Shown: positions 1-64,000 of the stretch, in pieces
Layout: every line of letters begins with the position of its first letter
How positions within the stretch are numbered: the stretch's first letter is position 1
NCBI GenBank assembly: GCA_947650285.1
Contig: CANTFL010001360.1
Span: 62,001 to 126,000 of the forward strand
From: Hyaloperonospora brassicae
Lineage: Eukaryota > Oomycota > Peronosporomycetes > Peronosporales > Peronosporaceae
DNA length: 64,000 nt
Reading direction: 5' to 3'
Notes under the pieces: generated by a model
Told to the model about the DNA's origin: nothing
The model's database searches: none
Seen by the model: only the letters and a program-made list of their open reading frames with translations
Program-made: the position numbers and the translations under genes

Positions 1-742
1 TCTCGACAGAGCCTTGAAGGCACGTCGTGTCGACGATGAGGAAATGAAACTCACATTTGCTCAAACCCACTTGGCAGGACGTGCCAAAACTTGGTCCCTA
101 GGACTCGAGAGTAGAGACCCACATGTGTTTAGGTCGCTATATGACTTCAAGTCCCGGCTCAGACAAACGTTTGAGCCGCCACGAGCTGAGTTCAGGGCTC
201 ATTCTGAGCTCCTGATACTCAAGCAGGGTAAGCGTCATGTGCACGCTTACGCACAACGTATACGACTCCTAGCGAGTAGTATAACTGCCAACCCAGTTCA
301 TGAACACACGTTAAATACGGTGTTCATGCAAGGGCTCGCGGAAGGGCCCGTCAGGAGCCACCTGTTCCGCCTTGAGCTGAATGCGCTTGGAGAAGCGATA
401 TCAGCCGCGGAACAGGAAGACTTTAGCATGAGACAGGCTCATGCTAGCTCAAACTCTTACCGTCCACCGAGACGACAAGAGATCGGAGGTCCAGAACCAA
501 TGGACCTCTGCTATGTAGAGAACGAGAGACCTCGCTCTTCGAACAACAAGCGATTGCAGAGGTGCAATCGCTATCAGAAGTTAGGGCACTACGCATACGA
601 GTGTAGTGCTCCACGCCCAGTACCAAACAGTACTGAGCGAAATGGACGTCCATTCGCCAAAAAGGGCAATGGGCGTGGGTCCAGCGCTGTTGCGAAGCCG
701 CAACAGAGAGACGGACCATCAAAAAATTGTCGGGGTCAGTAG
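1..742 (+). pseudogene. gag: Gag, 3' part (E1)
   Basis: The frame is open from the window start to a TAG at 740-742. It matches the Gag of copy E2 from about E2 residue 142 to the end, so the N-terminal part is missing. The retrotransposon Gag core (LTFAQTHLAGRAK, then FRSLYDFKSRLRQTF) is followed by a basic segment and a zinc knuckle. E2 has CNRC-x4-H-x4-C; here the second Cys is Tyr (CNRYQKLGHYAYEC), which should weaken zinc binding. Gag packages element RNA into cytoplasmic particles. The last codons overlap pol in the -1 frame. Confidence 0.9.
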
Positions 743-761
743 GGGCGGAGCGCCCTACTGA
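721..761 (+). promoter_or_regulatory. Predicted -1 ribosomal frameshift signal between gag and pol (E1)
   Basis: The gag frame reads TCA AAA AAT TGT, giving the slippery heptamer A AAA AAT at 721-727. After an 8-nt spacer (728-735), TCAGTAGGG (736-744) pairs perfectly with CCCTACTGA (753-761) across the loop GCGGAGCG. The gag stop TAG at 740-742 sits inside the stem. Pol continues in the -1 frame. The same heptamer, spacer length and stem are in copy E2. This is the standard architecture of a -1 frameshift site; that it works is inference. Confidence 0.8.
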
Positions 762-3700
762 TCCAGCAACCTCAATAGAATTTGCAAATCTCTTGACGAT
801 AGTTCCTCCAGATACAAAATCATTGTGTGTCTCTGCACCTGGTGATGACTTTTCGCTCATCACCTTGAAGCTGGAAGCGACAAATGATTTGTCGCTTCGT
901 GCCCTAGTAGACTGTGGGGCGTCGAAAAACTTTGTTCGTCGCCAGTCACTAGAGGGTCGTAGGCTCAAGTTCGTTGAGCGCAACATTCCCCTCACGAGGA
1001 TGACGGTGCGCCTTGCAACAGGCGCATCGATAACCGTTGAGAAACGTGTAGTAGGAATCCACTACACGTTGGAGGGCGAACAGTACGATGATGACTTCAT
1101 CGTACTAGATCTGGATGACAAATTTGATGTCATCCTGGGATTACCTTGGCTCAGAAAGTACAAGCCAAGAGTGAGCTGGAAGCATCGATCCGTGAAGATG
1201 CCTGCCGCTTGTTCATCAGATGGCCATCTGATGAACATCTTGGAGCGTCCACAAGCGTGTGGATGTTCTGCGAGTGAGTGCGATGGCCTCACTTGCGGTA
1301 CGGTCGTTAGCACGACTGCACAAGATCACAGTGTAGCTGATCACTACACTGTGGAGCAAGCTCCCGGCGGCTGTACAGAAGTACAGGCTGCGCCGAAGGT
1401 CCACCACTCGAATAAGTCGAGTGGACCGGGACATGGATGCATACCTAGTGGGCAGCATCTTAGACAGAAGAAACCTGTTGCCCCCAAAGGGCAACATGGA
1501 AATCCTAGGTCAACTGGAAAGTCGACCGTAGAGGATCGGTCCCTGACTGTGGTTGCACAGCCACAGTCAGAAGACGTCGAGGGAATAAGTCCTCACGTAC
1601 TCGAGGAAGGAATTCCTCAAGAGTCACTTTCTGAGGGATCAGGACCTCAGCAACCTGTGGAAAGAAGTTCCCAGGACGAAACCAAGACGTTGAACGTCTT
1701 GGTTAATGACGGATCAAGCGTAGGTGCTTATACGCTTGATCTGATTGTGCCTCCGAAGTTAACTTCGGAGACAACTCAGTTGCCAACGCTAGAACCGAAA
1801 CGGTTCTTGCGTGATCTGCGTATTGCCAAAGTCAAGCAGATCTGAATACTCGTCACAGAGGATGGGTATGTGGCCGATATTCGATCGGCAACAGTATTTG
1901 CTGAGAACGAACGGGTTCTTAGCAGCTCATCGATGGATGAAATGTCCTCGATGAGTAGACTCAAATTGAACGATACGCGTCCCAATCCTGTAAGTCACTT
2001 CAGGCAAATCCTTTGTATAAGGATTTGATCGAATTCGAGGATGTGCTCCCTGAATCCGTACCGTGCGAGTTGCCTAAGGACAAAGGCACTCGACACGAGA
2101 TCGAGCTCAGATCGGGCTCGAAGTATTGTGTCATGAAGCAGTGGCCACTGACTCGTGAACAAGTACTAGCGATCGACAAGTTCTTTGCCGATCGCTTAGC
2201 AGCGGGCCATGTGAGGGAATCAACATCCCCTCACAGCTCTCCGACCTTCTGTGTGCGAAAGGCCACAGGAAGGTGGCGGATAGTGTACGCATTCAACAAA
2301 TTGAATGCTGCAACGGTACCGGCTCAGACGCCGATACCGAGGAAGGACGTAATCATAGATGGTATGTCAAAGAGTACCATCTTTTCGTCCATGGATCTGA
2401 TGGATGGGTTCTATCAGATTCTCATGCGTGAACGGGATGTCCCGTTCACGGCAGTGAGTACCTTCAGCGGGATGCTGTGGGAGTGGCTAGTGATGCCACA
2501 GGGGCTGAGCAATGCCCCTGCAACATTCAACAGATGTGTCACAAATCTGTTGAGACCGGTGCGAGACTTCGCGCCGAGTTACTTCGACGATGTGTTCGTC
2601 CATAGCCGGGCTATGGACGGAAAGACGGACGTTGAAGTTCACAGAACTCACGTTCGTCAGGTTCTTCAACTTATGCGCAAGCATAAGTTGTACGACAACC
2701 TCAAGAAGTGTATATTTGCGGCAAGCGAAATATCACTTCTTGGGTGCATCGTCGGCAAATACGGCGTCCGCCCTGATCCTGAGAAGATCAAGGCGATCAC
2801 CGACTGGCCAGTGCCAGTCGATGTCAAGGGACTTCGTAAGTTGCTTGGCTTAGCGGCGTACTTGCACAAGTACTCGCGCAACTACGCCGATATAACTGTT
2901 CATCTTTCTTGCTTGCTCAAGAAAGATGTGAAGTGGTCATAGAGCGCTGACTGTCAGCGTTCCTTTAAAAGCATCAAGAAAAGCTTGATGCAATAGTACA
3001 TCTTGGCGATTGCAGATCAGGACAGACCTTTTCATGTGGTCTGTGACACCAGTGATTTTGCTATCGGCTGTGTGTTGATGCAGTATGACACAGACGGCGC
3101 AGAGCGCGTCGTCTGCTATCAATCGCGTCAGCAGCAACCATCTGAACGCAATTATTCAGTTCATGAAAAGGAACTACTTGCCATGAAGTATGCACTGGCT
3201 AAGTTCCAGGTCTATCTCTTGGGAGATAGACCGTTCATCGTCTGTACGGACCATGCGTCACTACGCACGGCCGTAAACAGTCCACACCTCTCGCAAACAA
3301 TGGCGAGGTGGCTGTCCTTCTTCGCGGAGTATAACTTCTCCGTGGAGTATAAACCAGTACGACTCGATGTCGTCGCTGATGCACTCTCGCGCCGGTCCGA
3401 TTTCGAGCCGGACGCACAATCCAACAGTGAGGATAAGCCCACTGTTGCGACACTGTCAGTCAGTGTTCCGTCGTCAAGCTTAATTGACGACGTACGAAAG
3501 GCATACGCAGTAGATAAGGATCTTCTGCGATTAATGGATCATCTGTTGAATCCATCCAGTAAATCATTGAAAGATTTACCGGCTTTGTACCGATCCTCCT
3601 CGGATCGGTATACGACACGCAACGGGTTGTTGTCTTATACAGCCGTAGACGGCGACACGCCTCGTGTCGTCGTCCTCGCTCATGATGATTTGCTTATACG

Positions 3701-5632
3701 CATCATGTTATGAATGACACGATGCGCCATCAGGTGGTCATCGTGGGAGAGAAAAGACTTACCTCACGGTGAGTCGTGAATTTTACTGGCCCCGCCAGTA
3801 TCAGCTTGTACGCAAGAACATACGTGCTTTCGAGGTTTGTCAACGGGTGAAGTTTAGTCCTTCATCCCGTGCGCCATTGCAGCCTCTGCCGGTCCCGGCA
3901 GAGTGTTGGGAGTCCGCGTCCATGGACTTTGTCTTCGGGTTTCCCGAAGACGCTCACAAGAATATTGGTATCTTGTGTTCGTTGACCGATATAGCAAGAT
4001 GGTGCATCTTGCTGCAGTGCCCGAGTCCATCACGGCACCCGGCTGTGCTCGTATCTTTCTCGACACGATCTTCCGACTCCACGGGTTGACCCGTGAACTC
4101 GTATCCGACTGTGACCCTCGATTCACGGCCTAATTTTGGCAAACTGTGTTCCGCACATTAGGAACAAGATTGAAGATGTCTACTTCTACCCATCCCGAAA
4201 CAGATGGTCAGACGGAACGTGCGAACCGTGTCCTCGAAGAGATCCTTTGAGGATATGTCCACCCGTTTTCGAGTTGGAGCGAATTCCTACCCATGGTGGA
4301 ATTTGCCATCAATAATTTGGTGCATGCTTCCACACAGCACACACCATTTTACGTGAATGGCCTAAGCCATCCACGTGTGCCCACCCTTCTAGAGTGTGAC
4401 TCTTGGATAAGGGGGGAGGGACTCGCTCGAGCAAAAACCGTTTTGCCTCTTGTTCATCACGTATCACCGCTAACACCGATACGGGTGATGCCGATGTCGA
4501 CGTTGTCGACATCGAGGAAATCGAGTTTAGCAGTAGCGATGACGCTGCTGCTACATCAGACAATGATGACGATGCTGGGATATTCAGCATCGTCAACGAT
4601 TATTCCAGCGAGGGCGAAGACAACCTCGCTGAAGAAGAGAAGAATCTCTTAGCAGTGCGCACGAAGCGCACTGAAAGACAAAACAAAGAGTCAGCAGAGA
4701 ACTTCCTGCTGACTCGAGAAGCGGTAGTCCGTTTCGTTCAGGACTCCATCGCAAATGCGGTGGACCTTCAGAAACGGAACTCAGACAAGAATGGAAGAGC
4801 AAATGTTCTTTCATTTAATGTTAATGACCTAGTACTACTGTCTACGGTAAACGTACCTGAACACGCAGTCACCAGTGTCGGCAGTAGTAAACTACTGCCG
4901 AAGTACATTGGGCCGTTTCGAGTGTTGCATCGCAAAGGCAATGCATACACGATCGAATTGCCACGTAAGATGCGCACGCATCCTACGTTTTACGTGGGGA
5001 GGCTTAGGCCGTACTGTCAGTACGAACCTTCTTCTTCCGGTGAAGATAGCCCCTACGTTCAAGAACATCCATCAAGTTCTTGCTTTCGCGCTCCAGACGA
5101 TCCGTCTGGTCGCGCAGATATGATACCTCGGAACTCAACCGAGATATCTACCCGCGAGCTGTCGCCAGCTCGCCAAATAGGAAGCAGACATCCCGCTCGA
5201 CCTGAAGCTGCGCTGTGGCATAATCGGCGCGATCTCTCGCCCGATCAGCCTCGTGATCCTTTAGGTTCTTCCGCACGGTATCAGTCAAAGCGTAGCGCCG
5301 GTCGCGCTCGTGCTTCAAGTCATCGCGCAATCGATGAATTGCGCGATCCAGCTCGTAAGGGTCGAGATGGTGAGCCGAATCATCTGGAGGAGGTATTTCC
5401 TCCTCCACCACATCCTTTGGTGGATGCTCACGGTGATCAACGCTTTCTAGTGGAGCGTATCTTGAATCACCGTGACGATTCAGGATCAAGGACGAGCTAC
5501 CTCGTCCAGTGGCGGGGGTATCCACCCTGTTGGACCAGCTGGGAGCCCCGCTCTCAGCTGTTGATGGATGTTGAAGGTCTCGTCCGCCAGTATGACGAGA
5601 CCCATCCGATGAGTCCTCGGGACCATCGGTAA
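727..5632 (+). pseudogene. pol: Pol: protease, RT, RNase H, integrase, chromodomain (E1), broken
   Basis: Segments can be placed by comparison with copy E2. Protease lies in 727-1845 (active-site LVDCGAS). RT lies in 2013-2942 (YFDD). RNase H starts at 3003 (CDTSDFAIG). The integrase zinc and core region lies in about 3720-4400. The integrase tail with GPF motif and a chromodomain lie in 4403-5632 ([12 protein letters not shown] to VRQYDETHP), open to TAA. Lesions include TGA at 1843-1845, TAG at 2940-2942, another stop near 2996, and frameshifts near 3713 and through the integrase core. The frame break at the G6 run 4411-4416 is shared with E2 and so is not a private lesion. The chromodomain frame is intact here but shifted in E2. 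Confidence 0.92.
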
Positions 5633-6607
5633 ACAGGCGCCCTAGGCGCTTGTAGACGGATTGCAAGTTTGCAATCGCGTCACGCATCTCCTCCGAGAGA
5701 TGTGCCCTTCCCCAGAGCGAACTTAGGGAACAAACGTCCCTATGTGCACGCTGCGAGTTGTCAACACAACTCGCACAAGGGTCTCCCCATGTGAGGCAAG
5801 GAATGCCTGCCTCACTCGACAAACAGTGCAACCGGTACCTGGCACCGGTTGGCGTTCGCTTTTCGAACCTGAGGCGTGTCGGCTCAAGTTTCTGAGCCAC
5901 CCTTCTCGTCCAAAATTCTTTACAGTTTGGACGAACGCGTTCCACGCAGCCAAAAGCGAGGCTTTGTCACGCTTTTGATTGCTGTTGTACCATCGATGTC
6001 TAAGGAAGACATCGAGATAAAAGTCTTCTTCAGCGCGAAAGTTGCTCGCGCTGGGAATCAAACCGTGAAGCTCAGTCGCATCGAATAAGGGTATTCGATG
6101 GTGTTGGCTTGTCTCGTGAGACAAGCCATTGATGAGCCGTTCGGGCAAGCGCCAGGGCTTGACCTCACCACGCTTCAATGTGGTACCTGTTTCGGTACCA
6201 CGGTTGTCATTTTGACGATGGGTTGCACCATCGTCAGGTCGCTCGTGCGAAGGAGCACGAGCTGACTTCGGTGATGAGCAAACATACTCATCATCAGATT
6301 CGTCATCACTGCCGAACAGACTATGTTGCAACTCACGAGTCCGTTCGTTCGGCAGTGGCCTTGGCGAACACTGAGGCGTCACCGGTGAGCTAGACGCCTC
6401 TGCAGCATTGCCCGAGTCAGACACGTCTGACTCGCCAGAGTAGATGACCTAAATGTCGGGGTCATCATGCGCACGCGGTGCTCTACCGCGTGCACCTGCA
6501 GCACCTCTTGCTGCAGGCGAAGAACGAGCAGCAGACGACGAATCGTCTGCCGCAGAAGCTGGCACAGGCACAGACTCTGTGTGCCTTGAGTCACCCCGCA
6601 TAGACAT
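5004..6607 (-). pseudogene. Antisense gene of the Gypsy family, E1 copy, broken
   Basis: Read on the strand opposite gag-pol, this matches the antisense ORF of E2 almost end to end. The start ATG at 6607 begins MSMRGDS as in E2. Three lesions break it: a stop near 6449, a one-base deletion near 5885-5895, and a TAG at about 5148 (GAG in E2). Beyond that TAG the frame stays open through the coiled-coil end ([14 protein letters not shown]) to the same TAA at 5004-5006 used by the E2 reading. Over about 90 codons shared with E2 I counted 10 codons with only silent differences and 11 with replacements, fewer replacements than drift alone would give. Function unknown. Confidence 0.75.
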
Positions 6608-6727
6608 GTTAGCTATGCGAGGTCGAGCGGAAAGTGAATGGAACGGACCCAACAAGTGCTCCCTGTCCCAATGGTGACCAACGGGTGGCCGCCGCTATTT
6701 TCGATAGTCACACGGTGACTATCAGTT

Positions 6728-6737
6728 AGGGGGGTGA
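6728..6737 (+). other. Polypurine tract (E1)
   Basis: AGGGGGGTGA lies immediately upstream of the 3' LTR start TGTAACGGGGC, the expected place for the plus-strand primer of reverse transcription. E2 has the same tract with one more G. Confidence 0.75.
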
Positions 6738-7129
6738 TGTAACGGGGCAGCCCGTTACATGGAATTGTCACTTTAAGAATAGTGACAGTACAGAATATGA
6801 AGTTGAATATTCTTTAAACAATATCACCGAAGCGGTGATATTGAAGGGTCGACCAAAGAGTCTGTTGATTGGTTGATATCTTGATGATATCAACCCACCA
6901 ATCGCCGCAAGACGCGCGCAATGAGTGGTGACGAGACGTCACCATACATTCAGTTATATTAGCATAATTAAGTTAAGTCAAACAGAGAGACAGTAGTTAA
7001 AAGACTTAATTATATTAATATAACATTTCTGCTTTTACCCTACCTACGCTTCCTCGCTTGCCTTGTGTACGTCTGTCGGGGCACCCGAAACCCTTGCATT
7101 AAGTTCACGCAAGGGTGTGCCCCGTTACA
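6738..7129 (+). repeat. 3' LTR of Gypsy copy E1
   Basis: The 392-bp LTR begins TGTAACGGGGC and ends GCCCCGTTACA, an 11-bp perfect terminal inverted repeat. It aligns along its length with the reverse complement of the E2 LTRs. It contains a string of perfect hairpins. One is CAATATCACCG/CGGTGATATTG (6819-6843), where E2 has an A-T pair instead of the loop-closing G-C. Another pair of arms is GGTTGATATC/GATATCAACC. It should carry promoter and polyadenylation signals, which I did not locate. Confidence 0.92.
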
Positions 7130-10100
7130 CTCAGCAACTATGCAACGACGCTCGACCTTCTACCCTGCTCGTCAATGCATTTGAAATATTAGTGTAGATA
7201 AATGTCAGCAAAACTTCATCGTTATAGTGAATGCCGGACTTGTTTTCTATTGTCCTAATTATGTGCTTAAACTCATACATCGATCAGTTTATTAAGTGCG
7301 AAATCATTTCTGCGTGCATTTTTAGTTCGACATTTGGTGTCGAAAATACTAAGTTTTATGAAGAAAGGACAAGTGTCCATCATTACGGAGTGCATCATGA
7401 AGTAGTTATGCGATTTACGCAACACCGAAGATGCGGCGACTGATCCTGTACCTTCCAAATGATGTATAAATTTCATTTTTTTAAATAAAGAAGTGTTTTA
7501 TCGCTAAAACTTTGTGATAGTGGTACACCTGGGCGTGCTTTTATTTGAAACGGTTTGTGAATAAACACGTGTACTCAGTGATTTACCACGTTTGTAAGTT
7601 AGTGCTGTACGAAGTGCTTTGCTGGGATCAAACATGTGTCTGCCACCTCTAAGACGCCAATCATATTTTCTTCGGCAGAGAGTGAATCCAGATGACTACT
7701 AACTTCAATGGGCCTATATCATCTACTTCCACAGACAGCAAAAAAGTTGCTCTTAGGGCAGTTAAAGAAAGCCAATATTAATAACGTGTGTTTAAAAGCT
7801 TTGCTTGTTGCTAAATCGTGTATCACATATAGAAGCAATCTGTGTAAGTCGTACACTCTGTATTCTAATGTGACTTTATTAAACTTTCGAGTCTTTATCT
7901 AGTGACCGCTTGATTTGGACAGGGCAGCCTTCACTTTTTATGACCCAGGACAATCAAAAATACAAAAAAGGATACAAATACAGACACTGTTTTTTAAAAA
8001 AATCAGTGCAGGCTGGTGCTATAAATTCTTACGTACGATGTACTTGCAGAGAAAGATTTAATCTACAAAACATTAATGTGTAGAAGAAAAAAGTAGATCT
8101 GCATTTATTCAGTATATGTCTTGTGAAAAATTCATTTGGATGATGTTTTAGCAGTCGTGGAGTCCAGACTACTATTATACCACCATCTGTTGTGGAACTA
8201 GCAGCTACAATATATTATGTTGGGAAACGTTACGGCCTACATCAACTGATTTTTAAAGCTACGCTGAAAATGACTAACACAGTAAAAACCTGTAATTTTA
8301 CATAATTTGGTCAAAACTTACATTTCACCCAATATGATGTCAATTACCTTTCACAGCTTCTTTCCATCTTTTCTGTAAAACTTTGCAGTCTTCGGAATCT
8401 TAATCGAGTAAAAATTGTATATTTTGTCGGCTCTTTATGCCATTTATCCATTTTCAATATTTAAGCAATTCAACCATACATAAAGGATCACTCGTACATT
8501 CTGTTATGGGAAATTATTCTATCAGGAAGCAATTTTATAATTAATAATGACACATTTTCAATAGGCAGAATCCGGATAGCGGCTTGTGCGCGGTATTTCT
8601 AATTGATTTAAAATTGGGGGCACCTGACCCAATTGATTGCCAGCAATAATATAAAGGTTTATCTTTAAGTGGTTCCCATGAGCTAGGAATCTTGTTTGCC
8701 ATTTTTGCGAATGATAAAGACACAAATAAACAGAGTCACATTCAACTTATCGATAAGAGCGCTTCCACGAAGCTTTTTGAGTGTGCGACGGTAACGGATC
8801 CCTCACCCCAGTACAGACAGGCAACCGCAGCTTCGCTACACTTAGTAGGAAACTTCGTCAGTTCGACCATGTGCAAGGTCAAGCCATTTCTACCTCTTTC
8901 AGTAGCCGATGACAGCTTTAAGCTCATAGTATGTATACTTACTTGCACTGCAGGACCCAGACATAGTTACCCACACGCGTAGACGCCTTTATGCAAAAGT
9001 TGTTGGCCCCACTACGGCAGGTCACATACCAAATAGCGTCGGCCATGCCAGCTCGATTTGTATCATTGTCAGACTAAAGGCCCAGCCTCGTCCGATCTTG
9101 CTTATCATATAGTACGTCACCGAAAAGTAAAATGAAATGACCGCCATTTACATTTAAAAGTTTGAGATTACTATGGTAGTTGGCATGCTATATATGTTAA
9201 AACTTAAGCATTCATTGAAGGAAATGAATTGAATTCGATCGCGCGCCAGATGCGTTTCGGCCCCCTACCAGGAGTCGTGTCAGTGGCTTGTCAAATTACA
9301 TGTTAGAACTATTATACCTATGTCTTTGTGGTGCCTAATACAATACAAAGAACTGTATAGAACATTTCACATATGCCCTAGCAAAGGTTTAATCGCTGGT
9401 GTCAATCCAAAGGCACATTGCACTTCCAACACTATATATATATACATATATTGGGAGCAGGTTGCTAGCCATCTCTCAATTGATTGAAAGATCTATCAAA
9501 TATATTTTACATTGTAGCACGATATCCAAGGGTTATTATCCACAAGAGGATTGCTCGAGGTACAGAATTTGAGCATTATTTCACCGCCTGATCAAGCTTA
9601 TCAGGTGCGATCACTCCTCTGTACCGATCAGTATATTAATCATTTTGAAGATGATGTCAAGGTATAAAAAAAGAGGCTACTAGTTATATATAAACAATTT
9701 GCAAGTGGTACATGTGACTGTGTCGATGAAGGGTCTTTGCCAATGATGTTGCTGACAATAAAATGTTTCGAATATATGTTGTAAAATCACATAATTATTT
9801 GTGATGTCGATCCCAGTCATTCCAATATGAAAGACAGAACCGGATTTTTGACAGCAAGCCACCGGAAACCGACGTCAACTTCTGTCCATTAATGATGAAG
9901 GATTACAAATTGATCCGTGACAGCGTATCACCAAAATGTGAGACCGGCTATCAATGAGATTAAATTCAACTATAAATCTGGGACGAGTAATATGTTCCAC
10001 TATAGTGAAAGAGATAGGTGTACGCGTCAAATTGAGACAGATCGGAGTATGCTGATATGTATTCATTAGTGCTCAAATAAGCGTTTCAGATCGGGGTGTG

Positions 10101-13100
10101 AATTAGTAGGACATCTTCTTAAGTAAACTAAAACTGTAATATAGCAAATTGTATTGGTGAGGGTCTTTAGACGATCCCGTAAGTTTAGCATTCGAACGCC
10201 GGTAGAAGGAATTCGAGTTGATGATGCGAAATTGATATGATGACGCTATGTCACTGCATATATTAATATTTGCATATGCTTTTATTTCGGGATACACAAG
10301 AATATTATAATAAATTACCGCAACCTTTAAGATATCGTAATTCGACTGGAGAGCACAAGGTTGAAAATATAAATGTCTTTACAATTACAATTTCGGGGAA
10401 TAGTGCAATGGGAAATTTTACTGGCTTTACGATGGCCACGCGATTTCTGCTGAATAAATATATATATATATACATATAAATATAGCATTTCGATATCGAC
10501 GACTAAAGCTGCACATTTCGCAGCTTTTGGAAGACCGAAATTAGGATCCTGGTCATTTGGCGCAAGAATTCACAAAATCGCAGCAGTGATTCGACGCATC
10601 GTACAAGGAAAAGGAAAGTAATGTAAATTGCGAGACGAATCAAGTAAGGATAAGGATGTAACGATGCTTTGCATTACAAGACGGGAATGTTTACACGAAG
10701 GACAACTAGATCGCTTTGTGATGTTTTCGTACAGTGAACAGAGTGATTCTGTCACAGATCGATATCGACATGCTTCATTCCGTTTCGAAGAGCTCAAGAT
10801 AGCTGAAAAATCAACGGGTAGGTAAAGTGAGGATAAACTCATCCAGAAAGGCACGGACGCAAACTTCTAAGTAAATCGGTAAGTCTGGGCACATATAAGA
10901 TCGCCTGTAACATTAGTAATTTGTAAGATCAACTTCGACACATCCATCCCTCAACGTTTCAATCAGGACTGCATATAGCATAGAAAGACAGATACCTTAA
11001 ATTAAGGCTGCTGATGATTTGATAGTTGCGGAAAATTCTAGCTCGATAGGGCGGTCACATTTAATACGCCTACATTCAAGTCAATCTTGATGGTAAAGAC
11101 AAAGCCGATGTATAAGCTCTTTATTAGCAACGTGAAATCCGCTTGAAATAATATTGTAGAAGCACTAACTCATTACGACTATGTTAACGTTGTGCAAATA
11201 GTGTCAGGTTCATATGCGTCAAATGCACGCCCCCAACCGTATACTTGATGCGTCGCAAGTAAGCGTCGATTTCTCAGTCGGCGAGATGCAAAGGCCTCGA
11301 AAGCGCTAAATATCGAGAGTATAAACTTTTATATGGCAAAAGCAAGCATCTCACTGTTTCAAAAGTATTGCTAGTTTAGGCGAGAAGATTTGGACTATGA
11401 TCACGTGGTGCTTTATTTGGTCTTTCACTTGGGCTCATGATATTATCCAACTGTGGGTATGACATGGGCTAAACGAGAACGCCATAAATCAAAAGAATAT
11501 CAAGAGATTATGATCATAACTTGACATGCTCCTAGATAAACCTTATTATAGTCATGAACTCGAGTCTACAATACAAAAACACTACTGGCGTAAACGGCTG
11601 ATCAATGTAACAGTGCTCTAAATTTTATAAGAGTCATGTTAGATTCCATACGTGACAAGGCCATAAGTCTTACATAGAGCCCATGACTAAAATTAGCGCG
11701 GAAAGGGCTATGTTGTTTAAGACATTATTGCGGGAATGAGTCGCAACTACAGTATATTTGCTGTTCTAGGGACATAACATTCCTACAGCAACTTAATGAT
11801 CTGTGTGTAGGGGCAAAAATGAATCGATAAAACGGTGTTTACTATAGTAACGACTTGTTAAATTCCATTATATTCATTGTTGGATCGATATTAAAACCTT
11901 TGGTGTCTTCACACATGATGCGCGTAGAGTGACGCCTACCCTAGTGGGGAAGAGTTCGGTATTTATAACGCTTCGTCGCGTGTCGGTCAACACATGCACT
12001 CTTGTATGGATCGATTCAGGGTGAAAAATCAAGATCAACAAACCAATAAGACCACATCCTTTAACGTGTAATATCGCATCAAAACAACTGTTGTGTTAAA
12101 CGATGGAAGCCGCGAGACTAATTGGGTGACATGTCTCAAAAAAAATTAAATATACACTCTACACGAAAATCTTCAGTATGTGCGGTGCCGTTGGGGCTCT
12201 TATTCAAATTTTCGTTTTTAAGCAAAACTTGATGTATGATAGTGAGTGTAGCTAGGCTTCGATGCTGGCAACTGATCCAAGTTGTTGATCATTCGACCAA
12301 ATATCGAGTTCCTCACATCCTCGCAATTATTCCAGTCAGTAATCAAGTAAAAGAAGTTGGTAATTAGGGTACGTAGTGAATGTGCGATACTAAACGTCCT
12401 TTGAATCCGAAGTATTTTTGATTAATAACATTCATGACGTTTTGTGTCAACGGACACCATTAGTACCACTTTAATTTGTTTGACATCATGTGGTTGTTAT
12501 AGACTCTGAACATAAACATTTATAACATGCAAGTGGACAATACGTAATAAACATTGTAAATACACTGAAAATTTATGTAATGATTCTCAGCGACACGTCT
12601 ACTATGTAAGCGTAATTTTTACATTGCTCGCGAGCAATTTGAGTATAGCAACCAGGCATTCACTTAAGACTTAACGATGCTACTACAAAAAAGCTAAATG
12701 AGGACACATTGAGGCTTGAATGCTATTATACAAAATGACTTGCATTGAAAATGCTACCATCGGTTGGACAATGTTTATTTCGCTTCTCTATGCTATTGGT
12801 TTTTACTAATCGACCATGCGAGGTAGCGAAATTCCGCTCACATTAGTAGGTACGTTAGCGGGATACCCTGTACATGGTGAAATATGTCTCAGGAATTATC
12901 TCACGCCTTGACAACATTTAATCCACTCATAAAGCAATCTTTGGACCCAAGTTTATCGAATCAACCAAGTAATTTATCGAACATATTATTATTGCTATCC
13001 GGACATAAATCGGTCCAATGTCAGCGATCTTATAACTCGTTTACAATCAGGGCTCTAGTGCATGCTCCCTACAATGTTGTTTGTCAGTGCAGTTAGCTTT

Positions 13101-16100
13101 TGTGTACAGGGTCAATCAAAGTAAATTCTGCAGCGTTTTGATACAAATAAAATAATGCAATGTCTACTATTACATATTTACTCTCAATCAGACTAATAGA
13201 TTGATTGGAAGTAAAGCTCTTATGTTGATTACCGCATATGTCAAAGGTAATGGATTATAGCCATGTTTCGAAGCGATACAAAAATTTTGCAATCTTAGTT
13301 AAGTAAGGTTTTAGTCTTGCCAACTACTTCGATTTATAATTCACACCATACAGACATGACCTCAACATCATTTAGTCCTCTATCATAGACTCAAATTTGC
13401 TGCTAGACTAACACCTAAATTTTATACATAAAAAGGAAGATAATGTGCTTTATCCCGCTTAATATGGATTTTGAGGTCCTGAGAGACCATTTAGTGCCTT
13501 CATATGCTTCTTAATTTTCCGGAGGCTATGCTCTACAACTAACCCGGACTCTTATGCCGATTTGAGTGTCGTTGCGTATGATTAACTTTGGCTGAAGGTT
13601 GCAATAAACGTGTATATCATGGGCAAAATACTCTTATAGTAGCATGCTCTGGATATGTTACAAGTTCACCTACCTTTTTCATGCGCTCACCATCAATACA
13701 GATCATACTTCGTCACATACTTTGACTCAGTCGCCTCACATCAATTCCCACATGACTTGATAAATTCTCGATCTTTGCCAAAATTGATTACGTAAACGTA
13801 TGACATAAGTGAGCAATTTCCTTGGCCTATGCGTTTCATGCAAACCTGACCATAGTCCTTATTACCTATTCACTTTTAGATGGTGTTACAGACTCAATTT
13901 GTGCTTCTTTGAATGCGATGACTATTGTGTAGATTTAGAGCGAACGTTGGGTGAAATAGGGCACTGATGACTACGGACTGAATGCAGTATGTATCTGATC
14001 CTCATTTTATCAGTGTGATATATTTTCTGCTACACCACGTACACGTACGCATTGGAAGGTACAACTACTAATTGATGACGCTTTATAGTAGACAAGGCTA
14101 AAAAGATATCATATATATTATCAAGTCATTGGTGTCTCATGTGTGAGTTCAAACTTGACTGCCAAAGATTAAATTAACGTATGCGGCACCTTCCCATCAC
14201 CCATTGCGCTAATTAAGCTGCTATTGAAGATTGTATTGTGTATCACATTGAGTAACGAGTTGATGATTAAGATCAGGCGACAATGTCAATGTAGGTCGTA
14301 ATTTAGTCAAAAGAATTTTGACCCCAATATCCTTCATCCTTGGTTTTGGTGCATGGAAATAGTATATGATAATTTTACTTGTTATATTTTTGGCTTTAGG
14401 GTCTTTTTTACATTAACATACAACGACCCGCACGACCACGCGCGAACTATATGTAAGTCGTCTAAGTCAAAGCCTGTTGTGCTACGGGACACATACCTTG
14501 CGCCAGACTTTTGTCATATCGCACGTCGAGATCGGAAGTATCTTAATCTTTAGGAGGGTCACAGTGCTGAGATAAGATATCCACTATGTCGCGAGAAGAC
14601 CGCAAGCTCCGTCATCCAGAAGCATCATTTTACTAAAAAATTTAAGTGAAGATGTTTGCGTACGCGAGACGTTTCATAGCCTTAGAACCTCTTCTATTTC
14701 GTTCGCGTTGTTCGCTTATATAGATGTAGTGGCGTAGTAACAATAAATATTACGATGGACTCAAAGCTTAGTATACTGAAAGCGTATTAAACTATTGCGG
14801 TTATTGTGGCCTTCGTTTAACGTTGATGCATAATTCCTACCTATTGACTTAGCTGTAAAAGTTACAAATAAACTATAAGCTGATCCGCGTTTCGCCACCA
14901 CTCTCGACTGCAGCAAAATTGTCAATCATTATCATCCCTTCACTAGAAGGTTTCACAAAATTGACATTAAGGTGATAAGCATCCAATCATACGTGTTCAC
15001 AGCGGCCCATTTGCAGAAGATAATTAACGTGACTGATAAAATTGAAAAGTCTGTGGAGACTATCGCATCATACGCGCGTAATACGGTAAATTTTAGATAC
15101 TAACGATCCTTGTAGCTAGATTACGGTACAATACCGATAACACTTCTTCTGCCAGATATAACACTTCATATGGCATGGGCCTCACAAATTAAACAGCCGT
15201 TCCATTAACGCCATATTACGAGTATTTAGGGCCTGTTAGGCAGGAATGAGCATTTTATCGCTGAATTAAGCCGATTGGCGATCCCTTTCGCATCATCATC
15301 ACGCTTTAGATACGTACTTGCGAGTTTCTTGCAACTCTCTCCGCTGACCTGCAACGTATGCGTGATGAAATGGCTGGAAGCCAATATAATAAAAACAGCA
15401 GCTTGATAAAAGGGCAAGAGGCCTTTATAAGATATGGTAAATAATTTACGATAAATTGCTCGATACTGAAAATTGACCTGCAAATAGGCGTTGGCTATCT
15501 TTTTGTCAAAGCCGCTTACACGCTATATCGGACCAGCCACGGATTTTTAAATATTATAACTTATGAACCTTGGCAATTTATCGATTGAAAGAACATCATA
15601 ATTTTACGATGGCCCGCAAAATTTAAATCCGTATCTTGGTCATGCTTTTATAGACGTGAGTGTGCCGTCTACCTTGACCGTGCTAATTGTTGCTGTATCA
15701 TCTCTAGGTCAAGTTGCTGGTCATTTGAGTACAATTATCCATGCTCTGGGAACAAAAAGTCATTTAACAATTGAATTAATCGTTGTACTTCATCCCAAGA
15801 CGATGCATCACGTGCACGAAAAGGTAATTGTTTATTGTTCTCATCATAAGATATGAACGATGTATTGAAATTGTCTAGCTCCGCTCGGAAGAGTAAGGAA
15901 ACCGCAATTAGTGTGGACAAAATCCCAAGTTTTGTCGTTACATTGATCCGTGCACGTACTGTGATAAAGGTCGTGCACACTCGAAGTCTGAGAGCTATTT
16001 GGAATTTATAAATTGTGTCTGTCAGGATTGCCCCTGTGACGCTAAAATTGATAGGACATGTTTACAGAGCCCATTTTAGGTCCAAAAAACTTCGTAATAG

Positions 16101-19100
16101 TACGTTTGGGTGTAGATGAATCTATGTTCATTCTGTGACGCAGACCCGTGGCTATATCTAAATCGAATCCATTATACAAAATCGAGCGTGTAGCTCATTT
16201 ATATTGTTTGACTAGTGTACCGGGAAAATTGACCTTTCCGCCTTCAGCTTTGCGCAGTCATTATATAAATTGTTTAGGCGGCCCAAAGGCCGATTGAATA
16301 CTTACTCGTGAAGCATATTTTAATAAAGACGGTGCATGCGCTGACACATCCTTGAGAAGCATCGTATGAGTTGTATTAGAACGCAATGTAATGGTCATTC
16401 GATCAAATTCATACATCTTGAAATTACACAAATCACATATTGATTCGTGGAAAGCCAGTATTGTGTGGACGGATGTAATTGTAGTATATATAATAAAATG
16501 AGGACTCGTCTACCGGCTGCGGTGCTTCCTCGGTAAACCGTTATGGTATTTTAATAATGTTTTACTTGATGTACGTGATCAAATGAAGCTTATCCATTAC
16601 GCAATTTGGATCGAATGCGTGTCATCCGCCGAAGTACCTACGTCCAGTATCGTTAGCTTGCTAACAACTACCATTGAATCAATATACGCAGTCTTAAAGT
16701 TGATAATTTTAAAAGCGCAAAACCAGTCTGAGTTGCAAGATAAGCCACTTTATTTATGTTCTATGTTAAGGCATTATAATAAGAACCTCATGCGGGTAAA
16801 ATGTCCAATAGTTAAAATGAATACGCTGGCAGTTCTATTGAGCATGTAACGTTTAATATTGTCTACTTATTATTAAAACAAGCGACATCTAGATTATGCA
16901 AAGATTTTTTAAAAAATAGTACGATGTCCCTGCTGCAGAGTTTATAGCAAAATATGTATATATACTAATCAGGCGTGCATTATAACCTGACGCGTGTTTA
17001 ACGTATCATTTTTGCGTCCTATTTTATGATCTTATTTCCATGGATGTTGCCCCGTTTCCATTTCACCATTGATGCTACATCATATCGATCGCACACCTTT
17101 TAAACAGTAATAACTCACAATATCAAAAATAAGGTAGGAGATGATATTATAAGGGGCAGCTACGCCTCGCCTGCCATACTGTGTTTTACATCGGACCTCA
17201 AGCAACACCACTTATACACTGAATGTCTTTCTTGTACCCATGAATCACAACGTAGAAAAAAGAGTTATACGGTCGTGCAGCGCGGAAATCCGTCCACCTG
17301 TTAAATTGTAATACAATACGTGTCTACACAAATATTATCGTCACGGCTTATCTTCCTGAATATTATAGTGGGTAAAATTCAGTAAATATTCTAGTTTGCC
17401 TAAATGATCCACTTTTGACCTATGTTGATGGACGAGCGCAATAGTTAGAAAGCATAAATCTAGTGCTTTTAGTGATTTTAAGATACACTGAATAAAGTTA
17501 CAATAGAGCCGAAATATCAATATGTATATAACATACAGCTGTTCATAAAGTACAATAACGTGTAAGTTAATCCAGTTTAATACATCGGTGCGTAGTGTAC
17601 GTGAAGTGTCGAGACACCTACCTGCACTTTGTCAGGAAGGCAGGTGTATATTGTTTGTAGAACAAGCGCGAATATATCAAAACAAAAGTCAATAATATGA
17701 TGCCGATGAATTTAAATCAGATCAGGCTATTTCCCAAATGGACCATATAGTCATTTTTGGCAAAGAAAGAAATGCAACTTTTCCTGTATCCGACATCGAT
17801 TCATTCTCAGAAAAAGGATTTTTATCAAAATATAGATTGAATTTCTGCTATCCTCTTGCTGATGTTCTGTACAAAAGCAATTTAGATTTGTCCAAAAGAT
17901 TAGAGGTTTCTTGCAAGCGAGACCATACGTGATCCATTTTCATTAAAAATCAACACACAAGCATCCATACGGACTAAGAATTTGCATGCGCTTCGTTTAA
18001 CTTCATATCTGTATCGCTTCCATCCCGTATTAAGATTATGGAGGATGGATCTGGTAGTGAGTATGCGTAATGTAATAGTTTGACTTTCCGGAGCTACTCT
18101 ATGTGTCAATCCATAGCCCACGTAGGGGCAACCTTTTGTTATTGTGTGACCGATGGGGCTATAGGGCGCGACCGAGGCGCGTTTCCAGGTTCGGGCGAAG
18201 CATATCATAAGTTTTACTGAGTGAATCGTATTATTACGGACGAACAAAATTACTATACATCTGAATCTCAGAGAATATTTAATGCATTTACCTAAGACTG
18301 AACAAATGCCAGCACCAAACATATTATATCTCGAACGTCCCCTACATGCCTTCCTAAAGCTCCGGTCGAAGCACTTGCATCTCATGCAAGCGATGAGAGG
18401 ACAAGAAACGATGCAAACATCTCTCATGAGAGAGAACTAGGGACCTCTAATAATGGTGCAGATCGTCTGTACAGACTTACGACAATCGTTGAGCATCTGA
18501 TGCGAGACTTGCTGCGTGAAATCCTGAAACGGGCCCTATGCTTCTAGGTACCGAGGATACAAGTGTTGGAAGTAAATCCAGTACCTTCAGCTATTTTGGC
18601 TGATCAATAAATTATGTCCAGAGCCAATTAGCTTCGTCGAGCGAAGGGTATAAATGCCCGGTAGAATAACTAAAGCCCAACCGAAGCATCAACAACAATT
18701 GAAGTCGACGATTTTCCCTACTTCGAAAGCTGACCCAAAACCAAAGCATAACATCTACCCGCCAAATGACATTGATGGTAGTATGATAACCTTCATCGAT
18801 ATGAAAATGCTAATCTATCGCTCATTGAATAAAAACAATACATAGGAATTGTACTAAATTTGAGGTACTTATGATTGCATTGTCTGGATTACTTTGCCGC
18901 GCTACGACGCCTAAGCGCAGATTAGTGGCATTAAGAATCCAACATGGGAACATTTGATTCATATCTTGATATACTTGCATGAATGCATTCCGACAAAATG
19001 GAAGAGGCTCGGAATAAAAATTGTCTCAGGCTGAACAATTCGTGAATAAATTGATAGAAATGTATCGGTAGATCAGGCACTTCCGAGTAGATTCCACGAT

Positions 19101-20100
19101 TTGTCTAGACTCATGATTCAAGTGAGGTGTAGAACGGAAAATTATACAAACCTTGTCGAAGTAGTAATATCAGAAAGCATACCGGATCATATACGCTTCG
19201 TTTAGTCAAAATGGAGCTACTCCGGCGATGCAGCGAGTCATGCAACCGCGACTTGATAGTTGACTCACTGACAACGATTAGCAGTTATGGAAGTTAATGG
19301 ACTTCTCTGGAAAGTTTGAGCACGATGCATTTGCACATGTATTGACGCGGTTCGATAACCCGCTCCCGGCCGAAATAATTCTCGCGGTACTAGTGTTGCA
19401 ACAGCTGCGTTAATATTCAGCGATAGTAGACGATACTGGAGGTGTAATATGATGGGGCACCTCAGAGGTACTCATTGAAGGGTACACAGTCTTATGTGCC
19501 ATAAGTATTGGTACCGACCTCAATAAGTGGGAGACCTGAATTTTCGATAGTGGCGCCGGCAGGCATTTAATATGGACCTAAGAATCGTTTTCGACGCGGT
19601 CGATTGTTCGAACAATTTCATTTTCGCAACCGAACAAGGCGTTTCGGTTACGAAAGTAGTATAAGTCAAGATGAAGCTTCCGTAAATGTTTTTACGTAGA
19701 TAATAAACATGAGCGACCGTTAATTTTTTAAAGTAAGTCAAGCACAACATACTATCGTTGTTCAACCTCAAATAAATGAGGATTGCACCAAGCAACAAAG
19801 ACGGGCGCTGTTATGAAAGCGTACTAGTAATGAGATACGAGTTTTTGAGGAATGAGAGAGATGCACGTTTTGGTCGTGATTAAATAGTAAATAAAAGAAT
19901 ATACCGAAACAAAAGAAGTGGAATACGCTGCTCTACTTGTCGCAGATACGGATGGACCATAGCGTGTAGCACTATAGTGTACCCTTATAAAATTGCAAAA
20001 TCGTCTAAGTTATTCATTGTGTGGCACGGTTAATAAAGGCGGACAGAAAAGATCTGGATATGATATAAAATATATGTAAGCAATCAAGCTACATGTCTTT
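7130..20100. other. AT-rich intergenic tract, no supportable gene
   Basis: Open frames here are short, scattered on both strands and lack recognisable motifs. Short TA-rich runs occur near 9430-9450 and 10455-10478. The texture is like the flanking transposon relics, so it is probably old transposon sequence decayed beyond recognition. No tRNA or rRNA was recognised. Confidence 0.6.
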
Positions 20101-20125
20101 TGCTCAGGGTAAATAACACAAGAAG

Positions 20126-22560
20126 ATGCATTCTAAATACGAAAGATGGATGTACTGCCCGATAGATCATATTGGCGAGGTGTTCTGCAGCAAGCCGTTA
20201 GGTCTCATGACACCAACGGAACGATGTGCCTTACAATCAAATTTGATGATAGCATGTCCAATTGCTGCAAAATATTGTTGCGCTAAAGAAGGATCTTTAT
20301 GTAATGATATTTATGCATGCGATGGCTTAATTCGATATCACGCCTGACAAAACAATTCAAATTTTAGCAATGACGGTGATGCTGAATACCGGAAAGTCCA
20401 TAATATTTTAAAAGACGATTATATTGACTGAACAACCGTTCGATGCTGGAAATCAAGCACCGAATAGAAATCCAGAACGCTTGCAGAACAATGCTTGATA
20501 TGGCACGTTAAACGATGTTTGCCAGTAATTGCCCGTTGCACTTGTAGAATGATGCAGTTCGATGCTTGATTCATGTCCTATAACGCAGCCCAAGCAAAGC
20601 AAATTCGAAACGGTATTCTTTGATGTAAATTCTATGTGGATATGAGCTATCAATAGATAATGCAGAAGTATATAAGTTCCGTCCATTGCTTGTCGCGATC
20701 CATATCCTAGCCGTATTAATCGCGCTCTAGGTTCAAATAATTCGCAGGAAACACGCCTGACTGAAGTATGTAAATCATAATCATTACACGAAAGATTACT
20801 GAAAATGATTTCACGACAGATTACTCCGACTCAGCATGTTATACAATTGTAATTAACAGGACCTAATACATGTCAATTACCAAAAACAGGTGCGTTTGGA
20901 GCATCGTATTTTTACTAAAATAATGGAATGAAGGAAGACGAATATATATAGCGGAAGGGCTGCATACGATCTGTTTAAAGAACTCACAATCTCAGATGAC
21001 ACAATAAGAAGTAGTACTAAATTTTTCATATGAGGCCCGAATGTGACGCGCATGACTACTCAGTTGATTTCGCTTAACATGTACCAGCTGCAATGGTCAG
21101 ATTACCTGTAGACCCATTCAATCAGAGATACTGTACAGTGTGCCGATGCCACGCGATTGATAAAAGCGATGCGTTTTAAATTAAAATTGCCAATATTAAA
21201 TAAAACATTGAAATTAGAGCTTTGTAGTCTTGGGCAGAAGCTGCTACAGTTTCAACGGTGTTTCTAAGAGTATAGATATGCAGATAGGATGCTATTAATA
21301 TCTAGGACGAGAGTCATGGCATGCGGTAATAAGCAGACATAAGGTGTTACTTACAACATCAACTTTTTTGTCTGCTGATAGAAGTAACGACAGCAAAGGT
21401 AGTGCTGACATTGGTGCTGTTATTGAGTTGCTTTGAGCGACATGGTGTTGTTACAAATGCATTCGCTATAAACCTTACGAAGTATTCCATTTACTCGCAC
21501 TTCACGTGCCGTAGAAAATTTAATTGGCCGAGAAATGATTGAGCGGTATAATCACAAGTGACAACAGCATAGTGGTGCTGAAGCTTTGCATGATTCTGTA
21601 CGGTCCAAAGCGGTCTAAGAGGTTGTGGTCAAAGCTGCTTCATGACTTCTACATGAGCGACCTATTGGTGACTGCCAAGAGGGCCTGCGATGAGACTCTA
21701 TTATTCAGTGACGTTAAGGTGCTTGAGGTATAGAATCTCGATAATTTGAAAACTTAGTGGACATTAGTGAACTGTATTATAAGAGCAATTGCGAAGAGCT
21801 TGCTTGCCGAAATATGTCTTGAGCAACCGAACTTTTCTCATCCACTATCAGCAAGGACGAGGGCGATATACCAGGTGACGAAGACAATATTACAGGAAGA
21901 CCGCATGGGTTCATATTAGATCGGTAATGGAAGTGTGCTGTGGTTTTCTCTTTGTACAACACTAAACATTGTATTCGTTTTGCACCAGCTAGTCAGATAG
22001 CATATCTGCCAGGGGACTTAACTGGCGGCTGGCGAAGAGAATTGTCCGATTCTAGACAGAAACTGTGGATGTTATGTTGGATATAAGACTATCAATCGAA
22101 ACGACAGATCACATAAAATCGTTCTTTTAGGCTACAGAGAAGCAAATTACGCAGAAAATCACGCGGATTGACAATCTGAATGTAAAAGGATATTTGAAAT
22201 GCTTGAGAGTCGGGTGGACGTGCAGAACCAGGTATGCGTATTTATGTTTACGGTGAAAGCCAAGCTCAAAGCTGCATCACTCGTGAAGAGTGACCTGTTA
22301 GGACTGACAATTTGCTTGGTAAATTCGGGACGCATGTGTCCAATCCCGTGATGATGCGCTTACACGATCAAGCTGCGATCAAGCACGCGTATGGTAAATA
22401 TATTGCAGGATGAGAAAAGCAAATTGCTGTCAGTCTTTATTTGACTAAAATTTACATCATTCGATAAAGGTAGTTCATTGAGATTCGCGCCTCATGAGAG
22501 CCTACCTTCCCACTAATACATGCGCTTAGCCGCGATGAAAGAGCTGTTAAAGCTGATCCA
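20126..22560 (+). pseudogene. Ancient Ty1/Copia pol relic
   Basis: Three islands in the right order and spacing mark a decayed Copia pol. Integrase at about 20126-20345 reads PIDHIGEVFCSKPLGLMTP, matching the integrase of the Copia element at 43 kb (PIDVIGEVICYKTKGTMTP). RT at 21539-21733 reads ILYGPKRSKRLWSKLLHDF, the LYGLKQ-GRLW-KLLH block. RNase H or its end follows at about 22130-22400 (GYREANYAENHAD; LHDQAAIKHA). Integrase and RT are about 1.4 kb apart, as in the other Copia copy. Stops and shifts are everywhere. I could not find Gag or LTRs. Confidence 0.6.
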
Positions 22561-23585
22561 TATTGCGTAAGATCGGCTTGGGAAGAAGTGTCGAAATAGA
22601 GCGTTTGGTGATGCAAAATAACTTAATTGGTGATGTTAAAGTGAAACGTATCCAGGAATAGTGGATCATATCATAGTTATATGAGTGATGGATGGAGAAG
22701 AAAAAGACAGGTTAGAATAGACCATGCGCATAAATACAACTCGTTTCTCATTTACAAAAAGAAATCGATGACAGAACCTAAAACCTTCTGTGAGACCTGC
22801 TGAGGTTATGTCCTGCATTCATATCATTTTATATTCGGTCCTACTTATTGGTTGACCATATAACTTATACAAGCAGTGTATGTATTTAAATCGAGCACAC
22901 ATGTGATTACTATAGATGCGATTATTACGTGCGTGCGTGTCCACAGAGACCACCCGACAAGCTATCGATGTTGTTTTAGCATCGACTGTAGCGTTTCACC
23001 GATGACTACGTGCTAACTTCGTTATCTATATGACCTAACTGACAATAGTGTAAGCTATTGACCTGCTACTTCTTGCTGTAGACGTGTGCTGAGGAAGGTG
23101 TTACTACTAAACAACAATGGTTAGTGGAAAAAGTAAAGCTGTTAATTCATATATCTAAGCATAAAACTTATCTCATCAATCAAAACTAATATATATAGAA
23201 ACCTGATAGTTTGGCCACACCCTTTTCTTATATAGACCACACACCCATCGAAATTACCTTTCTGACCAATCCAAAGAAACGGACGCTTTGTTCGGTGCAA
23301 TGTATTTTTAATCGTCGAAGATTAGCCCAATTCAACCTCGCCTCAGCAGCTCTGATATGATCAGTGGTGATTCCAGTGACTAAGGCAACCCGCGATGCAA
23401 CCTAGTACCTTGATACGCCGGGCTTCAATGCCATTGACGCCACCAGCTTCATGTTCTTTTCGTGTCCCTACACACAGTAATGAAGCAGATTAAGGCTCAC
23501 GTGGAATCAAAAGGTTATGCTATCAGGAAAAAGCGCATTTGAACTGATGGAAATAAGAAAGGTGGCCTAGTCAAGCAAGTGGTAG
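22561..23585. other. Intergenic, no gene seen
   Basis: Only short frames without motifs. It lies between the Copia relic and the MULE relic and may hold the ends of either; I found no terminal repeats. Confidence 0.5.
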
Positions 23586-23589
23586 TCTT

Positions 23590-25345
23590 TTGTGTTCACG
23601 GTGGATAGCATTAGGGCAAGGAGAATCCGTTACGCAATGCAAGCACCTCTCTAAATCTCTGTCCTTCAAAGCGACTCTTCGGCAAAATGATGCGGTCAGA
23701 ACAGATTGTACTTTGGTTGTCGACTGTCCCAGTTATAATCATGAACCCAACGAAGACGTGGCTGCATATCGAAGTGCACGGGTACTCAATCCTGAGCAGA
23801 TTTATGTGGTGTATTAGCTGTACAGATCCAGCGTACAACCGAAGTTAACACTCAACATGTTACGCCAAAGCCAAACCGAGTGCAACACGGTTCTTTGAGA
23901 CATTTACGACATGATGGCAAAGGCCAAGAATACCTTAATAGCTGGAATTACCCCTCTCAAAGCGTTGTTGGACATGCTCATTAAAAAGTATATCACGCGT
24001 AATACCCAACGAAGCGCTGCAGGCAATATCATGCATCTTTTTATTGTGCCAAATCCTGCGGTAAAGATCTAGAAGGATCATTCCGCGAGCGACATCCTTT
24101 TTATAGATTCAATGTACGAAATCAACAAATTCTTAATGCCGCTACTTTATATGATGGGAGTGTCCACTACGAATCATTCATTCTCCTTGGTGCACTGTTT
24201 TATAGCGGAGGGGTGGATGCGGATTATCAAAGGGTCATGACGGAACTAGAGATGTTATTCATCCTCTGAGCAGATAAAAGGAGCTGTGATTGTCACCGAT
24301 CGCGAGCTTGCCCTAATGAACAATATTCGGGAGATATGTCCCCTAGCATACGATCTGCTTTTCATCTACCATATTCGCAAAAACGTTTCTGCGAATCTCA
24401 GAAAGCATTTTGCAACAGTAGAGATGCAGGACGACATCATTTGGAAATGGTATCATCGCTGCAGTACGACATCGCAAGGAGATGTTAGCGGCCATTGGCA
24501 ACAAATGCAGGCAAACTATCCTGCAGCGGCCACTTCCTATCTTGAGACAACCTGGTTGCCGCACAAAGAGAAGTTCATAAAGGCATGGATCCAGCGCATT
24601 CTGCATTACCATCATATTGCAACTTCTCGCGTTGAATAGGGTCAACCAACAATCAAGGGCTGGATCACAGTACACTATGGTTTAGCGACTGTCTACGAAA
24701 ACTGACGTTGCATTGAACCTAACAGAAATCGCAGGTCTGTTCGATACGGCATTTCAGAAGTTGCGAATCTCGCAGTTCAGGGTCAATGTGATTAAAGATA
24801 TTTCGTTTGCTGACCTCAAGGAAGCTCTTGACCAGTATCAACTTTTTCTTCAGCTGTTTGACACCAGTGCTCCGCCTTTCTTGCTGACGTATTCAGCTGC
24901 AAGGGATACAACCTGTTGCCATGCGCTTTAGCACATGCTGGAAGATGATGAAAAGACTCAAATATCTGGTTTCCGCGTGCATTGGTGGCTTCAGCAACCA
25001 CGCGTTAATATATGGATGCTTCGCAGCCGGAAGTGTCGCCAGCTAGCGTTATGGCTCACATCGGCGAGGAGTACTTAAACCTCGAGCCTTACCATAAGGC
25101 TGTTTTTTGCCGAATACTTTGCGAACTGGTTACATCAGAGCATTTATTGTTGTTGGTAGATCCTGATATGATTCGAGATCGCGACCTTCCTTAAGGTATA
25201 ACCAACCGAGCCAAATTCCTCACAGAGAGATCCCTCTGCATTAGAGTATGTGGGAAGGTATACCAACGGTGGTGGGCGGAAGCGTACATGCGGGGAGTGC
25301 CATGAAGAAGGGTAAAACATCAGAACTTTTCCCGTTTGCCGTCAA
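23590..25345 (+). pseudogene. MULE-type transposase relic
   Basis: Pieces in order resemble Mutator-like transposases. At 23730-23815 a FAR1-like N-terminal end reads CPSYNHEPNEDVAAYRSAR. At about 24100-24230 FIDSMYEINKFLMPLLYMMG matches the block around the first catalytic Asp. At 24286-24639 VTDRELALMNNIREICP carries the second Asp, followed by HIRKNV, YLETTWLPHKEKFIKAW and TSRVE. Near 24900 remains of a SWIM-like Cys/His segment follow. At 25280-25330 a zinc knuckle CGECHEEG ends in a stop where His is expected. Stops and frameshifts interrupt each join. No terminal inverted repeats were found. Confidence 0.75.
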
Positions 25346-25475
25346 AGAATTGCATAGCGGATTGAGTCTTCGAATCCTTTTGTACATCTCCTTAGCATCC
25401 CATTTGGTTCACAGATTGTGTTAAATAGACGTTACACCGGATAACGCGTCCTTTGCTTCTGATTGATCAGATAGA

Positions 25476-25766
25476 AGTGTTACGCTGGGGGTGTGGTCCA
25501 TTTATCAAAAGGTCGGGTCCAGCTATCAGGGCCCTATATATATCAACATACAATCAGATACGATGGCGTCTACTCACCACTCATTGCGCGCGTCAAGCCG
25601 CACTTATGGTTTTGATGTAAATATCTGCATCGAACTATGTGTAGAACATTGAGCCAATCCAACGAAATCACTGAAAATAGTGATGGTGTTGGAAGAATAT
25701 TTGACATGTATTCTTCGTTGCCATTACTGCATATTAAATTGGATTTGTAACAGGATCACCTTTACA
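25476..25766 (-). repeat. Degraded Gypsy LTR fragment
   Basis: ACTCACCACTCATTGCGCGC and the following sequence match the middle of the E2 LTR. The right end, with TGTAAC and TTTACA, resembles the LTR terminus. The left boundary is unclear. It is in the orientation of E2 and much diverged. Confidence 0.5.
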
Positions 25767-25982
25767 TCAAGGTCTCGCTAGTACGGCACAACATCATGAG
25801 CATCAAAATTAGTAGTAACATTAACTTTACTAACGGAAGTTAGAATAGAGAGAATGTCAATGACTGTCATCACTTCATGCTTCGCAGATCTAAGGAGAAT
25901 CATATCGTCATTTCAAAATACGAACTCTAGCGCTAGGCATATATTGCCTATGGGGCTGCTTTGCATTCTAATCGAGAACATG

Positions 25983-26452
25983 TGTAACGGGCACGCTCTT
26001 ACCGATTACATGTAAGTCTCGGTGCGATTTTCAATGCAATGGTTCGTGCTCCCGAATGTCACGTACACGTGAGCGTGAGAAAGCGCGAGGTAGTAGACAG
26101 AGCTAAGGAAGATCTAAATATAGGGTAATGTAGAACTGTATTTAATATAGTGATTGGTCTTTTGGTCAACTCTCTTCGTCTTAGTTGAAAGATATTAAAC
26201 TACACTCTCATGTGCAGGTTTCTTCTTCACCACACATTGCGCGCGTCTAGCAGCGATTGTTAGTTAATTTGGTTGATAAAATGGCCTAAAGCGACGAATA
26301 AGTGGAGCGGTCTACGAATATTACCCTAGAAGGTAACACTCCATCAGTACTTTTTTTAGCCAGGTAATATTGATGGACATTGTCAAGTAAGAAAATATTT
26401 ACTCGAATACATTTTCGGTATCAGCGATATGTAATGGGCCGACCCCGTTACA
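25983..26452 (-). repeat. Gypsy solo LTR, diverged
   Basis: It starts TGTAACGGGCACGCTC and ends GGGCCGACCCCGTTACA, matching both termini of the E2 LTR in the same orientation. Internal landmarks (GTAGAACTGT, CACATTGCGCGCGTC) occur in order. No internal element sequence follows. The flanking 5-mers ACATG and AGTGA do not match, so no target-site duplication is visible, perhaps through decay or recombination. Confidence 0.7.
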
Positions 26453-26923
26453 AGTGAACCCGAACGGAAGCTAATATACGGTGACTGGAGCAGTCTGCAC
26501 CTGTAATTGTCCTCCGGGTTGTATATCATAAACCATTTGCATGACAGTATAACGATATATCTGTACACATGAACAATAGACACATTACCCATCTGCTTGG
26601 CATTTATTATAATACTGTGCAGCATTTTAGCCTTGTTGCAAAACTTTGCTAAAAGAGATAAAATGAGTAGTGCGGCTACGATTGTCAAAAAAGCAAATCT
26701 GATCGTTGTCTTCAGGCATGCTTAACTGGGTATTATAGCCTAACAGCAACATCGAACGGTCTCCATCGTAGACTCTGTTATACGTGCTATAGACAAAAAA
26801 TCTGGATTCGATAGTTTATGTCATAGGCAATCTTTAGCGCTTGTTCCAGCCCGATAAGCTTTATGTTCAACACAATATGTTTTTAGCTGTTTCAAAAGTT
26901 TATTGTCTCCTCCATAATTAAAT

Positions 26924-26990
26924 AAGGGAATTGCTAAATTCACACCCCTCTTCCTTAGATTCACACCCTTCTTTTAAAATCTTATATATA
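26924..26990 (+). repeat. Inverted copy of the repeat found in the intron at 29050-29142
   Basis: AAGGGAATTGCTAAATTCAC and the next 30 bases (two ATTCACACCC blocks) match, with a few differences, the reverse complement of 29072-29120. Weaker similarity continues on both sides. The two copies face each other 2.1 kb apart and both are bordered by AAAT. This could be a terminal inverted repeat pair of a non-autonomous transposon or two copies of a dispersed repeat. Confidence 0.55.
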
Positions 26991-27777
26991 AAATCCCTAT
27001 TCGTTTTAAGATTTGATATCTGACAAAGGTATTACTCAATAATCTAGGCCATTAATTGGCAAGTAATAAGAAAGAAATACATGATACTACTCACGCCTGT
27101 ATCTATTCCCAAATGTCAGTATCGATAAACACTATCCGGTAACGATAGGGCGCGTGGCTCGAGGCGCAAATATCGGTCATGCGCGCGCAAAATGCAACAC
27201 AAGACGAGCAAATAAAGCACACGACAAGCATCCGACTCCACCGTGCCGTCTAAAGTAACAAATGCGCTGGTCTGGAAGTCGATCTGAGCTTTGCGAGTTT
27301 CTTTCGCGCGTGTTTAGATGGCCTCTGTCCATGCGCGCAGTGATCCAATTTCTGGATGACACGAGACGAAACGAGTCGTGGAACGTAATCAGAAGAAGAA
27401 ACGAGAACGCACAGCAGCACTTGTGACAGTGCGTAGCAATCGAAGTGGGAACACGCAAAATGTGCGCGACAGGTTCAATGCCAAAGTGGTCGCACAAGAG
27501 TTGCGCTGTAACGGACCGAGCGACGTCCACTGCATTTTATTAAAACAATACAAAGCTCACTGCAACGTCAATTGCTTCGATTGCAACAGCACTATAGCGA
27601 CTAAACCGTTCGTAGTCAGGTCACACAGGTAAATATAGACGGAAATGGCCATCGAATGCGATCGCTTTGTCTGCAGGTAGTAGCGACTCTCGTACAGATC
27701 AATTACTCTGTAGTGTATACAATACACATAGCAGCACATGCACTGCGTATGTTGGCAGCCACGTGGTGTAGTCATTG

Positions 27778-27780
<3 letters not shown>

Positions 27781-27808
<28 letters not shown>
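27781..27808. repeat. (GA)n microsatellite
   Basis: A 28-base uninterrupted GA run in non-coding sequence. Confidence 0.95.
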
Positions 27809-27811
<3 letters not shown>

Positions 27812-28761
27812 TGTAAGACGACATCTCAGCTCAGATGTTTTGGATACGAGTGCAACAAACGCATGCAGCGACTGACGATCCGGTCAAGTGCATGCTGATC
27901 ACCTCGAAAAGGAACTGGTACCTGCATTCCAGCTAATTAGTTGTCAATTTGCAGCATGTGAACAAGAAAGCGACAGTATCAGTTCGTGTGTATATATATT
28001 CGACGTCATCCACTTACTGCGAGATACTGACTCGACCTCAAGATCAGTTTTCTGCACGTGCTACAGCACTTGTCTATCCATGTAGATAAGGTCTCGGACC
28101 GGAGGCGGTGTTCTGCATGAAGGAGCGACTTGCAATCTCAACTTGACGGTCCTAAGACCTCGTGAGCCTTATCTTTGTAGCAGCAAAGAATGCAGCAAAA
28201 CACTTGCTGACACACCTTACTGAGCAGCTCGTACGCGTGCGCTTATCTCCACATAGCCACAGTCACTTGCTGTACTTGTGTCGCCGAAATGAACGTCTCA
28301 TGAGGAACATACGCGTAGCACGGACAATAGAGAGGCAGCGAGGAATGCAGTTGTGATCAACTGTCCTCGAATGAATCTTTGTATCGTGACGTTTACGCTT
28401 GACGGGGTTGTGTTCCAAGTCACGAAGTACCCAGTGTCGATCGATCATACAGAGACAAGGGCACAAAGCTGACCGTGCAGATCAAAGCAAAGTTCGAGAT
28501 GGCAACAACGTATAGTACTTCGCCTCGTATCAAAAAGCGTATCGGGTACGATGGTATTGATCTACTGTATACATGAACGACAGTTCCTACTTCCGTATCC
28601 ACGTTGTGGTGGCAGTGGTCTTTTCCTCACCAGAACGCGGCTGAAACTTCATCGTGAGAAAAATGTACACTTTAATCCTGCGTGTGATGGTCAGCGGCGT
28701 TTATACTTAGCTGGAGACGGTACGTTCGTGTGGAAATGTAGCCGTTTGCTCCACTCAAAGC

Positions 28762-29190
28762 TTAGCTGCTCTTCGTCTTCGTGATAAAGGTAGATGCGGG
28801 TTTGTCATCGGTATCCACTTGCTCGACGTTGGCCTCCTGTACCTCGACAGCGCCCTCCAATGTAGCGCCAACGTTCGTCTTCTCCTTCTCTACAACCGTC
28901 ATAGAATCGGCAACGGCTTCCATTTGCGCGATAAGCGTCACAGCTTCAGCCTCTCTAGCAACGTCAGACGCATCGGCAAAGACAGCTGTCTCGCCACTTG
29001 CAGCGGCTTCGGCAAGCTCAATTGAGTCAGTACCCGTCTCGGTCGCGACCTTAAATAAAAGACTTATTGAAGGAAGGGTGTGAATCGAAGGAAAAGGGGT
29101 GTGAATTTAGCAATTCCCTTAAATAATAGGTGACAAACTCACCACCCATTTCGTGCGTCTGTCGTTATTTATGACGTTTTTGGCGGACAT
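28762..29190 (-). CDS. Small acidic hypothetical protein, two exons
   Basis: ATG at 29188-29190 opens MSAKNVINNDRRTKWV (exon 29143-29190). A consensus donor GTGAGT (29142-29137) and an acceptor TTATTTAAG ending at 29050 bound a 93-bp phase-0 intron. Exon 2 (29049-28762) continues VATETGTDSIELAEAAASGE and ends TFITKTKSS before TAA. The product would be 111 residues, rich in Ala, Glu, Asp and Val, with no membrane segment. I do not recognise it. The intron holds one copy of an inverted repeat also present at 26924. Exon 1 could instead be a downstream exon of the neighbouring gene. Confidence 0.5.
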
Positions 29191-29495
29191 GATGGCCGAT
29201 GTCTGCGACTGCGCAGTGTGCTTTGTGCTTCGACCGAACCCGACATGCAGTATAATCGCTGGCATGACTCGATGAGAAAATAGTGGATTTCATACAAATT
29301 GGATGATCGGTGGATGTTACTAACTGCGATAATCTTGCTGCAAAAGGGGGACCATGATGGAATTTTTTACTCGATAATATCCATTGCTCGATATCTAAAA
29401 TGGACATGCAAATTGGGTAAATATCAGGAGAAGGGATCCCTATTTCCTCACAACTTAGCAAAATACGATAATTGAGAGATGTAGCAGCTACTTAC

Positions 29496-30440
29496 GGCGA
29501 AGTCTTGGAACCAGCTCGCACATAGCTGCACCGACACGGGGCAAAGCTGGAGGGGTACACTTTGTCTGAACATGTCGTATGCATCTAACGCTCGTTGCGG
29601 GCAAACTCCTCCGTCGAAGATTACGGACACCAACTCAATGGACAGCCGAGACCCGTTCTGCAGAAGGTGCGGTCCAAGTGCGCTGACGCAACTCGAGCAA
29701 ACTGGTGGAGAATGTTTGCTCGGTGCGCGTGCTTGAACGTGTCATCAAAATCGTACTATCCCTGACGAGAGCATGGCCAATCTGCTGTGCGTCCAGTGTG
29801 CATACCGACGCTCCGTCGCAAAGAGCGTTCAGGAAACAGCGCTGAAGTGGCGAGCGATTGGGTACGTGCAAGCACGACATGAGCGTCCTATCTCACCTGC
29901 CCAGGGCTCACGTACGTAGCCATGCGCCAGCTTAGAGGAAGGAACCGATCGATGCAAGAGACTGTCGCCTCGACAATGAGACGTAGGACCTCAACAAGAC
30001 GCTCTTCGGACTCGCTGCAAGACCACTGTCGTCGTCGCAATGTTTTGCTCTGTCTTTGGCACGTGAGTAACTTCTGCTCGACGTCTGCTTCGATAGCTTT
30101 CAGGCAGCAGATTCAACCGAACTGATGGCTCTCAACGCGTTGATGAGCATTTGGTAGCACATCGCGACGGGTTTTCTCAAGATCCTTTCTCGATGCAACA
30201 TGCTCACACCGACGGACACCGCATGTGAGCTGCAATGCCATTCGAGTTCCCTCGTAGTCAGCAACACCGTGACAACTACATCACAAGCTGAACGAACAAA
30301 CTCTTGTCAAGCTCATCTTCTTCACTCAGCACCAGCATTGCAATGGCGTGAGCCTTGCAACGTCGCGCTACTCGCCTTTCGAGCCAGGGCGGCAGGAAGG
30401 TGACGTTGATGCGTGCTTGCCCGTCTGCCAGGTAAAGATC
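29496..30440 (-). CDS. Unrecognised multi-exon gene, possibly decaying
   Basis: Three exons fit together well. About 30114-29897 reads EADVEQKLLTCQRQSKTLRR to TYVSPGQ. A 55-bp intron (29896-29842, GTGAGA to TTCAG) leads to 29841-29757 (CFLNALCDGASVCTLDAQQI). A second 55-bp intron (29756-29702, GTACGA to CACCAG) leads to 29701-29496 (LQNGSRLSIELVSVIFDGG), ending at a perfect donor GTAAGT. Phases agree at both introns. Upstream, frames with coding texture (LYLADGQARINVTFLPPWLE at about 30430-30300; MLHRERILRKPVAMCYQ at about 30200) join only with very short introns or one-base shifts. So the 5' half is either misread here or broken. A possible further exon runs to 29165. The product looks helical; no family recognised. 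Confidence 0.4.
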
Positions 30441-31216
30441 TGCTCGGCACCAAAGTGTTGCAACTCTTGAAGAACGCACATGTTAGAAGCGCAATTCCGT
30501 GGTGCTTCACGGTAGGACTCGCACCACGGGCGTCTCTTTACAGTGGCATTTCTTTCGTCGTTGACCAGCCGTTCCAGCACCACGTTGCACAAAGCCGATC
30601 CGACGCCCTGCAGCTGTCTGTGCAATGACGAATGCCTTCTCGTCACGTCTGGCACTGGCATAGCGGCCGTTCCGTGGCCTTCGTGGTAAAAAGGCTTCCA
30701 AACGTCCGAGAGCAATCAAAGCCCACGAGATTCCTTGACCCTCCGTCCGCCAACCGCTTTTGCCGTCGTGGGCCGACCCTATGTATGATGGCCGACAACA
30801 GGACTTCTTGTCATCGGTCCGCGGCCCAAGCACACAAAGGCGAGCAAGCGAGCGGTCGGTCGGTCCTCTTCTCGGCCGAATCATTCGGAGTGGGTCGGCC
30901 TCCTGGAAACGGTTTCCACTCCTGTAGGGATAGACGTCAAGCCACGGCAGAGATCGTTGGTATCTAATCCTCTCGCCCACTCTACTGCTGACGCTGACGA
31001 AGCTGCCCGCTGCTGCCCACTGGACAGACGCAGCAAGACCGGACCCAACAAGGATCAACTTCATATCTGGTTCATCGACGATCAGCCTGCACGTCGAGTC
31101 CACCAGAGCTCATTCACTGATCTTCGCCGACAAACGACGACCGACTCTGTCCGACACAGCACCACAATAGTTTCTCGTGCAGGAGCCAACAGCTCGCGCA
31201 CCCACTGCCCGACCGA
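30441..31216. other. Intergenic, probable divergent promoter region
   Basis: It lies between the - strand multi-exon gene and the + strand RWP-RK gene. A 198-codon - strand frame (30507-31103) starts only at GTG and has no motif, so I do not call it. Confidence 0.4.
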
Positions 31217-32140
31217 ATGTCTCTTGTGCCGAAACATGAGCTCACCGACGCCGCTCGTCCATGCGTCAAACGCCGTAAACTGACGGCGTCTGCCTCCTGC
31301 AGTAGTGGATCCCCAGAGGTCCCATCGCCATGCACCGCGGCGAGTTCGTCGCGGCCCAACAACACGTCCGTGTCAAGCAGCATCACGCTCGACACGTTGC
31401 GGCCGCACTTCGAAGAACCACTGGCTACCGTCGCAGCAACGTTTGGCATTTGTGTGACGCTGCTCAAGAAGATTTGCCGCCGACAGGGCATCGCCCGGTG
31501 GCCGCATCGCCAAATCACGGGCTTGCGCAAGAGCATTGTTTCGATGGAGCACGCGATCTACTACTTTGACGGCACTCGACGCGCGTGGTACGTGGAGCAA
31601 TTGACAAGGCAGAAGACGAAACTGGCTGCACTGTTGGCGGACCCGACGACCACGAACGCTGTTCGAGTAACGGCAAAGGACGACGGCAGTCGTGATAAAC
31701 CAGACAGGGCAAGACCGACGATAGCTCTAGTGGCTCCATCTGCTACTGCTACTGCTGCTACTACTGCGCATGCGTCTGGAAGGACATTTGCCCGAAAAGG
31801 TCGAGCGCCGTCAACGCCAACGGGTCCACTTGTCGAGGCATCGCCGTGTTATGGTACTGCATCAATGGCTACGCAAGCACCGTCGGTGTGGCTCCCACCC
31901 ATCGAGTCAAACTCTACAGGCCTGTGGACCAACAAAGCTTACTACTCCCCGTCAATGGTGGATCACTTTCAGTGCGACGTGTCTCGTCCAACGACCAGCT
32001 CCTCGTACTACAACCACATGGTCGACTCGACGACTTCACCTGGACGGCTACCTCCGATACAACTTGAGCCACGAGGAATGCTGCCTCCCATCTCGTCGCT
32101 GGTAGGCAGGCCCCGCGACTGTCACACCTTCACGATGTAG
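31217..32140 (+). CDS. RWP-RK domain protein, putative transcription factor
   Basis: A 307-residue frame opens at ATG 31217. A basic KRRK patch near residue 18 may be a nuclear signal. Residues about 56-105 form an RWP-RK domain: ITLDTLRPHFEEPLATVAAT, then VTLLKKICRRQGIARWPHRQ. The core RWPxRxI is present as RWPHRQI, with Gln in place of the usual Lys. The C-terminal two thirds is Ser/Thr/Pro-rich and low in structure. In plants the family includes the NIN-like nitrate regulators; oomycetes have a family of similar proteins of largely unknown targets. DNA binding is inferred from the domain. No intron is needed. Confidence 0.85.
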   Translation: MSLVPKHELTDAARPCVKRRKLTASASCSSGSPEVPSPCTAASSSRPNNTSVSSSITLDTLRPHFEEPLATVAATFGICVTLLKKICRRQGIARWPHRQITGLRKSIVSMEHAIYYFDGTRRAWYVEQLTRQKTKLAALLADPTTTNAVRVTAKDDGSRDKPDRARPTIALVAPSATATAATTAHASGRTFARKGRAPSTPTGPLVEASPCYGTASMATQAPSVWLPPIESNSTGLWTNKAYYSPSMVDHFQCDVSRPTTSSSYYNHMVDSTTSPGRLPPIQLEPRGMLPPISSLVGRPRDCHTFTM

Positions 32141-32939
32141 GGAAGCGGCTATCGGCGACGGCAAAGCACGTCGACTGGTTCGCATCGTTCGTTCACTTTT
32201 GATTGACTCACTGGCAAGTTACAATGAAGGAACGACCCGTGCGCGACATTCGCTTTCAAGGTCGAGACGTGCAAGTGCCTAAGCGAAAGTACCTCTCACT
32301 GAATGGCAATACTTCTACACAGGTGACGCGACTCGTGGGTCCATGCGCAAGTCCTCTCCATCGCTCGTCACGTGGCTCGGCTGGCACCCGCTCCTCCTTT
32401 TTCTCCTCCGCTTGCCAATCGTCGAGAACGAAACGACAGCAGAGACACTCTTTGGATTCTCAATGAAGTCGGGAAGAAGAGAAGCGGAACGGGCGATCGC
32501 CCATCTCTTCTCGTCACTCCCCTACCATATCGGCGACCGAAGCCGATAGTTGACCCGAAAGCACGTCCTGGAACAGATATCATACGAACACGCATTGAAG
32601 TGGCTTATGTCTTCTCCTTCGTCACGATACCGCACCGCAGTATCGAAAGTGGATGGCAGACGCTCTCGACACTGTGTGTCTGTCGTCCCTCTTTCCACCC
32701 TCTTCCTCTGTCTTGCGCTATCACGACGTCCCTATTCCTCCGCCGGCTCTGGCTCTGGCTCTGTCTCTCTCTCTCTCTCGACGGTGTGCTCATATTTCCC
32801 GCAACGATCGACGAAAGGGCACAAACGGCTGTGACAATGCAACCAGAGACCGCCTGCCTCAAAGAACGGGAGGAAGAGGCGCGAGCCCCACCCGACATGC
32901 GGCCAGCAACTGGGATTTGCGCTCGAGACCACTGCGTCG
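32141..32939. other. Convergent intergenic region
   Basis: The RWP-RK gene and the - strand membrane protein gene converge here. Short frames lack motifs; a CT-rich stretch lies near 32755-32780. Confidence 0.5.
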
Positions 32940-34400
32940 TCAAATCATATGCTCAACGCCGTTGTGCAGTCGCTCGACGTCAATGCTCTCGTCCCCTTCC
33001 GACGACGAGCGATCGCAGAGGTCCGTCTCCGACTCGAACGAAAACCGCGGGTAGCGGTGGTCGTGGGCCACCATCTCCGTGCTCCGCGCTTCAACGTCCT
33101 GCATCGTAATGGGGTCGACAATGTCGTAGTCACTCCGCATGCTGCTTGCGGTCGAGACGCCCGATACACCGAGAAACGGCGGCGGTCGGCGACTCGTGAT
33201 CGGCGCCTCGGCCACCTCCTTCCTCGACGGCTTTGGTCGACTCACATGCGCTCGTTCCTTCGCGACGTCAATGCCTCCGCCTGCAGTAGGCATGAGCTGA
33301 CTCACGGTCAATGGGTGTTGCTCGACCCGCGTCGCCCCCGCCTCGTGGTACGGCCTACTGCAGTTCGAGGACGAAGCCGTCACGTCGACAAAGTTCCCGC
33401 CGGCGTGTGTCGGCCCCGAAGGCAGTAGTCCATTGGTCCCAAAGTGGTGCTGCCCGCCATCGGCAATGGCATCTGGACCAGTGCTGGCGCCGTAGTCGGA
33501 GTAGTACTGCGAGCTGCTCGCGTTGAACGGCATTTTGCCACCGTAGTTTACAAAGTCGGCCGCTGGCCTCGAGAAGGATCCGCTCGGGTCGTAGGTACTA
33601 CTCGCTTGAGAGTCGGACAGCATGACGATCCCCTCCTTGTTCGGATCGTTGTTCCCGTAGCCGTACGTCGAGTACATGTTGTCGCCCGTGTCGGCCGTGT
33701 CCAACGTGCGTTCGGACCACTGACTGTTGCGGGACATCACGGTCCGGTCCTCGTTCCTCTTTATCTTGTGCTTCTGCTTCTTCTTCCCTTTCTTGCGGCG
33801 AGCGACAAAGACGAGCACTAGCACTACGAACAGCACGGCACCGCCAATGAGGCCCACTTGGACGCCCATGGGCGTGCCAGTACTTGACGGGGCAGACTCA
33901 TCGCGCGTCAGCGCTTGGCCAATGCCGTTGCTACGTGGTGCTCCCGAAGGTGTCGATGCCGACGGAACGGACGGGGGGAGCGTCGCTGCGGGCGACAACC
34001 CTTCGTCCGACCTCTTTTCCTTCGCAATCTTCGATCCGTGGGCGTCGGACGAAGGCGATCGCTCGGGTGCCGTCGCGCCATTCGACTCGACGTGTTCAGA
34101 CGTCGTGTTCATGCCTCTCGTCCTTGGGGTTGTGGACGGGCTATCGCCGCTACTGGTTGGGGCGCTTCGCTGCTCCGACGTGGGGTCGTCGCACTCGGCG
34201 TCCACGTCAGTGAAAGGACAGTCGCCAGCTTCGTCGCGACTGTAGCACGAGTACTCGCCACTCGAGAGCACATAGAGGCACGGCGGGCACATGCCTTTCT
34301 CCGTGCATTTCGTAGACCCCTCGGAAAGACACTCCGTGACTTGGAAGCAAATCTCGCGTGCTTGAAGGGACCTGCGGGGCGGCGAGCGTCTCATGGGCAT
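32940..34400 (-). CDS. Single-pass membrane protein with Cys-rich ectodomain
   Basis: The frame ends at TGA 32940-32942. The first ATG is at 34400, with a possible TTG extension to 34412. Near the N-terminus eight Cys lie within about 55 residues (ICFQVTECLSEG, CTEKGMCPPC, ECDD). A Ser/Thr/Pro-rich stalk follows, then one membrane helix at about residue 182-200 (VGLIGGAVLFVVLVLVFVA). A strongly basic stop-transfer RRKKGKKKQKHK and a long Ser/Tyr-rich cytoplasmic tail complete it. No signal peptide is visible from this ATG. The start region has a possible splice acceptor (CCCGCAG/G), so an upstream exon with the signal peptide is likely missing. Probable surface protein; ligand unknown. Confidence 0.65.
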   Translation of the reverse strand: MPMRRSPPRRSLQAREICFQVTECLSEGSTKCTEKGMCPPCLYVLSSGEYSCYSRDEAGDCPFTDVDAECDDPTSEQRSAPTSSGDSPSTTPRTRGMNTTSEHVESNGATAPERSPSSDAHGSKIAKEKRSDEGLSPAATLPPSVPSASTPSGAPRSNGIGQALTRDESAPSSTGTPMGVQVGLIGGAVLFVVLVLVFVARRKKGKKKQKHKIKRNEDRTVMSRNSQWSERTLDTADTGDNMYSTYGYGNNDPNKEGIVMLSDSQASSTYDPSGSFSRPAADFVNYGGKMPFNASSSQYYSDYGASTGPDAIADGGQHHFGTNGLLPSGPTHAGGNFVDVTASSSNCSRPYHEAGATRVEQHPLTVSQLMPTAGGGIDVAKERAHVSRPKPSRKEVAEAPITSRRPPPFLGVSGVSTASSMRSDYDIVDPITMQDVEARSTEMVAHDHRYPRFSFESETDLCDRSSSEGDESIDVERLHNGVEHMI

Positions 34401-35206
34401 CGGAGCCTCCAAGTCCGAAGGGGGTTCTACTACTCGGCAACCTACAAGCGCTTGCCGTCGTTTTTGGTGTTCCCGAAGACACCTGAGTCCTGAGGGTGTG
34501 CGGAAGTGCCGTTCGTCGGGTCACTTGGGCTCAGCTCACGGCTTTGGGGCTGAGAGGAGAGGACCGAGAAGGCTCGAAAACCAGCGGACGGAAGGGGGTC
34601 ACACAGCCGCCTCAACTAGCAGAGACAGACAGCTGAACGTGGCCTACTGGACGCTCCCTCGATCGATCGATCGACGTGGCAGGACTCGGGGAGGGAACGA
34701 AAGTGGCAAACTGCATGCACCGACAGCAGTGTCGATAGACGGACGGAAGCGACATGCGGTCGTCGTGACGTGCACCCGCGGGCGGTCTCTCGCGAAGGCA
34801 CTACTCACTGACTGGATCATGCGATGGACCAATTAGCCGCAGCGTTGGGCGCCGCTGCACCGGTCTCTGCTAGCGAAGATCAAAGTGGGATCGGGCGTGC
34901 GACAGGCCGACGAAATCGCTGCCCCAACGTGTCGAGCGGATGCGTCGTGGCGTGCTCCCAAACCTGCTGCTGTGCGACTAGGAGCGAGTAGAAGAGACGC
35001 AGAGAGGAGGAGGAGGAGGAGGAGGAGAAACGCGCGGCAAAAAAGCACACGAGGCCGTATGTCGTAGACACGGCCCAAGCTGTGAACAATCGAGTGAAAT
35101 GCAGCGCGTCCTCGTGCGCGAGAAGCGGAGCAGGTGCTTTTCCAGACTGCGCACGTCGTCCAGTACGCATCGTCGAACGAGGAGCTCTTTCAAGCAATTG
35201 ACGGTC

Positions 35207-35210
<4 letters not shown>

Positions 35211-35269
<59 letters not shown>
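35211..35269. repeat. (GA)n microsatellite, 59 bases
   Basis: An uninterrupted GA tract, the longest in the window, upstream of the membrane protein gene and downstream of the PDZ gene. Confidence 0.97.
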
Positions 35270-35272
<3 letters not shown>

Positions 35273-35508
35273 ATGGAGACCACTCGGAGACTCGACGCCG
35301 AGTCACACGTATAGTCAGTCAGTCAGTCTGTCACGTGTCCACGTAGTTGGTCATGTGTAACGTGGCACCAGCAAAAGCATGCGGTACGGACGTTGTGCGA
35401 ATGAACGCGCGCACGACCACAGCGCGTTTTGTTTGCGGGATGATCTCTACGCGTTGGTCGATCTCTCTCGGTCCACGTTCGTAGATTGATGCGATCCATT
35501 ATCGCACA

Positions 35509-35571
35509 AGAAGCAGAAGCAGCAGCAGAAGCAGAAGAAGAAGCAGCAGCAGAAGCAGAAGAAGAAGAAGA
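35509..35571. repeat. GCA/GAA triplet repeat tract
   Basis: Interspersed AGC and AGA triplets; frames through it encode Ala/Glu runs on one strand and are not taken as genes. Confidence 0.9.
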
Positions 35572-35904
35572 CGGAGTCGTCTGCAGAGCTCAGACTCGAC
35601 AACCACAACGACTCATATCATCCATTCTCCAGTGTCTCTCGCATGCCCTCGACAGACTATGCAACACGCACGTGCATCTTTTTGCTCTACGCACACCCAC
35701 TGCATCCCCCGCACACCCTCAGCACTTGTTGCGCCGTAGGTTTCGAGCCAAAGACAAGGCAAACGGCACCGTCCAAATGTGTACGTGTGTATATCCACGT
35801 CCTTCGATCTCCACAAGTCTCCACAGCCCGTGTTCCTCTCACACACACCCCGAGCCACACGCGCTGTCTCAACTGTCGCTAAAGCGTCAACCCCTCTCTA
35901 CCCT

Positions 35905-37254
35905 TTATGCTCTCGGGGACGAACTTGTCGAACTCGTCTCGGCCACCGGTCCAGCTGCGTCTCCGTCTATGAACTCCAAACACTTGTCGCCTTTACCACT
36001 TTTCTCGCCTCCCGCATACGACGACGCAGCACTGCTGCAGTCGCTCCGACAGCTGGGGCTATTAACCGAGAGCTGCATGAGGCTCTGCAGCTGGTCCAAG
36101 TTCTCCTGCTGCAGCCGCTCGCACCGCATCACAGTCTCTGTCAAGAGCATAATGATGTCACTGTGCATCTCCTCCTGCTCGCGGCACCACATTTCCACGT
36201 CTTCGGACAGCACCGACGATCGCACGGACGTCGTCGTCGTCGTCGTCTCCCGGCCCCTACTGTCATAACACGACGACAAAGTCTGATACGGATGCTGATC
36301 CGTGTCCCGCCGTCGGTCGGTCACGACGCTCGAGTGGTCGTGGCGGTCGTCCACCCCGTCGCACGTACTACGGACCGAGTCGTAGCCCTCGCGGCCGTTG
36401 TCCACCACATCTCCTCCGTCCTGCAGCCGCTGGTCCTTTTTCCACCGGTGCGTCGCTTTCGACGACCGCGAGCGCGAAAACAGCGCGTGCATCGACACTT
36501 TGCTACGCGCGCCGTCCTCGGGCTCCATCTCCGACGTCGACTTGGCTTTGCGGTGCAGCAACGACGACGAAAAGTGCATTGACGACGTGGACGACGTGGA
36601 CGACATCGACGACAATGACGTGGACGCCAGTGACGGCGTAGACGACAGCGACGGCGTGGACGCGCGGGGCGACGTGTGGACGTTGGCCGTCGTGCGGAAC
36701 GTCAGCGAAATCGGTCGCCGCGCGATTTCGAGCGTCTCGACGATCTCAGCGAACGGCCACGACGTGACGCTCTCGTTGTTGATCTTGAGCAACTGGTCGC
36801 CCAGGCGGCACTTGCTCATGCCGGCCGTCACGCCGTCGGCGTGGTGCAACATGGCGATCTGCGCGCCGACCTTCGTGTCCCGCTTGGCGTAGTTGCGCAG
36901 CGCAATGCCGCAGTCGCCACTGACGTAAGTGACAGTGTACGTGTCGGCGGGTTTCGAAGCCGCCGCCGAAAACGCCTGCGAAGGGGTCCGACCAGAGGTG
37001 GACGGCCCACCCGCGGATCGGTGCAAGAACGACATGGACAGCGCCGACGCTTTCGAGGCCGATGGGGTGAAGATGGGGTCGTGGTCGGGGGCCGTGGGGG
37101 GTCGCATTGGGTCCGAAGACGAGTGCGAAGACGAGTGCGACGACGACGACGACGTGCGGAGCAACGAGTCGTAGAGGTCCGTCTTGCGGGCCATTTCTTT
37201 CCGAAGAGCCCGCAGCTCTTCCACGAGGTCTGGTAAACTACGTGTCAACTCCAT
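35905..37254 (-). CDS. PDZ domain protein with coiled coil
   Basis: I start at ATG 37254, which gives MELTRSLPDLVEELRALRKE, a helical coiled-coil start, and 449 residues. A Ser-rich spacer follows. A PDZ domain spans residues about 105-188: YTVTYVSGDCGIALRNY, where CGIAL stands in the GLGF carboxylate-binding loop, and later GDQLLKINNESV, the usual G-D-x-I-L-x-V-N block. A long Ser/Arg-rich linker leads to a second helical segment near the C-terminus (MWCREQEEMHSDIIMLLTE). PDZ domains bind C-terminal tails of partner proteins and act as cytoplasmic scaffolds. The frame is open up to 37710, where ATG begins MCRALTVTALLVLNISLAG, but that extension is low-complexity and unlike the rest. Confidence 0.8.
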   Translation of the reverse strand: MELTRSLPDLVEELRALRKEMARKTDLYDSLLRTSSSSSHSSSHSSSDPMRPPTAPDHDPIFTPSASKASALSMSFLHRSAGGPSTSGRTPSQAFSAAASKPADTYTVTYVSGDCGIALRNYAKRDTKVGAQIAMLHHADGVTAGMSKCRLGDQLLKINNESVTSWPFAEIVETLEIARRPISLTFRTTANVHTSPRASTPSLSSTPSLASTSLSSMSSTSSTSSMHFSSSLLHRKAKSTSEMEPEDGARSKVSMHALFSRSRSSKATHRWKKDQRLQDGGDVVDNGREGYDSVRSTCDGVDDRHDHSSVVTDRRRDTDQHPYQTLSSCYDSRGRETTTTTTSVRSSVLSEDVEMWCREQEEMHSDIIMLLTETVMRCERLQQENLDQLQSLMQLSVNSPSCRSDCSSAASSYAGGEKSGKGDKCLEFIDGDAAGPVAETSSTSSSPRA

Positions 37255-39991
37255 CGCACGTGGACAGAGTGGACGGCGCGGACAGACAAGTGGGGGGATA
37301 GTGGTTGTGGTTGGTGGGGGATGGATGGATGGATGGATGTGAGGTGGTAATGCAGGAGAAAGCGGTGCGGGGATGACGGCGACGAGATGGATTTGAGAAT
37401 GAACCACGAGACGGGACCAGGAGTGAGCGACTTCCTGCCCCTGTGTGTGTGTGTGGGTGGGTGGGTGTCCGCTATGGAAGAAGCACGAGCCGATGTTTGG
37501 GATGGGGAGCACCAGCCTCTCACTCGTGGGGTCGAGAGCCGATTGGATCATGCAGAGAGTGAGAGAGTGAGCGAGTGCAGCGAAATCGCGCGACTTGCTT
37601 GACATGGACTGAATCAGAAGCGTCGAGACCCTCTTCACTCGACCGCGGCCGCGACCGGCGAGGGATATGTTGAGCACGAGAAGAGCAGTTACTGTCAACG
37701 CCCGACACATGGGGCCGATTTCTGGTTGTCCCTTTTCGCCTCGTCGAGCTGTCGCGACAAAGTGTCGTTGTCCATATGCGTTCTACCTCTACGACTCGTT
37801 TCGATTCGCGTTCGGCATTAGCACATGCAAACATCACGGACCCGCGTGGCTCGAGTGAGTTGTCAGGGCATTGTGCCGGCTCGAAGATTCGCGCGAACAT
37901 TCGTCTCCAGTAACGAGCGGGAGGAAAACCCGTCTGGAGACGAACGATGTCCACACGACGGTCGTCGATTGCATATCGTCGCGCCTCAAAGTCTCATGGT
38001 GAGTCGGGATCTCGACAGGCAACGCCCTTGCGTTCGGTTCACTTCGACGAGCTTTCGGTCTCAACGTCGTTACTCGTTCTACGACAAAGTGTTGATGTCG
38101 TTAACATCCCCCTGCACAACTAATAAAACGCACCACTGGCTTCAATTGGGCGTCGACAGCTTTCCTCGTGCGACGGTGAAGGTGTCTTCGTTCGAACGCA
38201 AGATCCACGTGTCTCTAGCATTCCTTCGTCTACGTTATCGACTTTGCTCTGTTGTGTCTCGGAATGGTACGCGGTATCTTTGCAATGAATGAGTACTGGT
38301 CAAGGGCAAGTCGCAGTAGGACCCGTGTCTTGTCAGAGTCACAGATCATCGAATGTTGGTGCCAAGCGTGGTACAACTGAGAGGGTGCGGCGCACCTGAC
38401 ACTTTCGTGTGCCTCGCTCAGTCGAAGGACGGCACACTTCTTGCTCAGGACATGTGGCATACGACCTTTCGTGTGCGAACATGGAGTTGAGCGCAGATGG
38501 TGGCAAAAGATACTGATAGTCAGCTCAGCCGCACGAACAATGGCAACATGTGACCAGCGATGCTAACGTCAAGGGCCTGTACATTGTGACAATACAGGCC
38601 ACTACTCGAAGGCCTTGGCCACCACAGTGCGGTACAAGCGGACAAAACACGTTGTGCAAAGACGGTAGATAGGTTCGTTGTCGGCAACAAAGTGGCTGGA
38701 CTGAGGACCCATGTGCTACAACGCGACACTGGTGGCGTCAAGCGTCGAGAGTCACCGCATGTGATACAGGTCGGTACTGTTAACTGGAAGAACAACCGAG
38801 GAGTCTGCAGTCCTTAGTGTGCACATGCAGGTGGTTGTACCTGTGCATGACGGGTCGGATCTCGCCTGACCAGGCTCATGATACCAATGGGACACTAGGA
38901 GAGTATCAGACGAGCAGGAAAGCCCCTAGTCCATAACCGTTTGTTTGCCTGTCTCCGCCAAGCAACAAGGCGTCAACACTGCGCATCACCCTTTCAAAGC
39001 TTCGACCCCTCGACAACCAGCCCTTCCCGCCCACGTCCATCCACTTCGCCTGTCCGGTCTTCTTGCGACGTTTGTCGCTGCGATACGCCCACGCAGAGCC
39101 GGATAGCCATGACTTTAGCGTCCAATCGTTCTCAGCCAAGTTACCTACGTCAACGTACACTCGAAACATGACGAAACTCCTTGATTTTGGATGGGAATGA
39201 AGAGCTGGTGAACACGAATGGCCATTGCGCGCTCGTGAACAGCATATCCACAGAGACAAGCTACGACGTGTCTCGAGAACCACGACTTGATCCTCACGAC
39301 CGCTGTACTTTCTTCTAGTTTTCGCACCTCGTCAGTTTGAAGTTTGCCTGGTACCGGGCGGGGTGAGCCGGTCGTATGACATCGACATGAAATGTCAATG
39401 TGAATATCATCTGAGCAGACAAAACTTTGACAATATGGCCTTATAGGGAAAAAGATGCGAGAAAATTACCTAAAAGGATACAACAAAGTGAGAATATTAC
39501 GCTAGAGGATATATTTGGCAGCAGTTGACAAAACACACGGCTCATTGGCTGACACAGACCATTCTTTTCGCCAACAATATCACCAACTAAGGACAGTCGC
39601 GCGCCATGAGTTGCAGGTAGGTATACCATGAACAACTTAGATTCGACACTTATAAAGTAGGATGATAGCTGGATATTCGAAATGACCATAATAGTACGAA
39701 TGCAGTTCACTCCTACCTGTAACCGCAGCGTGTGGCGTTGAGATATTTGCGCTTCCTTACACAAAGGTGTGCGGAAGGTAATGGACCACATTTCCACACC
39801 CTATTCAGTGTAGATTGTCCACTTTGTCTTCTGTTAGCGAAAAGTGGCCTGGTCCGATCGAGTGGTGGCAATGGCGGCAAATTCTCCACTTATTGACCCG
39901 ACTTGTTTCAAATCTCAGTCTCTATATCTTAGGTTCAATGCCAACTATCTCTACTTTATACCAAACTAGCACATGTATCGATGGGTGAGAT
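37255..39991. other. Intergenic region left of the Copia element, no supportable gene
   Basis: It includes (GGAT)n at 37321-37339 and GT-rich runs near 37443. Several short frames exist on both strands, none with a motif. Confidence 0.45.
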
Positions 39992-39996
39992 GACGA
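39992..39996. other. Left target-site duplication of the Copia element (GACGA)
   Basis: GACGA borders the left LTR; AACGA (53653-53657) borders the right LTR. Four of five bases agree, as expected for an old insertion. Confidence 0.55.
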
Positions 39997-40810
39997 TGTT
40001 ACACGTAGATGTTGCCGTCGCACTCGTGCAAAAGATAGTAAACATAAAAGTGAAATATTTTCAGTGTTAAGCATTCCCCCTGTCAACACTTAGATATGCA
40101 TGGACCAAAATGGAACTGCAACTAGACCATGTCAAGTTGCACATGGCGTCTATAACGGGGTAGCCCGTTTCATGATATTTTTATTAAGGCTAAATGACAA
40201 TAAATAATATTACGTTAAATACTCTTCCAATAATATAACAGAGCATGATGATATTGTTGAGATAACCGAAGAGTTAACTCATTGGATTTTATCGTGATGA
40301 TATCAACACACCAATCGCTGCTAGACGCGGCAAAAATGAGTGGTGAGTAGACGTCATCATACATTTAGTTAGATGAATATGATATAGTCAGGACAAACAG
40401 AGACACAAGATTGATAAGACTTAATTGTATTACATAACAGATTTACTTTTACCAGAAACTAGAGTGTGATCTTAGTACCCTTTCCTTCCTCTGTGTTGGT
40501 GCAACACTTAGCAGGGCGCTGACTATCACTGTTGTCAAAAATGTGAGATCCGTACTGGTCAACCAGTAAGCTGTCACCAGTGCCCCGTTACAGCGTCCGT
40601 CTCTCTCTCTATACCCTGTGTCATCTTGTCACATGGCGTCCGTCTCTCTCTATCACGTGGCAAACCTGTCACATGGCGTCCGTCTCTCTTTGTCCTCCAT
40701 GTCAATCTGTCACATATCAACCAGTTTAGTGAGGTCGCAACTTACCTGTAGCGGTTCTTGCACTTGACCTGCAGGACCTTGTTACCTGTCAGAAACAATA
40801 ACTTCTAACA
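39997..40810 (-). repeat. 3' LTR of the Copia element, split by a Gypsy solo LTR
   Basis: Segments 39997-40150 and 40599-40810 match the other Copia LTR (45303-45638 and 53623-53652). The interruption is the solo LTR at 40151-40593 plus one duplicated GCGTC. The LTR contains imperfect tandem units of about 40-50 bp, each with CACATGGCGTCCGTCTCTC, at about 40628-40720. Confidence 0.85.
40151..40593 (+). repeat. Gypsy solo LTR inside the Copia 3' LTR
   Basis: It begins TATAACGGGGTAGCCCG (TGTAACGGGGCAGCCCG in E1) and ends GTGCCCCGTTACA. It is flanked by perfect 5-bp duplications GCGTC (40146-40150 and 40594-40598). No internal element sequence remains, so it is the product of LTR-LTR recombination. 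At 443 bp it is longer and more diverged than the E1 and E2 LTRs. Confidence 0.88.
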
Positions 40811-40829
40811 CCCCCCTCGACGTCATCCT

Positions 40830-43800
40830 CGATGCTGATTAGCTTGAATATCCCGCTCTAGTCCACAATTCTCAGGGCTAGTAGTGCCTTCGTTAGTAGG
40901 TCCGCGATCATATCTCCAGACTTGACGAAACTTGGCTTCACTGCCTTGACTTGTGCGTAGTGGCAGACAAACTTACGTCGTATGTCGACGTGCTTTGCGC
41001 TTGATGGCTCTTTTAGCTCTCCAATTTCCCGATCGCAGCTTAATTGTTCATCTACATTGGCATCAATTGATTGACCTACATTCCCAGCTCACCGAAAAGC
41101 ACCTTGATCCCCAATAGTATGAGTTCCGCTTGAGATGCTGCGATAAACTACGCTTCCATGGTGCTGAGCGTTACTCCGGTCTGCTTCTGGCAGGCCCATG
41201 ACACCACTGCACCATCTATGGTCAGCACACATCCGCACACCCGACTTTCGATCGGACTTGTCTGCAGCGAAGTCCGTATCGCTCCGGCTTTCAACCTTGA
41301 TCGGATCGCTTGAAGAGCTCGTGGTGTTGATGCACAGCTACAGGTCCTTCAGGCCCTTCAAATTTCGCGCAACTCGTTTGTCCATCTGCCAATCTTTTTT
41401 CTATAGGATTGCGTGTCTGGATAATTGCACGGTGCACAGCAAAGCTGATGTCCGGTAGAGTTCAACGTGCAATCCAAAGTAGACTCCCGAAGAGAGATTG
41501 GAAAGCCTTGATGCTTGTGTGTCCGGACGTGCTCGATGCAGCCAAAGCACTCAAGGCTTGAGGGTCTACGTCAGTGCAATCTTCATCAATAAGAGCCCGC
41601 ACCGCATTTGCTGACTCCAACCTGTGGTCCTTTAAAAGTACGTCGACATCGGTTCTTGGTCTAGCACGTATCCATGCTTAGTATATAGCACAATCCGCAG
41701 TTCCAGGAACTTGATAACAACGCCCAAGTCCTCGATTTCGAGGAAAGCCATGTTCAAGAAGAACTGCTCCACAACCGCAGATGACGTACCGGTGAACAAC
41801 AAGTCGTCGACGTATACCCCTACAATCGTGATGTCTTCATCAAACTTCTTCATGTATAGACACATGTCGGTCGTACATTGCTTAAAGTTTAGTTGAACCA
41901 ACTTCGTATGCAACAGCTTGCTCCGCAATCATCCGGCTTGCTTCAAACCGTCCAATAATTTCTTTAGCAGCAGATCAAGTTGTTTTGTATCCTTGCCTCC
42001 GCGTTTGTTCAAAATGTCCTGGTTCACTTGCATCCCTCTTGGGACCTTCATGTAGATGTCAAGATCGTTCTTCTTATCCGCCTTGACGCATGCATTGGGT
42101 ACATCTCCATGGCGTGCAGGGATATTCCACTGACGCGAGAGTACTAGGGTCACCTTTACGGTGCCAAGCTCCATGAACGCTGCGAAGGTCAAAGTGTAAT
42201 CGACTCCAAAAAGTTGTTCATTTCCGAATGCGACTATTCTTGCCTTGTATCGCTATACGTTTAATGTTCGCATCAGTCTTCGTCTTGAGAATACATTTGT
42301 TATGCAGTACAGGCGAACTCACCGGCGGAACGACCATCGCCCAAACGCCATTGGCTTTTAAGCTGTCAACTCCTCAGTGATCGCCACTTGTCACTCGAGT
42401 GGATCATCATAGCTTCACTATAGTTTCTTGGTTAGGGCTCGACGACAGTGTTGACGATGTCTTAAGTTTCACACCCTTGTCTGCATCGCTTGGCATGTCT
42501 GTTTTCTTACTCATTGATCGCGTCACATGACGATCACGCATCCGGACGAAAGACATATTGCAGGACGTTTGTCAAGTTCGCTTGAGGATCCTCCTGACCC
42601 TCATTTCCTCGCAAAACTTCCGATCGTTTGCTGCCCGGTACGTCGGTCAGGGTCTCGATGTTTTTCACATGCTGTGTCACCAAGACGGCACGATCCTTTG
42701 TCAGGTAAACACGGTACCCCTTCGTTTCATCGTCCTTTCCGATGATGATAACCGCATTTCCACGCATTTTAAGCGACCTGTTGTTCGTGTGCAGTTGAAC
42801 CGTGCACGTCAAACCAAAGACCACGATGTCGCTATGATTCGGTTTCTTCTTGGTGAGCAGCTCAATGGGCAAGAGTCCACCGTCATTTGCTTTAGTGGGA
42901 CTTCGATTAACTATATACGCTGCATACTCCGCAGCGTCACCCCAAAACTTTAAAGGGCGATCACTTGCAAACATCATGCATCGCACCATGTTCATGATGG
43001 TGTGATGCGTCCTTTTCACTTTTCCATTGATGGCCTGGTTATCACGCTAACTGATTTGGCGTGAGACGCCAGTCTCCTTGCAAAACACGTACAAAGTCTT
43101 GTACTCGCCACCACCGTCCGTACGAAATACGTGAATACGACAATCGAAACGTCACTTTAAGGCCGACAGGAACTGCTTCAATTTCATCGCAGCAACGTCC
43201 TTCGTCCTTGCCAAACAGCATCGGCAATAGTTGGATCGGAGATCAATAACGTTCATCAGGTACCGATTGCGTAGACGGTCGCGTGGAGTCATGGTACCCT
43301 TAGTTTTATAACATATGACTTCTCCGATCACATCGATCGGCGGATTTTTATCGCAACCCTTTCGTGACTGCAATTTCTTCGTCTGATTGCCTTGTGCACA
43401 GTCCAAGCAGTTGACGCGCTTAGTATCAGTGTGTTTGATGCCAGAGGCGGGGTCGCAAGCCATCTTGATAATCGTGTTGTAGCACTGATGACCTAAACGC
43501 AGATGGAATTGTATTCGTCTTCCATGTTGTAGACTCATCTGTGCTTCGTCTCCATTGTCATGCACAACTGCCATGATTCATTCCTCCGGCGATCCAGAGT
43601 CTCGAACGTCATCCTCTGAATTTGGGTTGAAAACCTCCTCAACCAACACATCGTTGACACGTACGACGTCCATTATGGGTGTGCCCCCAGGGGTGGAGAC
43701 CATCACACGTCTTTCTTTACGATATTCAAGAACGCATACCTTCTTCTCCAACTTTTCAAAGAAAAAGTGTTACGCCGGAAATCGGAAGCGTATTGAACAT

Positions 43801-45290
43801 CGAGAAGTCGGATGGTCTTAGTGACCCTAATTGCTTTGACAAGAATCATTCCACTTCCTTGCTTCGCGATCTTGAGTGTTTCCATGTCTATAGATGCGGT
43901 GAAGCATTCATGGTTGCAGTCTAACACATCTCCCAGTAGAGTCAGGTAAATGACAAGATAACTCCCTGATCCGCCGTCCAATTCCCACTTAGTAATCGCA
44001 TGTGTCTTGTGTTCATCCATATTTCAAACCGCAAGGACGAAATATGCGTCTTGTTTCCTGCGAGTGTGCTTGGACACGATACTTTCAAATGTCCGGTGCT
44101 ACCACATAGGTAACACTTTTTAGGTCTTTGAACATCACATTGCTTTTCGTCGATTATAGTTTTCCTTGATTCATTTGTTGGCTCGACGACGCTCAAGACA
44201 TCTCGACCGAAGTGGTTGACAAGGACCTCTATCTTCGTTGACTGAGAGAATTGAGCCAGCTCTTCGGCCTGTCGGAGGTAGTCGACCCTGTTAAAGCTCA
44301 AACTCGACAACATTGTCGTCCGCATTTAAGGGTCGGCATATTGATCAATGGTGTCCAAAACAAGGTCGTCTGCACCTCCGCTCACGTCACTCGCGACCGT
44401 AAGATAGAGTAAATGTTCTGTCCAGCTACGTTGAGATGACTTGGCCGCGGTAAACAAATCGTACTTCAAGCAAGGGTGATCTTGGTCGCAAATTTGTGAA
44501 GCAGCCTTTGCATAGCATGCTCCAAGGTTTGACTTTCAGACCATTGCGTTTCCACCTGTCGACGGTAGTACTTCTGGGCAGTATTAGCAAAGTGTTGCCC
44601 CAGAACATCAACCTTGATGTCTTCTGGCCAAACGAAACCACAGGCACGCTCGAAGAAGCCTATCTGATGTACGAACTCCTTGCCCCATTCCAGAAAGTCA
44701 CTACCAAGAACATGGTAGAGTTCCTTTTCGTCGAAAGGTTGCAATCACAGCTTCCTTTGACGGCCGCCCGGCACGCCTTGACGCAACTATCCGTGTTGAC
44801 AAGACACCGGACCTGGCATGTAAATGCCCAGGTATAGTCCCGCAGGCATATCCTGTCCTTGGAAACCAGGCTCAGGAGATTGAACCACTCCGTAGTTCGC
44901 AGCTGCTTGCGCTGGCGGGTCAGGAACGTGGAACCGAGCATCAGCTGCTCGACGTGCACCGAGGTAGGTGTCCGGCTAGACTTCCGGTGAGCGTTTGGGA
45001 GGCGGGGTATGTACCAAAGCTTGGGGGTTTATACCGTCGCCTGAACCCAGTACCGAACCAAAGATGCTTGACTCCGCGGAGTCTTCGCGTTTGCCGTTCA
45101 ATTGTCCTGCTTGATAGGATTCCATCCTGCCCACCCCTCCGACAAGTCGCCTAGCATGGCGAGCATCTTGTCCAGTGCCGCTGCGGGCACTGCCGAATTT
45201 TCTTCCAAATTGGGGTCGATAGTCAAACCCTGACCATCGTCCACCACAGCGGGTTTGGCCCTAAGGGCCGCGCCACCAAGACGTTCGGTT
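40830..45290 (-). pseudogene. Copia gag-pol relic
   Basis: Going down the - strand, a Gag start (MSPTERLGGAALRAK) lies just after the primer-binding site at about 45290. Gag (ACGFVWPEDIKVDVLGQHFA) lies at 44744-44466. A zinc knuckle CYLCGSTGHLKVSC lies at about 44110. A protease-like WELDGGSGS lies at about 43985. The pre-integrase zinc region (HLRLGHQCYN to CLDCAQGNQTK) and integrase lie at 43574-42534. RT lies at 42192-41632 with the active-site YVDDLLFTG. Frames are broken by many stops and shifts, so no protein can be made. Its integrase resembles the older relic at 20.1 kb. Confidence 0.88.
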
Positions 45291-45302
45291 GGGCTCATAA
45301 CA
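45291..45302 (-). other. Candidate Copia primer-binding site (half-tRNA type)
   Basis: Directly after the 5' LTR the - strand reads TGTTATGAGCCC, complementary to GGGCTCATAACA. The anticodon stem-loop of initiator tRNA-Met has a similar GGGCTCATAACCC core. Drosophila copia primes from an internal site of initiator tRNA-Met (half-tRNA priming). The assignment here is by resemblance. Confidence 0.6.
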
Positions 45303-45638
45303 TGATGGACGTCGATGTTGCAGTTGCACTTGTACAAAAGAAAGTGAAAGCGAAAGTGAAATATATTCAGTGTCAACCATCCCTCCTGTCAACACGACGT
45401 TAAGCATAGACCTAAATGGAACTGCAACTAGACCATGTCAAGTTGAATATGGTCACGGTATCTCTCTGTCCCATATGTCATCTTATCACATGGCGCCCGT
45501 CTCTCTCTGTCACACGTGTCGACCTGTCACACGGCGTCCGTCTCGCTTCGTCCCACGTGTCAATCTGTCACACATCAACCAATCTGGTGGGGTCGCAACT
45601 TACCTATAACGGTTCTTGCACTTGAAATGCAGGACCTT
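45303..45638 (-). repeat. 5' LTR of the Copia element, inner 336 bp
   Basis: It matches the 3' LTR around the solo LTR insertion. It is cut at 45638 by Gypsy element E2 and resumes at 53623. Confidence 0.85.
45634..45638. other. Target-site duplication of Gypsy E2 (ACCTT)
   Basis: ACCTT at 45634-45638 is repeated exactly at 53618-53622 on the other side of the element. Confidence 0.92.
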
Positions 45639-46027
45639 TGTACGGGGCACACCCTTGCGTAACTTAACGCAAGGGATTTGGGTGCCCCGACGGACGTACA
45701 CGTGGCGAGCGAGGAAGCGTAGGTAGGGTAAAAGTAGAACTGTTATATTAATAAATTAAGTCTTTAAACTACTGTCTCTTCGTTTGACTTAATTCAATCA
45801 TACTAATATAACTGCATGTATGGTGACGTCTCGTCACCACTCATTGCGCGCGTCTTGCGGCGATTGGTGGGTTGATATCATCACGATATCAACCAATGAA
45901 CAGACCCTTTGGTCGACCCTTCAATATCACCACTTTGGTGATATTGTTTAAAGAATATCCATCTTTATATTCTTTATTGTCACTTTCCTTAAAGTGACAA
46001 TTTCATGTAACGGGCTGCCCCGTTACA
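45639..46027 (-). repeat. 3' LTR of Gypsy E2
   Basis: 389 bp. In + reading it runs from TGTACGGGGC (one A lost) to GCCCCGTTACA. It is a string of perfect hairpins: CCCTTGCGT/ACGCAAGGG at 45652-45675, then GGTGACG/CGTCACC, TTGATATC/GATATCAA, CAATATCACCA/TGGTGATATTG, TTGTCACTTT/AAAGTGACAA and TGTAACGGG/CCCGTTACA. Confidence 0.95.
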
Positions 46028-46041
46028 TCACCCCCCCTTAA
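46028..46041 (-). other. Polypurine tract (E2)
   Basis: On the - strand TTAAGGGGGGGTGA abuts the start of the 3' LTR, the normal site of plus-strand priming. Confidence 0.8.
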
Positions 46042-46126
46042 CTGATAGTCACCGTGTGACTATCAAAATATGGAGGCCACCCGTTGGCCACCATTGGGAC
46101 AGGGAGCACTTGTTTGGTCCGTTCCA

Positions 46127-46134
46127 CTCACTTT
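46127..46134 (+). promoter_or_regulatory. Initiator-like motif upstream of the antisense ORF
   Basis: CTCACTTT fits the initiator pattern YTCANTYY common at oomycete transcription starts and lies 23 nt before the antisense ATG, a rather short leader. E1 keeps TTCACTTT at the matching place. It lies about 100 nt outside the LTR. Short motifs arise easily by chance, so this is weak. Confidence 0.35.
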
Positions 46135-46156
46135 CCGCTTGACCTCGCATAGTTAA

Positions 46157-47632
46157 ATGTCTATGCGAGGTGACTCAAGACCCACACAGCCTGGTGCTGT
46201 GCAAGCCTCTGCGGCAGACGCTTCGTCGTCTGCCGCCCCTTCTTCGCCTGCAGCAACAGGTGCTGCAGGTGCACGCGGTATCACGCCGCGTGCGCACGAT
46301 GACCCCGATGTGGAGGTCATCTACTATGGCGAGTCAGACGTGTCTGACTCGGGCAATGCTCCAGAGGCGTCTCGCTCACCGGCGACGCCTCAGTATTCGC
46401 CAAGACCACTGCCGAACGAACGGACTCGTGATTTGCATCACAGTCTGTTCGGCAGTGATGATGATGATGACCAGGGTGGTGAGTTCTATTCTTCACCACC
46501 GCCGGCTCGTGCGTCTTCGCACGAGCGTGATGACGATGGCGCGAGCCGTCGTCAATCTGGGAGCCGTGGTACCAACAAGGGTACCACTGTGAAGCGTGAT
46601 GAGTTGAAGCCGTGGCGTTTGCCCGAACAACTCATCAATAGCCTGTCTCACGAGACAGGCCAACACCATCGAATACCCTTATTCGATGCAACCGAGCTTC
46701 ACGGCTTGAGTTCCAGCGCGAAGAACTTTCGCGCTCAAGAAGAATTTTATCTCGATGTCTTTCTTAGACATCGATGGTACAATAGCAACCAAAAGCGTGA
46801 CAAAACATCGCTTTTGGCTGCGTGGAACGCGTTCGTCCAAAACGTCAAGAATTTTGGACGAGATGGGTGGCTCAAGAAACTTGAGGCAACACGCCTCAGG
46901 TTCGAACGGCGAACGCCAACCGGTGCTAGGTACCGGTTGCATTGTTTATCTAGTGAGGCAGGCATTCCTTGCCTTACATGGGGAGACCCTTGTGCGAGTT
47001 GTGTTGACAACTCGCAGCGTGCACATAGGGATGTGTACTCCCTAAATTCGCCCTGGGGAAGGGCACACATCTCGGCTGAGATGCGTGACGCGATTGCAAA
47101 CTTGCAATCCGTCTACAAGCGCCTAGGGCGCGTGTTTACCGATGGGCCACAGGACTCATCGGATGGGTCTCGTCATACTGGCGGACGAGACCTTCAACAT
47201 CCATCAACAGCTGAGAGCGGGGCTCCCAGCTGTTCCAAGAGGGTGGATACCCCCGCCACTGGACGAGGTAGCTCGTCCTTGATCCTGAATCGTCACGGTG
47301 ATTCAAGATACGCTCCACTAGAAAGCGTTGATCACCGTGAGCATCCACCAAAGGATGTGGTGGAGGAGGAAAGACCTCCTCCAGAACCCCAGGCCCACCA
47401 TCTCGACCCTTACGAGATGGATCGCGCAATCGATGAATTGCGCGATGACCTGAAGCACGAGCGCGACCGACGCTACGCTTTGACCGACACCGTGCGGAAG
47501 AACCGCAAGGGTCACGAGGCTGATCGGGCGAGATATCGCGCCGATTATGCCACGGCGCAGCTTCAGGTCGAGCGGGATGTCCGCTCCTTTTCGGCGAGCT
47601 GGCGACAGCTCGCGGGGAGATATCTCGGTTGA
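46157..47632 (+). CDS. Antisense gene of the Gypsy family (491 residues; ancestral end at 47763)
   Basis: This frame lies opposite gag-pol, between pol and the 3' LTR, and starts at ATG 46157 (MSMRGDSR). The N-terminal third is Ser/Pro/Asp-rich with an acidic run (SDDDDDQGG). A conserved middle holds [17 protein letters not shown] and [14 protein letters not shown] Cys cluster follows (C-x8-C-x6-C-x2-C, ending GDPCASC), a possible metal site. The C-terminus is charged and helical ([18 protein letters not shown]), probably a coiled coil. A one-base deletion in 47581-47593 relative to E1 shifts the end. In the other frame coiled-coil sequence ([20 protein letters not shown]) continues to TAA 47761-47763. 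No known family recognised; it may be regulatory or nucleic-acid binding, but this is not shown. Confidence 0.8.
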
Positions 47633-48367
47633 GTTCCGAGGTATCATATCTGCGCGACCAGACGGATCGTCTGGAGCGCGAACGCAAGAACTTGATGGAT
47701 GTTCTTGAACGTGGGGGCTATCTTCATCGGAAGAAGAAGGCTCGTACTGACAGTACGACCTAAGCCTCCCCACGTAAAACGTAGGATGCGTGCGCATCCT
47801 ACGTGGCAATTCGAGTGTGTATGCATTGCCCTTGCGATGCAACACTCGAAATGGCCCAATGTATTTCGGCAGTAGTTTACTACTGCCGACACTAGTGACT
47901 GCATGTCCAGGTAGGTTTACCGTTGACAGTAGTACTAGGTCATTAACCTTAAATGAAAGAACATTTGCTCTTCCATTCTTGTCTGCGTTCCGTTTCTGAC
48001 GGTCCACCGCATTTGCGATGGAGTCCTGAACGAAACGGACTACCGCTTCTCGAGTCAGCAGGAAGTTCTCTGCTGACTCTTTGTTTTGTCTAGCAGTGCG
48101 CTTCGTGCGCACTGCTAAGAGATTGCTCTCTTCTTCAGCGAGGTTGTCTTCTTCCTCGCTGGCATAATCGTTGGCGATGCTGAATATACCAGCATCGTCA
48201 TCATCATCCGAATCAATAATAGCGTCTTCGCTATTATTGAGATGATCTTCTTCATCGATGTCGACTTGATCGACATCGGCATCATACGTGACGACGTTTG
48301 CGTCGACACGTGATGAGCAAGAGCCAAAACGGTTTTTGCTCGAGCGAGTCCCTCCCCCCTTATCCAA
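47136..48367 (-). CDS. pol: Integrase tail and chromodomain (E2), -1 frame, shifted once
   Basis: This continues pol after the G6 run (C6 at 48354-48359 on the + strand). The frame holds an acidic insert, then the integrase C-terminal GPF block ([27 protein letters not shown]). It runs into a spacer that is overlapped in antisense by the gene at 46157. A one-base deletion in 47581-47593 then moves the reading to another frame, where the chromodomain lies ([20 protein letters not shown] to [10 protein letters not shown], ending 47136). Chromodomains of this element class bind modified histone tails and steer integration. In E1 all of this is one frame, so the E2 chromodomain is probably lost. 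Confidence 0.8.
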
Positions 48368-51300
48368 GAGTCACACTCTAGAAGGGTGGGCACACGTGGA
48401 TGGCGTAGGCCATTCACGTAAAACGGTGTGTGCTGTGTTGAAGCATGCACCGAATTATTGATGGCGAATTCCACCATGGGTAGGAATTCGCTCCAACTCG
48501 GAAACGAGTGGACATATCCTCGAAGAATCTCTTCGAGGACACGGTTCGCACGTTCCGTCTGACCATCTGTTTCTGGATGGTCAGAAGTGGACATCTTCAA
48601 TCGTGTTCCGAGAGTACGGAACACGGTTTGCCAAAATTCCGCCGTGAACCGAGGGTCACGGTCGGATACGAGTTCACGGGGTAACCCGTGGAGTCTAAAG
48701 ACCGTGTCTAGAAAGACACGAGCACAACCTTGAGCCTTGATTGACTCAGGGACAGCAGCAAGATGGACCATCTTGCTGAATCGGTCCACAAACACAAGAA
48801 TACCATTATTCTTGTGAGCGTCTTCGGGAAACCCGAAGACGAAGTCCATTGAAACGGACTGCCAGCACTCTGTCGGAACAGGCAGAGGCTGCAATGGCGC
48901 ACGGGATGAAGGACTAGGCTTCACCCGTTGACATACTTCGCAAGCACGGATGTACTTGCGAACAAACTGATACTGGCGGGGCCAGTAAAAGTCGCGACTT
49001 ACCGTGAGGTAAGTCTTTTCTCTACCACGATGGCCGCTTGTTGGGGCATCGTGACACTCATACATGATGCGCAATCGCAAATCATGATGAGCGGGTACGA
49101 CGACACGAGGCGTGTCGTCGGCAACAGCTGTATAATACAGCAATCCGTTGCGTGTACTATACCGATCCGATGAGGATCGGTACAAAGCCGGTAAATCCCT
49201 CATGGATTTACTGGATGGATTCACCAGATGATCCATCAATCGCAGAAGATCCTTATCTTCCGCGTATGCCTTTCGTACGTCGTCAAGTAAACTTGACGAC
49301 GGGACACTGACTGACAGTGTCGCAACAGTGGGCTTGTCCTCACTGTTGGATTGCGCGTCCGGCTCGAAATCGGGCCGGCGCGAAAGAGCATCCGCGACGA
49401 CATTGAGTCGTCCCGGTTTATACTCCACGGAGAAGTTATACTCCGCGAAGAAAGACAGCCACCTCGCCATTCTTTGCGAGAGGTGCGGGCTGTTTACGGC
49501 CGTGCGTAATGACGCATGGTCCGTGTAGACAACAAACGGTCTATCTCCCAAGAGATAGACGCGAAACTTAGCCAGTGCGTATTTCATGGCAAGGAGTTCC
49601 TTGTCATGCACTGGGTAATTACGCTCAGCTGCTTGCAGCTGACGCGACTGATAACAGATGACGCGCTCCGCGCCATCTGCATCGAACTGCATTAACGCAC
49701 AGCCGATTGCGAAATCGCTGGCGTCACAGACCACATGAAATGGTCTGTCCTGATCTGCAATCGCCAAGATCGGCGATTGCATCAAGCTTTGCTTGATACC
49801 TTCAAAGGAACGCTGGCACTCAGCGTTCCATGACCACTTGACATTTTTCTTGAGCAAGCAAGAAAGATGAACAGTCATCTCGGCGTAGTTGCGCGAGTAC
49901 TTGTGCAAGTACGCCGCAAGACCAAGGAACTTCCTTAGTCTCTTGACATCGACTGGCACTGGCCAGTCGGTGATCGCCTTGATCTTTTCGGGATCAGGGC
50001 GTACGCCGTGTTTACCCACGATGCACCCAAGAAGTGGTATTTCGCTAGCCGCGAATATACACTTCTTGAGGTTGGCGTACAACTTATGCTTGCGCATAAG
50101 TTGAAGAACCTGACGAACGTGAGTTCTGTGAACTTCAACGTCCGTCTTCCCGTCCATAGCCCGGCTATGGACGAACACATCGTCGAAGTAACTCGGTGCG
50201 AAGTCTCGCACCGGTCTCAACAGATTTGTTACACATCTGTTGAATGTTGCAGGGGCATTACTCAGCCCCTGTGGCATCACTAGCCACTCCCACAGCATCC
50301 CGCTGGGGGTACTCACTGCCGTGAACGGGACGTCCCGTTCACGCATCAGGATCTGATAGAATCCATCCATCAGATCCATGGACGAAAAGATGGTACTCTT
50401 TGACATACCATCTATGATTACGTCCTTCCTCGGTATCGGCGTCTGAGCCGGTACCGTTGCAGCATTCAACTTGTTGAATGCGTGCACTATCCGCCACCCT
50501 CCTGTGGCCTTTCGCACACAGAAGGTCGGAGAGCTGTGAGGGGATGTTGATTCCCTCACATGGCCCGCTGCTAAGCGATCGGCAAAGAACTTGTCGATCG
50601 CTAGTACTTGTTCACGAGGCAGTGGCCACTGCTTCATGACACAGTACTTCGAGCCCGGTTTGAGCTCGATCTCGTGTCGAGTGCCTTTGTCCTTAGGCAA
50701 CTCGCAAGGTACGGATTCAGGGAACACATCCCTGAATTCGATCAAATCCTTATACAAAGGATTTGCCTGAAGTGACTCCCAGGATTGGGACGCGTATCGC
50801 TCAATCCGAGTCTTCTCATCGAGGACACTTTCGTCCATCGATGAGCTGCTGAGAACCCGTTCGTTCTCAGCAAATACTGTTGCCGACCGAATGTCGGTCA
50901 CATACTCGTCCTCTGTGACGAGTATGCAGATCTGCTTGACTTTGCCACTACGCAGATCACGCAAGAACCGTTTCGGTTCTAGCGTTGGCAATTGAGTTAT
51001 CTCCGAAGTCAACTTCGGAGGCACAATCAGATCAAGCGTATAAGCGCCTACGCTTGATCCGTCATTAACCAAGACGTTCAACGTCTCGGTTTCTTCCTGG
51101 GAACTTGCTTCCACAGGTTGCTGAGGGCCTAATCCCTCAGCAAGCGACTCTTGAGGAATTCCTTCCTCAAGTACGTGGGGACTTATTCCCTCGACGTCTT
51201 CCGACTGTGGCTGTGCAACCACAGTCAGGAACCGATCCTCTACGGTCGACTCTCCAGTCGACCTAGGATTTTCATGTTGCCCCTTGGGGGCAACAGATTT

Positions 51301-52050
51301 CTTTCTTCTAAGATGCTGCCCGCTAGGCATGCATCCATGTCCCGGTCCACTCGACTTATTCGAGTGGTGGACCTTCGGCGCAGCCTGTACTTCTGTACAG
51401 CCGCCGGGAGCTTGCTCCACAGTGTAGTGATCAACTACACTGTGATCTTGTGCAGTCGTGCTAACGACCGTACCGCAAGTGAGGCCATCGCACTCACTCG
51501 CAGAACATCCACACGCTTGTGGACGCTCCAAGATGTTCATCAGATGGCCATCTGATGAACAAGCAGCAGGCATCTTCACGGATCGATGCTGCCAGCTCAC
51601 CCTTGGCTCGTATTTTCTGAGCCAAGGTAATCCCAGGATGACATCAAATTTGTCATCCAGATCTAGTACGATGAAATCATCATCGTACTGCTCGCCCTCT
51701 AACGTGTAGTGGATTCCTACTACACGTTTCTCAACGGTTATCGATGCGCCTGTTGCAAGGCGCACCGTCATCCTTGTGAGGGGAGTGTCGCGCTCAACGA
51801 ACTTGAGCCTACGACCCTCTAGTGACTGGCGACGAACAAAGTTGTTCGACGCCCCACAGTCTACTAGGGCACGAAGCGACAAATCATTTGTCGCTTCCAA
51901 CTTCAAGGTGATGAGCGAAACGTCATCACCAGGTGCAGAGACACACAATGATTGTGTATCTGGAGCAACTTTCGTCAAGAGATTTGCAAATTCTCTCGAG
52001 GTTGCTGGATCAGTAGGGCGCTCCGCCCCTACTGACCCCGACCATTTTTT
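48115..52050 (-). CDS. pol: Pol polyprotein: protease, RT, RNase H, integrase core (E2)
   Basis: Expressed by -1 frameshift from gag at 52044-52050. Numbering from the internal ATG at 51978: protease active site D40 (LVDCGAS); RT from about 410, with YFDD at 597-600; RNase H with D752 (CDASD), E794, D820 and D863; integrase zinc region with C1013 and C1016; integrase core D1045, D1106 and E1142, exactly DD35E. All catalytic residues are present and no stop interrupts them. Useful sequence ends near residue 1209, at the G6 run. The last 78 codons of this frame to 48115 have no meaning, and the true protein continues in the -1 frame. The product copies and integrates the element. Confidence 0.93.
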   Translation of the reverse strand, partial: KKWSGSVGAERPTDPATSREFANLLTKVAPDTQSLCVSAPGDDVSLITLKLEATNDLSLRALVDCGASNNFVRRQSLEGRRLKFVERDTPLTRMTVRLATGASITVEKRVVGIHYTLEGEQYDDDFIVLDLDDKFDVILGLPWLRKYEPRVSWQHRSVKMPAACSSDGHLMNILERPQACGCSASECDGLTCGTVVSTTAQDHSVVDHYTVEQAPGGCTEVQAAPKVHHSNKSSGPGHGCMPSGQHLRRKKSVAPKGQHENPRSTGESTVEDRFLTVVAQPQSEDVEGISPHVLEEGIPQESLAEGLGPQQPVEASSQEETETLNVLVNDGSSVGAYTLDLIVPPKLTSEITQLPTLEPKRFLRDLRSGKVKQICILVTEDEYVTDIRSATVFAENERVLSSSSMDESVLDEKTRIERYASQSWESLQANPLYKDLIEFRDVFPESVPCELPKDKGTRHEIELKPGSKYCVMKQWPLPREQVLAIDKFFADRLAAGHVRESTSPHSSPTFCVRKATGGWRIVHAFNKLNAATVPAQTPIPRKDVIIDGMSKSTIFSSMDLMDGFYQILMRERDVPFTAVSTPSGMLWEWLVMPQGLSNAPATFNRCVTNLLRPVRDFAPSYFDDVFVHSRAMDGKTDVEVHRTHVRQVLQLMRKHKLYANLKKCIFAASEIPLLGCIVGKHGVRPDPEKIKAITDWPVPVDVKRLRKFLGLAAYLHKYSRNYAEMTVHLSCLLKKNVKWSWNAECQRSFEGIKQSLMQSPILAIADQDRPFHVVCDASDFAIGCALMQFDADGAERVICYQSRQLQAAERNYPVHDKELLAMKYALAKFRVYLLGDRPFVVYTDHASLRTAVNSPHLSQRMARWLSFFAEYNFSVEYKPGRLNVVADALSRRPDFEPDAQSNSEDKPTVATLSVSVPSSSLLDDVRKAYAEDKDLLRLMDHLVNPSSKSMRDLPALYRSSSDRYSTRNGLLYYTAVADDTPRVVVPAHHDLRLRIMYECHDAPTSGHRGREKTYLTVSRDFYWPRQYQFVRKYIRACEVCQRVKPSPSSRAPLQPLPVPTECWQSVSMDFVFGFPEDAHKNNGILVFVDRFSKMVHLAAVPESIKAQGCARVFLDTVFRLHGLPRELVSDRDPRFTAEFWQTVFRTLGTRLKMSTSDHPETDGQTERANRVLEEILRGYVHSFPSWSEFLPMVEFAINNSVHASTQHTPFYVNGLRHPRVPTLLECDSWIRGEGLARAKTVLALAHHVSTQTSSRMMPMSIKSTSMKKIISIIAKTLLLIRMMMTMLVYSASPTIMPARKKTTSLKKRAIS
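52010..52050 (-). promoter_or_regulatory. Predicted -1 frameshift signal between gag and pol (E2)
   Basis: On the - strand the heptamer A AAA AAT (52050-52044), an 8-nt spacer and a 9-bp stem TCAGTAGGG/CCCTACTGA (52035-52027 with 52018-52010) are the same as in E1. The gag TAG lies within the stem. Confidence 0.82.
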
Positions 52051-53183
52051 GATGGTCCGTCTCGCTGTTGCGGTTTCGCAACAGCGCTGGACCCACGCCC
52101 ATTGCCCTTTCTGGCGAATGGTCGTCCATTTCGCTCAGTACTGTTTGGTACTGGGCGTGGAGCACTACACTCGTATGCGTAGTGCCCTAACTTCTGACAG
52201 CGATTGCACCTCTGCAATCGCTTGTTGTTTGTAGAGCGAGGTCTCTCGCTCTCAACATAGCAGAGGTCCATTGGTTCTGACCCTCCGATCTCTTGTCGTC
52301 TCGGTGGACGGTAAGAGTTTGAGCTAGCATGAGCCTGTCTCATGCTAAAGTCTTCCTGTTCCGCGGCTGATATCGCTTCTTCAAGCGTATTCAGCTCAAG
52401 GCGGAACAGGTGGCTCCTGACGGGCCCTTCTGCGAGCCCTTGCATGAACACCGTAATCAACGTGTGTTCATGAACTGGGTTGGCAGTTATACTACTCGCA
52501 AGGAGTCGTATATGTTGTGCGTAAGCGTGCACATCACGCTTACCCTGCTTGAGTTTCAGGAGCTCTGAACGAGCCCTGAACTCAGCACGTGGCGGCTCAA
52601 ACGTTTGTCTGAGCCGGGACTTGAAGTCATCTAGCGACCTAAACACGTTTGGGTCGCTACTCTCGAGTCCCAGGGACCAAGTTTTGGCACGCCCTGCCAA
52701 GTGGGTCTGAGCAAATGTGAGTTTCATTTGCTCATCTTCGACGCGACGAGCCCTTAGGGCTCTGTCGAGTTCGACAAACCATAGTAACAGGGAGTCCTCC
52801 GGGACTCCACTGGACTTGGAGATGTCGACTTTCATCACTTCGGGACGACGCGCATGCGCCGTCCCGCCCACAGCAGCATGGAATTGCTGCTGTCTCAACA
52901 GCTCCGTCTGTTGAGCACCGAGTTCCCTCAACTGCTCGGCCTGTTGAGAGCCTTGCTGGTGAAGCAAGGCTACTTTCTCCCTCTCGAGAGCAAGTTCATT
53001 GTGAATGACTTTGGCGATAGCAGCATGTTGTTGGTCTCTGTCTAGAGACTCCAACATGGTGCTGACGACGAGTTCGCCTACGATAGAACTCACATGTTCT
53101 ACCGCACCCCATTCGATGTCACTCAAATGGGTAAACCCTTCACGCGTGGCGTGAAAGGTGTCTTCTTCATCCAACATGTTCAT
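52029..53183 (-). CDS. gag: Gag (E2)
   Basis: ATG at 53183, about 44 nt after the 5' LTR, opens MNMLDEEDTFHATREGF; a second ATG follows two codons later. The protein has 384 residues. Residues 50-100 are a Gln/Glu/Leu-rich coiled coil, and 145-285 the retrotransposon Gag core (MKLTFAQTHLAGRAKTWSLG, HAYAQHIRLLASSI). At 326-339 there is a zinc knuckle CNRCQKLGHYAYEC (C-x2-C-x4-H-x4-C). The tail is basic and Asn/Gly/Arg-rich. It forms particles and packages RNA. It is uninterrupted, unlike the E1 copy. Confidence 0.95.
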   Translation of the reverse strand: MNMLDEEDTFHATREGFTHLSDIEWGAVEHVSSIVGELVVSTMLESLDRDQQHAAIAKVIHNELALEREKVALLHQQGSQQAEQLRELGAQQTELLRQQQFHAAVGGTAHARRPEVMKVDISKSSGVPEDSLLLWFVELDRALRARRVEDEQMKLTFAQTHLAGRAKTWSLGLESSDPNVFRSLDDFKSRLRQTFEPPRAEFRARSELLKLKQGKRDVHAYAQHIRLLASSITANPVHEHTLITVFMQGLAEGPVRSHLFRLELNTLEEAISAAEQEDFSMRQAHASSNSYRPPRRQEIGGSEPMDLCYVESERPRSTNNKRLQRCNRCQKLGHYAYECSAPRPVPNSTERNGRPFARKGNGRGSSAVAKPQQRDGPSKNGRGQ

Positions 53184-53206
53184 GTTGGATGATGTGGTCC
53201 TTGGAA

Positions 53207-53225
53207 GGACTACAAAGTGCTACCA
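53207..53225 (-). other. Primer-binding site (E2)
   Basis: Two bases after the 5' LTR the - strand reads TGGTAGCACTTTG. TGG would pair with the CCA end of a tRNA. Only the first nine or so bases are likely to pair; I cannot name the tRNA. Confidence 0.55.
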
Positions 53226-53227
53226 GG

Positions 53228-53617
53228 TGTAACGGGGCACACCCTTGCGTAACTTAACGCAAGGGATTTGGGTGCCCCGACGGACGTACACGTGGCGAGC
53301 GAGGAAGCGTAGGTAGGGTAAAAGTAGAACTGTTATATTAATAAATTAAGTCTTTAAACTACTGTCTCTTCGTTTGACTTAATTCAATCATACTAATATA
53401 ACTGCATGTATGGTGACGTCTCGTCACCACTCATTGCGCGCGTCTTGCGGCGATTGGTGGGTTGATATCATCACGATATCAACCAATGAACAGACCCTTT
53501 GGTCGACCCTTCAATATCACCACTTTGGTGATATTGTTTAAAGAATATCCATCTTTATATTCTTTATTGTCACTTTCCTTAAAGTGACAATTTCATGTAA
53601 CGGGCTGCCCCGTTACA
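53228..53617 (-). repeat. 5' LTR of Gypsy E2
   Basis: 390 bp, TGTAACGGGGC to GCCCCGTTACA in + reading. It is identical to the other LTR apart from one base. The hairpin CAATATCACCA/TGGTGATATTG lies at 53512-53536. Confidence 0.96.
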
Positions 53618-53652
53618 ACCTTGCTACCTGTCAGAAACAACAACTACTAACA
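53618..53652 (-). repeat. 5' LTR of the Copia element, outer 30 bp plus duplicated ACCTT
   Basis: 53618-53622 is the second ACCTT of the E2 target duplication. 53623-53652 (GCTACCTGTCAGAAACAA and on to CTAACA) matches 40781-40810. Confidence 0.85.
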
Positions 53653-56600
53653 AACGAGCAATGCGAACTTGTGGGTGCACTACGAGCAGACGGAATGCAC
53701 AACAGTCGCGACCGGGTAGTTTAGGCGGTGTTCGGTGTCAAAGTGATAAAAACTTTGAGGCCCGGGTCGTTTCTAGATGGTGATGTTGATTTGAACCTAT
53801 ACTCACGAAGTTTCCCGCACGTATATGTGCGGCAACGCTGTCCAAGTATAGGAATAGTGCACGGTACCAGATCCAGACAGTCTCGAAGCCGGATGTTGTC
53901 AGTAATTAGTAGAAGGAAATGTCCACAAGTTGTTCAGCTCCAGCAGCGGAGTAGTTGACGGAAGTTAAATCGCCTACATTACGCATGTTCCGAAGATTTG
54001 CCGCTTTTAATCGAGCGGGCACTTACTTGACCTACTAATAAGCTTCATTACAGAAATATTGCGGCATCGTACTAACCCAGTGTAAATGATAAGCACGAAT
54101 CAAGGTAATAATGTGTCCCCCGTAGTCCAAGTTGTACAGGCGGTGAGAACGACGATATGAAAAAGAAGCTGACTATATTTTTTGCAATGGCAAGTGCACA
54201 GTCGACTCTGATTTGGCAAAGTCTTCGCACCCGCGCACTTGTCATTTATTTTCATCGTGCCGATGCTAACTTTTAGCACAATGTATACTTGCAGGTACAC
54301 TTGTACAGCATTCACAAGACTCTTCGTCGAATGTACTCCACAGGTGATGTTCGCTGGGTGTTTCCGTATCATTTGAATCTTTCCTAAATAGTTTAATTGT
54401 ACGCTTGTTGATGGACAGTGCGACGCAAACTCACGACACAATCGTCTACTTCGCATAATCACTGCATCGATGGAATATATCTGACGATACGCAGATCGCC
54501 TGTACAAGAGCATCACGGAATTAGAGCACGACTCATTTGATTATGAAAGCACCATGAGCAGATTGCCAATCAAACAAGCAAAACAGCTGCTGATCGTGCG
54601 ACTGAAGTCGATACTCGATACGCCAAGACATAGCCACTTACGTATATCGCTCCAATCTTATGCATATGATTCTGTGAGTAAAGGCAAATGAACGCGTCCC
54701 GAAACTTAAGCTACATCAAAAACCATCGAGGTCAAAGCTAGCAGCTCGATTGGGATCATGTGTCACTCTTTTCCACAAATGTATTGCATAATAAAAAATG
54801 CAGTCTTGAGTGAGGCTGACCCAAATGTGTACATTTACCCTTCACAACGTCCACTTCAACGCTAACGAGACAGCTAAGTCTTGGCATTGGTTTCGGCAGT
54901 GTCTCCCAAGATAAGCGAACACGCGGTGTTTACCATGCAGCGTTTTGTTGTTTCGCTTAAGCCCAAATGTGGCAGTATATTGTAAACATAGTAAGTGCTG
55001 TTGATCCTTGATGATTCATACTATGTGCTGTCAGCGGTAAAGCGCTGCACGCTCAACTGCTGCCGACTACCACTGATATCTTGCCGATTCCAGAAAAGAT
55101 GAACGCACCTTGCCAGCAGCAGTGTAATTATTGATGTGCGAGAAGACCCCTCAATGCATCCTATCATTCCCGACATGTCAATATGTAAATGCGCAAGTAT
55201 TTCGCTGCTTCATAGCGCGGTATTACATGCATAGCTGATAAGCGAATAACTCTTGCATTCACAAATGATTGCATGCATTTTCGGGTCATGCGGGCCAAAA
55301 TCTCAGCTGTGCTGTAGCGACCCTCCTACTCAACATTGTTGGTGCATCGTACGACGACGTGCTCTATTACGGAGTATGTTCCGGATGCGTCATCATAGAG
55401 TTTGTCGATCTCCGATGTATCATTGCGTTTTCCTGTTGCTGTTGTAAAAATGCTGGCTGCCAAGGAACTATAGACGAGGTATAGACTTCCGTTTCGTGAG
55501 AACTGTGTCAACGCAAAATCACACAAGCGAAGGATGCACCTATGCTTGTCTGACGTTTTCGTCAGCGCGCCCAGGCTTCACCTGGATGCGACGAATATGC
55601 AAATCGGCATTGAACATGTTTGTGTCATGAACATGCAGTCTACGCACGATGATCATGAAACATTCAGCGTTACAAATTGACGAGCTGTTCGACGTGCTCA
55701 TTACTTGACAAATTGCCTGTCTTCTCTGGCTCAGTGCAAGTACTTGCATCAATCTGATGATAGCAGTAGAACCATTATCAAGAACATCGCTGTAGCCCCT
55801 GTGATCGCTTAGAGTAGTACGTTCCTACAGGTATATAGACGCATTGGTGTATATTGTTATGACTTGTGGCCATCGACGCGGCCCCACGACAACGCAGCGA
55901 CGGTATACAACTCACATGCTTGTACGACATGATGGATGGACGTACCACGAAAACCTGTGGTCCGTTGTAGACGTCACTGTCCTGCAGTAAGTCTTTGTGG
56001 ACACTCATTCTTTTATCAATCACAGTCTGCATACATGTCGACAAATCTATGTGCTTAGTTTTCAATACCAGCGTTCGTTTCGGATGGCGTCGGTTGAATC
56101 GGACGACACGGCTTCCGGAATGCCACATGCATCAGCGTTAACAAAACGCTGCCTGCAGATTAATCGCGTGCTGCATAAGTGAATCAAACGGTGAACGTTT
56201 TGCGAATGCACATCGTCTCTCGACGTCTCCGACGGCCAGCACCGTGGCAATGATATCCCATTAACTGATCGAGCAGGCATTTCATCTCGCGTCATCATAA
56301 AACTTTGCCACGAAACACAAACGAAAGATTTGCGGGTTTGCTGCGTATTTGCTGCAAGGCGACGTATGATATTGATATAGTGACCATAGCGATAGGCCGC
56401 GCATTCACAAGCAAGTTTCGATGTGTGTTTTTGCAGTGTATGAGCGAGCGTTACAGTGGAAAGACACACTTTGTCAAGTATAGCTGCAAACATGAGAGTG
56501 GGAAAGAACCGTATACATCAATCTGCCTAAGTGAAGCAATGTTCTTACAAAGTCGAACTAAAGAGATGAGAGGGGATAGACCAGAGCTGCTTGTTATATC

Positions 56601-56760
56601 GCGCGCAACAGAAAAGGTTAAGTGTGCTGACTATGATTGTCACGATGTCATGGACTTATGCCATGCATCGCATGATTCCGGACAGCACAATTGGCTTATT
56701 GTGTTGGATTCGAAGTAATAGCGCGTAGACCTTTACGTCGACTCAGATAATCTCGCTGGT

Positions 56761-56787
56761 GACTGACTGACTGACTGACTGACTGAC
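56761..56787. repeat. (GACT)n microsatellite
   Basis: About six and a half uninterrupted tetranucleotide units. Confidence 0.95.
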
Positions 56788-58137
56788 AGACTGTGGAGGA
56801 TTCGCCTTCGTTCAAACAGTGCAGCTCACCTGATCTGTACACCACAAACTACGGTGGACCGTGCGCTAGTAATCCTTCCCTGAAGCTGAACGGTGCGGAC
56901 AGCATCGGCTGCGCATGAATGTACCTTCACCGCTATTGCATTTACGATTCGTCACTTTTGTACGCCACAATGGCGAAAAGAAAGTTACTGAAGCCTGTCA
57001 ATGAGAATCCGCGACCGCTTCGAGCAGAACATGACGAATCAGTCATTTCGATGCTGTTCTTGCTTAAGAAACGACGGTAACCATGTGCAAGAAAAAGGTG
57101 TTGATGCTGGCCACCACGTGCTGTCAGCAACTCTTCACTATCGTAAGCGTTGGACGTGCTGATGCTGAGCCGTTGCAACCGGTCGACACACCTTTGTCTT
57201 GACGGTCCCTTTTCAAGCGTGACCGAGCGCAATCAATCGAAGGAACATCCATTGAAACGCAACGGTCGAATGCGATTGACAAGTAAAGGGTGCGAGTGCA
57301 GGCCAACATTCCCATCTTAATTCTCGCTCGGACCTTTGCGTTTACGCTTCCCTTCCAGGGCGTTTGAAATGGACTCGTCCACGACCGTCGTTTGTTCATA
57401 AACTTCTACTCAGTCCGTGTTGTTGTGTAGTTGATTTACGAATGGATAGTGGGTAGCCAATTGATTGTTCCTGCCCGTGTAAAGTCGCGTCATCAAGATG
57501 CAAGAAGAACTCCAGTGAACCCTTGTGGCCTAAAACCACTTCGGGCCGTGGGAAGGGCCTGAAAATGGCATTTTTTCCCAGAGCCTCTTCGCTTAGGTGT
57601 AGCATGGCTTGCCTCGGTTAAGCCAGTAAGAACACGGAGGGATGCACGTGTGCCACAATACCCGCTCCGTGAGATGCGGCCCTACAGTTCACGATGAGGC
57701 ATCGGTCAAGCCCCTTCATCAATCCTGCCGATCAGTGAATCCTCCTTTGCACCTTCCAAGCAAATCAGGCACAAGGTCTCCAAATTTTCAGGACATATTG
57801 AACACGTTGCCCGTTCATTATGACGTGCTGGGGTGACGCGCCACATTTGGTTTCCGCTGCAGTGCGTTACTACTACCTGCGTCTGCCTTATCAGCAGCAG
57901 TTTCCCCGGTCAATCGGACGGTATTGTCCGGGGCCGCGTAGCGCACCGAGAAGCTTGCAGAACGCTTGAAGTTGCAAGGGACTTCCACTTTCTTTTCGCG
58001 CGCCGCTTGCAGGTGAGGGATTTGCAGACGGACTCGACAGGTCGTCATCGTGCTTTTGAGACGAAGCACGTCGGCCCAACGAGTGTCGTCAAATGTTCAA
58101 ACGACGACAAACTGTTCCACGACGAGCTCACTGCCTA

Positions 58138-58190
58138 GAAGCAAACAAGCAAACAACAAGCAAGCAAACAACAAGCAAACAAGCAACAAG
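58138..58190. repeat. AACAAGC-type simple repeat
   Basis: Repeated AAGCAAACAAGC and CAACAAGC units without a fixed period. Confidence 0.85.
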
Positions 58191-59009
58191 ATCTAGAATA
58201 GCATGACGATTGCTTCGCAGTGACGTGCTCTTCTTCCAGAGACTGAGGCGCACTGGTGAGAGGGGCGAGCGATGCTGCGCCCACAGTTTCACGGGCGTAA
58301 AAACGGGCACTTGAACTTGGTCCGTGGTAGACTCGTGCGGTATGTTGAACGCGGGACTGCTTCAACGTACGGCTTTTACCCTCTTGCCACTCCGTCCCCT
58401 CGTGGGCTCGGGTTGACATTCGGTGGCATGAGGCAGCATCCCCTACTTCAAGGGCAAGGAACACCCTCCTGCATCACTCGATCGTGCTTGTCTCGAGCGA
58501 GCTGCTGGCACCGACTGGTCTTATGTCGTCGTCGCCTTGCGCGTGCTGGGCGCTGGTCATACAAAAGTCAAGTGCGTGGGTGGCTCCTACTGTTCCATCT
58601 GGGCCGCACATATGTAATATTGCAGGCACTTTGATGACGTTGACACTATCGCGCGGGAAAGCGAGAGAAGACTCGCGATTGAAGGAAAGAGGGCTGGACA
58701 CGACCCCTATTTGAAACGGGATGTTAATAAGTACGATCACGCAGGCCCTTATCCCGTCCACCGTTTCGCACCATAGACGCGCCAGTCAAAGCGCTCGCGC
58801 AACAGGTCCTCATTTCTCATATTGCTCGCTCGCCCACACACCTCTATCCACACACCCACACACAGACACACCTCTATACTACACACCACTCACTCACGAT
58901 ACACCACACACACCAACGAACGAGCGACCGACTCCCTAATACCGAACCCAACGAACACCCGACTCGCCCCATCATTACTTCTCTTTCGACCGCACGACCA
59001 CACAACGCC

Positions 59010-59603
59010 ATGTGCGACGTGCTGCCCCTGCAACCCGCTGGCTTCTTCCTCCGCACGGCCCGCAGCTTCCGGACGTCGCACGCCGTGCCCCCATTTTCGA
59101 ACCCTATTCTTGCGGGTCTCGGCAACTGCACGGACATTGACGTTGCCCTGGGCCTCGAGCTGAAGTACGACACGCCACTGCCATCGCCAACGGCCTCTCA
59201 CTTGGCGACACAGAGCCAGCTCGTGGACGAGCCGCTGGACTTTCTTACGATCATTCGTTGTGGACTCGAAGACGCGGTCGACGACCGCGAGGGCGACGGC
59301 AGTGACAGTGACGTCGACAGCGACGACGACGACGACGACACTGGCGCGTCTGGGTACTACCAAGGCAGTAAGGAAAACACATACTATAGTCCAGGCCAGA
59401 AAAGCGCATTCTCCAGTGCGTTCCAGGACGATGCCCTCTACTTGTCCGACACGTCCACTGCTTCTTCGTCGCTCGTGACCGCGTGGGCATTGCAAGAGTC
59501 TGACGACGAAGAAGCAGCAGCAGCAGCAGCAGCATCAGAAGCCAGTGACGACGACGACGACGACGACGACTTGGACGCCCTTATGTTTCAGCTCGAGATG
59601 TGA
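59010..59603 (+). CDS. Acidic hypothetical protein
   Basis: ATG at 59010 (GCCATG) opens MCDVLPLQPAGFFLRTARSF. The 197-residue product has a mixed N-terminal half and an acidic C-terminal half with Asp runs from GAC repeats near residues 105-110 and 183-190, and an Ala run from GCA repeats. It ends DLDALMFQLEM. No membrane segment, signal peptide or known domain is visible. The high GC and long frame fit other genes in the island. The acidic tail with Leu/Phe residues resembles activation or adaptor segments, but that is only composition. Confidence 0.6.
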   Translation: MCDVLPLQPAGFFLRTARSFRTSHAVPPFSNPILAGLGNCTDIDVALGLELKYDTPLPSPTASHLATQSQLVDEPLDFLTIIRCGLEDAVDDREGDGSDSDVDSDDDDDDTGASGYYQGSKENTYYSPGQKSAFSSAFQDDALYLSDTSTASSSLVTAWALQESDDEEAAAAAAASEASDDDDDDDDLDALMFQLEM

Positions 59604-60103
59604 AAGCACTTGTCTGGGCGACGACTGACCTCTGTGGTGTAGAGTAATAAGTTATTAACGATAATAAAAGAGATACAAACACGAGGAACGCTTGCAGTAC
59701 CACCGCCACGTTCGTCATATTGAGTGAGTCCTCTGCCTGGACACAGTGGTACGACAGCGTAGCGCATCCACATAGTCGCACATCGGGCGGTGGCTTTCCA
59801 CTTCTTGTTGTCAGCAGCTACGCCACCTCCGACAGAGGTACGTGGGTTCAATGTATCCCTCGATCTGTCTACCGGATTAGATGGGAAGATACGCCTGCAA
59901 GTGATCCTCGAGAAGTCACGAACGTACCCCTCCCCCTCGAACGTCAAGACTATCAACCACACGCGCTCCTGTCTCTCCTCTCACGTCGGCATTTCGGTTT
60001 AATGTGCTCATAGTTTCCTCCTCCATTCCTTCCTCTCCATTCAAATGGACCTCCTGCTCGAGCGATCCAACAAAGCATTGTCCCTATCCGCAATCGCAAA
60101 GAA
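59604..60103. other. Convergent intergenic region
   Basis: It lies between the stop codons of the acidic protein and the ankyrin-TIR protein. AATAATAAG and AATAAAAG near 59645-59670 may be polyadenylation-type A/T-rich sequence for the + strand gene. Confidence 0.4.
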
Positions 60104-63100
60104 TCACATTGCGCTCGTAGGCTCATTCCCGCAACGAGCTCGAGCTGATGCATCGTCACTTTCTTGCAACACGGCCCCTTCCTGGATCACTGGCTCGCCA
60201 ACTCCACTGCGGTTGTCGTCCATAGTCGCAGACGCGCCCACTGAAAACGACACAAATGACGTGTTGACACTGGCCACTCGCGTGCTGTTGTTGCCGACCC
60301 GTCCGAGGTGCTCGTCTTGCGCAGTGTACTGTTGACGCAGCCCCTCAATCAGTCGATGCGCACTGTGCTTGAAGCTCATGCCGTTGCCCATAAAGTGATA
60401 GAGTTCATTGCGCGCGAGCGAGTAGCGCTTGTCCAGTCCCGGGTCCAAATCGTTCAGCGTGATCGGAAAAATCGGACGCCCCTTGTCCTCGGCAAAGGCC
60501 AATTGATCGCGCACGAGCTCGCTGCCCATAGTCTGCTTGGACAGAATCACGAGGAAACACGTACATCTCAGAATCGCTTCGCGCGTTGCGTGGATACGGT
60601 CTTCAAAGTCCCGACTCTCTGCATTGCGATCGCCGTAGCACACGACACCAGCGTCTTGCAGCTCAGCGTACAGTTGCTGCACAAACCCCGTGTGCTTGTC
60701 GCCATGCGAGAGGAAGACAAACTGCTTGGCCACAAAACTGGCTTCGGGGTCCCATCGCTGGAACACGCGCGAAAACCCGCCAGTACTCGACGCTGCAATC
60801 ATTGTTCCCATGGACGCCCGCTTAAGGCCGTTGGTTCGCCGACTATTGGCGACGTTTTGGCGCTGGACCGCATCGCGGCTCTTTTCAATCTCATCACGCA
60901 CTCCATCGAGCAGCAATCGAAATTGCGCCTGGAACTTGGCCTGGTTGTAGTCGTACTCGATCTGCCGCACGTTCACACTGTTTCGTCTCGTTTGAGTGAT
61001 AGCCGACTCGAACGGAATGATCTGACGAGTGTACAGGTACACCTGTAGATCCTCACCAATGCTTACCCCTTCGCTCGAGACGGCTAATATCGGGGTCCCA
61101 ACTTGCTTTGCCAATGCCAATTCCTTCAAACACCACTCGGACTGGGCATAGTCCTCCGTCAAGAGGCACAAGACGACCGCAGCATTCGTAATGCCCCGTG
61201 CAATCTCTTCCCGCCAGACAGTCCCACCACCAATGCCACTTGGGTCCATCAAATCGAGCCACGTCGTCACGTTCGCGTCTTCAAGTGCTCGACGGATCTT
61301 TTTGGCAAACTCAGCATGCGAGTGCGTGTAGCTGATCATCACGTCGCGCTGGCCAGCAGCTTGTTTGATCTCAAACAACAAGCGCGTTGACGTCGTGCAG
61401 TCCAGTGGTCGAAGCCCTTCGATGTTCATCTTCATGAGATTGCCACCGTTGGCCACGATCGCGAGTGCAGATTGCTCATTGTCCTTTCGAACAGCGACGT
61501 GCAGTGCCGTATCGCCCGTAGTTGGCAGTTGGTAATTGATGTCGGCACCGGCAGACGTCAAAATACCAACCAACTCGCGCGTAGCGTCAAGTCCATTGGC
61601 AGCGCACATGAGCGGAGTCATGTAATCCAAGTCGACCAGCTTCGGATCGGCGCCAGCTTTCAGCAGGGAGCGGACGACATCCGTTTTGTTCAGTCGTGCT
61701 GCCCAATGCAGCGGAGATCGGCCACGAGCATCCTGGAAGTTCGAGTCGGCACCTGCTTCCAGCAATATATTCACGACCTCCAGAGCACCACTGACGGCTG
61801 CCCAGTGCAACGGCGTGCGTCGATTCAACCCGACGTAGCCCATTTCGCCAAGACAATCCACGTCTGTCTTCTTCCGCAAGAACTTTCGCACGGCCAACAC
61901 GTCGTTCCGCCCCGCAGCCGAGTGGAAAGGAGTGAGGGCGACGTCGCCACCCCATTCTTCGAGTTCTTGAGCGACGGCATAGTTACCGCGCAAGTACGCA
62001 AGCTGCAACGCTGTCAACGTGTTCATGTAGCCTGGATCTGGAATCGCGAGCGGATCAGCTCCATGAATCAGTAGTGCACGGACGACATCCGGATGTTCCG
62101 CCAAGAAAAGTGGCGGTACGCGGTCCGAACGGTATGACGAGCGAGCGAGCGTCCGAGCGGATACGCCTCGCGAGAGCAGCCACCGAACAGCTTCCAACTG
62201 ACCTGTGGACACGGCACAATGAAGTGGCGTGACAAGTGTCGTCCGAAAGATCGACGCAGCTGATTCTTCGTCACTGCCTCCTCCATCAACGCCTGGCCGA
62301 GCTACGAAGAACCGAGCGAGGTACCAGAAGAGATCGCCAGTCGAGAACCGTACGCGGTTGAATTTGTCCATTGCCCCAACGTCAAAGCCTCGAGCCTCGA
62401 GAAGCTCCAGCGCACGAATATTACCGTGATACGCTGCAACGTGCACGGGGTTCTTGCGCGACTTGGCGAAAAAGCCAAAGAAGTGCGAGGCGGCAGCATA
62501 GCTCTTGCGTGGAAACCCTTGGTCGTCGCCGGTCAGACCTGCTGCTTCCGCGTAGTCCAGAATGTCCCGCATCTCACGCAGATCGCCTTGACGCGTGGCT
62601 TTATACAGTCGTTTGCGCACGACTGCCAGCGCTTTGTCGAGCTGGTTCATGAGCTGATCAACGCCTGGGTCCATCACGTGCGTGCGCACGTCACCGGTCT
62701 GATCGCTTTCTTGGAAAGCCCCCAGGAGCATCTTGACGTGCTCGCGAAAGCGGGCAAAGTACTGGAGCTCCGTGAAGATCCAGCCAAAGCACACAATGCT
62801 GACAAGTCCAAAGAGCTGGACGGCCTGCACGTCGCACGTGAAGACGCCGCCTTTGAAGAACATGTAGAAGAAAAACACCACGACGAACGCCTGGAAGAGC
62901 AGCAGGAGCACGGCCACGAGCTCGCAGAACTGGAACACGAGGCGTCGCTTGATCTTCGTCAGGTTCCCATCGTCCTCTTCGTCGTCGTCGAGGTCCATGC
63001 CCCCGTGGCCCGTCTCAATGTCTGCTGCTTTGCCCATTGTCGCGCGCGACGCGAACGGCGCAGCCGCAGCCAGTGGTTCGTCCTCCCGCTTGAACGGCTC

Positions 63101-63793
63101 AAAGAGCCGCCAGCCCGACCCGGGCAAGCACAGCAACAGCACGGCCGGTAGCGTGTGGAAAATCAGCGCCGAGAAGCCCACGACGTTTTCGCAGCTCGAG
63201 GCTTGGAACGTGTAGACCAGACGCGGGGACTCGAGTCGGAAGCCATAGGTCCGTGGCGCCGACGTGCGATTGAGCACGAGCCACTGGGGTTTGTAGCAGT
63301 AGTAGACGCCCAGGCCCGCGGCCAGGACACAGGCGAGCGGTACGCCCGCGTGCAGCAGCCGTCGGGCAAAGAACGAGTTGTGCCGGAAACGCGCGTTGAG
63401 CCAGTGACGCGGCACGGGCGGCATACTCCCGCGCAAGATCCTGCCCGTGGACGCCGTCTTGTAGAACGAGCGCTTCTTACTGCGTCGCCGGAGGAGCTGA
63501 TGCTGCGGCTGCAGTGACATGCGCGAGCTCACGCTGAGCCGCGGGACAGCGTTTGCGGTCGAGAGCGGTATCATTGGGATCCGGCGCACGTCTTCGGACG
63601 CGGCTTCGTCGTCGTCCGACGTCGGTCCGCCGTGGCCGATCGTCGCGCGCGGACACTGTACGTCCGAGTGGGCAGACGGCCGCCGATGGAAAACGTCACT
63701 CGGTGTCGGGGACGTCGCGCTGGGCGGTGAGAAGCCGCCACGGAGTGCAGTTATCGTGTCGCTTTGCGGCGGTGTGGCCATACTGTCGTACAT
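60104..63793 (-). CDS. Multi-pass membrane protein with ankyrin repeats and two TIR domains
   Basis: The first ATG is at 63793 (MYDSMATPPQ, 1229 residues). An in-frame ATG at 63781 has the better context (A at -3, G at +4) and may be used. Four hydrophobic segments lie at about residues 149-168, 202-223, 289-313 and 323-344, separated by an acidic cytoplasmic-type loop (DLDDDEEDDGN). Ankyrin repeats fill about 450-800 (TPLHWAAVSGALEVVNILLE, SPLHWAARLNKTDVVRSLLK). TIR1 (about 815-955) starts DVMISYTHSHAEFAKKIRRA and has SEWCLKELALA, with Glu near 891 in the catalytic position of TIR NAD-cleaving enzymes. TIR2 (about 1022-1155) starts FVFLSHGDKHTGFVQQLYA and has SELVRDQLAFA, with Gln there. No intron is needed. 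It is probably a membrane sensor or signalling protein; NADase activity of TIR1 is inferred. Confidence 0.88.
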   Translation of the reverse strand: MYDSMATPPQSDTITALRGGFSPPSATSPTPSDVFHRRPSAHSDVQCPRATIGHGGPTSDDDEAASEDVRRIPMIPLSTANAVPRLSVSSRMSLQPQHQLLRRRSKKRSFYKTASTGRILRGSMPPVPRHWLNARFRHNSFFARRLLHAGVPLACVLAAGLGVYYCYKPQWLVLNRTSAPRTYGFRLESPRLVYTFQASSCENVVGFSALIFHTLPAVLLLCLPGSGWRLFEPFKREDEPLAAAAPFASRATMGKAADIETGHGGMDLDDDEEDDGNLTKIKRRLVFQFCELVAVLLLLFQAFVVVFFFYMFFKGGVFTCDVQAVQLFGLVSIVCFGWIFTELQYFARFREHVKMLLGAFQESDQTGDVRTHVMDPGVDQLMNQLDKALAVVRKRLYKATRQGDLREMRDILDYAEAAGLTGDDQGFPRKSYAAASHFFGFFAKSRKNPVHVAAYHGNIRALELLEARGFDVGAMDKFNRVRFSTGDLFWYLARFFVARPGVDGGGSDEESAASIFRTTLVTPLHCAVSTGQLEAVRWLLSRGVSARTLARSSYRSDRVPPLFLAEHPDVVRALLIHGADPLAIPDPGYMNTLTALQLAYLRGNYAVAQELEEWGGDVALTPFHSAAGRNDVLAVRKFLRKKTDVDCLGEMGYVGLNRRTPLHWAAVSGALEVVNILLEAGADSNFQDARGRSPLHWAARLNKTDVVRSLLKAGADPKLVDLDYMTPLMCAANGLDATRELVGILTSAGADINYQLPTTGDTALHVAVRKDNEQSALAIVANGGNLMKMNIEGLRPLDCTTSTRLLFEIKQAAGQRDVMISYTHSHAEFAKKIRRALEDANVTTWLDLMDPSGIGGGTVWREEIARGITNAAVVLCLLTEDYAQSEWCLKELALAKQVGTPILAVSSEGVSIGEDLQVYLYTRQIIPFESAITQTRRNSVNVRQIEYDYNQAKFQAQFRLLLDGVRDEIEKSRDAVQRQNVANSRRTNGLKRASMGTMIAASSTGGFSRVFQRWDPEASFVAKQFVFLSHGDKHTGFVQQLYAELQDAGVVCYGDRNAESRDFEDRIHATREAILRCTCFLVILSKQTMGSELVRDQLAFAEDKGRPIFPITLNDLDPGLDKRYSLARNELYHFMGNGMSFKHSAHRLIEGLRQQYTAQDEHLGRVGNNSTRVASVNTSFVSFSVGASATMDDNRSGVGEPVIQEGAVLQESDDASARARCGNEPTSAM

Positions 63794-63864
63794 GCACAGC
63801 ACGCGCGTCCACTATGGTGTGTGGCAATTGGGTGACGAGCGGCGGTGCGTACTGCAGTGAGTTG

Positions 63865-63890
63865 GAGAGAGAGAGAGAGAGAGAGAGAGA
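63865..63890. repeat. (GA)n microsatellite in the 5' region of the TIR gene
   Basis: A GA run about 75 bp upstream of the start codon; on the gene strand it is a CT-rich leader or promoter stretch. Confidence 0.9.
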
Positions 63891-64000
63891 AAGTGTGGTG
63901 CGATGAGCGCACGGATCGAGTTACAGGCGACGAGTGCCGACGATCGGCTCGCAATGCACTACTGGTGGGGGTACGCGGGACAAGGGGATCACTGGTTCTG

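What the first reader, a model, noticed from the sequence alone, without database searches (positions are those of the whole stretch)
1..7129. The Gypsy family is saturated with short perfect inverted repeats in LTR and coding sequence
Seen: perfect hairpins and palindromes with 7-13 bp arms recur about every 50 nt where I listed them (14 in 1200-1950), in gag, pol, the antisense gene and the LTRs. For 8-bp arms with loops up to 20 nt, chance would give about one per 3 kb. Host genes and the Copia element nearby do not look like this. Possible causes: selection for a compact RNA genome, protection or packaging, or a copying mechanism such as template switching that perfects near-palindromes.
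Basis: seen in the sequence. Interest (0 to 1): 0.93.

Follow-up and report, generated by a model that had tools for sequence, protein, structure and literature searches.

The report
Retrotransposon tiled with tiny selected hairpins
A mobile DNA element in a mildew-like microbe is packed along its whole length with short self-folding hairpins, roughly fifty times more than the surrounding host DNA, and changes that break them spread less well, so selection seems to be keeping the element's RNA or DNA folded on itself.

Summary
Perfect hairpins (arm >=8, loop <=20) number 74 in E1 (shuffles 1.7) and 108 in E2 (2.1); the rest of the window is at chance for such arms. Synonymous-codon shuffles do not reproduce it. 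E2 stems are mostly 8-12 bp, loops mostly 2-10 nt, span mostly 20-30 nt. All 54 family loci first fetched carry it; two Copia loci do not. A sister Gypsy family (Pol 51% identical) has its own set of another standard size: 5-bp stems, loops 3-5, span 13-15, at unrelated positions. E2's folding-energy excess is 47-49% on either strand; a coronavirus paper quotes 23.4% as the highest for vertebrate RNA viruses. Private mutations strike arms and other sites alike, but synonymous variants present in >=3 copies are depleted in arms (29:88 vs 166:180, p=8e-6); shifted controls show nothing. So selection keeps the hairpins. In E2 G-U counts as a mismatch; in L061 the wobble evidence is mixed. Best reading: GORS-like self-folding, probably a shield from RNA silencing (inferred). 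New variant of a known kind.

The parts
1..7129 (+). E1: older Gypsy copy (lacks the part matching the first ~760 nt of E2), 74 hairpins with arm >=8
45642..53531 (-). E2: young full Gypsy copy, 108 hairpins with arm >=8; LTRs identical
45642..45941 (-). E2 3' LTR (300 nt), 3 hairpins with arm >=8
53232..53531 (-). E2 5' LTR (300 nt), 3 hairpins with arm >=8
52029..53183 (-). gag ORF, 384 aa (Retrotrans_gag; zinc knuckle below Pfam's cut-off); 11 hairpins arm >=8 vs 0.75 in synonymous shuffles
48115..51978 (-). pol ORF, 1287 aa (protease, RT, RNase H, integrase); 55 hairpins arm >=8 vs 1.7
47136..47687 (-). ORF with chromodomain-like sequence (motif recognised from recall; the Pfam run covered the overlapping ORF 47321-48367 and gave SH3_Tf2-1)
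46157..47632 (+). antisense ORF, 491 aa, no Pfam match, five database relatives at 48-85% identity; 23 hairpins arm >=8 vs 0.8
1210..1237 (.). example: 14-bp arm, loop 0 (E1); E2 has a 14-bp, loop-0 hairpin at 51534-51561
1680..1704 (.). example: 12-bp arm, loop 1 (E1)
1712..1741 (.). example: 11-bp arm, loop 8 (E1)
50320..50343 (.). example: 12-bp arm, loop 0 in E2; of 11 other copies shown 8 have a non-complementary base at the tip, 1 has the other tip base changed, 2 are as E2
49278..49301 (.). example: 11-bp arm, loop 2 in E2; in an older clade three adjacent bases differ, the perfect stem is shorter, and one pair is compensated in 2 of 3 copies
45870..45894 (.). example in 3' LTR: 10-bp arm, loop 5

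Best explanation
The element family has evolved, largely through synonymous freedom, dense short hairpins along its whole length, and purifying selection keeps them in lineages that go on transposing (shown from sequence). What is selected is self-folding of single strands; in E2 it is as strong for the antisense as for the sense. The likely purpose (inferred) is that element RNAs of both senses fold on themselves locally, so that they neither anneal to each other nor stay open to small RNAs; 8-12 bp stems give strong folding while staying below the length that I recall Dicer-type enzymes needing. [quoted passage not shown] Roughly 0.9 for the first part (selection for self-folding), 0.35-0.45 for the silencing-shield function.
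For: Excess of about 45-50-fold over dinucleotide shuffles and 15 to 33-fold over synonymous shuffles in three ORFs. Over 2667 pol sites in up to 59 copies, private mutations fall on arms and non-arms alike (276 on 864 arm sites, 621 on 1803 others), while variants in >=3 copies are depleted in arms (56 vs 240; OR 0.53, p=7e-5); for synonymous variants 29:88 vs 166:180, OR 0.36, p=8.5e-6; non-synonymous 27:188 vs 73:440, no difference; six shifted control sets OR 0.84-1.08 for synonymous variants. Compensated changes are 7 of 56 spread arm variants vs 6 of 276 private ones, p=0.002. In the sister family five-bp stems have loop 3 at 45 vs 4.3, with loops 0 and 1 at expectation and loop 2 at 9 vs 3.8, which marks single-strand hairpins, not duplex palindromes. 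MFED equal on both strands in E2 or nearly so (46.5, 48.7%); hairpins in ORFs of both strands; both families have an ORF antisense to their 3' part. In Phytophthora infestans small RNAs of both orientations cover two Gypsy elements, and LTR retrotransposons carry 25/26-nt small RNAs (passages of PMC3522703, PMC3804510). Structured viral RNAs triggered weaker innate responses in published tests, though a re-stabilised artificial sequence did not (passages of PMC3950689).
Against: No RNA data here: neither folding nor silencing was measured. Fixed differences between an old clade (3 copies) and the main clade are not depleted in arms (20 of 976 arm sites vs 40 of 1691, p=0.68 against private variants; arms there were the union of both clades' hairpins, so gains count too). 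In L061 G-U exceeds A-C at stem ends in the sense (excess 24.1 vs 2.2 inner, 31.5 vs 17.0 outer), as sense-RNA selection would predict, although its antisense folds better. Stable hairpins could also feed small-RNA production. Only 27% of 25-nt windows of E2 self-fold at <= -6 kcal/mol (6% in Copia, 7% in a host stretch), so a shield would be partial. The two Copia loci examined have no hairpins, though Copia is present in the genome in number. In P. infestans the authors suspect silencing routes other than dsRNA-Dicer-Argonaute, and report 35- and 40-nt small RNAs on blots for Gypsy Pi-1a (PMC3522703 passages).
Confidence: 0.45

Rival explanations
1. Sense-RNA function only: compaction, nuclease resistance or Gag recognition of the genomic RNA in virus-like particles, with a hairpin size preferred by each family's own Gag.
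For: Family-specific hairpin size (about 9 bp/24 nt in E2, 5 bp/14 nt in L061); in E2 outer span varies less than arms and loops paired at random (sd 2.96 vs 3.96, none of 5000 permutations as tight), though not in L061 (p=0.34); whole element covered, LTRs included. In L061 G-U exceeds A-C at stem ends.
Against: No sense bias in folding: MFED 46.5 vs 48.7% (E2) and 15.7 vs 19.0% (L061), sense vs antisense. In the E2 family spread arm variants are G-U 13 and A-C 14, with spread/private ratios 0.20 and 0.18, like other mismatches 0.17. Codon constraints also shape the span.
Confidence: 0.25
2. The hairpins act in single-stranded minus-strand cDNA during reverse transcription (DNA level), which would make G-T and A-C about equally bad.
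For: Wobble parity in the E2 family; loops of 3 nt and more; antisense folds better in L061 (p=0.02), not in E2 or E1 (p=0.995, 0.958).
Against: Strand parity fits equally well with both RNAs being selected; G-U excess at stem ends in L061; no DNA-level measurement was made.
Confidence: 0.15
3. A copying mechanism (template switching or quasi-palindrome correction) perfects near-palindromes; no selection is needed.
For: Perfect stems with sharp ends; one cluster of adjacent changes at a stem (E2 4231-4254).
Against: Arm variants that spread are mostly uncompensated (49 of 56), whereas correction would revert or compensate them; two Copia loci of the same genome lack hairpins; hairpins in E2 gag and pol avoid the codon register with least freedom (A 37, B 37, C 14, p=0.002), though a filter on protein could do that too, and L061 pol shows no such bias (27, 26, 30).
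Confidence: 0.08
4. Hairpins serve the host or feed silencing (precursors of small RNAs), and persist by drift or hitchhiking.
For: Hairpin transcripts can be small-RNA sources in other organisms (recalled).
Against: Depletion of spread arm variants implies benefit to the copies that spread; stems are shorter than the Dicer substrates that I recall.
Confidence: 0.05

Closest known systems
[quoted passage not shown] PMC7642675, PMC3950689, abstract or passages seen)
   Same: Hundreds of short-range stem-loops through coding sequence; raised MFED; positions mostly not conserved between relatives; lower diversity at paired sites.
   Different: An LTR retrotransposon, not an RNA virus; MFED about 47% against a quoted maximum of 23.4% (their shuffling algorithm differs from mine); stems perfect and of a standard size; as strong on the antisense in E2; another standard size in a sister family.
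Ty3/Gypsy LTR retrotransposons, e.g. yeast Ty3, whose RNA was mapped by SHAPE (PMC11381356, passages seen)
   Same: Gag, then protease-RT-RNase H-integrase, between LTRs.
   Different: The passages report 14 well-folded regions in Ty3 RNA in vivo, not a continuous tiling of perfect hairpins; here there is also an antisense ORF.
Gypsy Pi-1a and 'Albatross' of Phytophthora infestans (PMC3522703, passages seen)
   Same: Abundant Gypsy elements of an oomycete; small RNAs of both orientations along them.
   Different: No hairpin tiling described in the passages seen; their DNA could not be tested here.
Quasi-palindrome correction by template switching; inserted palindromic elements such as those of Rickettsia (both recalled)
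   Same: Perfect inverted repeats inside genes.
   Different: Spread arm variants stay mostly uncompensated; arms of the 137 E2 hairpins are 134 different sequences, the 3 repeats being the two LTRs.

Membership tests
GORS | Folding energy of whole genome well above sequence-order shuffles (MFED >3%, threshold as in PMC3950689) | tested here: met
   E2 46.5% sense, 48.7% antisense, 25 windows each; L061 15.7 and 19.0%, 24 windows each; host stretches -0.8 and 0.8%, Copia 2.2%
GORS | Many local stem-loops throughout coding sequence | tested here: met
   129 non-overlapping hairpins (arm >=7, loop <=20) in the first 7590 nt of E2, i.e. without the 3' LTR
GORS | Pairings not conserved in position between relatives | tested here: met
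   E2 vs L061 pol: 6 of 68 mapped centres coincide within 1.5 nt, background 3.9+-1.9
GORS | Carried by the genome of a positive-strand RNA virus | tested here: not met
   LTR retrotransposon integrated in DNA; I therefore call it GORS-like, not GORS
GORS | RNA structure demonstrated in the molecule | not testable with these tools
   needs SHAPE/DMS
Ty3/Gypsy LTR retrotransposon | LTRs, gag, pol with integrase after RT-RNase H | tested here: met
Chromovirus clade | Chromodomain at the integrase C terminus | tested here: inconclusive
   Motif seen by eye in ORF 47136-47687; Pfam run on the overlapping ORF gave only SH3_Tf2-1; many related database proteins list PF00385
Template-switch perfected palindromes | Mutations in one arm are copied into the other | tested here: not met
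   7 of 56 spread arm variants compensated
Inserted palindromic repeat elements | Copies of one palindromic sequence inserted in genes | tested here: not met
   137 E2 hairpins have 134 distinct arms, the 3 repeats lying in the two LTRs; 106 of 106 distinct in E1

The most novel reading that the evidence does not exclude
Each Gypsy family in this host has tuned its hairpins to the size of the small RNAs that attack it: span 23-26 nt in E2 to fit the 25/26-nt class, 13-15 nt in L061 to sit inside 21-nt ones, so that guides cut from the element, on either strand, fold on themselves and fail. The element's synonymous sites would then be a record of an arms race with RNA silencing.
Probability: 0.1. 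Interest if true: 0.95.

Novelty: new variant of a known kind. Interest (0 to 1): 0.82.

Why it matters
It would be an extreme case of nucleic-acid self-structure under selection, in a class of element for which my searches listed no such report. Two sister families with different hairpin sizes in one genome, many copies at graded divergence and hairpin-free Copia loci make a natural experiment on why genomes evolve pervasive structure, a question open since GORS was described in RNA viruses.

Tried and rejected
Duplex palindromes (protein-binding dyads, cruciforms): rejected because in L061 five-bp stems with loops 0 and 1 are at expectation while loop 3 is tenfold up. Dinucleotide composition: rejected by shuffles. 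Codon usage: rejected by synonymous shuffles. Mutational cold spot in arms: rejected, private mutation rates nearly equal (in the smaller young set the ratio was 0.75, p=0.18). Position-specific signals: rejected, positions unrelated between families. Known RNA families: no Rfam match at gathering threshold in window 45600-53600.

Simple divergence of arms against E2 (arms 4.3%, loops 12.2%, outside 8.7% for E1) was not used as proof, because hairpins chosen in E2 bias it. In one search A-C outnumbered G-U among young-copy cells (137 vs 66); these are cells, not events. Variants present in exactly two copies were left out of the tests (synonymous: 35 arm, 83 non-arm; non-synonymous: 29, 80); L056 was dropped because L062 is the same locus. 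Double changes on true pairs were complementary in 18 of 31 against 5 of 20, 9 of 26, 10 of 31, 5 of 26, 5 of 18 and 9 of 23 on slid pairs. Codon-register bias is seen in E2 gag and pol, not in L061 pol nor clearly in the antisense ORF (7, 11, 7) or the chromodomain-like ORF (2, 3, 3). Amino-acid identity to L061 is slightly lower in arm codons (0.467, n=317; partly arm 0.477, n=176) than elsewhere (0.529, n=728). Some shared variants may come from segmental duplication rather than transposition.

Relatives outside this genome: viral contigs twice and genome contigs once gave none. A third Gypsy family was sought by profile and protein search and not reached.
Full report
What was checked. E1 (window 1-7129) and E2 (45642-53531, minus strand) are two copies of one Gypsy family; E2 has identical 300-nt LTRs, an intact gag (384 aa), a pol of 1287 aa and a 491-aa ORF on the other strand near its 3' end. 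The host is probably an oomycete: residues 400-900 of Pol are 92% identical to a Peronospora effusa protein, and the other organisms named among the 120 listed hits are Peronospora, Phytophthora and Globisporangium. The genome held is 100.56 Mb in 898 contigs.

The excess. Perfect hairpins with arms >=8 and loops <=20 number 74 in E1 and 108 in E2 against 1.7 and 2.1 in dinucleotide shuffles; the other three stretches of the window give 3, 7 and 2 against 7.0, 5.3 and 3.0 (for arms >=7: 30, 35 and 14 against 28.4, 21.2 and 12.0, the middle one above all 30 shuffles). Synonymous-codon shuffles give 1.7 for pol (55 seen), 0.75 for gag (11), 0.8 for the antisense ORF (23); four host ORFs give 1, 1, 1 and 0. 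Of 60 loci fetched are of this family (one is E2 itself) and carry 6.7-14.8 hairpins per kb; the other six, of a sister family, carry 0.3-0.6 of this size. Five further fetched family loci (one, L062, overlapping an earlier one) have 7.7-11.0 per kb and two Copia loci none.

Anatomy. In E2 the excess lies almost wholly at loops of 0-15 nt (101 against 2.0; at loops 20-23, 4 against 0.1); the commonest loops are 4 and 5 nt and stems end sharply. Of 137 hairpins with arms >=7 only 4 overlap the next. Among 103 non-overlapping hairpins with arms >=8 the outer span is 24.3+-3.0 nt, tighter than random pairing of the same arms and loops (3.96; none of 5000 permutations), and longer arms are poorer in G+C (rho -0.27, p=0.005). 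Hairpins in gag and pol favour the two codon registers in which third positions can pair with first or second ones (37, 37, 14; p=0.002), so they were built largely from synonymous freedom; L061 pol shows no such bias. Span is biased modulo 3 in gag and pol (p=0.007) but also outside them (p=0.02), where the antisense ORF lies.

A sister family with another size. L061, whose Pol is 51% identical over 1221 aligned residues, has few long hairpins, but in 7240 nt of its element five-bp stems with loops 3, 4 and 5 stand at 45, 29 and 21 against 4.3, 4.0 and 4.0 expected, while loops 0, 1 and 2 stand at 4, 6 and 9 against 5.1, 5.8 and 3.8. In pol the loop-3 class is 32 against 5.0 in synonymous shuffles (max 13 of 100). 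The loop minimum of 3 is that of a folded single strand. Only 6 of 68 mapped E2 hairpin centres coincide with L061 ones within 1.5 nt, background 3.9+-1.9: the two sets look independent.

Strength. With 300-nt windows MFED is 46.5% (E2 sense), 48.7% (E2 antisense), 15.7% and 19.0% (L061 sense, antisense), -0.8% and 0.8% (host stretches) and 2.2% (Copia, 11 windows). Passages of PMC7642675 give 7.5-10.7% for HCV, around 15% for SARS-CoV-2 and 23.4% as the highest recorded in vertebrate RNA viruses.

Selection. In up to 59 copies over 2667 sites of pol, private variants fall on arms and other sites at similar rates (per 1000 sites: 319 in arms, 345 outside, 340 in loops), but those in six or more copies stand at 20 in arms, 48 outside and 48 in loops. 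Split by effect, synonymous variants show arm 29 spread (>=3 copies) to 88 private against 166 to 180 elsewhere (OR 0.36, p=8.5e-6), non-synonymous ones no difference (27:188, 73:440); six sets of arms shifted by 18-45 nt give OR 0.84-1.08 for synonymous variants. In 30 young copies the result is the same: variants in >=4 copies 4 in arms, 53 elsewhere (p=1.2e-5), private ones 33 and 95 (p=0.18). Compensated changes are enriched among spread arm variants (7 of 56 against 6 of 276, p=0.002). Against this, fixed differences between one old clade and the rest are not depleted in arms (20 of 976 against 40 of 1691); there the arm set was the union of both clades' hairpins, so hairpin gains count as differences.

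Which strand. In the E2 family G-U is no better than A-C: spread/private 13/66 and 14/78, other mismatches 22/126, Watson-Crick 7/6; in E2 stems with one non-Watson-Crick pair the mid-stem excess is 45.5 for G-U and 36.7 for A-C. MFED does not differ between strands in E2 (p=0.995) or E1 (p=0.958). L061 is mixed: its antisense folds better (p=0.02), yet at stem ends G-U exceeds A-C in the sense (excess 24.1 against 2.2 inner, 31.5 against 17.0 outer; mid-stem neither). For E2 this speaks against selection on the sense RNA alone with ordinary wobble tolerance, and for either both RNAs, or single-stranded DNA, or a need for perfect helices.

Mechanism. Shown: dense self-folding sequence, maintained by selection in transposing lineages, equal on both strands in E2, family-specific in size. 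Inferred: that it shields element RNA. In P. infestans small RNAs of both orientations cover two Gypsy elements (PMC3522703 passages), and LTR retrotransposons carry 25/26-nt ones (PMC3804510 passages); the former paper also reports 32-nt small RNAs, 35- and 40-nt bands for Gypsy Pi-1a, and suspects routes other than dsRNA-Dicer-Argonaute, which does not help the size-tuning reading. Both families here encode an ORF antisense to their 3' part, so they may make RNA of both senses. RNA folded locally should anneal slowly to its complement and be a poor target; stems of 8-12 bp are shorter than Dicer substrates (both recalled). Rivals are packaging or compaction of the sense RNA, and structure of minus-strand cDNA. 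A copying artefact is disfavoured as the maintaining force, though it may have helped to start some stems (one cluster of adjacent changes).

Limits. Tests treat neighbouring windows and related copies as independent. Novelty: searches listed no report of hairpin tiling in an LTR retrotransposon; only open-licence papers are held, and I judged those lists by title and opening of abstract, apart from the papers whose passages are cited.

Noticed in passing
window 46157-47632 (+): Antisense ORF of 491 aa over the 3' part of E2; no Pfam match, five database relatives at 48-85% identity, all of source 'ena' with no organism named, 65-71% in an old copy, L062. Looks like a real conserved protein of unknown role.
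   Followed up: partly
L061 2338-3648 (+): The sister family also has a long antisense ORF (437 codons stop to stop) over its 3' part; tblastn with the E2 antisense protein found nothing in L061 at E<=1.
   Followed up: partly
L061, 119 mini-hairpins: Closing pairs are strongly pyrimidine-purine (C-G 51, T-A 40, G-C 16, A-T 12) and loops are T-rich (0.324); in 69 E2 hairpins the lean is the other way (G-C 25, A-T 17, C-G 15, T-A 12) with A-rich loops (0.316). Unexplained.
   Followed up: no
window 28000-45600: Arms >=6 with loops 9-11 number 28 against 10.6 expected, scattered, and arms >=7 number 35 against 21.2; possibly chance among many classes.
   Followed up: no
window 60104-63802 (-): Host ORF of 1232 aa with many ankyrin repeats and a TIR domain.
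   Followed up: no
window 31217-32140 (+): Host ORF with an RWP-RK domain.
   Followed up: no
window 39996-40146 and 45302-45452: 151-nt direct repeat, 81% identical, the second copy just outside E2.
   Followed up: no
L007 and L009 (G000 C824): Two family copies lie close together in opposite orientation, a possible inverted duplication.
   Followed up: no
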